A DNA stretch of 64,000 bases from Leuctra nigra (lineage: Eukaryota > Arthropoda > Insecta > Plecoptera > Leuctridae), in contig OW203771.1 of NCBI GenBank assembly GCA_934045905.1, positions 24,188,069 to 24,252,068 on the forward strand. The letters run 5' to 3'. The notes beneath the pieces are model-generated. The model made no database searches and was not told the origin of the DNA. It saw only the letters and a list, made by a program, of their open reading frames with translations. Of this stretch, positions 1-64,000 are shown one piece after another; the stretch's first letter is position 1, and the number at the start of each line of letters is the position of its first letter. The translations under genes and the position numbers were made by a program.

Positions 1-2092
1 CCAGTCGCATGTCCCTAACCCCCAGCATACGTTAATGCTTGTAAGGAGTAGGTAAATTAGGAACCCTATTTATCTATAAAAATAAATTATGCGTTCTAAA
101 GCAACATATAAATTGTTTGAAAAACGCCTTTCGGGGAACAACCGGGCGGTTCTTTGCTGTACTATGAGTAGTTTATAGCAGTAGTGTTGTAGTAGTTTAT
201 TATCCCAAAATCAATTTTAAATTTTTAAATTCTTAAATTCTCAATAAATGCGGGGTTGTTTGATTCGCAACTACTGGTTGTAGCAGAGTATTGAAAAACT
301 ATCCATAAATCGATTTAATTATAACAAACGCTAGCAGGTGAGTAGGGTAAAAATCCAGAGGCTGGTCAGGCTCCCGGTCCTGGGTCAGTCATTAAAATTA
401 CCTTAATTTTTTTTAAATTAACATATTTTGCATACACCACTAATTTATTACGTTGAAGTGTGATTCATGTGGTTGGTAAATGCTGGAATCGACTCTTGGC
501 GCCTTTTGAGAACGATGGAAAATATTAATTCCCGAAGCGCCTGAAAAAAGCAGACGTTTTGATTTTATTGTTTCCTCCAGTTGCCGTAAAATGCGGATTA
601 ATAAGGCAATATTACGAATAATATCGATTATATATTCTTCGTGAGCATGTTATTAAATCCCAAAAAATATTATAATGTTTTTCTTAAATTCTAACAACTC
701 TATCATCACTTGCAGAGAGACCGAAAGCTGTGAAAAATTAATGTGTAGTGTGTCAAATTTTACCCAACCTCTTTATATGAACATTAGATTTAATATTTCT
801 ATTGTACAGTGTTTCAAAAGCTTGATTTTATATTAAAGTAAAATTTTAAAATTTTAAAATTGAAATAAATAAAATAAAGCAGATTGCGCAATGGGATGAA
901 TGGGAGATCTCAAGTTCAATGTCAAAGGTTTTGTACCAACTGACATATCAGTGCTTTAGATTTAACTCAAAAAGAAGAAAACTTGTTTGCTCCGCGTGTA
1001 AATGATCCATCCTCAACTGGGAACAAATGAGTGTCTCTAAATAATGAATACATATCATAATAGGAATGATATTAAAATGCGTCCTTCACAAATACCTTTC
1101 TAATTGATGGGGCAATAACATACTTCAGTTCCAGTAAATTCCAATAACTGACGCACAACCGGGTCCTAGTCCCAGTGGTGGGTCAAATTAGCTATGGCAA
1201 TAATTCTTTTTATAATTCTGCTGTTTACTAATAAATTCATGATATCCTTTACTATAATACGCTTAAAAGAGAAGAACGTCGTCCCCGTTGCAACGTGGCT
1301 GAAAATTTGGTTTTCTATACTAAATCTTTAATTTTCCACCGATCGTGTTGAAACTCGCCAGTAATGTAGGTATACAATTACGTGACTTGATTTATAGTAA
1401 AACTTTTACGACATTCTGTGCAGTATTTACCGAGTTATTCGTGAAAAACACCGCTTTTTCTGATGTCTTAATTTTAAACGTCAATTTCAATTGTGCAGTG
1501 AAAATAAATTTTAGTAGGCAGTGAAGCTAATTTTCATAAATCGACCTGAACAATAATTGACCATGGAATCCGGAGCTCGAAAGTTGCGTTACGTTTCGCG
1601 TCTATAGACATCGCGAATTTAGCACCATTTTCAACGAAACTTGACTTTTCCTGTACATAATTTCAAGAGAACTGCCAAGCAAAAAGTTTCGTTTGAATCC
1701 GATAAGTATGTAGAGAGATATTAAATAGAAACCAAATTGTCATTTAAAGAGTCACTTTCTTCGAAACTTTCCAAATGGAGGAAGCTGTGAATCCATTTGG
1801 CAGTGAAGAAAATATTGGAATTTCCACTGGAGACCTTGACTATAGAATCACGGGCAAAGCAACATTCATGTGAATAAATGCGGCATTTTTTGGGTATGTT
1901 ATAGGGGGGGGGGGGTCACAAGGGAACATTTCTGTCCACATTGTAATATAGTTACCTTTTGATATTGGACCTAATCTCCAATATACGTATCTCATTTGAT
2001 ATGACTATAAACAAAGATCAATCAAGCAAGAACATACATTTTCTGCTGCGACTTCACAACTTAGCATTTTATCAAAAGATTTTAGTTAGTAC
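1..2092. other. AT-rich DNA without recognised genes
   Basis: No exon or element was identified. There is a G-run at 1904-1915. A 32-codon ORF at 1775-1873 (start MEEAVNPFG) has no support. If the CA gene continues left, this could be its intron 3. Confidence 0.4.
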
Positions 2093-2248
2093 ACCTACAT
2101 AAGCCTCTACAATTATTCCGTTCCACAATTTAATAATAAGTACGGCAAAAGAGCGTTAAGGTATGTGGTTCCAGCAATATTTAATAAAATACCAATAGAT
2201 TTAAAAAAGTTAAAAAATTATCAGATTATTAAACATGAAATAAAGAAT
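2093..2248 (+). pseudogene. Non-LTR retrotransposon ORF2 carboxyl-terminal remnant
   Basis: The frame starting at 2093 encodes SVPQFNNKYGKRALRYVVP, then AIFNKIPIDLKKLKN and a lysine-rich tail. The yGkR...YxxPxxwNxLP pattern is characteristic of the end of jockey/CR1-type ORF2 proteins. It is cut at 2249 by the family-2 element. Confidence 0.6.
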
Positions 2249-2524
2249 CTAGAGGAGCAGTCGCTCCACGCGCGCGTACGGCGCGTGCACACACTCATTT
2301 AAAAAGGCTGGAGCAAACCCACTTTTACTGTAAGCATCAAAGTGGCATTTTCGGCCTACTGGATCTTAAAATTGGGAAATCTCACATTGTTGCGAAATAT
2401 CTTAATTACGAGCTATGGCCCACCCCACCACATATACCATATTTGGGAACAATAGGTTAAGCCCTTTGCGAGCTAGAGGGCCGTGAAAATAGTGTTTTAG
2501 GGCGGTTTTAATCAGTAATAATCT

Positions 2525-2569
<45 letters not shown>

Positions 2570-3947
2570 GCTGGAGCTAGAATCCGGTAAACAGGCCACA
2601 GCCTAAACGGCTGAACCGATTGATCCCACATTTTTACCACGTGTGCACTTTTGGCGTCTGATTTAACCTTCACCCCAAGCATTTTTTGTGCCACCATTTT
2701 GAAACCGGAAGTTACGTCATTTCTCGTCAACGGCTGGACCGATTGGAACGAAAATTGCGTTAAACGATTCAGACGGTTATCTATATGCATTATCAGTAGC
2801 AAAAGACTAAACATTATGTTAAAGAAACCGGAAATGACGTAATGAAATTTGAAATACATCGATTGGCTTTTTGGCAACAAAGGTTGATCCGATTATTTTT
2901 AGATATTTATGTAACGTATGTTCTTTTGACGTCTCATGTGCTTGTTATAAAACCAACCGGAAGCCGCCATTTTGAAACCGGTAGAGGCATCATATCTCAA
3001 TAACGGCTAAATAGATTTCAACGAAACCAGCGCAAAACAATTTAGACGGTCAACTTTATGTATTATCATCAATAATATTTGCAGTTTCCTATACCTAAAC
3101 CGGAAATGACGTCACACATTTTAATAATCTCACAAATTTTTATTTTGATGCAATAAATATACTATTTGAGACAGCTTATAAAATTGTAATCATGTTTAAA
3201 ATCTACTTCAAGGGGTCAGAGATTTCAGCCGCCATTTTTAAACCGGAAGTAACGTCATATATCAAAAACTGGTAGACAAATCGGTATGAAACTAGCGCTA
3301 AATGATTCGGAAGGCCATCTCTATGGAATATGAACAGAACAAATAGAATTTTCCTATTTATGAGACGGGAAATGACGTCATTCAAATGTATAAATTATTA
3401 TAATTCCCTCCTATACAATAAATACATATTCAGAAAGCTGTAACAAGTTGGCCTATCTAGGTTAGAAAATTAACTTTAAAAATAATAATGTTTGCTTGAA
3501 ATAGGTTTAAAGAATGAACAAGCTTGTAGCATGGCATTCTTAGAGTCAAGGTTAACTGAACACAAAGTAATTAATTAGAATCATTATGTAAACTTACAAT
3601 CTTTAAAATTCAACAGCAATCAAAATATAGACAAAAATATAACGAGCAATCAAATAAGTTTAACAATGTGCAATTATATCAAGAAAGTGAGTGAATCCAT
3701 ATAAAAAGTATGTGACCTTACCTAAATTGTGATGTCACCACGTAATAACAAGTGAACCAGTCATTGTGATAACGCTACAAAACCAGTCAGCCAGACTAGT
3801 TTTCAGTGATTCCAAGAAAAGCATGGGCCTACGTGCAGAAAGAAAGTCGTTTCGCGGGCTTTAGAAATGACAGAATGCCTAAAAATAGCTACCACGTGTA
3901 CGAAACCAACCAATCAGATTCTTTGGAGGGAAAACGATGTCAGAGGG

Positions 3948-3983
3948 TATAAAACGTCAGGCTACCAGCCAAACATCATCAGT
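3948..3983 (+). promoter_or_regulatory. Core promoter of the solo LTR
   Basis: TATAAAA at 3948 and TCAGT with its A at 3981 are 33 bases apart, the canonical TATA-Inr spacing in insects. Confidence 0.6.
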
Positions 3984-4096
3984 CGGAGTTTTCTCAGAGC
4001 AGTGAGACCTGCCTCGCGAACCGTGAAGCCTTGTGCACGCAACATAGTATAATTTCAGCGAGACAGTGCCGATGTGATCGAAGGTAAACATTAAAA

Positions 4097-5957
4097 CTAG
4101 GAAAACGCTCAGTGTAACGCGTTGATGAGCGAGCACGGGTACGTGCAAATTCTCGAACCGGAAATGCGTACACAACGCACAGAAAACATATACATCCATA
4201 TGGAATTGATTATGATATCAACTTAAAAGTGTATGCTTTTCATCGAAACTTTAAAATAGCATCTAAGCACCTGGTTCATAAAGCAAATCAGAATCAATTT
4301 TCAATTGGCACTGGAAAACATTCATTTCGATACTTCATTACTGACAGATATTAAAAATGTAAATAACTTCATACGTTCTTAACTGATTGGGATGAAATTT
4401 TGTAAAATAAGAGACAATATTGGTCTTAATGATCATGCAAAATATGAGTTTGATCAGAATTATCGAAGACCGTTTTCATTTTTCAGCCTATCAGGAGATA
4501 TTTATTTAAATTTTAACCAATGAATCTGAGTAACGCGTTGATGAGCGAGCACGGATACGCGCAACACCTCGAACCGAAATTCTGTCTATCGAAAATGTCA
4601 TTAAAAGCCAATAATTCTAAAATTTCGCCACAGATTTGTATAGAAATCTCAAAACATTCCTAAAATATTGGTCCAAATAACCATGCAAAGCTTTAAGTTG
4701 ATCAATTGAACCTTTATGATTGAACTTTTCCGTGTTAATTTTCAAAAATCACAGGATCTCCTTCAAAAAATATACCTGAGACCACTCATATGATATAAGT
4801 GTGTCTACACAATATCAGATCGACTGTTGAACGGTCATTATCAGTTTCATTTGCGTTTGAAAGTTTCTGCTCTAACTACCTTGCCTTGAACTGAAGAGTC
4901 GAAGTCGCCGTGAATTTGACAGCCAACACGCTAATAGTCCGTAAAATGTCAATAACGTTTGGATTTAAACACAGATGGGGCGATGCCAAGCTAGGACGAC
5001 GGGATCGGCCACTTCGGCGCTAGCGTCGAGGCTGTGCTTTTCAAATCAACGCATTTCTTACTCCACAGTCCGTATTTTCATGTTATATTATAATAATTAA
5101 TGTTGATATTTGGTTATTTAACGAAATAGTGGATAATTATTAGAAATGGTAGTGTAATAATGATATTTTGATCATATATGGACAGCTCACAGAATTATTT
5201 TTGTTTCCAGTGCTCTCTTGAACTGACTCACTGCTTAATGGAATTTTGTAACTTCCAATTAAAACAATTGAGAGGGTGTCGCTTCAGATTGAAATAGAAT
5301 TTGCTTTATATATTGCACTATCTTCTTATTTTTACACATTTAATTATACTAGAGTAAAAAATCTATGTATCTAAACAGTGAGTACATCTTCTTACGCATG
5401 TCAAAATAAAGTTTCGCGAGTTTTAATTTTGAGTGGCACGAACAGCTTACTTCACACTTGTCACAAAACCGATGGCAGCACCCTAGCGGGAGATAGTTTG
5501 GCTAGTGCCCTATTAGTATGAAAATTGTCAAAAATGCAGATAATGTTGGACCCAACCATCATGCGAAGTTATAAGTTGATCGTTCAATCGGTTATAGTTT
5601 AAATTTCTAAAAACACAGGAAAGATGGTTTTAAATTTTAACCAATGGGAGGATTTGGCTGAAACTTTGTTTGATTGGGTACAATGTTGGGGGTAATGACT
5701 TGTCAAAATTTCAATTTGATCAAAACAACCAATCGAAAGTTAATTTTTTTTAAATTTGAACCAATCAATGGATTTCAAAAAAATTAGGGTCTGCAACAAT
5801 CAGAAATGTTACGTACATGTGTGCAAAATTTCAGCTCGATCGAAGAAAAACTCTGACCTGTATATCGTCAGTAACAGAAAAAAAAAAAAAAAACAAAAAA
5901 AAAAACAGAGGTCCGTGCCAAAAGAGCCAAATGGAGACGCTCGCTTCGCTCGCTCAA
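4097..5957 (-). mobile_element. Rolling-circle-like copy with an internal insertion
   Basis: It runs from ctaggaaaacgctcagtg to gctcgcttcgctcgctcaa. It is near-identical to the complement of copy Y except for the 537-bp insert at 4976-5512. It sits inside the solo LTR between A and T. Confidence 0.65.
4976..5512. mobile_element. 537-bp insertion in the rolling-circle copy
   Basis: Copy Y reads aaacacagattagtatg without it, so both borders are exact. The ends TGGGGCGATGCCAAGC and (complement of the right end) TAGGGCACTAGCCAAAC are imperfect inverted repeats. No clear target duplication is seen. It is a non-coding, probably non-autonomous, DNA transposon. Confidence 0.5.
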
Positions 5958-7220
5958 TAACATTTTTGTATAAACGTCAACCCAGTAAATTCAAACTTCA
6001 AGCCTAATGCTGAGGCAAATAATATCGCATTAAGACAATTTCAAGTTACAAGTGATCAACTGAACAGTTTCAACATTAAAGTCAGTAAATGTTAAAGTAT
6101 AAAAGTTAGTGAATTGCAACTCCGGGAGAAACCGACGAGTCTGCAGCCACGAACGTCATCAGCCTGAGCCAACTTGATCCAACTGCTCGAGGAGGTCACT
6201 CCTTGTGCACGGACTGCTGGACGTCCTGGTAACCAAGGGGTTATTAGACGACATCATCGCATCGCAGCTGAAGGAGGTGACATATCCAGTCATTTCATTC
6301 TGCTGGTGGACTGGAGTTCACGGGACACACTACGCAAGAGTCTACGCCATCCACTTGTTTACGCGGAAGTAAACAAACCAGACGACATCATCACTACTGC
6401 CGACGTATCGAACGTAATATTGTTTTCATAATTTTTGATTGCTCTTTTCACATCAATGAACATTTATTTTCTCTGTAATAAACAAATTATAATATTGCTG
6501 ATTCTTTGTGTTCTACCCTCTGAGCCAAATCCCGCAGGTTTCAAAGCTTTAAATGATACACATCATTTATAGAAATAAATTCTATGTGGCATTGCAGAAA
6601 GTTCAGCAGCCATTTTAAAACCGAAGTGTTGCCATATCTCGGAACTGGGTTGACTGATTGGAATGAAACCTTTGCAATTCTTCATGAAAGATCATTTAAA
6701 GCAGTTATTTAGGACCATACGCTGCTATTCATTAGTAGTAACCAAATTGTAAAGGGTGATGATTTTTTAAAAGAATTTAGTAATTGTTCATTTCAAATGT
6801 GTCACAAGTTGTTAGAATTAACTAAAAAAAGGAGTGATATCCCCATAAAAAAACACTTCGTGTAAAAACCAGCCAAGTCTCTTCTACTAAAAAAAATATA
6901 TGAAATCTAAAAATTCTGCACTGAAAAGTAATGATATCAAAAAATTTGCCAAGTCAATACCTTATTTGAAAATCAAAAAATACTTGGCGCATCGATTTTT
7001 TAGGGCATTATAGGTATACTATATGTATGTATATTTTATGTATATTTTATATCTGGCCTATACTTCTAAGCTATTAATATTCACGATGCGCCAAGTATTT
7101 TTTGAGAATTTTTTTTATAGGGGTTCAACCCCTATATACTTAATCCACCTTGGGGTTGGTTATTACGTTCCTTGGAGTAGCTGATGTGTTGCCTCTTATT
7201 TATTATTATTATTATTATAA

Positions 7221-7460
7221 CTAGGAAAACGCTCAGTGTAACGCGTTGGTGAGCGAGCACGGGGAAGTGCAAATTCTCGAACCGGAAATGCGTACACAAG
7301 CACAGAAAACATATACATCCATATTGAATTGAAATATGATCACTCAATCAACACAACATATTATGCTTTTCATTGAAACTTGAAAATAACATCTAAGCAT
7401 CCTGGTAAATATAGCAAATCAGATGCAATTCAAGTGGCACTGGAAAACATTCATTTTGAT
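7221..7460 (-). mobile_element. GAGCGAGC-family end fragment
   Basis: It starts ctaggaaaacgctcagtg and is cut at 7461 by the next family-2 element. Confidence 0.55.
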
Positions 7461-7899
7461 CTAGTGGAGCGGTCGCTCCACTCAGCCAAGTCGTACCGTA
7501 CACTCACAGTCACTCAACATACCGTAAATGCCTATATAAACTGAGGAGCAGACCAACTACTTTTACTGTAAGCAACAACATAGCATTTTCGGCCTACTGG
7601 ATCTCAACAATGGAAAATCTCTCATTGTTGTGAAATGTCTTAATTTAGAGCTATGGCCCACCCGACTACATATACATCACGCGACAACAACCGGTCATGC
7701 CGTTTACGACCTAGAGGGCAGTGAAAATCGTGAAATTACACCGCTTTCATCTGCTTCTTCTTCTTCTTCTTCTTCTTCATATGATTCCCGAAAAAGTTGC
7801 TATCACCGCCACAGCCTAAACGGCTGAACCGATCAACCTGAAATTTTTACCACATATGCACTTTTGGCGTCTGATGATACCTTGCCTCTTGTGATTTTT

Positions 7900-9490
7900 T
7901 GTGCCGCCATTTTTTAACCGGAAGTGACGTCATATCTTAAAAACGTCTGGACCGATTAGAACGAAATTAGCGCCATTCGATTTAGATGGTCATCTTTATG
8001 AAGTATCAATAACAAAAAATTATTTTCTTATTTTCTAAACCGGAAGTGACGTCATAAATACGCAATATTTCACTTATTTCAACAAATTATACTTAAAATA
8101 CGTACATAATTAACTTACATTGTAATATAGACAATACAATTTATAAATTCAAGGTTGCAGTGTTCTCGACCGCCATTTCTGAAACCGGAAGTGACGTCAT
8201 ATATCTAAAACGCCTGTACCGATTGCAACTGAACTAGCTCCTGCGTATTCATTCTACTATTTATTTGAAAAATCAATTGGGAAAAATGAATAAACAAATT
8301 AACGGTACCGGAAATGGCGGCAGGAACCACTTAATGAAACCGGAAGTGACGTCATATATTACAAACGGCATGACCGATTTTACGGAAATATAGGGATTAT
8401 GAATTCAGATGGTCGTTCATGAAGTATCAACTAGATAAAACTAGATTGTATTCTTATTACCTATACCGGAAATGACGTCATAAATATGATGATTGATGAA
8501 TTACGTCATAAATATGTTAAATGACATTAAATTCACCACTTTATACTTTTAAATAGATATTAGTAAACGTACATTGTGAATAATTATAAATTCAAGGTTG
8601 CAGTGTTCTCGGCCGCCATTTTTAAAAACGGAAGTGACGTCATGTATCAAAAACGGCTGTACTGATTGCAACCAAATTTGGGAAATGTGTAGGTCTAATA
8701 ATTATGAATTAAAGACGACATTATTTTCGGCCGCCAATGTTAAAACCGGAAGCGACGTCATATATCGAAAACGGCTGTACCGATTGGAACTAAATTGTGT
8801 TAATATGTAGGACATAAGAATATTGATTATGAATTTAAGACGACATTTTTTTCGGCCGCCATTGTTAAAACCGGAAGTGACGTCATATATCGAAAACGGC
8901 TGAACCAATTGCAACCAAATTTTAGAAATGTGTAGGACTAATAATTATGAATTAAAGACGACATTATTTTCGGCCGCCATTGTTAAAACCGGAAGTGACG
9001 TCATTTATCGAAAACGTCTGTACCGATTGCAACCAAATTATGCAATTATGTAGGACTTATTATTATGAATTCAAGACGACATTATTTTCCACCGCCATTT
9101 CAAAACCGGAAGTGACGTCATATATAGAAAACGGCTGTACCAATTGCAACCAAATTTTGGAAATGTGTAGGACTAATAATTATGAATTAAAGACGACATT
9201 ATTTTCGGCCGCCATTGTTAAAACATGAATTTACGTCATATATCGAAAACGGCTGTACCGATTGCAACCAAATTTTGGAAATATGTAGAACTAATAATTA
9301 TGAATTCAAGAAGACATTATTTTCGGCCGCCATTTCAAAACCGGAAGTGACGTTATATATCGAAAACGGCTAAACCGATTGTTATCAATTTATGTAATTT
9401 TGTAGGACTTCTAATTATGATTTCAAGAAGACATTATTTTCGGCCCCTATTTCAAAACCGGAAGTGACGTCAAATATCGAAAACGGCTGG
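7900..9490 (+). repeat. Tandem array of composite ETS/CRE-like motifs
   Basis: Around a dozen units of roughly 110-150 bp share aaaaccggaagtgacgtcat, atcgaaaacggctgtaccga and ttgcaaccaaatt. The core joins CCGGAAGT (ETS-type) to TGACGTCA (CRE/ATF-type). Confidence 0.85.
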
Positions 9491-10340
9491 ACCGATTGTA
9501 ACGAAACCTTAGCTATTTTTTTTTGGATAATCATTTTAATCTTTTACCAAACGCAACTTTTCTTAGTACCTATCCAAATCGGTTGAGGCGTATTTTTTTA
9601 AAGAAATTAGTCCTTGCTCGGACATGTGCTACAAGCTGTATGAATAAACTAACAAAAGAAGTGATATCCCAGAAAAAAAACACTCCGTGTAAAAACGGCA
9701 GCCAAGTCTCTTTACTTCAAAAAAATTCAACACTGAAAAGGAGTGATATCAAAAAAGGAGCCAAGTCAATGACATTTCCAAATATTTAATCGTATTTTTG
9801 AAATAAAAGAATAAACACCGAGAAATACTTTACAAAAGGACTTGGCGCATCGTTTTTTTAAAGACATTTTTCTATTCATAAGCATATGCCATTTATATAC
9901 ATTCGTAATTTAGAATTTTTAGAATAATAGGGACACAACTTTCAATTACATATTATACCTACACTCCTACTGTTCAATATTTTCTATTTGAATATGTACG
10001 CGATAAAACTTGTTGCCTATATTTGTAATAAATATACAATAGTTATCTTCATATTATTGTTTCGTGGTCAACATAAATAAGTCTCATGCGTTATACCTTC
10101 TCACAATGAAATACATTTCTATTAATCCACATTTTATAACAATACATTTCACAAAGTACACAGTGAAGTCACATTGTATTTCTATTAAAAAAATAACTTT
10201 ATACACTTGACACTTCAAAAATATATAATAGTGTTCCATAGATAGTTAGTAATTATTTGACAACGTTTCATCATTTCCTTTAGTCAAGATCAAATTATGA
10301 AAAGATTCCCTTCTAATATCACCATATTAACAGTAGGTCC

Positions 10341-11024
10341 CATAGGCGTGCGCACGGGGGGGGCCGGGGGGGCCTTGACCCCCCCCTAATGGATCAGTCT
10401 CAACTAAAAAATTATAAAATGTGGTCCTCATAGTGTAAAATTTTTGTTTTAAAAGAGTTAAAACAAAAAAATCTCCCTGCGGGGCAGACTGGAGTTGCTC
10501 AAATCAATGGAATGAAGTACTAGGTTGATCCAAAACACAATATTTTAAAGAAAATACCACGAAAACATTGCCTAGATACCTTCCAGAAACATGGTTTTCT
10601 CATGAAACGCTATGTTTTTGCCCTAAAAATGTATTTTGCTTACAGCAAGCACTTTTAATTTTCTACCAAAATAATATTTGGAAATTCAAAGGGTCATGCT
10701 ATGTTCAAAACTCTTAAAAATCCTTCAAATCCACTTAAGGATAACAATTTTTCTCCGGGGCTACGAGCCCTGGACTCACGTCTTCTGGGGGCTCTTACCC
10801 CAGCTACCCTTTGTCATAAGTAAGAGATTTGGCTCCCAAACGTCTCGAAATTGATTTTGAAGTGCCAGAAAACAAAAAACGCCCTGCGGGGCAAAGTGGG
10901 GGCGCGCCCCCCACGCCCCCCTTAACGCATGGAAATTCCTTCCCCAGGCCTTTCCCCCCTTAGCATTATTCCTGCCGGCGCCCATCTTGGCCCCCTCTAA
11001 TGATTTCTCCTGCGCACGCCTATG
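10341..11024. mobile_element. hAT-like non-autonomous element
   Basis: It has perfect 14-bp ends CATAGGCGTGCGCA...TGCGCACGCCTATG and an 8-bp target duplication gtaggtcc/gtaggtac (7 of 8). The related copy at 60447-61526 lacks it. The element is GC-rich and non-coding. Confidence 0.7.
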
Positions 11025-11452
11025 GTAGGTACTGCAAGAATATGTATGAGCCCACTTCCAATTGTTATTTAATTCTTCCATCCTTATATTACTTATCTAT
11101 TACAGCATGAAATCTTTCTTCTATCGCCATTGACAAAACTATAAAATAGCCATTATTAAAAGTAGCTTGATTAATAGATTCTGGCTCTAATAGAAAGAGG
11201 AAAATGTACCTACCTATTTGTAAATTTCTTTCTGCTTTTAGGATAGAATGATGTCTTTAAAAAAACGATGCGCCAAGTCCTTTTGTAAAGTATTTCTCGG
11301 TGTTTATTCTTTTATTTCAAAAATACGATTAAATATTTGGAAATGTCATTGACTTGGCTCCTTTTTTGATATCACTCCTTTTCAGTGTTGAATTTTTTTG
11401 AAGTAAAGAGACTTGACTGCCGTTTTTACACGGAGTGTTTTTTTCTGGGATA

Positions 11453-11968
11453 CTTTATTACTGACAGATATGAAAAATGTTAATAAGTTCATACGTTCTT
11501 AACTGATTGGAATGAAATTTTGTAAAATAAGAGAAAATGTTGGTCTTAATGATCATGCAAAAAATGAGTTTGATCTGAATTATCGAAGACCGTTTTCATT
11601 TTTCAGCCTATCAGGAGATATTTATTTAAATTTTAACCAATGAATGGATTTCAAAAAAATTATGGTCTTCAAACAGAGAAGGTTGGCTTTACATGTGTGC
11701 AAAATTTCAGCTTGATCAAAGAAAAACTCTGACCTGTATAGCCAAAATATGAATTTGATCAGATTTATCGAAGACCATTTTCATTTTTCATCCTATCAGG
11801 AGATGTTTATTTCAATTTAAACCAATGAATGGATTTAAAAAAAATTTGGGGCCTGCAAACAGAAAAGGTTGTCTCTACATGAGTGCAAAATTTCAGATCG
11901 ATCGAAGAAAAACTCTGACCTGTACAGCCTCACCCAACAGAAAAAAACAAAAAACTTCGCTCGCTCAA
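11453..11968 (-). mobile_element. GAGCGAGC-family fragment
   Basis: It matches the right part of the family (tttattactgacagatatg ... cttcgctcgctcaa) and is truncated at its left by the previous element. Confidence 0.55.
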
Positions 11969-13330
11969 TTATTAGTTACCATGATTAGTTACCGAATAAT
12001 TTTTCTCATTTGATATGTTTGATTTGTCTTCTTCTGTTCAGGATTTATTCTGTGTTTGTTTTGATCAATTAGTATTAATATTATGATTTAGATTGTTTCT
12101 TTCGATTGTGTATTTTATGTGTTATATAATGTTAATGTTATTATTTACCAATTTATATTTTTGTGTTAATACCACGGAAAAACACCTCTTAGGTGTTTCG
12201 TGGTCTAGTGACTCATTACATTGTATTATTTATGTGTGTTTCTATATAAAGACTTAAAAAAAGATACTGTACCTATCGTTCGTTGATGTTTGATGTGTGC
12301 AATGAATATCGAACGATTAAATAATTAGGATAAGTTCTAAAGTAGAAACATGTATAAAATGTAGTAGATTTCGTAATTTTTCAAGTTATTAGTACATGTA
12401 AAGTGACGAACTTCGATTAAATCTCGATATCACTATTTTTCGTTCATAATAATTTGCAAATCAAATTATATTCCATTTTATTATCAATCACGCCTATTTG
12501 TTTTAATTCAGTTTCAAATATTTATTCCTATTTTGGAACCTGAATTTGATCATCATGTTGAGACATTTTATTATGTTGTGATTCAAATATTATAAAAATT
12601 ATTTTAGTTCTATATACCATGCAACTGAAGTTTTTGTTTTTATTTGTTTGTTTTCATTTGTTTTTATACACATGTTTTCTTTGTTTCTTACATACGTATG
12701 TACACTACAGATGTGCCTTGGGGTAAGCACATGCACCTGGTTTTGTGCACCTGCCACAGATATAACTATAAAAGAGCCTTAATTTGCATTTATGATCGGT
12801 CATTCCGTGAGGGTGAAAAAAATTGTCACGAGAGACAACCAACAGATGCAATTTTTACGCAAAATAGAGTGTATCCTAAAATTCTGTAATAGTTTTTCCT
12901 ATATGCCAAACATCATGAAAATTATTCAACATTTCCCTTTAATTTCCATAATTTCACCTAATTATGTAATGTTAACACCTATTTTCTTACTGCACTTACA
13001 CCTCCTAATTTCCACCACCATCATAATTCAATAAAAATAATCTATAAATTAATAAGCAACGTTTCGCACATAGTTATCGCACAAATATATTATTACCTTT
13101 GTCATGTATGACATGACGGATCCCTCTAGTATTTTATTATTGTATCCCATACCCAATACAAGACAAATAAAAATGTTTACTTCATATAAAATATAATACT
13201 GCATCTTACATGAATTGTATTAAAAACCCGACCCACCATTGGATCTTTACCCTACTACGTTAATTCCACATATCCTTAAAAGTAAACATATTATGACCTT
13301 GAGAATCTAGAACGAATTGAACAATAAATA
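11969..13330. other. AT-rich DNA, probably CA intron 3
   Basis: It directly follows the exon 3 donor. No CA zinc-ligand exon or other gene was recognised. Confidence 0.5.
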
Positions 13331-13340
13331 CAAGACTCAC

Positions 13341-13508
13341 CAGCGTGACCGTTATTAGTGAGCGTGGTTGTTTTCGGCTTGGCGCCATATCCCGTAAACT
13401 TCAGTTTAGTTTTCTTCTCGGATTCACCCATTTTGTACAAAGAAAAGTCGACAGGCGACTGCTTGTCTCCACCACATGCGGGGTAGTTGTCCTTCCAATG
13501 GTCAGGCC
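13341..13508 (-). CDS. CA exon 3 (GPDHW ... QSPV ... NNGH)
   Basis: The exon is 168 nt, entering after ATTCCAG at 13509 and leaving at GCTG|GTGAGT at 13341/13340. It encodes 55 full codons with the CA blocks PDHWKDNYPACGG, QSPVDF, KFTGYG and NNGHA. Its first 56 bases are repeated about 37 times in the adjacent intron. The exon beyond base 56 is single-copy, which marks this copy as the functional one. Confidence 0.88.
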
Positions 13509-16500
13509 CTGGAATCATACACATCAGTGATAGCATGAACTGAGGCGACTGCTTGTCTCCACCACATGCGGGGTAGTTGTCCTTCCAATGGTCAGGCCCT
13601 GGAATCACACACATCAGTGATAGCATGAACTGAGGCGACTGCTTGTCTCCACCACATGCGGGGTAGTTGTCCTTCCAATGGTCAGGCCCTGGAATCACAC
13701 ACATCAGTGATAGCATGAACTGAGGCGACTGCTTGTCTCCACCACATGCGGGGTAGTTGTCCTTCCAATGTTTAGGCCCTGAAATCACACACATAGTGAT
13801 AGCATGAACTGAGGCGACTGCTTGTCTCCACCACATGCGGGGTAGTTGTCCTTCCAATGGTCAGGCCCTGGAATCACACACATCAGTGATAGCATGAACT
13901 GAGGCGACTGCTTGTCTCCACCACATGCGGGGTAGTTGTCCTTCCAATGGTCAGGCCCTGGAATCACACACATCAGTGAAAGCATGAACTGAGGCGACTG
14001 CTTGTCTCCACCACATGCGGGGTAGTTGTCCTTCCAATGGTCAGGCCCTGGAATCACACACATCAGTGATAGCATGAACTGAGGCGACTGCTTGTCTCCA
14101 CCACATGCGGGGTAGTTGTCCTTCCAATGGTCAGGCCCTGGAATCACACACATCAGTGATAGCATGAACTGAGGCGACTGCTTGTCTCCACCACATGCGG
14201 GGTAGTTGTCCTTCCAATAGTCAGGCCCTGGAATCACACACATCAGTGATAGCATGAACTGAGGCGACTGCTTGTCTCCACCACATGCGGGGTAGTTGTC
14301 CTTCCAATGGTCAGGCCCTGGAATCACACACATCAGTGATAGCATAAACTGAGGCGACTGCTTGTCTCCACCACATGCGGGGTAGTTGTCCTTCCAATGG
14401 TCAGGCCCTGGAATCACACACATCAGTGATAGCATGAACTGAGGCGACTGCTTGTCTCCACCACATGCGGGGTAGTTGTCCTTCCAATGGTCAGGCCCTG
14501 GAATCACACACATCAGTGATAGCATGAACTGAGGCGACTGCTTGTCTCCACCACATGCGGGGAGTTGTCCTTCCAATGGTCAGGCCCTGGAATCACACAC
14601 ATCAGTGATAGCATGAACTGAGGCGACTGCTTGTCTCCACCACATGCGGGGTAGTTGTCCTTCCAATGTTTAGGCCCTGAAATCACACACATAGTGATAG
14701 CATGAACTGAGGCGACTGCTTGTCTCCACCACATGCGGGGTAGTTGTCCTTCCAATGGTCAGGCCCTGGAATCACACACATCAGTGATAGCATGAACTGA
14801 GGCGACTGCTTGTCTCCACCACATGCGGGGTAGTTGTCCTTCCAATGGTCAGGCCCTGGAATCACACACATCAGTGAAAGCATGAACTGAGGCGACTGCT
14901 TGTCTCCACCACATGCGGGGTAGTTGTCCTTCCAATGGTCAGGCCCTGGAATCACACACATAGTGATAGCTTGAACTGAGGCGACTGCTTGTCTCCACCA
15001 CATGCGGGGTAGTTGTCCTTCCAATGGTCAGGCCCTGGAATCACACACATCAGTGATAGCATGAACTGAGGCGACTGCTTGTCTCCACCACATGCGGGGT
15101 AGTTGTCCTTCCAATGGTCAGGCCCTGGAATCACACACACCAGTGATAGCATGAACTGAGGCGACTGCTTGTCTCCACCACATGCGGGGTAGTTGTCCTT
15201 CCAATGGTCAGGCCCTGGAATCACACACATCAGTGATAGCATGAACTGAGGTGACTGCTTGTCTCCACCACATGCGGGGTAGTTGTCCTTCCAATGGTCA
15301 TGCCCTGGAATCACACACATCAGTGATAGCATGAACTGAGGTGACTGCTTGTCTCCACCACATGCGGGGTAGTTGTCCTTCCAATGGTCAGGCCCTGGAA
15401 TCACACACATCAGTGATAGCATGGACTGAGGCGACTGCTTGTCTCCACCACATGCGGGGTAGTTGTCCTTCCAATGGTCATGCCCTGGAATCACACACAT
15501 CAGTGATAGCATGAACTGAGGCGACTGCTTGTCTCCACCACATGCGGGGTAGTTGTCCTTCCAATGGTCAGGCCCTGGAATCACACACATCAGTGATAGC
15601 ATGAACTGAGGCGACTGCTTGTCTCCACCACATGCGGGGTAGTTGTCCTTCCAATGGTCATGCCCTGGAATCACACACATCAGTGATAGCATGAACTGAG
15701 GCGACTGCTTGTCTCCACCACATGCGGGGTAGTTGTCCTTCCAATGGTCAGGCCCTGGAATCACACACATAAGTGATAGCATGGACTGAGGCGACTGCTT
15801 GTCTCCACCACATGCGGGGTAGTTGTCCTTCCAATGGTCATGCCCTGGAATCACACACATCAGTGATAGCATGAACTGAGGTGACTGCTTGTCTCCACCA
15901 CATGCGGGGTAGTTGTCCTTCCAATGTTTAGGCCCTGGAATCACACACATCAGTGATAGCATGAACTGAGGCGACTGCTTGTCTCCACCCCATGCGGGGT
16001 AGTTGTCCTTCCAATGGTCATGCCCTGGAATCACACACATCAGTGATAGCATGAACTGAGGTGACTGCTTGTCTCCACCACATGCGGGGTAGTTGTCCTT
16101 CCAATGGTCAGGCCCTGGAATCACACACATCAGTGATAGCATGGACTGAGGCGACTGCTTGTCTCCACCACATCCGGGGTAGTTGTCCTTCCAATGGTCA
16201 GGCCCTGGAATCACACACATCAGTGATAGCATGAACTGAGGCGACTGCTTGTCTCCACCACATGCGGGGTAGTTGTCCTTCCAATGGTCAGGCCCTGGAA
16301 TCACACACATCAGTGATAGCATGAACTGAGGCGACTGCTTGTCTCCACCCCATGCGGGGTAGTTGTCCTTCCAATGGTCAGGCCCTGGAATCACACACAT
16401 CAGTGATAGCATGAACTGAGGCGACTGCTTGTCTCCACCACATGCGGGGTAGTTGTCCTTCCAATGGTCAGGCCCTGGAATCACACACATCAGTGATAGC

Positions 16501-19500
16501 ATGAACTGAGGCGACTGCTTGTCTCCACCACATGCGGGGTAGTTGTCCTTCCAATGGTCAGGCCCTGGAATCACACACATCAGTGATAGCATGAACTGAG
16601 GCGACTGCTTGTCTCCACCACATGCGGGGTAGTTGTCCTTCCAATGGTCAGGCCCTGGAATCACACACATCAGTGATAGCATGGACTGAGGCGACTGCTT
16701 GTCTCCACCACATGCGGGGTAGTTGTCCTTCCAATGGTCAGGCCCTGGAATCACTCACATCAGTGATAGCATGAACTGAGGCGACTGCTTGTCTCCACCA
16801 CATGCGGGGTAGTTGTACTTCCAATAGTATAATCTGCTCACCATTTTATATCACGTGATTGTGGTATAATCTGCTTACCATGTTATATCACGTGATTTTG
16901 TTATAATTTGCTTACCATGTTGTATCACGTGATTGTGGTATAATCTGCTTACCATGCAATATCACGTGATTGTGGTATAGCCTGCTTACCATGTTGTATC
17001 ACGTGATTGTGGTATAGCCTGCTTACCATGCTATATCACGTGATTGTGGTATAATCTGCTTACCATGCTATATCACGTGATTGTGGTATAATCTCTTTAC
17101 CATGCTATACCACGTGATTGTGGTATAATCTGCTTACCATGTTATATCATGTGATTGTGGTATAATCTGCTTACCATGTTGTATCACGTGATTGTGGTAT
17201 AATCTGCTTACCATGTTGTATCACGTTATTGTGGTATAATCTGCTTACCATGCTATATCACGTGATTGTGGTACAATCTGCTTACCATGCTATATCACGT
17301 GATTGTGGTATAGCCTGCTTACCATGTTGTATCACGTTATTGTGGTATAATCTGCTTACCATGCTATATCATGTGATTGTGGTATAGCCTGCTTACCATG
17401 TTGAATCACGTGATTGTGGTATAGCCTGCTTACCATTCTATATCACGTGATTGGGGTATAATCTGCTTACCATGTTATATCACGTGATTGTGGTATAATC
17501 TGTATACCATGTTATATCACGTGATTGTGGTATTATATGCTTACCATGTTGTATCACGTGATTGTGGTATAATCTGCTTACCATGTTATATCACGTGATT
17601 GTGGTATAATCTGCTTACCATGTTATATCACGTGATCATGTTGTATCTGCTTACCATGTTATATCACGTGATTGTGGTATAATCTGCTTACCATGCATTA
17701 TCACGTGATTGTGGTATAATCTGCTTACCATGTTATATCCCGTGATTGTGGTATAATCTGCTTACCATGCTATATCACGTGATTATGGTATAATCTGCTT
17801 ACCATGCTATATCACGTGATTGTGGTATAATCTGCTTACCATGTTGTATCACGGGATTGTGGTATAATCTGCTTACCATGTTATATCACGTGATTGTGGT
17901 ATAATCTGCTTACCATGTTATATCACGTGATCATGTTGTATCTGCTTACCATGTTATATCACGTGATTGTGGTATAATCTGCTTACCATGCATTATCACG
18001 TGATTGTGGTATAATCTGCTTACCATGTTATATCCCGTGATTGTGGTATAATCTGCTTACCATGCTATATCACGTGATTATGGTATAATCTGCTTACCAT
18101 GCTATATCACGTGATTGTGGTATAATCTGCTTACCATGTTGTATCACGGGATTGTGGTATAATCTGCTTACCATGTTATATCACGTGATTGTGGTATAAT
18201 CTGCTTACCATGTTATATCACGTGATCATGTTGTATCTGCTTACCATGTTATATCACGTGATTGTGGTATAATCTGCTTACCATGCATTATCACGTGATT
18301 GTGGTATAATCTGCTTACCATGTTATATCCCGTGATTGTGGTATAATCTGCTTACCATGCTATATCACGTGATTATGGTATAATCTGCTTACCATGCTAT
18401 ATCACGTGATTGTGGAATAATCTTATCACCATGCTATATCACGTGATTGTGGTATAATCTGCTTACCATGTTGTATCACGGGATTGTGGTACAATCTGCT
18501 TACCATGTTGTATTACGGGATTGTGGTATAATCTGCTTACCATGTTATATCACGTGATTGTGGTATAATCTGCTTACCATGTTATATCATGAGATTGTGG
18601 TATAATCTGCTTACCATGTTATATCACGTGATTGTGGTATAATCTGCTTACCATGTTGTATCACGGGATTGTGGTATAATCTGCTTACCATGTTATATCA
18701 CGTGATTGTGGTATAATCTGCTTTCCATGCTATATCACGTGATTGTGGTATAATCTGCTTACCATGTTGTATCACGGGATTGTGGTATAATCTGCTTACC
18801 ATGTTGTATCACGTGATTGTGGTACAATCTGCTTACCATGTTGTATCACGGGATTGTGGTATAATCTGCTTACCATGTTATATCATGTGATTGTGGTATA
18901 ATCTGCTTACCATGTTGTATCACGGGATTGTGGTATAATCTGCTTACCATTGTCTCCATCGTAGCCCCAGTCAGACGCAGCATTGACGCAGCTCAGACCT
19001 GAGACAAAACAAAACACTGAGCTCAATGTGAGCTGAGAACATCACTTTTTCTTCGTGTCTTTGTTTGTGTTTCGTCTGCACTGTCCAGGTCTTACAGATC
19101 TAGAAGACATTTTGAACACACACTAATGTCACACAATTTTATTGGTCACGTGCTCATTACTAGGAAAACGCTCAGTGAAACGCGTTGATGAGCGAGCACG
19201 GGTACGTGCAAATTCTCGAACCGGAAATGCGTACATAACGCACAGAAAACATAAAACATCCATATTGAATTGATTATGATCACTCAATCAACATAAAGTT
19301 TTAGTAGGGGGCCAAGTGGTATCCCGTAGGATCGTCGTGAAGGGAAGGTGCCACCTATCTCACTAAATGCATATATAGGTCCAAAACCTAAAAAAATTTG
19401 GTGCCACCCCAGACCCCTGGCTGGGCTGGGGGCTGGGGGCTAAATTTATTCATTCCTGTACCCTACACGATAAGACATAGAAATGTATTTTAAAAAATTT

Positions 19501-22500
19501 TGGCCGCTATCTTGGAAAAAAAATTTAAAACATTAAGAATTTATATACACTTTAAAACGGTCATTGGACGAACAAATGTCTCAAACAAAAGTTATAGTTC
19601 TCATAAAATGCAATAACTTTGTAATTCAACATTTTTTTCTATCACCAATACTTTATGAGTAAGAGCCGATTTAGTGCCATTTTTCGGAGCGGGATAGGGA
19701 CTACACTAGGAAAACGCTCAGTGTAACGCGTTGATGAGCGAGCACAGAACATGCAACATCCCCAGTCACGATAAACGACACGGCACCAGACGAATTTCTC
19801 TTCAAATTTCCATTCTCCATGCCTATAAATACTCTGGATGAATATCATATCCATTGTGTCGTGACTTTTCTACGTACTTTTTCTAGCTTTTGGCAAACAG
19901 TCCCATAAAATGACTCGTAAAATGACAATTAATACTTGACTGATTGGGCGTAACATGTGTAAAATTTTAGATTATGTTGGTCTTGATCACCATGCAAAAC
20001 TTGAACTTAATCGAAACATTTTGATTGTCGACCAATCAGAAGATATTATTTATACTTAAACCAATTGGAATATTTGGCCTTCGTACTGCATCCGATTTGA
20101 TATGGGCTAGTTTTACTGTAAATTATTGTGGACCGCTTGGCTGCTCTACAGGCCTTGGAGCAAAGCTTAAAGAAGGCAGGGATGAAAATGTAGTAAATAT
20201 TTCAAGATTATTGAATAAAATGTCCCTAAAATGACAAAAACTTTTGAAAATAACGACAGATTAGACTGAAAATTGGCAAAAATACCTTAAATGTTGGCAC
20301 CAATGACCATGCGAAATTTTAAGTTGGTCGGTCAATCGGTTCTAGTTTAAATTACAAAAATCACCGGAAAAATGGTTTCAAATTTGAACCAATGGGAGGA
20401 TTTGGCTGAAATTTATTATTATTGGTAACAATGTTGGTAGCAATGAATTTGCTAAATTTCAAAATGATTGGACCAACCAATCGAAAGATACATTTTTTAA
20501 AATTTGAACCAATCAGGGGATTTCAAAAAAATTAGGGTCTGCAAATCTCATATTTGGTCTGGACATGTGTGCAAAATTTCAGCTCGATCGAATAAACGGT
20601 GTGACCTGTATACAAGCAGACAACAGACAAACAAAAAAAAATAAAAATAAAAACAGAGGTCCGTGTCAAAAGAGCCAAAAGGAGACGCTCGCTTCGCTCG
20701 CTCAACAATGTTAATTGATCTCGGGGGGCCTTGAACGGAGTGAATTTTACCGCTTTTTTATGACATCGTAGCGCCGAAACCGTTCATCCGATCTAAAAAA
20801 TCTTTGCGGTATATGAAAGGTACATTCTTTGGGTCAACTTTCCCGAATTCGCAACAATCTTCTGTTTTCCATTGTTGAGAAAAAGCAATATTTCTTGAAT
20901 AGAAATCAAACTTATTTTCAATTCGTTTTTATGGAGGTAGTACAGGCACAAGTGAATTATACCGGAAATTTTTGTAAAGGGGGCTGGCACCAAATGCCAT
21001 TTGATAAAGCATGCTTTGAGATGTATGAAAAGTCATGGTGCCAACCTCGCAACCCTGGCCGGGGCCGGGGGCGGGGGCGGGGGGTATTGTCCCAAAAAAT
21101 CGACTGTTTCAAAAAAAATCTGAAAAATTTGCACACATAAATTGGATTATGTAATTAGAAAAATGGAAAACAAAAATGTCCAACGCCGCCATCTTGAGGA
21201 AAAAAAGTTGAAAAAAGAGCTTTTTATACATACTGAACAACGTGGGCCGGTTATTAAATTTCGGATGGCGCAAGAAAAGGTCCAATGGGTGAGATATCGC
21301 TGTGATGAAACTTCTTCAGTAATTTGGCTGAATATCTCACATATTATAACAAACCACCACCTTTTCATGCACTCCTCTCTCCCCCTTCTCCTGCCGTTCA
21401 GCGGGAGCATTTTATTTGAATCGAAAATTCAGTCTTCCAGCTACAAAGAGCTGATGTTCAGTGTACAGTTGTGTGGCTCCAACCAACTCGAACGGCGGGA
21501 AAATGTACTACTGGACGTCGACCTACATGCAAATGGCTGCTGTTTATTCTGTCAGTGCAGTTAGTAGTTTCGTGGGTGAATTTTGTATGTTTAATTCAAA
21601 TATATTGTTCATAAATATGATTAAATATGTAAGACTTCATACAATGAAATAAATTGTATGTTACTTTACTTTATTTATTGAGTATCGAAGAACAAATGCG
21701 TATTTCGTACAACATAACCAATCATTTTCTTGTGACTTGCCAATACAAATTAATTAGGTACCTACCTACCGAGCAAAGAATATTTTTTCTATCGGCAGTG
21801 TGAATAGGTACATGCACTTAATTCTGTTGCTGTAAGGTATGTGGTATTTAGCTTCCTTATATACCTACCTATGTACTACAGCTACCTATACATACCTATA
21901 CCTACGTAGCAGGTAGGTCGGTTACCTCTTACCTAGATTACCTTACAGAAAAGTATTTTACACATTGTTCTAACTCTGTCAAAAACTATCGAACAAAGAA
22001 AGTAATAGTATCTAATAAAAGTTGAGGCCTATATTCATGACTGGACAATGCAATCACAAACTCGATAGTGATGGGATCAATTTGATGCAGGGATGTTTCG
22101 GATAGGAATAATGTAAGTCACCTAATTATTTTGCTGATCGGTTTACACTTGTGTGTGACACTGTAAAATGTCCTTCTAAGATTACAGAAGTGCCATTTAT
22201 CATTAGAAATGCAAAAGCAGCAAGTTCACTGCTAAACAAGACAACAGAAGTCTGTTGAAGGTTCATAAAATCCAAATTTACCTTGGGTCGTACTATCAAG
22301 CGCCATCTACTTTATCCATCAGAGAAAATATCAAAACTGTTCAAAGTGACTTGGAGATTGACAGACTATGCATGATTAAATAGGTGTGTCGTACACATTG
22401 CAATATCAAAGAAGAGTACTCTAACATAATATGCGCTCTAGGTATGTCAACTATAGAAATTTCGTAGAGTTTGAATGAAGTCCAGGAATTCACATACCTA

Positions 22501-25500
22501 TTATTTTATGTTGATGAACGGTGATGAACGGAGTGCCCCCCCCCCCCCCCCCCCCCCGATAGACTTCCACCTTGACGCTGTGGTGGGGCTTAAGGGGCCG
22601 ACCCACATTACGGGCTGGTGCCAACTAAGAGCAGTTCAACGTCGACCTAGTTCCATGCTCTACCCAAATTCACGGGCCGGCCTTCCCCCCTCGAGGAAGT
22701 AATCCCCCTAAAATCGGGTCCCACCGGCCCAAAGCCTCCCCCCCCCGGTCCGTCGCCAAACGGCCTGACCTTCCCACCCAGTGCTGGACTCCTCCGCGCC
22801 GGGCCGGGCCCTTTTTTGTCGACCCCTCCCCATGCCCTCCCTATTATTCAACAAGGTTAACAGATTCTTAATGTGCGAAAACTGACCTCGCTGTCGACGC
22901 GCTGTTAAACATTATATTATACCTACCACTACTGAACGGAGTGAGTGACACCGCATTCAACCACTCGGCTTCTATGATGGTTGGGTGTTTATCAACAATG
23001 CGTTTCACACCTACCTACCTATTCCAAACTAGTTTTCAACTGAAGTAGGTATATCGATAGGTTTTATATGATCAAGAAAATCGTATTGACATCAGTAGGT
23101 ATACAACTTTTATGGATGCTTGTAAAATTTCTACTGAAATTTTGACCCAGGGATGTGGTAGTTTAGAAGCTGGCTCCTTGCTCCTACGCTGTCCAAGTGA
23201 ATGGAAAATATTTCTAGGTAGAAGGAACTGAAAGTTCATCAGTCGAAAAGGCTGATGTCAACGTCGACTTCCACATTGACAATTTGACGTGCAAGTTGAA
23301 TGCCCACAATGACCATTCAAAGAACTAGAACTAAGTAATGCCAGTAATTCAGAGAATAGAACTATCAGTGATAATGTTGAGTGTATAGTATGTACTTATT
23401 TTTTATCATATAAAAATTACAAATCTTAATGCCGAATACTTCCAAGGCTACGCTCGGCAACACATAACAGTACCTAGGTATGTGAATAAGTTTGAATGAC
23501 TTTTAGGTAGTGATCTTCTTTGACAATTTATTCATATTATTAATCAATGAAATGAGTGCTAACCTACTAGAGCTAGATGCCGAGTTAGCGTTTAACTACC
23601 TACTTCTGAAGGTGCGATAAAATCACTTTCAGACAATTTTCTGATTGCTTCAAATACTGTTTTAGGCTTTGTTGAGTGTTTACCTACATAGGTAAGTAGT
23701 AGCTGATGAAACTAAATAATTGTGGATATAAGTTTATTTTAACATATTGTACAATAGTCAATAAAGGGAGACTACCTAGTTAGACTGCAGCAACAAAATG
23801 TTAGCTCTCTTTGAGCTAAACTAACCTTCAAAATAGTACAAGAACTTGCAGAATTTAATTGCTGAACGCTACACAACACATTCAAGTCGAATTCTATTTA
23901 GTCGGGTTACAAGTGTAACGTTTTGTACGTTTTTTAGGATCTTCGTGTAGGAGGTTGCCACCCAATGTCATTTGATAAAACATTATTTTAGATGTATGAA
24001 AAGTGGAGGTGGCAACCTGGCAACCCTGTACGGGGGCGGGGGCGGAGGGGTCTGGGGGCCGCTTTCCAAAACTTCAACGGCTTCAAATATAATTCTGAAA
24101 AAAATTAGGTATACCAAAATTGGATCGAGAAATTTAAAAAAAATATTAAAAAAAAATTTCAAAGCCGCCATCTTGGAAAAAATGCGTTTTATTAATACTT
24201 TTGTACATACTGAACAACGTAGGCCAAATAAAAAAATTCGTTTAAAACAAATTTTATAGCCACGACAATGATTGATCAAATATTTTTTTGAACTTAAAAA
24301 TCGGTGCAACAATACTCTGTATAGTCGAGTTTTTGTAAAAGAAGAATCAGTATCTAGTCAATTGATAGTCCAGAGGCTAAACACTTTGACCCAAACAAAA
24401 GGTTTTTTGATGTTAATCGATTCACAAAAATGCCCTCTATAACATATCAAAATAAATCCAAAATTTGATTAGGGTGGGTGGGCCAAAATGCAAAATTATT
24501 CAAAAGGTCATTGTTGTCATTATTAAATAATCAAATTATATCAACCTAGGCGAGTAGCATATCAAATTAAACCATTAAAAATGTCATACAAATGTCATGA
24601 GAGGCCACAACGTGGTCAAAATGCCAATTTTAAGTGTCCAAGGACATTTGACAATATGTCATCATTAATAAAAGTAAAAACATACTTATTGTTACCATTC
24701 GATCCAAAGAGATGTAGTTTATAGCATATACAAAAATTCACAAAAATTCTTTTACAGTGAGTGAGCCAAAAACAAATTTGACCACGTTTTGGCCTCTCAT
24801 GACATTTGTATGACATTTTTAATGGTCATACTTTTTTTTAATATGTTGCACTAATCATAAGCATTAATTTGATATGCTACTCGACTAGGTTGATATAAAT
24901 TGATAGTTTGATAATGACAACAATGAGTTTTTGCAAAATGTAGAAATTTGGCCCAACCACCATAATAAAAATTTGGAGAACTTTTGATATGTTTAAGAGG
25001 GCGTTTTTCTGTATCGTTTGAAATCAAAATGTTTTTGTTATAAATAAGTGATTTAGGAAATTGGTATAATCTTAGACTTTGCACCCAAAAATAAAAATCG
25101 TAATTTTAAACTATTTGACAAATTCATTGGCCCACTTACGATTAAATAATTTTGGAGACCTTTTGATATGTTTTAAAGAGATTCATTTCGGATCGAATAA
25201 TATAAAAAAGTACGATATTATCTCTATTAGAGATGGAGATTTCGCACTTGTCCTGGAACACTTCAAAATTGAGATTTTGACCACTTTTTGACCCCTTTTG
25301 ACCTCTGTATCAGTTTTATAATGGTGATTTATATGTTTATTAGTTTTACTCATCATAAGATTTAATTTGATAAGCTACTCGCCTAGGTTGATATAATTTG
25401 ATTATTTAATAATGACAACAATGACTTTTTGAATAATTTTGCATTTTGGCCCACCCACCCTAATCAAATTTTGGATTTATTTTGATATGTTATAGAGGGC

Positions 25501-28500
25501 ATTTTTGTGAATCGATTAACATCAAAAAACCTTTTGTTTGGGTCAAAGTGTTTAGCCTCTGGACTATCAATTGACTAGATACTGATTCTTCTTTTACAAA
25601 AACTCGTCTATACAGAGTATTGTTGCACCGATTTTTAATTTCAAAAAAATATTTGATCAAGCATTGTCGTGGCTATAAAATTTGTTTGAAACGAATTTTT
25701 TTATTTGGCCTACGTTGTTCGGTATGTACAAAAGTATTAATAAAACGTATTTTTTCCAAGATGGCGGCTTTGCAAATTTTTTTAAATATTTTTTTTAAAT
25801 TTCTCGATCCAATTTTGGTATACCTATTTTTTTTCAGAATTTTATTTGAAGCCGTTGAAGTTTTAAAAAGCGGCCCCCAGACCCCTCCGCCCCCGCCCCC
25901 GTACATAGTTGCCAGGTTGCCACCTCCACTTTTCATACATCTAAAATCATGTTTTATCAAATGACATTGGGTGGCAACCTCCTACACGAAGATCCTAAAA
26001 AACGTACAAAAAGTTACACTGGTAACCCGACTAATTGGCAATATTAGTTGCTATATGAATAATATTATTCTAAATTTTTATTAATATAGGTACCTTTGTT
26101 TAATGTGATAAATCATAATTTGAAATGTCATTTTCAAACTGGGTCTGAATTTAAATGGCTGCCGCCTCAATCAACATAAGCAAAGCTTTTCACAAGAAAA
26201 TAATTCCACCCATTTTGTCTTCAATGTTAGGATCTTTGGAAATTGGTAGATTGCCTAGCGCTTCTGTAGGCCGAAATTGGAACTACGCAAGCTCCGTTGA
26301 ACGGCAGGAGAAGGGGGAGAGAGGAGTGCATGAAGAAGGTGGTGTAACAAACACACCAAGGTTTGATGTTTGAAAGTTTCAAAAACATTACTAATGTAGA
26401 AAAAAAGTTACAGCTGTTCGAATATGGTTATCGAAAAATCAATTAAACGGATCTCAAATTAATCGACTTTTCGATAACCAAATTCGAACAGCTGTAAGTT
26501 TTTTTCTAAATTAGTAATGTTTTTGAAACTTTGACACATCAAACCTTGGTATGTTTGTTATAATATGTGAGATGTTCAGCCAAATTACTGAAGAAGTTTT
26601 ATCACAGCGATATCTCGCACATTGGACCTTTTCTTGCGCCAACCGGAATTTAATAACCGGCCCACGTTATTCAGTAATATTAAAATCTCTTTTTGCAACC
26701 TTTTTTCCCTAAGATGGCGGCGTTGGACATTTTTGTTTTCTTTTTTTCAAATTACATAATCCAATTAATGTGTGCCAATTTTTTCAGATTTTTTTTTGAA
26801 ACCGTCGATTTTTTTGGAAAATACCCCCCGCCCCCGCCCCCGGCCAGGGTTGCGAGGTTGGCACCATGACTTTTCATACATCTCAAAGCATGCTTTATCA
26901 AATGGCATCTGGTGCCAGCCCCCTTTACAAAAATTTTACGGTATAATTCACTTGTGCCAGTACTACCTCCATAAAAACGTATTGAAAATAAGTTCGATTT
27001 CTATTCAAGAAATATTGCTTTTTCTCAACAATGGAAAACAGAAGATTGTTGCGAATTCGGAAAAGTTGACCCAAAGAATGTACCTTTCATATGCCGCAAA
27101 GATTATTTAGATCGGACGAACGGTTTCGGCGCTACGATGTCATAAAAAAGCGGTAAATTCACTCCGTTCAAGGCCCCCCGAGATCAATTAACATTGTGTA
27201 GTCCCTATCCCGCTCCGAAAAACGGCACTAAATCGGCTCTTACTCATAAAGTATTGGTGATAGAAAAAAATGATAAAATTACAAAGTTATTGCATTTTAT
27301 GAGTACTATAACTTTTGTTTGAGACACTTGTTCGTCCAATGACCGATTTATAGTGTATATAAATTCTTAATGTTTCAATATTTTTTTTCCAAGATGGCGG
27401 CCAAAATTAAAAAATATTTTTTTTTTACAACAGGGCATTCAGTTTTGATCTTAAATAAAAAAATTATTCCTTTATGTCTTTTCGTGTAGGGTACAGGAAT
27501 GAATAACTTTAGCCCCCAGCTCCTAGCCCCCGCCAGGGGCCTGGGAGTGGCACCAAAATTTTTTAGGTTTTGGAACTATATATGCATTTAGTGAGATAGG
27601 TGGCACCTTCCCTTCACGACGATCCTACGGGAGCTTTAAATCGACCTTTTGGCCCTCTATTATTTGTGCTTTTCATCGAAACATTAAAATAGAATCGAAG
27701 CACCTGGTTCATTGAGCGAGCGTAGCGAGCGTCACCACGGTACTCTTATGGCACTTTCTCTGTGTGTTTGTTTTTTTGTTTTTTTTGTCCGCACAGCCCA
27801 GATTAAACCGCACATTCAATCGATCTGAAACTTTGCACATATGCTAACGTAATCTATGCGGTCCCTGGGATCGTTTTTGAACGGGCTCCTGTGATTGGTT
27901 CAAGTTTAAAAAAAAATATCTTTCGATTGGTTGCTCCGATCAATTTGAAATTTAGCAAAGTAATTGCAACCAACATTGTACCCAATCATACAAAGTTTCA
28001 GCCAAATCCTCTCATTGGTTAAAATTTAAAAAAATCTTTCATAATATGATTTTTGAAATTTAAACTAGAACTGATTAAGCGATCAACTTAAAACTTCGCG
28101 TGGTCATTGGTACTAACATTATCTGTATTTTTTACAATTTTCAGACTTATCTGTGTTTAAATTCAAACGTTATTGACATTTTACGGACATTTTGCGTGTT
28201 GGCTGTCAAACTACTCAAAAATGTTGATCACGGCTACTTCGACTCTTTATTGAGCGAGCGAAGCGAGCGTCTCCATTTGGCTCTTTTGGCACGGACCTCT
28301 GTTTTTTTTTTTGTTTGTTTTTTTTTTTTTCTGTTACTGACGATATACAGGTCAGAGTTTTTCTTCGATCGAGCTGAAATTTTGCACACATGTACGTAAC
28401 ATTTCTGATTGTTGCAGACCCTAATTTTTTTGAAATCCATTGATTGGTTCAAATTTAAAAAAAATTAACTTTCGATTGGTTGTTTTGATCAAATTGAAAT

Positions 28501-31500
28501 TTTGACAAGTCATTACCCCCAACATTGTACCCAATCAAACAAAGTTTCAGCCAAATCCTCCCATTGGTTAAAATTTAAAACCATCTTTCCTGTGTTTTTA
28601 GAAATTTAAACTATAACCGATTGAACGATCAACTTATAACTTCGCAAGATGGTTGGGTCCAACATAATCTGCATTTTTGACAATTTTCATACTAATCTGT
28701 GTTTAAATCCAAACGTTATTGACATTTTACGGACTATTAGCGTGTTGGCTGTCAAATTCACGGCGACTTCGACTCTTCAGTTCAAGGCAAGGTAGTTAGA
28801 GCAGAAACTTTCAAACGCAAATGAAACTGATAATGACCGTTCAACAGTCGATCTGATATTGTGTAGACACACTTATATCATATGAGTGGTCTCAGGTATA
28901 TTTTTTGAAGGAGATCCTGTGATTTTTGAAAATTAACACGGAACAGTTCAATCATAAAGGTTCAATTGATCAACTTAAAGCTTTGCATGGTTATTTGGAC
29001 CAATATTTTAGGAATGTTTTGAGATTTCTATACAAATCTGTGGCGAAATTTTAGAATTATTGGCTTTTAATGACATTTTCGATAGACAGAATTTCGGTTC
29101 GAGGTGTTGCGCGTATCCGTGCTCGCTCATCAACGCGTTACTCAGATTCATTGGTTAAAATTTAAATAAATATCTCCTGATAGGCTGAAAAATGAAAACG
29201 GTCTTCGATAATTCTGATCAAACTCATATTTTGCATGATCATTAAGACCAATATTGTCTCTTATTTTACAAAATTTCATCCCAATCAGTTAAGAACGTAT
29301 GAAGTTATTTACATTTTTAATATCTGTCAGTAATGAAGTATCGAAATGAATGTTTTCCAGTGCCAATTGAAAATTGATTCTGATTTGCTTTATGAACCAG
29401 GTGCTTAGATGCTATTTTAAAGTTTCGATGAAAAGCATACACTTTTAAGTTGATATCATAATCAATTCCATATGGATGTATATGTTTTCTGTGCGTTGTG
29501 TACGCATTTCCGGTTCGAGAATTTGCACGTACCCGTGCTCGCTCATCAACGCGTTACACTGAGCGTTTTCCTAGTAGTTAGAGCAACTTTCAAACGTATG
29601 AAACTGATATAACCATTCAACAGATCGATCTTATATTGTGTTCACACACTTACATTATCATATGAGTGGTCCCAGGTATATATTTTTTTAATAGATCCTA
29701 GGTATGATTTTTGAATATTAACAAGGAACATTTTAATCATAAAGGTGCAATCGATCAACTTAAACCATTGCATGGTTATTGGGACTAATACTTCAGGAAT
29801 ATTTGGAGATTTTTATACCTACAATTTTGGCGAATTTCAAGAATTATTGGCTTTTAATGATATTTTCGATAGACATAATTTCGGTTCGAGGTGTTGCGCG
29901 TGTACGTGCTCTCTCATCAACGCGTTACACAGAGCGTTTTCCTAGTAAAGCAAATCAGAATCATATTCAATTGGCACTGGAAAACATAGATACATTTTTA
30001 GATAGATACATTTTATTTCCAAACAGTACATTATTACATGTATGTAAAGTATGTATGAAATCTTTGTATGTAAAGATTAAACTTTAAATTGGAGTATATG
30101 GAAAGTAATAATATTAATTATAATTAAGCATTAATCTATTAAAATTTTACAATCTAAAATCTAAAAAATAATAAACACTAAATGAATTAAAATCAGTTGT
30201 ACCTAAATGAAATTTTACTAATCTATAACTTGTCCATCGAAAATTCTTCCATTGAAAAATATGCCTTTTTTACTAATAACATTTTTAATTTTCGTTTGAA
30301 TTAATTAACTTTAATTAATTAATTGATTTATTAATTAAGTTTTAATTAACATTCATTTCGATACTTCATTACTGACATATATTAAAAATGTCAATACGTT
30401 CATACGTTTTTAACTGATTTGGATGAAATTCTGTAAAATAAGAGACAATAAGAGTCTTAAGATCATTCAAAATATGAGATTGATCAGAATTATCGAAGAC
30501 CGTTTTCATTTTTCAGCCTATCAGGAGATATTTATTTAAATTTTAACCAATGAATGGGTTTCAAAAAAAATTATGGTATGCAAACAGAGAAGTTTGGTTA
30601 TACATGTTTGCAAAATTTTAGCTCGATCAAGGAAACTCTCTGACCTGTATAGCCAAAATATGTGTTTGATCAGATTTATCGAAGACCAGTTTCATTTTTC
30701 AACCTACCATCAGTAGATGTTTATTTAAATTTTAGCCAATGAATAAATTTCAAAAAAAAATTGGGGTGTGCCAACATAAAAGGTTGTCTCTACATGTGTG
30801 CAAAATTTCAGTTCGATCGAAGAAAAACGCTGACCTGTATACAGTCAGGTAACAGAAAAAAAAATAAAAAATAGAGGTCCGTGCCAAAAGAGCCAAAAGG
30901 TGACGCTCGCTTCGCTCGCTCAATAAATTCCCTGATTGGTTGAAAAAGGGAGAAGTTTTAATGGAATTCCAATTTTACATTTTAATCTAATTTTGATATA
31001 ATTAGGGTTTTATTTTAAGAAAGTAAACCGCACGAGGTGTAAACAACTAAAAAAGCAGTGTACGTTGTAAAAAAAATTAAAAATATCCAAAAAAATTCGA
31101 AATATGTAAAAAAAAAAAAAATCATAAAATATCAAAAAAATTAAATAAATCAAATTAAATCAGAAAAAAATAAAAAAAATAATTACAACAATATCAGAAA
31201 AAATCAAAAAGAATTAAGTTTGTAAATAAAAATAATAAAATCAAAAAAATCTAAAAAAAATCAAAAAAATCAATACAAATTAAAAATAGTCAAAAAATCA
31301 CATTAAAATTTAGACAAAAATCAACAAAAATCAAATATTTAATAAAAATTCAAAAAATCTAAAAAATTATAAATTAAAAAAAAAAAGATTTACAAATAAA
31401 AAAATAAAAAATCACGGTTAATTTTTTAAAAATCTAAAAATTATTTGAAAAAAATCCAAAAATTTAACAATAAAATAAAATTATAAAAAATCATAAAAAT

Positions 31501-34500
31501 AAGAAAATTAAAAAAAATTGAAAATTAAAAAATCACCGACAAAAATTAATACTAAATTATAAAAAATCAAAACATAAAAAATTTAAAAAATCATAAAATC
31601 AAATAATCCGGTGTACACTAAAATGTCGAGTTGTTAACCCCGAGGGGTGAACAACTAAATAATCAGTGTACAATGTGAAAAAAAATTCACAGTTTCACAA
31701 TTTTTCATTTTAAATTTAGAAAAATCAACAAAAATTAAGTACTATATAAAAAATAAAAAATTCAAAAAAATTCAAAAAATCACTTACAAATAAAAAAAAG
31801 TCACGGTTAATTTAAAAAAAAAAAAATCATTTGTTAAATTCAAAAATCCAAAATTAGGTAAAATTCATAAAAAAAACTATAAAAAAAAATCGCTGACAAA
31901 AATTAAAAAAATCTAAAAAATCAAAACATTAAAATAAATCAAAAAATCAAAAAATCATGTGTACCTACACTAAAATGTCGAGTTGTTAACCCCTGAAAAC
32001 ACACTGCTCCTTGATCACTTGCTAATCGCTAAGTTTGTCTTATAGCCAGGTTGTTGGTTTCATTCGGCAGGATTCTCATTTGATGTTCTTCTTTTTCACA
32101 TTTCCCAAACCAAATGAATGGTATTTCTGGCATTTAGTAAGCATGCCAAGAACTAACAGATGGTAGGACAGAACCAATAAATTTTTTACTCTTACCTTTG
32201 TTCATTCTCTGATAACAAAAAATAGACAAATCACGGGCTGGAATTGCATACTACAGGAAATTATATATATTATATTATACTTTTGTAGAAAAACAGTTAC
32301 AGCTGCTCGAATTTGGTTGCCGAAAAATCGATTATATACGAAGCTCATAGCCCGTGTAAGGAAAGCGTGCATTTGGCGGGGACGTTGTTTCTTCAAAACT
32401 ACTTACAACATGTACCTATTAACCTGAAAATTGTACATTTTAAACAAAATTTAATATTGCTATCAATACATTGGGATCAATGGAACGAAAGTTATGGTGT
32501 CTTCATGTGTAATTCTCGCGCTAATTCTGCTTTTTATCTCAGCTTCAAGGTACCATAACTTTCGTTAAACTTATTCAAATGTATTGAAACTTTTACACCA
32601 ATTATGGCAATATATTGTGCATGAAGTTTGAAAGTTTCGGCTTGTTATCATGCGTAGTTTTGAATTAACAGCGTCCCAACCAATGCATGTTTCCTGGACG
32701 CGTCCTATTTGAGATCGGTATAGTCGATTTTTCGACAACCAAATTCGTACAGCTGTAACTTTGTTCCCACAAAAGAAAAGTTTTTGAAACTTTCACACAA
32801 TAAACCTTGGTATGTTGTTAATATTATGTGATATTTTTAGCCCGATGTATGCAGTAGTTTCGTCACAGCGATGTCTCGGCCATTGTGCGTTTTTTATGCG
32901 CCGCCCGGTAAATGAGTTTTTTTTTATTACCTTAATACATAGTTAAAATAAAGAGAAAATTCATTTTGAAATGGATATTTGCCAAAATAATTGTTGAGCT
33001 AGTGAGTGATGCGCCACTGCCACTTTAAAACACTTTCGCACTTAAAATTCGAGATTCGTGAAATCATTTCGCCTAAATGCCGCCAAGTATACGTCACTTT
33101 ACTTTGTGACTAAATTTGACATATAAGAATCCACCCAATTTCAAATATTAATCTTACAGGAATTTTAAACAAATAAATTGGAAAAATCTATTGTGTTTAA
33201 AAAAACATAAAATTAATTAAAAACAACAAATAATTTTTTCTGTAAAAAAGCGCATCACAAGAATATAAAGAACGAAAAAATAATAAAATAGAAGACCGTG
33301 CAAATTCAATGCGCCAAGCTATATTTTTTACTTGTCTTACAATTAACTAGGAAAACGCTCTGTGTAACGCGTTGATGAGCGAGCACGGACAGGCGCAACA
33401 ACTCGAACCGAAATAATGTCTATCGAAAATATCATTAAAAGCCAATAATTATTGAATTTCGTCAGACTCAAGTATAAAAATCTCAAAATTGTCCTAAAAC
33501 ATTAGTCCCAATAACCATGCAAAGCTTGAACCTTTTGAACCTTTCTGATTGAACTGTTCCTCGTTAATATTCTAAAATCACATGATCTCTTTAAAAAAAT
33601 AGACCTGGGACCACTCATATGATAAAAGTGTGTGTACTTACACAATATTAGATCGATCTGTTGAATGGTCATATCAGTTTCATACGTTTGAAAGTTTCTA
33701 CTCTAACTACCTTGGAACTATAAATAGTCGAAGTAGCCGTGATCAACATTTTCGAGAAATTTGGACATTTTGCAGACAACACGCAAAATGTCCGTAAAAC
33801 GTCAATAACTTTTGGATTTAAACATAGATTAGTCTGAAAATTGTCAAAAATGCAGATAATGTTAGTCCCAATGACCATGCAAAGTTTAAAGTTGATCAGT
33901 CATACGGTTCAAGTTTAAATTTAAAAAATGACATAAAAGATTTTTTTAAATTTTAACCAATGGGAGGATTTGGCTGAAACTTTGTATGATTGGGTACAAT
34001 GTTGGTCGCCATGACTTGTCAAAATTTCAAATTGATCGGAACTACCAATCGAAAGATTTTTTTTTTAAATTTGAACCAATAACATGAGCCCGTTCAAAAA
34101 CGATCCCAGGGACCGCATAGATTACGTTAGTATATGTGCAAAATTTCAGATCGATTGGTTGTGCCGTTTGACCTGGGCAGTGAACACAAAAAAAAAAAAA
34201 AAAACACACAGAGAAAGTGCCGTAAGAGTACCGTGGTGAAGCTCGCTACGCTCGCTCAATTACAAATATTCATTTTTCAATTGTTTAAATTTATCATTGT
34301 GTTTCAGTTTAATATTTCAAATTATGAAGGTTATTTTATGGACAATACTAGTTCAAATCTGTAAACAACATTATGTTCTAGGTTGTTCCAAGTAATATTA
34401 CAATACAGCATAGAATATGTTAAATAATTATTGATATCTCTGTTGGTATTATAGTATCTTGATCTTCCATTGGACTGAAAGTCAGTGAGCATATTACTAT

Positions 34501-34577
34501 AGTCATGGCAATATCACAGAGTAACATGAAGTAATTGAGTGATACTTACACAGAATAACAGCGATGATGATTTTCAT
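13341..34577 (-). CDS. Secreted alpha-carbonic anhydrase gene, 5' part (exons 1-3), partial
   Basis: Three exons join in phase: 34577-34550, 18998-18948 and 13508-13341. The product starts MKIIIAVIL, continues through a Cys/Ala-rich signal-peptide end (CVNAAS), then DWGYDGDN, GPDHWKDNYPACGG, DKQSPVDF, LKFTGYGAKP and TNNGHA. WGY-x-GPxxW, the QSPV/I box and the NNGH box are the conserved amino-terminal blocks of alpha-CAs, which hydrate CO2 to bicarbonate with an active-site zinc. The signal peptide predicts a secreted or lumenal enzyme. The zinc-ligand exons (HFHWG and the third His) are not in the DNA I could read, so catalytic competence is unknown. All three introns are phase 1 with GT donors and AG acceptors. 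Intron 1 is 15.6 kb of nested transposons; intron 2 is 5.4 kb of two satellites. The gene may be intact with its 3' end left of the window, or truncated. A CA-related protein is the alternative reading. Confidence 0.85.
13453..16825 (-). repeat. 90-bp satellite derived from CA intron 2 acceptor + exon 3 start, ~37.5 copies
   Basis: Each unit, on the minus strand, has 34 bases of intron end (with a branch-like CACTGAT and TTCCAG) followed by the first 56 bases of exon 3 (GPDHWKDNYPACGGDKQSP). Units are about 95-100% alike. A few 1-nt deletions (e.g. near 13794, 14563, 14692, 14961) shift the frame. Otherwise the unit is an open 30-codon module. Higher-order structure is visible: variant units near 13771 and 13978 recur about 898 bases later, and a G-for-A variant recurs at 15423, 15783, 16143 and 16683. 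The array stops inside a partial unit at 16825, where the 37-bp array begins. Confidence 0.97.
16826..18947 (-). repeat. 37-bp satellite derived from the CA intron 2 donor, ~57 copies
   Basis: On the minus strand each unit reads ATGGTAAGCAGATTATACC then ACAATCACGTGATATAAC. The ATGGTAAGC part equals the real exon 2/intron 2 donor at 18948. Each unit also holds the perfect palindrome ATCACGTGAT with a CACGTG E-box core. A 295-bp block marked by 'tgatcatgttgta' repeats at 17636, 17931 and 18226, so the array has recent higher-order amplification. Confidence 0.97.
18948..18998 (-). CDS. CA exon 2 (signal peptide end and WGY motif)
   Basis: The acceptor is a T-rich tract ending tttgtctcag at 18999. 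The exon is 51 nt and encodes the signal-peptide end LSCVNAAS followed by DWGYDGDN. The donor is AATG|GTAAGC at 18948/18947. The first 37-bp repeat of the intron begins exactly at this donor. Trp-Gly-Tyr is the universal alpha-CA start motif. Confidence 0.85.
19706..20705 (-). mobile_element. Rolling-circle-like copy inside the left arm of element A
   Basis: This 1.0-kb copy starts ctaggaaaacgctcag and ends gctcgcttcgctcgctcaa. The matching right arm of element A at 27183-27205 lacks it and reads straight through (attaacattgtgtagtccc). It therefore supplies an exact empty site. No bases are duplicated or lost at the insertion. Confidence 0.65.
21411..23900. other. Single-copy central part of element A, no gene recognised
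   Basis: Short ORFs run through it without family resemblance. It includes a C-run at 22528-22558 and a GC-rich block to about 22850 that contrasts with the AT-rich surroundings. That block could be part of a retroelement 5' region, but I cannot identify it. Confidence 0.5.
23901..26031. mobile_element. Element B: 2.1-kb nested inverted-repeat element
   Basis: The ends are GTCGGGTTAC and GTAACCCGAC with TA at 23899-23900 and 26032-26033. The left arm 23901-24600 is near-identical to the complement of the right arm 25350-26031. It includes the block ggaggttgccacccaatgtc and a G-rich cgggggcgggggcgg segment. Inside, 24570-24830 forms a further palindrome around atgacatttgtatgacat. Mirror ORFs of 95-114 codons (24259/23972 and 25620/25964) are consequences of the inverted repeat and are not genes. 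Confidence 0.65.
27712..29945 (+). mobile_element. Rolling-circle-like copy X inside W, interrupted by Y
   Basis: X begins ttgagcgagcgtagcgagcg and ends gcgttttcctag before T. W reads ...cacctggttca before it and taaagcaaatcagaatc after it, and rejoins perfectly to the uninterrupted copies near 4270. Insertion is between A and T, the Helitron target, with no duplication. Confidence 0.65.
28250..29574 (+). mobile_element. Rolling-circle-like copy Y inside X
   Basis: Y is 1325 bp, from ttgagcgagcgaagcgagcg to ttttcctag. It is nearly identical to the complement of the 4097-5957 copy once that copy's 537-bp insertion is removed (1324 bp). Its internal gcgttactcagattcattgg shows that the subfamily is itself a composite of two family ends. 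The insertion point is again A|T. Confidence 0.65.
29988..30347. mobile_element. 360-bp AT-rich insertion in W with 5-bp target duplication
   Basis: AACAT occurs on both sides (29983-29987 and 30348-30352). Removing the insert restores ggaaaacattcatttcg as in the 4097 copy. The insert is AT-rich, with attaattaatt runs at its right end. Its class is unknown. Confidence 0.55.
30924..32270. repeat. A-rich low-complexity tract
   Basis: From about 31060 to 31975 the sequence is dominated by 'aaaaaatcaaaaaa'-type words. Two related blocks (near 31615 and 31970) both read taaaatgtcgagttgttaacccc. No gene is seen. Confidence 0.7.
32277..32925. mobile_element. Inverted-repeat element related to the 40100 element
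   Basis: The left side (acagttacagctgctcgaat) and right side (acaaccaaattcgtacagct) are inverted. The right end gtcacagcgatgtctcggcc followed by attgtgcgttttttatgcgcc matches the termini of the 40100-40975 element. It is diverged and its left end is unclear. Confidence 0.5.
33347..34259 (-). mobile_element. Rolling-circle-like copy (GAGCGAGC family)
   Basis: It runs from ctaggaaaacgctctgtg to gctcgctacgctcgctcaa. The interior is colinear with Y and the 4097 copy but diverged. It lacks the 537-bp insert present in the latter. It lies in CA intron 1, just downstream of exon 1. Confidence 0.6.
34550..34577 (-). CDS. CA exon 1 (signal peptide start)
   Basis: The ATG at 34577 opens nine codons, MKIIIAVIL, plus one base of a split Cys codon. 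The donor at 34549-34544 reads GTAAGT, a perfect consensus. The split codon T|GT is completed by exon 2. The hydrophobic run continues across the junction into LSCVNA, giving a standard signal peptide. This exon is too short for ORF scans. It was identified by the basic-hydrophobic start, the donor, the phase match and a TATA box about 50 bases upstream. Confidence 0.75.
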
Positions 34578-34622
34578 GGCAGTTGACTTCTACTTGTTGC
34601 TTCTGTGTGGAGTTTTACAGAG

Positions 34623-34630
34623 CTTATATA
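34623..34630 (-). promoter_or_regulatory. TATA box of the CA gene
   Basis: The minus strand reads TATATAAG 47-54 bases before the exon 1 ATG. A start of transcription about 30 bases downstream would leave a 5' UTR of roughly 20-25 nt. The promoter lies between exon 1 and the Ty3-type element inserted at 35078. Confidence 0.6.
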
Positions 34631-35077
34631 CTATGTATAATCACCACCCTGCACACAATAGCGTGGTTTATAGCTCCTCCTCTTCTGCACTTTAGATTAT
34701 AATGCATGAACAGTCATCTAATTGCAATAATTATTTATGTTATTATGAGAAATGGAACTCCGTGGTCGTATCTTGTGGACTAAAAGCATATAATTAATAT
34801 TTCTTATACTCATTTACTCGGTAAGCCGCCCTCTTGACGACTAAAAGTAATTAATTGATAAGGATTCACCTTGATTCAACATGCAATATGGCACGATGGC
34901 AAATGAATGCAAGTCGCTTGTCGATATGTGAAATAATAAGAAATTAAACCCAGCAACTGAAGCCGCCCTGTATGAGAGTAACAACATTGTTTTGTGCTGA
35001 TTGAATGGAGCACTCTTACATCTGTGAGATATGTAGCACGGCATACGATGCAATTACAACATTGCAACATTGCCAAC
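34631..35077. other. Upstream region of the CA gene with a paralogous block
   Basis: No gene is seen. The stretch 34840-34980 (accttgattcaacatgcaat, attaaacccag, gccgccctg) resembles 41490-41640. It is therefore either a dispersed repeat or a duplicated promoter-proximal block. Confidence 0.45.
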
Positions 35078-35246
35078 TGTAGTATTGTGTAGGGGAAGGG
35101 AACATTTACAGTTGGCAGCCGTGGTGGCGCTGCTAACTTCATTGTGCTGTGGGACCATAGACTAGAGAGCCAATCCGTCAAGCAGTCAATAAAGAACCAC
35201 TGAACCTACCAGTTGTCTATTCTCAGAACCCTGACTTCCTACGACA
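35078..35246 (+). repeat. 5' LTR
   Basis: It starts TGTAGTATTG and ends CTACGACA, so the termini are TG...CA. A polyadenylation signal AATAAA lies at 35188-35193. It is identical to the 3' LTR over all 169 bases. Confidence 0.95.
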
Positions 35247-35248
35247 AA

Positions 35249-35266
35249 TGGCGACGAGGATGAGAT
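35249..35266 (+). other. Primer-binding site
   Basis: TGGCGACGAGGATGAGAT starts two bases after the 5' LTR. TGG complements the CCA end of a tRNA. The priming tRNA was not identified. Confidence 0.6.
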
Positions 35267-35308
35267 CAAAATTGTGAGTAATTGAATCGGTCATCATCGG
35301 GGAGCAGG

Positions 35309-38300
35309 ATGTCTACTCTTAGATTTAGAGAGTTTAAACCAGAAGAAGAGGAGGTCGATTTATATTTATTGCAATTCAAGCATTACTTAAAGGCCTGGGG
35401 ACTGGTTGATGAGGAGGACAAAGTGTCCAGTTTTATCGTGAATGTCGGGACGAAACATGTGGCCTTGCTTCAGGATATCATATCGCCCTTGGCTCTGGAT
35501 AATCAAACATATGAATATTTAACTACTTTATTAGCCGAGCATTACAGGCCGAAGAGGATATTAGTAGCGGAAAGGTATCGATTTCACTGCAGAATGCAAC
35601 ATCCTGGTGAAACAATCAAAGACTATGTGGTAGCTCTACGCCATTTAGCATCAACATGTAAATTCGGCCTATTCTTGAACGAAGCCATCAGAGACAGGTT
35701 AGTGTGTGGCATGTCTAACGAGGTTATAAGAAGAGATCTTCTCAGGGAAGAAAGGGACTTAACACAAACGGTAGAGAGGGCTAGTACCATTGAACTAGCC
35801 GAGAAGCAAGGGTCTGCTTTATCACAAGCTTCAGCTACAGCTTCAGTAAATTTACCGCTCGTGTCGGAAGTCAATATTCTTTCTAAGGGGCCGCGCTGCC
35901 CTCCGAAAAAGACCATGCTATGTTACCGATGTCAGTCGTGCCAACACGAGTCGCAGAGTTGTCCCTATAAAAATTTCAAATGTCATAAGTGCCAGAAAGT
36001 TGGGCACATTGCGAAGGCCTGTCGACAGAAAATGGGGAAGAGAGGAACAGTACAAATGGTTGAAGAGGAGGTTCTCTCGGAGGAAGAGGAAGACATTGGA
36101 TTCAACACTGTGAATTACGCCAAACGGAATGCTGGTAAGACAACGGCATATACCGTACAGTTAGATAAAGAAGATCAACTGGTATCTTTGGTTCTGGATA
36201 CGGGCGCGGGAGTGTCCGTGATCACGGAAACGACGTATGCAAAACGTTTTGGGCATCTGCCGATCCAGCCCGTGGAACTGCGTCTTCGAACCTGGGATCG
36301 AGGTCCGCTCAAGGTTATGGGACAGGTATGGGTCCGAGTACAACATGGGGGGCAGTTACATCGCCTACCCTTGGTGGTGGTCGACACTAAAGGACAGCCA
36401 GGACCTCCGCTTCTGGGTAGGACGTGGTTAGAAACACTACATCTGGATTGGAGCAGCATGATCAAGAAGGAAACTGCTGGAAAGGAAGTACCACGAGACC
36501 ACATCGATCACGTTACGGAACCAGGCGGAACGAAGAGGATTCTGGAGCAACGCATCTCGGAGCTGCAGGTAAAATATGCACCAGTGTTTGAAAAGGGGGT
36601 AGGAAAGATTGAAGGGAAAAGCGTGAGCCTGCATCTCAAAGATAATGCTATTCCCAAGTTTTGCAAGAAAAGACCGGTGCCATATGCATTACAATCCTTG
36701 GTAGATGCAGAAATAGATAGACTAGTGAGCAATAAGTTGTGGCTGCCAGTAAATAGAAGTGAATGGGCCACACCCTTAGTTGTAGTTCCCAAGAATGGCG
36801 GGGTGCGAATCTGTTCGGATTACAAGGTAACCTTGAATCCTGTCTTGGATGTCGATCATTACCCCCTCCCCACGACTGAAGAGCTTTTGCATAGTGTGGC
36901 TGGTTCTAAGATATTCACAGTTCTAGATTTGTCGTCGGCCTACCAACAACTGGAGGTGGAGCCCCAGTCACAACAACGCTTGACGGTAACTACTCACCGG
37001 GGCCTGTTTCGTCCAACGCGCCTACCGTATGGAATTGCCTCAGGACCGGCCCTATTTCAACAAGTGATGGATGATATTCTGCAAGGCATTCCATTAGTGG
37101 GGTGCTACATAGACGACGTGCTTATTGGAGGGCGGAACATGGAAGAGGCGGCGAGGAACTTGGAGGAGGTGCTCAAGCGTTTGAAGGAACACAATATTCG
37201 AGTGAGTAAGGAGAAATGTCAATTTCTGCAAACATCAGTCAAGTATTTGGGATTTTCTATTGATCAAGAGGGAATGCACCCAACAGAAGACTTAGTGGAA
37301 GTCATTAATATGGCTCCAGAACCTCAGGACAAGACGCAACTCAAGGCTTATTTGGGCTTGTTAAACTTCTACGGGAAATTCATTCCGAACTGCTCAGGGC
37401 AGTTAGTGCCATTCTATAATTTGACTAAAGAGGGGGTGCTCTGGAATTGGACGAGGGAGCATGCAGCACTTTTCAAAGAGACTAAGAAATGGATAACGGC
37501 AGCCAATCTGTTAGTGTACTACAACCCCGGTTTGCCATTAATAGTCACCTGTGACGCGTCAGCGTATGGAGTGGGGGCCATCTTGTCACACCCCAATGAA
37601 AATGGGGGAGAAAATCCCATTGCATTTGCATCAAAAACATTAAATGCTGCAGAGAAGAACTATTCACAGATTCATAAAGAGGCCCTGGCCATTATATTTG
37701 CCGTTAAGAAATTCCACAAATTTCTACTGGGAAGGAAATTTACTTTGTACACCGACCATCAGCCTTTGACTACAATATTGGGGGCAAAACACGGGATACC
37801 TCCACTGGCAGCTGCTAGGTTACAGCGATGGGCAGATCTGCTAGCACCGTACCAATATGAAATCAAATACCGGAAAGGAAAGGACTTGGCAAATGCCGAT
37901 GCATTGTCGCGATTACCGTTGCCAACAGAGGAGCCAGTAGAAAAACCACGGAACTATTTCTCACCGGAAAAACATTTGCAAACAATCATCGCACAACTCG
38001 ATAATCGACCGGATCAGCCGTTAACAGCCAAGGAAATTGGAAAAGCGACAAATAAAGATGGTGTGCTCACACGAGTCAAACAGTTTGTGCTTCAAGGTTG
38101 GCCAAGGAATTCGGCAGAAGAGCTTCTGCCTTTTGCGAGGAGGAAGGACGAACTGAGCGAAGACTGCGACTGCCTTACCTGGGGAAATAGGGTGGTAATT
38201 CCAGAGTGTCTACAAGAAAAACTGCTGCAACTGCTGCACGAGGGCCATCCTGGGTGCACCCGGATGACATTGTTGGCGAGGAGTGTGGTGTGGTGGCCGC

Positions 38301-39442
38301 AGATGGAAGAGCACATTGAGGCCAAGGTGGCGGCCTGTCACATTTGTCAGAGTGTCCAGACATCAGCCAAACCTGCTTTGTTTCAACCATGGCCCTGGCC
38401 ACAGAGGAAGTGGGAAAGAATTCACGTTGATTTTGCCACCGACACAGTTACGAACTCCGGAAAGGTATTACTATGCATAATTGACAGCCACTCTAAGTGG
38501 ATCGAGGTGTTCCCAATGAGTTCCATGACAACCTCCCGAACTATTGATAAATTACGGACCCTGTTTGCATCCTATGGGTTGCCGGAGGTGTTGGTGTCAG
38601 ACAACGGTACAAATTTTACAAGCGAGGAGTTTGAAACGTATCTTCAGGAGAACCGTATCAAACACATTCTGTCACCACCGTATCATCCGGCCTCAAATGG
38701 AGCCTGTGAGAGGGTAGTCCAAATCGTAAAAAAAGGTTTAAAGAAACTAGTCTTAGAAGAAGAAAGTGGTGAAAGCGAACCTCGCTCCTTGCAACATACA
38801 TTGGACAAGCTGTTAACCGCCTACAGATGCACCCCACACTCCATAACCAAACGCACACCTGCGGAATTATTCCTGGGTCGAACGACCCGAACCTTGTTGT
38901 CATTAATACGACCCAGTTTGGCAGAATACATGGGGAGTCGACAACAGACAGAAAAGGCAAGATTGGACCAGCATCGGCAGAATCGAGAATTCATGGTGGG
39001 ACAACTAGTGTGGGTCAGAAGTGTACGGGGGGAGAAAACCAATTGGTTCTCAGGGGAAATAAAGCAGATTTTGGGAAGGAATACTTACAGGGTACAAGTG
39101 GGCATGGAACGTCGAGTCTGTCATGCGGATCATTTGCGAAGAAGGGTGTCCACGGGGGGCGAGCCAGAGGGGAACCATTCCACATTACCCGAGAGGATCC
39201 CGGACAGGAGTTTCCGACAACCCGGGACGGAACCAACACCGAGCCCAGGGCCTGGGCCTTCTCAAGGATCTCCAGCTACCGGCCGTGGTGCTGCCGGACT
39301 GTCGTCTGCTAGTCCTGCATCACAGAGGACGTCTCCGTGGGCCCGGCCGCCTTCGGGTTCTACTTCTCCGACAGCGGGTGACCATGGAGAGGAGGGTCGA
39401 CCTCAGCGACAGCGACGCCGTCCAGAAATTCTGGATTTATAA
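35309..39442 (+). CDS. Gag-Pol polyprotein of the Ty3-type element
   Basis: The frame encodes 1377 residues from the first ATG (an upstream TTG at 35282 is in frame but not a likely start). The Gag-like region is residues 1-200. Two CCHC zinc knuckles lie at 205-218 and 225-238. The protease has DTG at 297-299. The reverse transcriptase spans about 455-640 with catalytic Asp540 and YIDD at 600-603. RNase H begins with Asp749 (TCDAS). The integrase has zinc-binding H977, H980, C1010 and C1013 and catalytic D1041, D1098 and E1134 (D-D-35-E spacing). The tail from about 1290 is Pro/Ser/Gly-rich. No stop or frameshift interrupts it and all catalytic residues are present, so the copy may be autonomous. 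It resembles proteins often labelled K02A2.6-like in arthropods. Confidence 0.95.
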   Translation: MSTLRFREFKPEEEEVDLYLLQFKHYLKAWGLVDEEDKVSSFIVNVGTKHVALLQDIISPLALDNQTYEYLTTLLAEHYRPKRILVAERYRFHCRMQHPGETIKDYVVALRHLASTCKFGLFLNEAIRDRLVCGMSNEVIRRDLLREERDLTQTVERASTIELAEKQGSALSQASATASVNLPLVSEVNILSKGPRCPPKKTMLCYRCQSCQHESQSCPYKNFKCHKCQKVGHIAKACRQKMGKRGTVQMVEEEVLSEEEEDIGFNTVNYAKRNAGKTTAYTVQLDKEDQLVSLVLDTGAGVSVITETTYAKRFGHLPIQPVELRLRTWDRGPLKVMGQVWVRVQHGGQLHRLPLVVVDTKGQPGPPLLGRTWLETLHLDWSSMIKKETAGKEVPRDHIDHVTEPGGTKRILEQRISELQVKYAPVFEKGVGKIEGKSVSLHLKDNAIPKFCKKRPVPYALQSLVDAEIDRLVSNKLWLPVNRSEWATPLVVVPKNGGVRICSDYKVTLNPVLDVDHYPLPTTEELLHSVAGSKIFTVLDLSSAYQQLEVEPQSQQRLTVTTHRGLFRPTRLPYGIASGPALFQQVMDDILQGIPLVGCYIDDVLIGGRNMEEAARNLEEVLKRLKEHNIRVSKEKCQFLQTSVKYLGFSIDQEGMHPTEDLVEVINMAPEPQDKTQLKAYLGLLNFYGKFIPNCSGQLVPFYNLTKEGVLWNWTREHAALFKETKKWITAANLLVYYNPGLPLIVTCDASAYGVGAILSHPNENGGENPIAFASKTLNAAEKNYSQIHKEALAIIFAVKKFHKFLLGRKFTLYTDHQPLTTILGAKHGIPPLAAARLQRWADLLAPYQYEIKYRKGKDLANADALSRLPLPTEEPVEKPRNYFSPEKHLQTIIAQLDNRPDQPLTAKEIGKATNKDGVLTRVKQFVLQGWPRNSAEELLPFARRKDELSEDCDCLTWGNRVVIPECLQEKLLQLLHEGHPGCTRMTLLARSVVWWPQMEEHIEAKVAACHICQSVQTSAKPALFQPWPWPQRKWERIHVDFATDTVTNSGKVLLCIIDSHSKWIEVFPMSSMTTSRTIDKLRTLFASYGLPEVLVSDNGTNFTSEEFETYLQENRIKHILSPPYHPASNGACERVVQIVKKGLKKLVLEEESGESEPRSLQHTLDKLLTAYRCTPHSITKRTPAELFLGRTTRTLLSLIRPSLAEYMGSRQQTEKARLDQHRQNREFMVGQLVWVRSVRGEKTNWFSGEIKQILGRNTYRVQVGMERRVCHADHLRRRVSTGGEPEGNHSTLPERIPDRSFRQPGTEPTPSPGPGPSQGSPATGRGAAGLSSASPASQRTSPWARPPSGSTSPTAGDHGEEGRPQRQRRRPEILDL

Positions 39443-39533
39443 TTGAATTGAGAAAATTGTGTTTGAATATATTTTTGTATGTTTCCTGATATTGTATTCT
39501 TGTGATAATTTTATAATTGTGGTATTAAAACAT

Positions 39534-39547
39534 GGAAGAGAAAGGAG
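39534..39547 (+). other. Polypurine tract
   Basis: GGAAGAGAAAGGAG directly abuts the 3' LTR, as expected for the plus-strand primer. Confidence 0.85.
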
Positions 39548-39716
39548 TGTAGTATTGTGTAGGGGAAGGGAACATTTACAGTTGGCAGCCGTGGTGGCGC
39601 TGCTAACTTCATTGTGCTGTGGGACCATAGACTAGAGAGCCAATCCGTCAAGCAGTCAATAAAGAACCACTGAACCTACCAGTTGTCTATTCTCAGAACC
39701 CTGACTTCCTACGACA
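39548..39716 (+). repeat. 3' LTR
   Basis: It is identical to the 5' LTR and followed by the duplicated target ccaac. AATAAA is at 39658-39663. Confidence 0.95.
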
Positions 39717-39721
39717 CCAAC

Positions 39722-40099
39722 ATTGAACAAAATTGATAAAACAATGTCCAGTTTCATGACCATATTATAATTTTTATGTATGTCAATAACGTCGTGCCAA
39801 TCTTCTACTGGACAAAGAAGTATTATCTCCTAATCTTTAATATTATCTTTCATTTAACGTGTTGTTGTGTTTCATTGGCTGTTGCCATGGTTTCAGGCGA
39901 TAAATCCTACCGTTAACTTTTGGGACTTGGTACAACCGGGCCTTAATGATTGGAATAAATATTCGTTATAAGCTTATTTCCTCGATATCTTCGCCTTTTT
40001 GCGGACATTGGGGGATGGGGGAGGGGAGGGGGCTTCGGCGGATCTTGCCAAGCCCCCCGGAATTTAAATGTCATTAATTGTTCAAATAAACAAATATTC
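39722..40099. other. Intergenic, nothing recognised
   Basis: AT-rich sequence with a G-rich run near 40010-40030. The short ORFs have no recognisable features. Confidence 0.5.
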
Positions 40100-40975
40100 A
40101 ATTTAACGGGTGGCCCAAAAAAACGCACAATGGGCGAGACATTGCTATGACGAAATTACTAAACAAATTATTCTAAAAATTTCACATAATAATATAAAAA
40201 ACATACTAAGGTTTGATGTTTGAAAGTTTCAAAAACACTGCTTTTGTAGACAAAAAGTTACAGTTGCTTATTTTGGTTGTCGAAAAAATCAATTTACGGA
40301 GCCGCGTTTAGAAAACGGTTATTGGCCGGGACGCTGTTTCTTCCAAACTACTAACTATATCAAGTAGAAAATTTTGTATATTATTCAAAATATATTGCCA
40401 TCAATTGTGTGAAATTTTCAGTACATTTGGATTGTTGTAGCAAATGTTGTAAACTCTTGAAGCTTGAGCTTAAAATCAGATATTAGGGTGATAATTTCTC
40501 ATGTACACGATATTCTTCGACGATATTTTGATAATATTTTGATATTATTTTGATAATATTTTGATACACGATATTTTGTGTAAAATTGAAATTATCTTTC
40601 GGATTTTGTGCTTTTAAGCTGAACTTCAAGATAACATAACTTTTGTTCCATACATACAAATGTAATGACATTTTTACACAATTAAAATCAATATATTTTG
40701 AATAAAATTTGAAATTTTCAGCTTGATATCCTAAGTTATTTTAAATAAACAGTGGCCCGGCCAATTGACGTTCACTGAAGGCGGGCTGTTTGAGTTCTGT
40801 ATAATCGACTTTTCAACAACCAAATTAGAACAGCTGTAACTTTTCCAACATAAGTCATAAGTGTAAAACTTTCACACATCAAACCTTATGTTGTTTATAT
40901 TATGTGAAATTTGATTTGTGCTGTAGTATCGTCACAGCAATGTCTTGCCCATTGTGCGCTTTTTGGCCATCCGGT
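40100..40975. mobile_element. Inverted-repeat element (~0.88 kb)
   Basis: The left end (gggtggcccaaaaa, cgcacaatgggcgagacatt) is the complement of the right end near 40925-40978 (aatgtcttgcccattgtgcg, gctttttggcc). Internal blocks are also inverted (tcaaaccttatgttg and aaggtttgatgtttg). It carries no gene. Related sequences occur at 32277-32925 and in element A near 21290 and 26600. Confidence 0.6.
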
Positions 40976-41693
40976 ACAAATATTGTATTGTGTTTTCACT
41001 TCTTAGGAAAATAGCTGTTTTAGTCACATCTTACATTTGATGGTTACTTTCTGAATGATGGAGGTCATGCTTCTCCAGTTGAAATTCCTCAAATAAAAAG
41101 AAAATATCTTTGTATGATTTTCGTTCTGTTGACAGTAATGTCTAAAACGCACAATAATGATTGGAATTGAAATAAATTTCTGAAGAGTGAGTGACAAACA
41201 TCTAGAAAGTTAAAAGAAACAATAAGTTTGGACTTTATCAAACCTGTATTAATTAAAACAAAACCCAAGCTTTGAAATGCCATCTGATAGCTTGATAATT
41301 TTATTTAACATAATTAATAAATGTTGTAAAGTCGTGTGTTTCTTTTAATATTCAATCAAATCTTAGATCTGATTTATTATCTGAAAAGTTATTGGTTTTA
41401 AAATTATGTTTTTTGAAACTTCTGCTAGCTTCTTTATGGACTGAATACAGTAATTAATATTGATAATGAATGACGCACTTCTTAATCGCTTAATTATAAA
41501 TGATATGGAGTCACCTTGATGCAACATGCAATGACAGAATGGTAAATGAATGTCTTTCGATATTCGAAATAATGTAAAATTAAACCCAGACACTTTTAAT
41601 CCAAAATCTAAACCCTGAAAACCGCCCTGCTTCACAAATTGTGTTGTGTAAATAGTACTTCCATTTATATAAAATATGCGAATATATAGGTTT

Positions 41694-41815
41694 CTGTGGA
41701 AAACTTCCATGGAGTCCGGATGGTAGGAAGGGATGTGCGTTGTGAGAAATATCCTACCGAACCGGGGCTCGAAACCGTGACCTCGTACTTGCCGGGCGAG
41801 AGCTTTAGAGAGCTC
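41694..41815 (-). mobile_element. tRNA-derived SINE fragment (tentative)
   Basis: The minus strand carries a B-box-like GGTTTCGAGCCCCGG and a downstream body (ttcctaccatccggactcc). The A box is degenerate. A diverged SINE is more likely than a tRNA gene. Confidence 0.4.
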
Positions 41816-41884
41816 TATTAAAAATATGTAAAATTTTGAGATGACCATCAGTATTAGACAGATTAGAATATTTCGACTTTTAAT

Positions 41885-42995
41885 ACATCTTTAGTAAGTA
41901 AATACAAATATTGTATTGTATTGTATTGTATTTTATTAATCTCAAAAGACATATACAGGGTATTTGTATAGAGCATCGTCAATTAAATAGGTATAATTAT
42001 AGTTTACAAAACACAAATAAATAACATGTAAAAATACAATGAACACTATAATCTGCCATTAAATAAAATAGCATTGTCGATAAATAAAGTCACAAAGTGT
42101 AATGACTAATGTTCACACACAATAATGTTCCTAGTAAACGAGATGCATAGAAACAAGGAATGGGTTTAAGAGATTCCATGACTATGCATATACATTAATT
42201 TTTCATAATACAATATCAAATACAATATGAATTGAGATAACTTCTATACAAATACAATAATGATGCACATACTATTCCAAGTATACAATACTGCACATCT
42301 AGGTTGTCAAATACGTGATCAAGTTACTAAATAAAGCCAATTGCTTTACGATCTGACACCTAACAATTTTTTACGAGATTTCAGTGTTTTAATCATGCAA
42401 TGAATCAATCTGTCCATTCTAGAAACTGTATTTTCTTTATATAAAATTTATAATTATTAAGTCACAATAAATAAAATTGTGAGGTGACAGAACCTAAAAG
42501 CATAATCTATTCTATATATAACTTATTTTTTAGGGTTCTAAGTTTAAAAGTGTATGATGTAAGGCATCTAAACTCTATAGATACGTTCCATATGGAGAAT
42601 TGAACATTGACTCTCCTCCTCTAGTACCTCATTACTCGCCTCATTACTACCACCGGAGAGAAATACCGATCTTAATAGTGCGGATTCCTCTAAACCATTG
42701 TTTTCTCTAATTGTAATAGTAGAGTATGTATTTTATTCTTCTATTGGCGACATAAAAGATAATTTAATTACATTAAGCTAATAAAAATATTATAGAAAGT
42801 GGAAAAAAATAGTAAACTTATCATCGTTTTAAAATACACTGAAATTTGCAAACGTGATTTTAAATTCTTTAACTCCATCTCGTCTAGTGATGAAATATCT
42901 AGGTTATTTACCTATATAGAAATAGTATATAAAGTATACATTGTGCCTTTATTTAAAGTGTATTTAACTCATTATATATTGCCATAGCTTGCTTA
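41885..42995. other. AT-rich intergenic region
   Basis: A (TATTG)n run lies near 41910-41935. No gene or clear element was found. Confidence 0.5.
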
Positions 42996-43004
42996 TTATT
43001 TGCT

Positions 43005-43010
43005 TTTATT
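43005..43010 (-). terminator. Polyadenylation signal of Gr gene A
   Basis: AATAAA on the minus strand, about 104 bases after the stop codon of exon 4. Confidence 0.6.
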
Positions 43011-43113
43011 TGTACACAGAACTTCTAAAGAGATAAATTGACAGACACTCTGTAAATCTTGAATGATGATTCCGTTGCTCCTTGTGAGCAGTCTTGTAAC
43101 TTGATGTGGTTTA

Positions 43114-47228
<4,115 letters not shown>

Positions 47229-47380
47229 TCCACTCACAGGTCGAGTGGCGTTGTTTGACTTGCGCCAAACCTTCCTCAACAGTTCAGTGCACATCATCTC
47301 GTGCCGTTGGTCCGATGTCTGTTAGCCAACCTTCCACTACGACGAATTGCTCTCGTTTATTGTATTACAACAGTCTTACC

Positions 47381-47431
47381 TGTTGCTACCAACAATGACA
47401 CAATTGGTTGCTACCAACAATGACACAATGT
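47381..47431 (-). promoter_or_regulatory. Conserved upstream motif of Gr gene A
   Basis: Two copies of gttgctaccaacaatgac occur in tandem about 24 bases apart. The same pair lies upstream of gene B at 59519-59570. Conservation of spacing suggests promoter or 5' UTR function, or a duplication too recent to have decayed. Confidence 0.45.
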
Positions 47432-47619
47432 TATACTGTATTTCGATTTGCAATGATGATGGGTTATTCAATACTTAAGACTTGCTTCCAAGATTATCGA
47501 ACACTCTTTCTTTTACAATAACACTGCATTATTGATTTTGTTAAGCGACGCAAGCTTGTGACCCAATTTCAATTCGCTTACACCGTCGCACTGTTCTGCA
47601 GCGAGGTTAATGGCGACGG

Positions 47620-47828
47620 ATGAATGATTATGATGATGATGATTGGGAGATGATGGTGAAGATTAGGTAAGGATGGAAGGTGGGAAGGAGGCGATCGAGG
47701 CCTATTAGTAGGGCACCTTCCCAGCATTTGCTGTCAACTAAGGGAAAACCACCAGGAAGGACGTCCGCGAGAATCGAACCCGGGCCTCTAGAATACAAGT
47801 TCAGAGCGTTACCACTCAGCCAACCATT
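47620..47828 (-). mobile_element. tRNA-derived SINE
   Basis: The minus strand starts with a tRNA-like head: A box TGGCTGAGTGG (47813-47823) and B box GGTTCGATTC (47771-47780). A body follows, ending in an (ATC)n tail at 47620-47645. This head/body/tail layout is typical of SINEs. Confidence 0.7.
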
Positions 47829-48246
47829 AATTGAGCGATCGTCACCACGGGACTCTTATGGCACTTCCTCTGCCTGATTATTTTTTGCGTGTCTTTTTGG
47901 AGGCTATGCCCAGGCCTAACCTATCAACCGATTGGTCTGGAATTTGTTTACTCTCATTTCATATGTGCGGTCCCAAAGTTTTTGAACGAGATCCTGCGAT
48001 TTCTTAAAATGATTTTTTGAAAATTAAAGATAGCACCGTTTTAACGATCAACTTAAAACTTATGCATGATTTTGTCCAATCTGAGGATTTAATGAGAATT
48101 AGGGTCTGCATTAGATCTGGTTGATCTTAACTTGTGAGCAAAATTTTAGCCGATCAGTGAAACGGCAAGACCGATATAGCGACAGTGACAGAAAAAAGAA
48201 CGCCGTTCCAAAAGAGCTAAATGGCTTCGCTCCTTTATCTCGCTAA
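47829..48246. mobile_element. Short GAGCGAGC-family derivative
   Basis: Its left end, ttgagcgatcgtcaccacgg, matches the 5' end of copy X. Its right end, aaaagagctaaatggcttcg, matches a 5' end in inverse orientation, giving it two like ends. Confidence 0.45.
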
Positions 48247-48247
48247 A

Positions 48248-50993
48248 TCTATCTATATATACCTGCAGGCATATACATTTTATAGCCTTCAATGTCTATG
48301 CTGCAGGTAAATTAGAATGTATGTCTGTATGTCATGTCTGTCTGTCTGTATGGATGTCTGTCTGTATGTTCTTCATACATTTCTACACCCTTTGACAGAT
48401 CTCAACCAAATGTGGCATGAAGTTTCTATGGGGTGCTGTGCACATCGTAGGGTACTTACCCCATTTCGCAAACCACCCCTAATAGAACAAAGCACCCCTA
48501 TTAGAAAAGTAAATACACTGTTCTGCATAGACGAGTGCGCGTGCTTGAGTTTGCAAGTTTGCACAACTCCTGATGCTAGAAATTGCGGCTCAGTCACGAC
48601 TCCAGTGTGATCACGTGACCTTCAACCCGACTCGGGAAAACTGTTACGTGCTCAGATTTCAAGAATTACTTTATGTAAACACTTTGGGTTGCATATCTCA
48701 CATGAGTAGTTGGATCTCTATCATGGTGGTATATAGGTTAGGTGAGTGAACCAAAGCTTAGGCAGTGGTACAAGAACGCACGCGGTTCCGCGCGCTGCCG
48801 CAGCGAGCGCTGCGATCACCCGGTCTGACGCTTGCAATGCAAGCATATGCAAGGACGAGGATTTCGCTGACGGCAAAGTGCTATTTCACGCCGCGTTCAT
48901 TTCTACACTTACGCATATTGTGTGTTCACAAACGATAATAATTGTTTACGTATCAGTTTAAGCAATACGCTATTTGTTATACTTATGTAAAAATACAATT
49001 AATGTTCTATCACTGTTTTCAATGATTTTTAGTACTGTGCACTGAATGGTTGATATTTGAAATTGCACACGATAAACTATTTCAAACTGAAATGTTACTA
49101 TTACACATAGGTAGGCAATTAAAATTATGTTTTACGATGTCGTTAATTTTGATAACTTTTTCTTGGTTTGATTTCACTTCAGAGACATTGTTGTTTGTTT
49201 GCAATGTTGTCGCATTCTTTAGTTTAAATGTAGTTATGAATAATCAACATCATCTTTGTGAGCACACGAAAAAAGTTCCCGTGATGGAGGCACTTCTGGC
49301 AAGATGGCTATTATCAGTCCACAGATAATACATATTTTTCATTACCTTTAATTTGTAAGATATTATCTATAGTCTTGACTTTGTGACATCTACATTCATT
49401 GTGATCTCAGGGTGAACATAATTTTTCGTCATTTGGTATGCACAAACAGTGTTGCATCATGGCATCCTTGAAGGGGGGGGGGGGGGGGGGGGGAGCCGAA
49501 CATTTTACAAACCCTACTTTTTCCCTACTTTGACACCTTTTGCACTGTCAAACTTGTCATTATAGACCTCCTTTAGATTGCAGATATGACAGACCCAACA
49601 TGCTTTATAAGTTAATTTGAAACTAATCTAAGATAGTCAGTTATAAAAAATTTCGCCGCGCGGCAGTTTTCTGGGGGTCAAGAACCCATTGAGCCCGGCT
49701 AGACCACTTATTTTTGCAAAATCTGTTTGCCCCCCCCCCCTCTCCCCCCCGGGCTAAATTGTTGAAATTCATTCAACACTGTGCATAAAAGTATGATTTT
49801 AATTATTAATAATGTCGGCAATGCGTAGACACGTCACGTTCATATTTATTGGCATAAGTCGATATCGTATTACTATTACTATTATCATATTAATATTATC
49901 ATTAATTACAATTATGTTTTCCACAGACAGTTAATTATGTGACATATTGTCCAGTCTTTCATGTGTTGCTTTGCTATCTATACTTTCATTGTGATCTTGT
50001 GAAATATAATTTATCTATATGTATACCTTCGCCGCGTGAGATACGTAAGGACATAATATCATACTTATATCATATTATCATAATAAAACAAATGCATTTT
50101 TATGCAAAAACCCTGAAGAAGCTAGGAATCAGCTGATCAACATGATGTCATTCTTTATTCTAATTGGCTGAATGGCTGTAAAGGAAGGCGGGGTCTACGC
50201 CGCGTGAGTCGAGCCGAGGCCGCCGCGATATGAGGCAAATGTATTTGAAAATTTGTGTAGACGAAACTATTCAATATTATTGCATGCCGTTTCTTTTGTT
50301 ATGGTAGTCGAGAAGTTGGGAATGTTACGAAAAAATGGCAACTGCTTGGTTTGTATATTCTTGCCGGAATTGAGTGTTATGTTTTCAATTTGGCGGAATT
50401 TTAATCAAGTCGAAATAAAAATAATAATTTTGACCATTATATGTTGACATTTTGACCATACATGCAGCGACAAATATGTTCATGACATTGCCAGCTATAT
50501 TATGTTTTTTTAAGATTTGTTTTAGCTCGTCTAGTTTTGGACATAGAGCTGATTTTATGAATAAGGGTAGTTATCCCCGTTTTTGTTGAATTTAAGGGTG
50601 AAGGAGTCAAACCACAACTTGCCAACGGTTCTTTTTGGATTCAGCGCGTCAAAATACATAGGAATATCGACGTTGGCAACTTTTAACAGACCTTCCCGCC
50701 AAGTTGTGATGTTTTACTTCTGTTCCGCGACTATCAGCCCGCCGTGCATCAGACCGGGTGACGCTCACGTGCCTGGCGGTGGAACTGTGAACAGCGTGCC
50801 TTTTGAGACCGCGCGGGCAATGGGAACGAGATGGTCGTTCTCTCACCTAACCTATATACCACCATGATCTCTATTGACGGTGTCGCTGCGCCGGTCAATA
50901 CAAGCAATCCGTCTCACATAGGTGTAATGCGGGTTGCTTAAATCACATGTACCCCTCCCCACCAGCACGAGCAACGCCGGGCAGGTCAGCTAG
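48248..50993 (+). mobile_element. Putative non-autonomous Helitron
   Basis: The 5' end is TCTATCTATATATACC after an A. The 3' end is gcaacgccgggcaggtcagc followed by tag, giving CTAG before T. This fits the Helitron pattern TC...CTRR inserted at A|T. The left part has (TGTCTGTC)n and gtagggtacttacccc, also found at 55764-55990. Inside, 48722-48860 is inverted relative to 50740-50875 (catggtggtatataggttag). No Rep/helicase frame is seen. The 92-codon ORF at 49050 is unrecognised. Confidence 0.5.
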
Positions 50994-51722
50994 TGTTAAA
51001 TAAACGTTTGAATTTACCTGCTGTAAATTTTCTTACATTTAGTGGAAAGTACAAAAAATAAAAATGCATTTGATTATTGAAAGTGTACTTTTTACTCACG
51101 CAATTAGCCAATTACATATAATTTATATAAGTTCATCATCAGTAAATTCTGCAAAGCCCAGTAAGTGTATCTGCACGGAATATATTAAATTAAGTAACAG
51201 CGATGAGAGATAATAGTGATTACAATTATTTTGTTACACACACAAAGGAGTTACACAAAATACACATTTATACGTATAATATTAACTGGGAAATGTACTT
51301 ACTCACCGTGCAATTGAGGGGGCGCGTCAATAAAAAAATCTATCAAAATTAGTTCATGCACGCACAGCTAGCCATGCTTTGTAGTGTATTTACTACAAGT
51401 CCTGGCAGTTGGAGTATGTGTTATTCGTTCCAGAATGATTATAAACCGAAATAAAAGTCTAGTTGTCCCTTAGTTGCAATGTAATAGAAAGGTTTGTCAT
51501 CAAATAGGTAGCTCAGGTTGACAATCCGGATAGGAATAGATTGTTAATCGACACGACACCTCAATTGTGATACACATATACGATATAAAGCAAGGTACAA
51601 TATAATCCGTCGAACAGGTTGCCCAATTCGCCCCCACGCCCCTTTGCGAAACTCTACAAACAACACTTTCACGATAAGAGACTAACATTTGTAGTATACA
51701 TTCAATTGTCAGCAGTCTAGCG
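50994..51722. other. Intergenic, nothing recognised
   Basis: AT-rich sequence without gene-like features or identifiable repeats. Confidence 0.4.
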
Positions 51723-51966
51723 CCTGGGGCTGGATTCACAAAGAAGTATAACTTTATGAACGAAAAAATTAGTATCAATATTAGCAATTACCATGTTTTA
51801 CCGGCATATCTTTATAAATATAATTATTCAGATCACCATTTAAAATGATAAAATACTAAGTGTTAACATGATAATATCATGGTAATAGATAAATTGGTAG
51901 TTTTATTGCTATTGCTTAAAACCTATTGCTTTATTGCTTAAAACCTTTTGTGAATCCAGCCCCTGG
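51723..51966. mobile_element. MITE with 20-bp terminal inverted repeats
   Basis: The left end CCTGGGGCTGGATTCACAAA matches the complement of the right end (CCAGGGGCTGGATTCACAAA), with one mismatch. The element is 244 bp, AT-rich inside and non-coding. Confidence 0.75.
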
Positions 51967-52805
51967 TGTGTGTGGTCAGCGGGGCTTTGAACCAAGAGAA
52001 AGACAGCGCATTTGTGCATGTCGATATACCTAGGTGTTTCATTTTCTATTGGAATTTGAATTGATTTTCTATTTTCTATCGACAACTGATTTTCCAATGT
52101 TTTAATTGTTCTTGAAACGACTTAATTTTTTATGTTCAATTTATGTTCAATTTATGTTCTTATTGCACCCATTTACTTAGAAAGAGTGAGACTGTGAAAA
52201 ATACTATAAAATATTGGGCATTTATAAAGTGACACTGAAGCTTTATTAATCTTGAGTGTAAAATCTTGTGTTCTCTTGTAGCTGGTTCATTACTTGCTCT
52301 GAGCCAGCAGCACCAGATAAGTGGATACCACTCCAGTTATCTAGAAAACAAAAGAAACCTAGGCTATTATTATAAACATCGGATAGGAAGAATAGGGAGT
52401 ATCGGATGTTTCGTCGAGAAACCCCACGTAATATATTGGTGTCTGTGGCCAGGTTGGATATCAAGTTATTGACAAAAAGAAATTTAGTTCCCTTTTCGCC
52501 TATTCATAACGAAGACAACGAGCCAACTTGCAAGTCTGTGGGTGAAAATTGCGGTCTCAACGATATTTTTTTTAATAAAAGGATTAAGAATTTCATCAAA
52601 AAATCTTTCGGGACTAAAATATTGGAAGCGAAAATGGTCAAGTGAGTTATAGAATCACTTATAGAATGAGGAAACTACATTATCTTCCTCTTATGTGCAA
52701 TAGTTTGGCCTTAGTTTGGCCGATTTCGTATTTTATAATATGTTTAGTTACGTGGTACCACTCGAATACATTATAATAAGAGATTTAATCAATGTTTTTA
52801 CGTAC

Positions 52806-52895
52806 GGAGAGGATAAGATTCAAATCGAGGTTGAAAAATCCAGCTGCAGAAATTTGTATTGTTCGGTGGTTGACTTGTACGGCGAAAACCAGCTT
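52806..52895 (-). CDS. Gr gene B exon 3
   Basis: The acceptor ttacacattcacag precedes KLVFAVQVN...ISAAGFFNLDLNLILS and donor GTACGT. GFFxLDxxLxxS is the best-conserved Gr block before TM7. Confidence 0.85.
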
Positions 52896-55800
52896 CTGTG
52901 AATGTGTAAGAAACAAATGCGATTAAAACTATGTTAGCTGAAGATCTCTGCAAATCTATTGTCCTTCTGATAAAGACGCAACGACTGAACTTTTGTATAT
53001 TCCAAGATAAACGTGAAAAACCTGCTCTGAGTTTATTCAGTAGATACTAAGTGAAAATGATACCCCATAAAAATTATCATTGTAAAAAAGGCATCCAAAT
53101 CTCGTTCAACAAAAAATATATATCTATACCTAAAGTAGAATGTCTGAATACAATATGTCTGTCTATATGTTCTTCATATACTCATGAAACAATACCTCTC
53201 TTCTTTTCATACATTATTATTATAAACGAAGAATATTGAATTTGTCTTGACATGTTTAATTGTTATTGTTTAATTTATAATTATTGCATCTAGTGGAGCG
53301 GTCGCTCCACGCCAGCCAAGTCGTACGGCGCGCACACTCTCATATAAAGGCTGGAGCAAACCCACTTTTACTGTAAGCATCAAAGTGGCATTATCGGCCT
53401 ACTGGATCATAAAATTGGGAAATCTCACATTGTTGCGAAATATCTTAATTTTGAGCTATGGCCCACCCCACCACATATACCAAATTTGGGAACAAAAGGT
53501 TAAGCCCTTTGCGAGCTAGAGGGCCGTGAAAATCGTGTTTTAGGGCGGTTTTCATAATCAGTAATAATCTCTGTAGTATGAAATATGATTTTTACTGACC
53601 GAACTTACCGATTTTTGTAACTAACGCAGCTTATATTGGAACACAGCCGCTGCACTGTGAACTGCCTCGATAGCTCAGCTGGTAGAGCATCTGACTGGAT
53701 ATCGGAAGGTCGTGGGTTCGAGTCCCACTCGAGGAAAATCTTTTCACATTGCAGTTGGTATTTATTAACATTCACCTAACTGAGGGATTCAGTAAAAATC
53801 ATATTTCATACATATGCGCACTCATCTGCTTATGAGAATACCAAGTCGAATGAAGTTAGTCAGTTGTCAAACGTGGATGAAATTCACGGTCTTCTGACCC
53901 TATCTTCAAAATCGGTAAGTTGCTAACGCAGCTTATATTGGAACACAGCCGCTGCACTGTGAACTGCCTCGATAGCTCAGCTGGTAGAGCATCTGACTGG
54001 ATATCGGAAGGTCGTGGGTTCGAGTCCCACTCGAGGAAAATCTTTTCACATTGCAGATGGTATTTATTAAATCTCTGTAGTAGTCTAGGCTGGAGCTAGA
54101 ATCCGGTAAATAGGCCACAGCCTAAACGGCTGAACCAATTGATCTCAAATTTTTACCACGTGTGCACTTTTGGCGTCTGATTTGCCCTCCCACCTTTGAC
54201 TTTTTTTGTGCCGCCATTTTGAAACCGGAAGTGACATCATATCTCGACAACGGCTAATCCGATTGAAACAAAAATAGCGCCAAACGATTCGGATGGTCAA
54301 CTATATGGATAATCAATAGCAACAGACTAAAATTTATGTTAACGAAACCGGAAATGACGTCATGAAATTTGAAATATATCGATTGGCATTTCGGCAACAA
54401 ATTTGATCCGATTATTTTGATATTTATGTAACGTATGTACTGTTGATATCTGATTTGACTTGTAATAAAACCAACCGGAAGCCGCCATTTTGAACCCGGA
54501 AGTGACATCATATCTCAATAACGGCTAAATAGATTTGAACAAAACCAGCGATAAACAATTTAGACGGTCAACTTCATGTATTATCATCAATAATATTTGC
54601 AGTTCCCCATACCGAAACCGGAAATGACGTCACATATTTAAAAATCTCACAAATTTACATTTTGATGCAATACATATACTATTTGAGGCAGATTATAATA
54701 AAATTTAATCATTTAAATTATAATTCAAGGGGTCAGTGATTTCAGCAGCCATTTTGAAACAGGAAGTAACGTCATATCTCGAAAACTGGTTGACATCGGT
54801 ATGAAACTAGGGCCAAACGATTCGGAATGCCATCTCTTTGGAATAGGAACAGTCAAACAAGAATTTTCCTATTTATGAGACCGGAAATTATGTCATTCAA
54901 TTTTATTATTATTCAAATCCCCTCCTATACAATAAATACATATTCAGAAAGATAAAATTGATACACATCATTTATAGTTATAAATTCTATGTGGCAGTGC
55001 AGAAAGTTCAGCAGCCATTTTGTAAACCGAAGTGTTGCCATATCTCGGAACTTGGTTGACCGATTGGAATGAAACCTTTGCTATTCTTCATGAAAATAGC
55101 TAAATTGTTAAGGGTGATTTTTTTAAAGGATTTAGTAATTGTTCATTCGATTTTCACAAGTTGTAAGAATAAGCTAAAAAAGGAAGTGATTTCAAAAAAT
55201 GAGCCATTAAATGAGCCAAGTCAAAACTTTATTTGAAAATCAAAAAATACTTGGCGCATCGTTTTTTAAGGGCATTATAGGTATACTATGTTTATGTATA
55301 TTTGATGTTTATTTTATAATTGGCCTATACTTCCAAGCTATTTATATACACGATGCGCCAAGTATTTTTTGATTTTCAAATAAAGTTTTGACTTGGCTAA
55401 TTTTTTGATATCACTACCTTTCAGTGCAGGATTTTTAGATTTCATATTATTTTTTTTTAGTTAAAGATACTTGGCTGGTATTTTTACACGAAGTGATGGG
55501 GATATACTTTACTAAAATCAAAATACAATTTCCTTTTTACTCAAAATTCACAACCTTCTTCTCTGACAACAATGAACATCACTAAAACATAGAGCGTGTA
55601 CCGAAAAGCCACTAGTTGAACCTACTATTTTTTCAACAATAGAAACAGAAACAATAATACTTTTCACTGCCTCCTTGAAACTGACTCTTCCAAACAAGAA
55701 CTAAACAAGTCACCATGGGGCTGTACTGTCTCACTCATACACCCCTTGACCAAACTAATTAAATTTGGTATAGAGTTTCTATGGAGTGCTGCGCACATCG

Positions 55801-56824
55801 TAGGGTACTGACCCCATTTCGCAAACCACCACAAATTGAAAAATCCACCCTTAAAAGAAAATTAAGTGCACTATTCTGCCTTGCATAGACGAGTGCGTGA
55901 AAGTTATCAAAACTGCTGATGCTAAAAATTGAGGCTCAGTCACGTATGACATTTGACTCGACTCGGGTAGACAAGTCATGTACACACATTACAAGAATTG
56001 ACCAATGTAGGTGGGCGTTGCCTTTTGAAAGACAAAAGTATTACCATGGCAACTCCAGAATTCTTAGAAAATAACAATTTTTCATTCAAACAAATGAAAT
56101 TCAGAAAAATCAAAGAAATAGCTAACAGGTGTTAATCTAGTTTAATTTATCACTTGAAATAGTACAATCAATATATTTAAACTCATATAAATCATGTTTG
56201 ATGATATGCTGGACAATTTTTACGGATGCTACAACGAAACAAATTATATTTTGCCAGGTATGTTGCCAAAGCGTTTTACTTTTTAATGGCGTCTGTCACT
56301 GGATAGTTTCGTCAACTTTAAAAGGCCCTTCCTCTCTTATGAGAAGTTAATTAAGACTGAACAATATTCAAGTAGATAGCTTAAAGCAATACTATTATTA
56401 ACGGCAATTTGTTGATTGTAAAACTGTTAAATTCTGTACGAATTCAACATTATTCTAATAATATCATGTGTTCAATTTGTTGTGTATACAAGCTCTTTGG
56501 TTGTGACCAAACATTGACTTTTGTTTTATGACGTCGTAGTTTGGTCAGATCTACATTGGTCAATTACTTTACGTGAACACAATTTCTTTGAAGTAATTTG
56601 GGTTGCATATCTCACAGGCGTAGTATTTTACCTTATAAAAACACTCCGTGTAAAAATACCATCCAAGTCTTTTCAACTAAAAAAAATATAAGAAATCTTA
56701 AAATTCAGCACTGAAAAGTAGTGATATCAAAAAATGGGCCAAGTCAAAACTAATTTTAAAAACCAAAATATACTTGGCGCATCGTTTGGCTTTGTTGAAA
56801 ACAAAATATCCTAGTCCACACTGT

Positions 56825-56876
<52 letters not shown>

Positions 56877-59426
56877 AAAAATCTTTTTATACTGTAACCT
56901 GAGGATGGCTAGTGTTATCTAGCTGAAACGTTGTTTGAAATAAAATAATTAAAACACGATGCATAACCCAGAAGAATTATTCACATTAAATAATTACGCA
57001 CGTGAAAACATTAAAACAAATGTAATATATATATATATATATATATATATGTATTCTTTGATGCTTTCGAAACCGCTCATTATAATAATCAATATTTTTC
57101 GGTAATGCTTCGTTTATTCCACAGTTAAATATACAACGTTTTACACCTTGATTTATACCTGTTGATTTTCAGAGGTCAGTGTTTCTTGTATCCAAAAGGC
57201 TGTGGCCGTTTGGTTTCAAGTTAATTTTGTTTCAAATGTCACTTTTCCTGACTTTTCATCCTGAATTTCATCATTTTATATGATCTATTGCTGTGTTTTT
57301 TAGTTTAATAATTTGTAATATACCTGAAGAAGCCAGGCAGGAGCCTGGCGAAACGTTGTATATTTAACTGTGGAATAAACGAAGCATTACCGAAAAATAT
57401 TGATTATTATATATATATGTGTGAAACATGATTCTTGCTGATAACTTCAGGGGGCTTATTCTCGAAAAAGTTATCACGTCATAAGTTATGAATCATAAAA
57501 AACTCACAATATTAACATGGTGAGAGAAAGGACAAACCTCCTTATGAATCATAACTTGGGAGTTATGACGTGATAACATTTTCGAGAATAAACCCCCAGA
57601 TAGCTTGACATGAATAATCATCAACAAATTGAAAAATTTACCTCCTCTGAGATTCTAGCCCAGATACCCTGAATTATGTGCTTTATTGAAGCACTCATGC
57701 ATTTATTCCTGAAAAAAGTGATAGTAAGTATAGGTATAAGAAAAAAATAAGGAGAAAATCGTTATCAGAAAATAGAATCTAAGCCTGCTGAAGCCTGGAT
57801 TCCTAATAGTTGATAGCAATTTTCTCGCTGGTTTCTTCTCACCACCCTCACTTATTTCAGGAAGGGCTCCAGAACAAAGACCCTGAATAATACAAAATAG
57901 AGTACCTCCACTTTTGCTGAATATGTCGCAGTGGTTTTAAATCTGTTGAACATGTGTCGGCCAGTCTTGATGGACTGCAAATTGACAGTGATTAGACATT
58001 TGGCTTGTTCACGCAAAACTATTGTAGATGTCGTTGCTGTTCCAAAAGTTTTAAGAGCCAATCAAAATGCAGAGAAGGGTAATCTACCCTATATATTTTT
58101 CATATTTATTTCTATTTTATATTTATTTTGAATAACCTTAAAAAACTCAATTAGGTATTCTTCATTACCATATATTATAATTATTATGTGAGGGGAGAGG
58201 GCTGCACAAAAGACATGGGTCCGGATTAGCAGTACAATGTAATGAATTATAATCATTTCTAACCACAACGCAAAATGCAAAATAAAACATTAAAACTCCT
58301 TACTAATTTGACGTCTATTATGATATTTTTGATAACAAATACGTGATTAATTGGATTCAACCATTATCAAATTAAAAAAATTAAATAATTAAAAATACTC
58401 CGATTAGCCACGATATGTCCGTTGTCCTGTTATGGCTACAGAAGCTACCAAAAATATAATATTTGGAAAACGTTCTTGGCTTACCTCATCGGTCAGTGAC
58501 TGACAAGCCAAGCAGATCAAGAGCATGGAGATGGAGAACCAAAGAGCATAAAACAATTCAATTATAAGTGTATTAATATAATAGGCTGATAAATACCAGT
58601 ATGCCGACCACGTAAAAAACAGAATTTCCAGACTGTATGTAGCAGTGAATTGGAGAAGAGACAGGGACAAGAAGTATTTTAGATGATCGGAGGCATCGAA
58701 GATAGCCGAGTAAATTGACTCGTATTCTCGCGACAAAGATTCAACCACAAACGATTGATTTTGTTCCTTAAGATGATCATTGAGAAGACGTAGACGTTGG
58801 GTGACACTGTAGACCGCAGCAAGGACGAAACAAAGGTAGGCAGTATTGGCTAGACGAGGGACAGTAAGGCAAATGTAGGTTGTGAGGGAATTGTAATCCT
58901 TTGGCTGATTTGGGGCGTAGTTATCGAAGATAATGATCGATAGAATGATACCGAATAGTACAAAGAGTGTGAGGGTGACATTTCGGCTATTCTTCCCATG
59001 CGGTACTTTGATGCCCAAACGACTCAAAGACAAATCAATTCCGTACAGTTCTTCAAAGAAAGATATCATCTTACTTTGCCGTTGTCCTTGCAGACTCAAT
59101 ACAACTGGAATTGAAATTCCAAGTGATAGACGTAATAAAATTAAGCCAGCAACATGTATGGAAAAGTATTGAAATTCCCTCGATTTGAAATAATTCCAAA
59201 CAGTCATGGACCACAACAATGCATAGAGAATTGCGATAGCCGCGCTGTTGACGGCTCCGACACGAGACACCTGGAACTGGACGCGTCTGCCGGTGTTGGT
59301 CGCCGTCATGCTGAAGAGTCCCAACATCTTCATCACGTAGAACAACGGCAGCGCGCTGGCGGACACGTCTTTGTGTCGGAACATCGCCAGGAAGCCGGGT
59401 TGCTCGTCTCTGACGCGGTCGTTCAT
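52806..59426 (-). CDS. Gustatory receptor gene B (three exons seen, last exon missing)
   Basis: Exons are 59426-58485 (314 codons), 57974-57906 (23) and 52895-52806 (30), with lengths and phases identical to gene A. The protein has the same seven-helix layout. The amino-terminal 60 residues and the block LQGQRQ...GIKVPHGKN...RNVTLT are nearly the same, while TM1-TM2 and TM3-TM6 are diverged. Exon 3 (FAVQVN, ISAAGFFNLDLNLILS) ends at donor GTACGT. No TY-motif exon was found between 52805 and gene A. It may have been lost, may be unrecognised, or gene B may splice to the exon at 43161-43114. The first frame-compatible ATG is MNDR at 59426; the frame is open further upstream without an ATG. Confidence 0.8.
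53664..53736 (+). tRNA. tRNA-like sequence, copy 1 (probably SINE-derived)
   Basis: It folds as a cloverleaf: D stem GCTC/GAGC, anticodon stem TCTGA/TCGGA, loop CTGGATA, T stem GTGGG/CCCAC, and a 6-bp acceptor stem with a mismatched first pair. Box A TAGCTCAGCTGG and box B GGTTCGAGTCC are perfect. The loop would give anticodon GGA (Ser), but the variable arm is short, unlike tRNA-Ser. A tRNA-derived retroposon is more likely than a functional gene. Confidence 0.5.
53966..54038 (+). tRNA. tRNA-like sequence, copy 2 (probably SINE-derived)
   Basis: It is identical to copy 1 over the tRNA-like part and shares the flanks gaactgcctcgatagctc and aaaatcttttcacattgcag. It sits inside the same target-duplicated insertion. 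Confidence 0.5.
55764..55990. mobile_element. Fragment related to the 48248 Helitron
   Basis: Blocks catcgtagggtactgacccc, tttcgcaaaccacc and agacgagtgcg match 48430-48560. Confidence 0.45.
56630..56780. mobile_element. CGATGCGC family terminal fragment
   Basis: It runs aaaacactccgtgtaaaaat ... acttggcgcatcgtttggc, one arm of the palindromic module found at 9665. Confidence 0.5.
56829..56873. repeat. (AT)n microsatellite
   Basis: An uninterrupted AT run of about 45 bp. Shorter runs at 57028-57050 and 57408-57418 flank the neighbouring element. Confidence 0.95.
56899..56929 (+). ncRNA. Hammerhead-like core 1 (tentative)
   Basis: CTGAGGA, a stem GGCTAG/CTAGCT and GAAAC are arranged as in a hammerhead ribozyme core (CUGANGA-stem II-GAAA). 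One extra base separates CTGAGGA from the stem, so self-cleavage is doubtful. An AATAAA follows shortly after. Confidence 0.35.
57082..57410. mobile_element. Penelope-like or MITE-type element with 61-bp inverted ends
   Basis: The arms 57082-57142 and 57350-57410 are near-perfect complements (aatatttttcggtaatgctt). The element is bounded by AT microsatellite. The right arm follows a hammerhead-like segment, a layout known from Penelope-like element ends, hence the tentative class. Confidence 0.5.
57324..57354 (+). ncRNA. Hammerhead-like core 2 (tentative)
   Basis: CTGAAGA, one A, a perfect 7-bp stem GCCAGGC/GCCTGGC with loop AGGA, then GAAAC. This matches the hammerhead core apart from the extra A. 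It may be a degenerate ribozyme of a Penelope-like element. Confidence 0.4.
57450..57597. mobile_element. MITE with ~35-bp terminal inverted repeats
   Basis: The ends GGGGGCTTATTCTCGAAAAA and ...TTTTCGAGAATAAACCCCC are complementary over about 35 bases, including gttatcacgtcataa. The element is 148 bp. It lies in Gr gene B intron 1 or 2 territory, just left of exon 2. Confidence 0.7.
57906..57974 (-). CDS. Gr gene B exon 2
   Basis: The acceptor tcaatttgcag precedes 23 codons starting SIKTGRHMFNRFK and ending AKVE, then donor GTACTC. It aligns end to end with gene A exon 2. Confidence 0.78.
58485..59426 (-). CDS. Gr gene B exon 1
   Basis: It encodes 314 residues with six hydrophobic segments and ends CLACQSLTDE at donor GTAAGC. 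It is the same length as gene A exon 1 to the codon. Confidence 0.88.
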
Positions 59427-59518
59427 TCCACTCACAGGTCGAGTGGAGTGGTTTGACTTGCGCCAAACCTTCCACAACGACGAATTTTCTCGTGTATTTC
59501 ATTACAGCAGTCTGCCCT

Positions 59519-59570
59519 GTTGCTACCAACAATGACACAATTGGTTGCCACCAACAATGACTCAATGTTT
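59519..59570 (-). promoter_or_regulatory. Conserved upstream motif of Gr gene B
   Basis: It holds the tandem gttgctaccaacaatgac / gttgccaccaacaatgac pair, about 95-145 bases before the ATG and homologous to the gene A upstream block. Confidence 0.45.
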
Positions 59571-60444
59571 GACATTAGTTCTATATACGATGTAACTTTT
59601 GGTTGCTATCAACAAATTATTGCAATTTCAATTGCAATACTTTGATGAGCTTATAAATACTTTCACCCAGTTTCGCTAACTCTCGGCTGAATTGGAGCAA
59701 TTTGAGGGCAAATATTGTTTCATAAGTGGATGTAACTCGCTGATTGGATGTTCACATGAGTAGTTTGATCAGAGCTTTGCTTCGTGCCTTGTTAAATAGA
59801 TGTCGGTTTATATATAACAAAATCCGATCAAAAGTATAAAATTTTGGATTTGTACGATTGGAGAACTCGTCAACTAATTGACCTCTTATTTTTCAAGTGT
59901 GTTGTTCAAGTTAAAATTTAAACGGCACTTATTGACACAAAAACAGTTGCACATTTTTCACAATAAATCAACTAGTTATTACCAATTAACGAAGCAACAA
60001 ATTAAAAGTATCGAGTGCCCTAAGTTTGCCTTTATCGTCTGCAATCGTATCCAAAGAAGAACCCGCAAAAAGCAGCAAATTGCTCGCGCTTGCGCAGCAC
60101 CTTAATATTCCCATTAATCCGATTAATATTTCATATGTTCTGAGGTCTTTATGCACTAGCACAACCACACAGCAATCGTTTCATATATAAATGCAATTGT
60201 AATATTAAATGAAGCCGCAAAAACACAACACGTTAAAAGTAACGAAATGTGTTTCCCCAACCCACGGACATTTATCGACGTAGGCCGTAAATTTTACCCA
60301 TAGTTTAATAAAACACTGATTGGAAACTAGAGATAGAAAATAATGATTGAGATAATTTTTTGGTAATCAAGAATGAAACACTTTCATAATGTTTTGGATT
60401 TTGTCCTGGGCAAAGTAGTTATTTGTTAATGTAAGGTATTTGTT

Positions 60445-62475
60445 ATCCCAGAAAAAAACACTCCGTGTAAAAAAGGCAGCCAAGTCTCTTTACTTTAAAA
60501 AAATTCAACACCGAAAAGGAGTGATATCAAAAAAGAAGCAAAGTCAATGACATTTCCAAATATTTAATCGTATCTTTGAAATAAAAGTATAAACACCGAA
60601 AAATACTTTACAAAAGGACTTGGCGCATCGTTTTTTTAAAGACATCATTCTATCCTATAAGTGGAAAGAAATTTACAATTAGGTACATTTTCCTCTTTTT
60701 TTTAGAGCCAGTATCTATGAATCAAGCTACTTTTAGTAATGGCTATTTTATAGTTTTGTCAATGGCGATAGAAGAAAGATTTCATGTTGTAATAGATAAG
60801 TAATGTAAGGGTGGAAGAATTAAATAACAATTGGAAGTGGGCTCATTTATATTTTTATAGCACTGTTAATATGGTGATATTAGAAGGGTATGTTTTCATA
60901 ATTTGATCTTGATTGAGGGAAATCATGAAACGTTGTAAAATAATTACTAACTATCTATGGAACACTATTATATATTTTTGAAGTGTCAAGTGTATAAAGT
61001 TAAAAAATTTAAAGAAATTCCATGTGCCGTCTCTGTGTACTTTGTGAAATGTATTGTTATAAAATGCGGATTAATAGAAATGTATTTCATGATGCGAAGG
61101 TATAACGCATGAGACTTAATTATGTTGACCACGAAACAATATTACGAAGATAACTATTGTGTATTTATAGAAAACATAGGCAACAAGTTTCATAGCGTAT
61201 ATATTCAAATAGAAAATATTTTACAGTAGGTATGTATAATATGTAATTGAAAGATGTGTCCCTATTATTCTAAAAATTCTAAATGACGGTTGTATATAAA
61301 TGGCATATGCTTATGAATAGAAAAATGTCTTTAAAAAAACGATGCGCCAAGTCCTTTTGTAAAGTATTTCTCGGTGTTTATACTTTTATTTCAAAGATAC
61401 GATTAAATATTTGGAAATGTCATTGACTTGGCTTCTTTTTTGATATCACTCCTTTTCGGTGTTGAATTTTTTTAAAGTAAAGAGACTTGGCTGCCTTTTT
61501 TACACGGAGTGTTTTTTTCTGGGATATCACTTCTTTTGTTAGTTTATTCATACAGCTTGTAGCACATGTCCTACCAAGGACTAATTTCTTTAAAAAAATA
61601 CGCCTCAACCGATTTGGTTAGTAAGAAAAGTTGCATTTGGTACAAGCTTAAAATGATTATCCAAGAAGAATAGTCTAAGTTTCGTTACAATCTGTCCAGA
61701 CGTTTTCGATATCTGACTTCACTTCCAGTTTAAAAAATGGCGCTCAATAATACTGCCGCCTTGAATTCATAAAAGTGCAACATAATTGCATAATTAAGCT
61801 GCAATCTCGGCAGTTGTTTTCGAAATATGACGTCACTTCCGGTTTTGAAATAGCGGCCGAAAATAATGTCATCTTGAATCCATAAATATAAGGGCTATAT
61901 AATTACATAATTTAGTTGCAATCGGTACATCTGTTTTCTATAAATGACGTCACTTCCTGTTTTAAATATGGCGGCCAGAAATAATGTTGTCTTGAATTCA
62001 TAATTATAAGTCCAACATAATTAGATAATTTAGTTGCAATCGGTACAGCCGTTTTCGACATATGACGTCACTTTCGGTTTTAACAATGGCGGTCGAAAAT
62101 AATGTCGTCTTTAATTCAAAAATATAAGTCCTACATAATTACATAATTTAGTTGCAATCGGTACATCCGTTTTTGATATATGACGTCACTTCCGGTTTAA
62201 ACAATGGCGGCCAAAAATAATGTCGTCTTGAATTCATAATTATTAGTCCTACACAATTCCAAAATTTGGTTACAATCGATACAGCCGTTTTCGATATATG
62301 ACGTCACTTCCGGTTTTTGCAAATGGCGGCCGAGTACACCGCAATCTTGAATTTATAATTATTCACAATGTATGTTTCTAAATATCTATTTAAAAGTATA
62401 GATTGGGGAATTTAGTGTCATTTAGCATATTAATGGCGTCATTTAGCATATTTATGACGTCATTTCCGGTATAGG
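60445..62475 (-). mobile_element. CTCCAC/CGATGCGC family copy, inverted and 5'-truncated
   Basis: The TIR-like module 60447-61526 (arms of ~205 bp) is an uninterrupted version of 9665-11452. The segment 61526-61700 equals the complement of 9490-9664. The array 61700-62470 carries complements of ccggaagtgacgtcatat. It is cut at 62476 by another cccagaaaaaacactccg end. Confidence 0.6.
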
Positions 62476-62477
62476 TA

Positions 62478-63416
62478 ATCCCAGAAAAAACACTCCGTGT
62501 AAAAATACCAGCCAAGTCTCTTTAACTATAAAAAAAAAATAGAAGAAATCTAAAAATTCAGCACTGAAAAGGAGTGATATCAAAAAAGGAGCCAAGTCAA
62601 CGAATTTTCCAAATTTTAATCGTACCATTGAAATAAAAATATCAACCCCCGAGAAATACTTAAAAAAAGGACTTGGCGCATCGTTTTTTTAAAGACACTT
62701 TTCTATCCTAAAAGTATAGGAAGAACTCTACAAGTATATTTTCCTGAGTATATCACATTCATTATCGACGAATCATACTACGTTTTAATATAACTAGTAC
62801 TCTTACCTACTGGCAGTTTTGGTATTTTGTCAATATTCAGAGGAAATAAACGGATAAACGAATAACGAATAAACGGAAGCGGCCTAGTCTATTCGTTATT
62901 GCCACTATTTCTAGGGTCATATTAATCAATCATACTTCTCAATATCGTGACTGAGGGAAATAGCGAAAGCGCTCATTACAAGAAGGCCGTCAATGAGATT
63001 TGTATAAGTGACTAGTGCACTGAGCCATGCTGCTCAAATAATTACTGACTAGATTTTTATCTAAAGTAATACGTTATGTAATTTATGAATTTTTTTGGTA
63101 TAAAATGTTAATTAATAGCAATTAATTACACGGCGAGAAGGTTCAAAGTATAATGCTGTAGTAGGTATGTTGATGTACCCACAAAACTATAGGTACCTAC
63201 CAATCACAAACACAACTGTTCTGTATTTATTGCTTGTAAGACAATGCTATGTTTCTTTGCGTACTTATATTTAAATTTAAAATATTTTACAGAATGTTCA
63301 ATATTTAATTTGAAAGTTTTGTCCCAATTTTTCTAGGCATTTCTGAACTACGTAGTATGTGAGTGGCATAAGCTTAAGAATAGAAAAATGTCTTTAAAAA
63401 AACGATGCGCCAAGTC
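62478..63416. mobile_element. Third CGATGCGC module, cut by the N gap
   Basis: The left arm is 62478-62710. The right arm begins at 63388 (tctttaaaaaaacgatgcgc) and runs into Ns. Confidence 0.55.
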
Positions 63417-63616
63417 NNNNNNNNNNNNNNNNNNNNNNNNNNNNNNNNNNNNNNNNNNNNNNNNNNNNNNNNNNNNNNNNNNNNNNNNNNNNNNNNNNNN
63501 NNNNNNNNNNNNNNNNNNNNNNNNNNNNNNNNNNNNNNNNNNNNNNNNNNNNNNNNNNNNNNNNNNNNNNNNNNNNNNNNNNNNNNNNNNNNNNNNNNNN
63601 NNNNNNNNNNNNNNNN
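63417..63616. other. Assembly gap (200 N)
   Basis: Exactly 200 Ns, probably a scaffolding placeholder. Confidence 1.
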
Positions 63617-63709
63617 CTGCTTCCATTCCAGGTTCGATTCCATCGCAACTCTTTCCCGCCTATTTGGAATTCTCTAGTTGAAAATCTAATGTGACTAAAA
63701 AATTAAGAA

Positions 63710-63789
63710 GAGATAAAATAACATACACTTTTGCCAATCTTGAATGACGACGATTCCGTTGTTTCTTGTGAGATGTCTTGTAACTTGAT
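63710..63789 (-). other. Homologue of the Gr gene A 3' UTR
   Basis: The minus strand reads aagttacaagacatctcacaa, caacggaatcgtcg and cattcaagatt, matching the sequence just after the Gr gene A stop (43040-43105). It suggests the 3' end of another Gr gene whose last exon lies right of the family-2 insertion at 63790. Confidence 0.45.
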
Positions 63790-64000
63790 CTAGTGGAGCG
63801 GTCGCTCCACCCAGCCAAGTCGTACTGTACACTCACACTCACTCAACATACCGTAAATGCCTAATAAAATGAGGAGCCAGACCAACTACTTTTACTGTAG
63901 GGTAATTCCATCTCAGAACCACCAAAAAATCGCGAAAATTTTCATGATTCCTTCCGATTTTGATCAAACTTTGTGAAGTTGTTGTTAAAAGCAAAGCTAC
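63790..64000 (+). mobile_element. CTCCAC-hairpin family copy, continuing past the window
   Basis: It starts ctagtggagcggtcgctcc followed by agccaagtcgtact, as at 7461, and is inserted in the Gr 3' UTR homologue. Confidence 0.55.

Follow-up and report, generated by a model that had tools for sequence, protein, structure and literature searches.

In a 64,000-nucleotide stretch of the Leuctra nigra genome (the window), we found that intron 2 of a carbonic anhydrase (CA) gene consists of two tandem arrays and one base and, as the original prediction held, contains no unique sequence. The units of each array hold one of the intron's own splice junctions, and the same arrays recur in many paralogs. 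We consider it likely that this is an old alpha-carbonic-anhydrase intron, both junctions of which were duplicated and amplified into arrays that are tolerated via exon definition and homogenised between loci.

The intron separates exons 18998-18948 and 13508-13341 on the minus strand (Table 1). TRF found 57.5 copies of a 37-bp unit (91% matches) at its donor end and 37.5 copies of a 90-bp unit (97% matches) at its acceptor end, and these arrays and their unit rows bear out the expectation that a splice junction lies within each repeat unit. The 37-bp unit includes 3 exon bases (ATG), versus 56 in the 90-bp unit, which, as predicted, carries the acceptor together with the 56 bases that open exon 3. 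The terminal 90-bp copy, at 13453-13542, continues into the real exon 3, and the copy at the fusion point is a partial unit without an acceptor. The sequence ATGGTAAGC is kept in 53 of the 58 rows of the 37-bp array. Decoy sites are as abundant as had been estimated (about 57 donors and 37 acceptors), but the exact counts are 56 and 36, with one real site each. Likewise, the arrays do adjoin, but not at 16825/16826; their facing ends are 16825 and 16827, with an odd base between them.

Table 1. Features of the CA gene and of the arrays in its intron 2 (window positions unless a contig is named; a slash marks the splice junction)
Feature	Position	Strand	Details
CA exon 2	18948..18998	minus	51 nt, from translation; ends GACAATG, phase 1; CAG at 19001-18999 before, GT at 18947 after
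Real 5' splice site of intron 2, GTAAGC	18942..18947	minus	
37-bp donor-junction array, unit ATG/GTAAGCAGATTATACCACAATCACGTGATATAAC	16827..18950	minus	58 rows, 57 with GT
Fusion point of the 37-bp and 90-bp arrays	16826	strandless	One odd base; each array broken mid-unit
90-bp acceptor-junction array	13453..16825	minus	34 intron + 56 exon bases; 38 rows, 37 with AG
Three nearest decoy acceptors	13598..13778	minus	Exon starts 13598, 13688, 13778
Real 3' splice site of intron 2, CAG	13509..13511	minus	
CA exon 3	13341..13508	minus	168 nt; first 56 nt are part of the 90-bp unit
5' splice site of intron 3, GTGAGT	13335..13340	minus	
CA exon 4	C10:24186534-24186773	minus	Just outside the window
CA exon 5	C10:24184744-24185010	minus	Just outside the window

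Joined, exons 2 and 3 form a single frame, which translates as LSCVNAASDWGYDGDN/GPDHWKDNYPACGGDKQSPVDF...TNNGHA and matched Pfam PF00194, the alpha-carbonic anhydrase domain, at 2.4e-13, so that the earlier gene model stands. The top solved-structure matches of the protein were to carbonic anhydrase XII, and its nearest protein match was 40% identical. Exons 2 to 5 are open with canonical splice sites; inspection by eye identified no exon 1. A junction array with a 62-bp unit is also present at the acceptor of intron 3, which lies beyond the window, in L020. The ligand region of exon 4 reads HELIFHWG in the window gene and YEMRFHWG or similar in paralogs, and from the residue roles as we take them to be, it includes the position of the first zinc-binding histidine. 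This first ligand is replaced in all six array-clade exon 4s read and kept in L023 and L024; those six do not have the three zinc-binding histidines of a catalytic alpha-carbonic anhydrase. Because of this replacement, we regard the window gene as CA related and probably not catalytic.

The 37-, 90-, and 62-bp units recur in paralogs on five chromosome-sized contigs (C6, C8, C10, C12, and C13). Between loci, the unit consensus differs only by one base on C13 and by three bases in L027, whose array is short, and locus structure among the array units is weak. Copy number ranges from ~2 to 219 between paralogs, some of which have no arrays. TRF found the 37-bp array at 8 of 11 exon-2 loci, and a genome-wide search with two 37-bp units gave 10 candidate places. 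The idea that each array had grown from its own junction was therefore too local, since units are shared by paralogs on five contigs with weak locus structure; the arrays may have been inherited with, or exchanged among, the paralogs and need not have grown at the window locus.

Paralogs without arrays showed that the intron position is older than the arrays. Both the exon 2 edge (common to L015 and L019, neither with the 37-bp array) and the exon 3 edge (common to L015, L016, and L018, none with the 90-bp array) are shared. In L015, exon 2 ends and the donor begins identically (GACAATGGTAAGCATTATC), which shows that the 37-bp unit starts from the ancestral donor, as had been proposed. Intron gain by tandem duplication similarly duplicates exon sequence together with splice signals, and such an intron would be absent from relatives without the duplication; L015 and L016/L018 have it at the same position. 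We therefore rejected intron gain in favor of the growth of an old intron. We also considered the spacer of L010 as a piece of ancestral intron and rejected it, since it is similar to sequence dispersed in L015 and L018 and has 37-bp remnants beyond it.

Copies within one array are hardly more alike than arrays compared across contigs. For 90-bp units on C10 versus C12, the between-locus distance is 1.7% (Fst, 0.04), about equal to the within-locus distance. The alignable introns of the window gene and L014 differ at 8/113 plus 7/48 bases (15/161); for array units the figure is 1.7%. The likeness extends into the coding sequence: between these two genes, exon 3 differs at 1 of 56 bases in the part belonging to the array versus 41 of 112 in the rest (Fisher test, 9e-8), a contrast absent from three array-less pairs. 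In this pair, the stretch of 56 coding bases that opens exon 3 is thus frozen along with the array. Low divergence exists outside arrays too, since the 49 bases upstream of exon 2 are 96 to 100% alike between the window gene and L011 or L015.

How such an intron might have arisen and be spliced can be outlined as follows. Each junction of intron 2 may have been caught in a short tandem duplication and then amplified to a satellite array, so that one intron bears two mirage-like arrays, which in the window gene meet directly. In a long intron, the spliceosome would define exons, matching the exon 2 acceptor with its closest donor and the exon 3 donor with its closest acceptor, and the sites so chosen would be the outermost copies of each array. 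Junction-spanning duplications would be tolerated for this reason, the inner copies being silent or yielding mis-spliced mRNA that is sent to decay. Unequal exchange or block amplification would make arrays grow and contract, and ectopic conversion or reinsertion would carry them from one paralog to another. Use of the outermost sites in the window gene is something that we infer from its sequence; an outermost-site rule has been described for long introns (PMC9225289). In the same account, however, the upstream preference among competing 3' sites of long-intron exons was only reduced, not reversed, so exon definition may be insufficient on the acceptor side.

Arrays of this kind have precedents. 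In lancelets, "mirages," minisatellite tandem units of 10 to 160 bp, lie across 5' or 3' exon-intron boundaries in Adh3, the globin genes BflGb6 and BflGb9, and PGBD5 (one array at exon 3 and another at intron 4); as described, the units show concerted evolution, and normal splicing is reportedly undisturbed (PMC3087553, PMC3902484). The claim that no such case had been described was therefore wrong in kind; the open-access literature searched yielded no case in which long arrays fill a single intron at both of its ends. The arrays in L. nigra share with mirages minisatellite-sized units (37 and 90 bp; other units, 39 to 167 bp) that span the boundary and carry the splice site. All described cases considered are from cephalochordates, whereas the host here is an arthropod, and we call the arrays mirage-like because a taxon is not a structural definition. 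What is new is scale and setting: 2 to 7 copies where the lancelet reports give numbers (globins and PGBD5), against 58 plus 38 rows filling one intron here, and, in place of a lancelet, an arthropod in which many junctions are involved and several contigs have the same arrays, coding bases included. Human segmental duplications contain internal tandem repeats at exon-intron boundaries (mean, 30 bp × 4), likewise minisatellite units in young paralogs, but as reported they are tied to new introns or retained exon repeats, whereas the L. nigra introns are old and carry long arrays (PMC2812944). Tandem-repeat genes such as UBC have dual-specific AG/GT splice sites and so carry a splice signal in each repeat unit (PMC10809524). 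The 39-, 167-, and 98-bp units here have AG/GT at the donor, but the 37-, 90-, 62-, and 110-bp junctions do not, and the repeats are intronic rather than monomer coding.

Intron 2 is not a unique case. Eight distinct junction-spanning units were read, seven in CA genes (37, 39, 62, 90, 110, 128, and 167 bp) and one in a cuticle gene (98 bp), and neutral tolerance by itself leaves unexplained why so many arrays sit on junctions. In this genome, a mutational process favoring splice junctions could seed tandem duplications where exons and introns meet, with R-loops, paused polymerase, spliceosome-protected DNA, and RNA-templated repair as candidates tied to transcription or splicing. Among the stretches examined, the terminal unit lies on a known junction in three of five other array families (p ~7e-4, under a crude, hand-classified placement model that does not cover the AT-rich L017/L018 arrays, whose periods are 24 and 40 bp and which contact no known junction). 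However, the 167-, 110-, and 98-bp arrays were noticed through repeated exon pieces, which biases the count; no evenly spaced run of exon pieces appeared among the myosin, P450, and trypsin matches listed; and survival of harmless duplications could yield part of the pattern. Such a process is compatible with the explanation that we favor, and both may be true together, but we regard it as rather unlikely. More broadly, we put forward, tentatively and with doubt, a joint proposal in which splice junctions are preferred satellite birthplaces, seeding across exon-intron boundaries is coupled to transcription or splicing, and the resulting arrays pass from one chromosome to another by movement or conversion, replacing the coding exon next to them.

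Among other repeats inspected, no junction could be assigned to the 99-bp arrays of L012/L013 or the 93-bp array of L022. A myosin-linked 30-bp array at L045 was rejected as a junction array once the locus orientation was checked, and a gustatory-receptor protein search gave no match. Of 149 PF00379 cuticle-protein matches in the genome, 19 are pieces of two arrays; a second cuticle run lies at C2:10149249-10150158, with 155-bp spacing. Cuticle proteins of this family are an arthropod hallmark, and the best named matches of a myosin V copy came from scorpion, spider, isopod, krill, and spittlebug; on these two grounds we rejected a lancelet origin, to which the mirage literature had pointed.

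It is improbable that the gene family is dying and that the arrays mark pseudogenes free of selection. Several paralogs look damaged: L009 lacks the AG before exon 3, L010/L025 has a stop in the real exon 3, and both L012 and L013 combine a GC donor with a frameshift. The arrays may thus not be harmless in every case. Nevertheless, the window gene is open over exons 2 to 5, exon 3 is open in L011, L014, L015, L016, and L018, and recognizable open exons are present in array-bearing genes of other CA lineages and in the cuticle gene.

Another observation that counts against the explanation favored here is that the 37-bp unit has only three exon bases. Together with the sharing of arrays among several contigs, as a mobile repeat would be shared, it could mean that existing satellites or mobile repeats landed beside exons, with splice signals by chance. 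Each of the other units, however, includes between 21 and 135 bases from its own exon; the 62-bp array of L027 and its own exon 4 share one substitution (GATGTG); every 37-bp match listed from the genome-wide search (part of 212) falls at a CA exon-2 locus; and the donor starts identically in a paralog without arrays. We consider a chance landing decidedly improbable.

There is very little chance that the arrays are coding or regulated, with upstream decoy acceptors adding 30-residue repeats (90 bp being 30 codons). Read in the frame of exon 3, the 90-bp unit is free of stops; an open frame of 600 residues spans the array, and the three nearest decoy acceptors would preserve the frame into exon 4. 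They are the only ones compatible with it; four single-base deletions disrupt the frame beyond the third, and only 4 of 2,109 donor-acceptor pairs, all using the real donor, keep it open. In 209 units, variation showed no difference between exon and intron parts or among codon positions, so the copies evolve unlike coding sequence, and only two of the seven CA unit lengths are multiples of 3. We rejected this reading on the frame breaks and the lack of coding constraint. Collapse or false extension of repeats in assembly is barely credible: long arrays are difficult to assemble, their copy numbers are unverified, and L018 contains a 200-N gap, but independent arrays with differing units, lengths, and variants occur at many loci, and the window's sole N run (63417-63616) is far from its arrays, which have no N in or near them.

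One intron in this gene thus presents 57 near-identical donors and 37 near-identical acceptors, and its paralogs range from none to more than 200. With both ends copied dozens of times, the cell must find one real site among near-identical decoys. Intron 2 is a natural experiment on spliceosome site choice and on exon definition versus first-come pairing, since different mRNAs are predicted depending on whether the outermost or the first-transcribed sites are taken. With an arthropod as host, the arrays also extend mirage-like structures beyond lancelets and link the birth of satellites to the structure of genes. The freezing of the 56 bases that open exon 3 suggests that homogenisation of a satellite can restrain coding divergence between genes that lie on different chromosomes, and if splice junctions are indeed preferred birthplaces, a satellite would dictate protein sequence in several paralogs at once.

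When joined, exons 2 and 3 of the carbonic anhydrase (CA) gene give a single frame whose translation is the start of an alpha-carbonic anhydrase and matches Pfam PF00194 at 2.4e-13, bearing out the canonical CA start of the original prediction. The best solved relative of the joined-exon product is carbonic anhydrase XII; the closest match of the CA protein in the protein collection has 40% identity, with no near relative there. Exon 1 was sought upstream and not identified. Every splice site is predicted from the reading frame and the consensus. Intron 2, of 5,439 bases, is filled by two satellites, as had been claimed: a 37-bp array carrying the exon 2 donor and a 90-bp array carrying the exon 3 acceptor, with a single base between them (TRF). 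Apart from the real sites, the arrays hold 56 donor decoys and 36 acceptor decoys, dozens per side as predicted, if slightly below the 57 and 37 claimed. Nine-base identity to the real donor is found in 52 of the 56 decoy donors, and a single base, ten positions upstream, sets the real acceptor apart from the decoy consensus. At the fusion point, the 90-bp array has an incomplete row that lacks the acceptor.

Features of the window, the CA gene and the junction-spanning units (bare coordinates are window positions; C10 is the contig of the window, which spans C10:24188069-24252068; L numbers are stretches around CA paralog exons)
Feature	Position	Strand	Details
CA exon 2	18998-18948	minus	ends GACAATG, then donor GTAAGC
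CA exon 3	13508-13341	minus	directly preceded by TTCCAG
CA exon 4	C10:24186534-24186773		open, canonical splice sites; outside window
CA exon 5	C10:24184744-24185010		open, canonical splice sites; outside window
37-bp array	18950-16827	minus	58 rows; GT of donor in 57/58, exact ATGGTAAGC in 53/58
90-bp array	16825-13453	minus	38 rows; acceptor AG in 37/38
Young gypsy-type LTR retrotransposon	35078-39716		1386-residue open frame: RT, RNase H, integrase
Two related 7tm_7 (gustatory-type) chemoreceptor genes	46278-47318, 58404-59495	minus	long open frames
118-bp satellite, two arrays	8609-9506, 61680-62331	opposite orientation	about 81-85% alike
GAGAAG hexamer microsatellite	44859-45302		about 74 copies; long open frames, both strands
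37-bp unit			exon 2 donor; 3 exon + 34 intron bases
90-bp unit			exon 3 acceptor; 34 intron + 56 exon bases
62-bp unit			exon 4 acceptor; 37 + 25
39-bp unit			exon 4 donor, L015; 21 + 18; 24.7 copies
167-bp unit			donor, L023; 135 + 32; 10.8 copies
110-bp unit			acceptor, L024; 42 + 68; 27.9 copies
128-bp unit			putative donor, L024, exact site uncertain; 100 + 28; 3.8 copies; GT lost in last copy

The 90-bp unit is stop-free in the exon 3 frame, with an open frame of 600 residues. A reading of the copies as a coding repeat is made very unlikely by frame breaks, in the form of four single-base deletions in the 90-bp array, and by the missing coding-type constraint: across 209 units, exon and intron parts were no different (p 0.55), nor was codon position 3 different from the other positions (p 0.65). 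An open frame into exon 4 is found for 4 of the 2109 donor-acceptor pairs (57 x 37); in all four, the real donor is joined either to the real acceptor or to one of the three decoys nearest it, and none of the 56 decoy donors gives an open frame with the real acceptor. The remaining pairings would yield products that terminate early or read exon 4 out of frame.

We searched the genome assembly (536,196,549 bases, 144 contigs) with exon 2 plus the first unit and found ten additional loci among the matches listed, on C6, C8, C10, C12, and C13; paralog loci were read as stretches of up to 10 kb. Eight of the 11 loci with exon 2, counting the window, carry the 37-bp array in 13 to 219 copies (TRF); roughly two degenerate units are present in L014, and the array is missing from L015 and L019. 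Two 37-bp units, searched against the whole genome, gave at least 212 matches at 10 or more candidate places, and all matches listed fall at known CA exon-2 loci. The 90-bp array occurs at four of the eight loci with exon 3 read, i.e., the window, L010/L025 (two stretches of one gene), L011, and L014. The two arrays are almost in contact in L014, 0.9 kb apart in L011, and separated in L010 by a 1.3-kb stretch with 37-bp remnants on its far side. Because this spacer has 82 to 87% identity to dispersed sequence in L015 and L018 and the remnants lie beyond it, the L010 arrays probably adjoined before an insertion. In L009, eight bases or fewer lie between the 37-bp array and exon 3; the last 37-bp unit there (3040-3090) reads GTAAGCAG/AT, and its CAG, as an acceptor, would by eye preserve the CA frame despite the lost normal AG.

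The start of coding exon 3 is dragged along with the array. Its first 56 bases are the exon part of the 90-bp unit, and among the four array-bearing loci, 1 to 3 of these 56 sites differ, versus 17 to 41 of 107 to 112 in the remaining exon 3. The difference was significant in all six pairs singly (Fisher, 9e-8 to 0.007), the pairs being nonindependent. L009, now without a 90-bp array, likewise shows 1 to 3 of 56, and in array-less L015, L016, and L018 both parts differ alike (11 to 17 of 56 versus 21 to 26 of 104 to 109).

The 37-, 90-, and 62-bp consensus sequences are identical at all loci except for one base on C13 and three in the short array of L027 (a stretch of the L011 gene), one of which (GATGTG) is common to the array and L027's own exon 4. 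Distances between units of different loci about equal those within loci: the mean difference between 90-bp units in the window (C10) and those in L014 (C12) is 1.7% (Fst 0.04). The range of Fst is 0.04 to 0.13 for loci with the 90-bp array, -0.03 to 0.28 for those with the 37-bp array, and 0.02 to 0.10 for those with the 62-bp array, except in comparisons with the three L027 units (0.36 to 0.54). Where introns of the window and L014 can be aligned, 8 of 113 and 7 of 48 bases differ. Over all pairs, intron fragments diverge by 0% (window and L011, 49 bases before exon 2) to 17%, most by 6 to 15%, a rough yardstick that understates divergence because it is built from BLAST fragments, several of them short and one lying in a dispersed repeat. 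Nearby units were no more alike than distant ones in any of six arrays tested, apart from periodic dips in distance (with a period of eight units for the 37-bp array of the window and of five for the 90-bp array of L010), so that block amplification or wide homogenization fits better than step-by-step slippage.

The genome has an estimated ~28 CA genes, judged from 144 exon matches in a PF00194 scan, and the CA stretches read contain seven different junction-spanning units. The 62-bp array lies in intron 3 of the window gene and in four paralogs (L009, L014/L026, L016, and L027), the evidence in L016 being solely that the array end coincides with the start of the exon 4 match. Among five other array families counted in the stretches around the exon-2 paralogs (90, 62, 39, 99, and 93 bp; units of at least 25 bp in three or more copies), a known junction lies under the terminal unit in three (p ~7e-4 by a simple uniform-placement model, hand-classified). 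The model leaves out the AT-rich L017/L018 arrays (periods 8, 16, 24, and 40; one short motif), which are on no known junction, and the 167-, 110-, 128-, and 98-bp arrays, of which the 167-, 110-, and 98-bp arrays came to notice through repeated exon pieces. No junction was found for the 99-bp satellite of the pseudogene-like C13 loci L012 (4282-7914) and L013 (3592-4856). The evidence that arrays sit at junctions more often than by chance is suggestive, not decisive.

FHWG is preceded by L-I, M-R, or M-K, not H-F, in L020 (1296-1560; the window gene outside the window), L009, L015, L016, L026, and L027. The first zinc-binding histidine of CA, which L023 and L024 retain, is thus missing, and the array-bearing clade probably consists of noncatalytic CA-related proteins. 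Elsewhere in the window, the retrotransposon is flanked by two identical 169-bp terminal repeats, two copies of a 25-bp repeat, GTTGC(T/C)ACCAACAATGACACAATTG (47382-47429 and 59519-59566), stand before each 7tm_7 gene, and the 118-bp arrays showed no tie to a known gene.

The original prediction knew of no described case with both junctions amplified. Boundary-spanning repeats are already known as lancelet mirages, minisatellite-like tandem repeats in Adh3, globin, and PGBD5 genes that lie over 5' or 3' boundaries of exon and intron, undergo concerted evolution, and are not reported to impair splicing (PMC3087553, PMC3902484). Where copy numbers are given, they lie between 2 and 7, compared with 58 and 38 rows here, and the PGBD5 arrays lie at two boundaries of one gene, apparently not of one intron. 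Partly related are the internal tandem repeats that span exon-intron boundaries in humans (PMC2812944) and the AG/GT dual splice sites of UBC (PMC10809524). Searches of one open-access library, which lacks most subscription papers, turned up no non-lancelet intron with long arrays at both of its junctions.

The anatomy, recurrence, age order, and between-locus likeness of the arrays and their missing coding constraint are observed; splice choice, tolerance, and the route of exchange are inferred. A junction-spanning duplication would be harmless provided that the outermost copy was still chosen, and an outermost-site rule, reported for long introns (PMC9225289), would select the exon 2 donor and exon 3 acceptor at the outer array edges. 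Once duplicated, the arrays could vary freely in length and pass between paralogs. The case is weaker for the acceptor than for the donor because the same source reports for competing 3' sites a reduced, not a reversed, upstream preference.

A PF00379 cuticle-protein scan gave 149 matches, 19 of them array pieces, with two evenly spaced runs of exon pieces (13 and 6 rows). The genome looks arthropod, both from these cuticle domains, a hallmark of that phylum, and from a myosin V copy whose best named hits are arthropod proteins at 56-62% identity. Cuticle gene L061 carries 14 copies (99%) of a 98-bp unit spanning a strong donor, GGATTCAAG/GTAAGA, and the other run, at C2:10149249-10150158, comprises six cuticle-domain fragments (profile 3-44) that recur every 155 bp upstream of a complete domain and is probably another junction array. 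Evenly spaced runs were absent among the matches listed for myosin (93), P450 (98), and trypsin (at least 161). Counting arrays with units of ≥25 bp and ≥3 copies whatever their junction position (TRF), we found one in 20 myosin loci (67,416 bases) and one, plus another of 2.9 copies, in 12 P450 loci (45,195 bases). A myosin-head segment (profile 376-436) occurs in seven unevenly spaced copies at C1:19366964-19370357, resembling a cluster of mutually exclusive exons in arthropod muscle myosin. The L061 array, set against the lack of such runs among the listed myosin, P450, and trypsin matches, indicates that the junction-array habit extends beyond CA genes but is uneven across families. Among the CA paralogs, L009 is without an AG before exon 3, L010/L025 has a stop in the real exon 3, and L012 and L013 have a GC donor and a frameshift; such damage to splice sites and frames in several paralogs may be a cost of the arrays.
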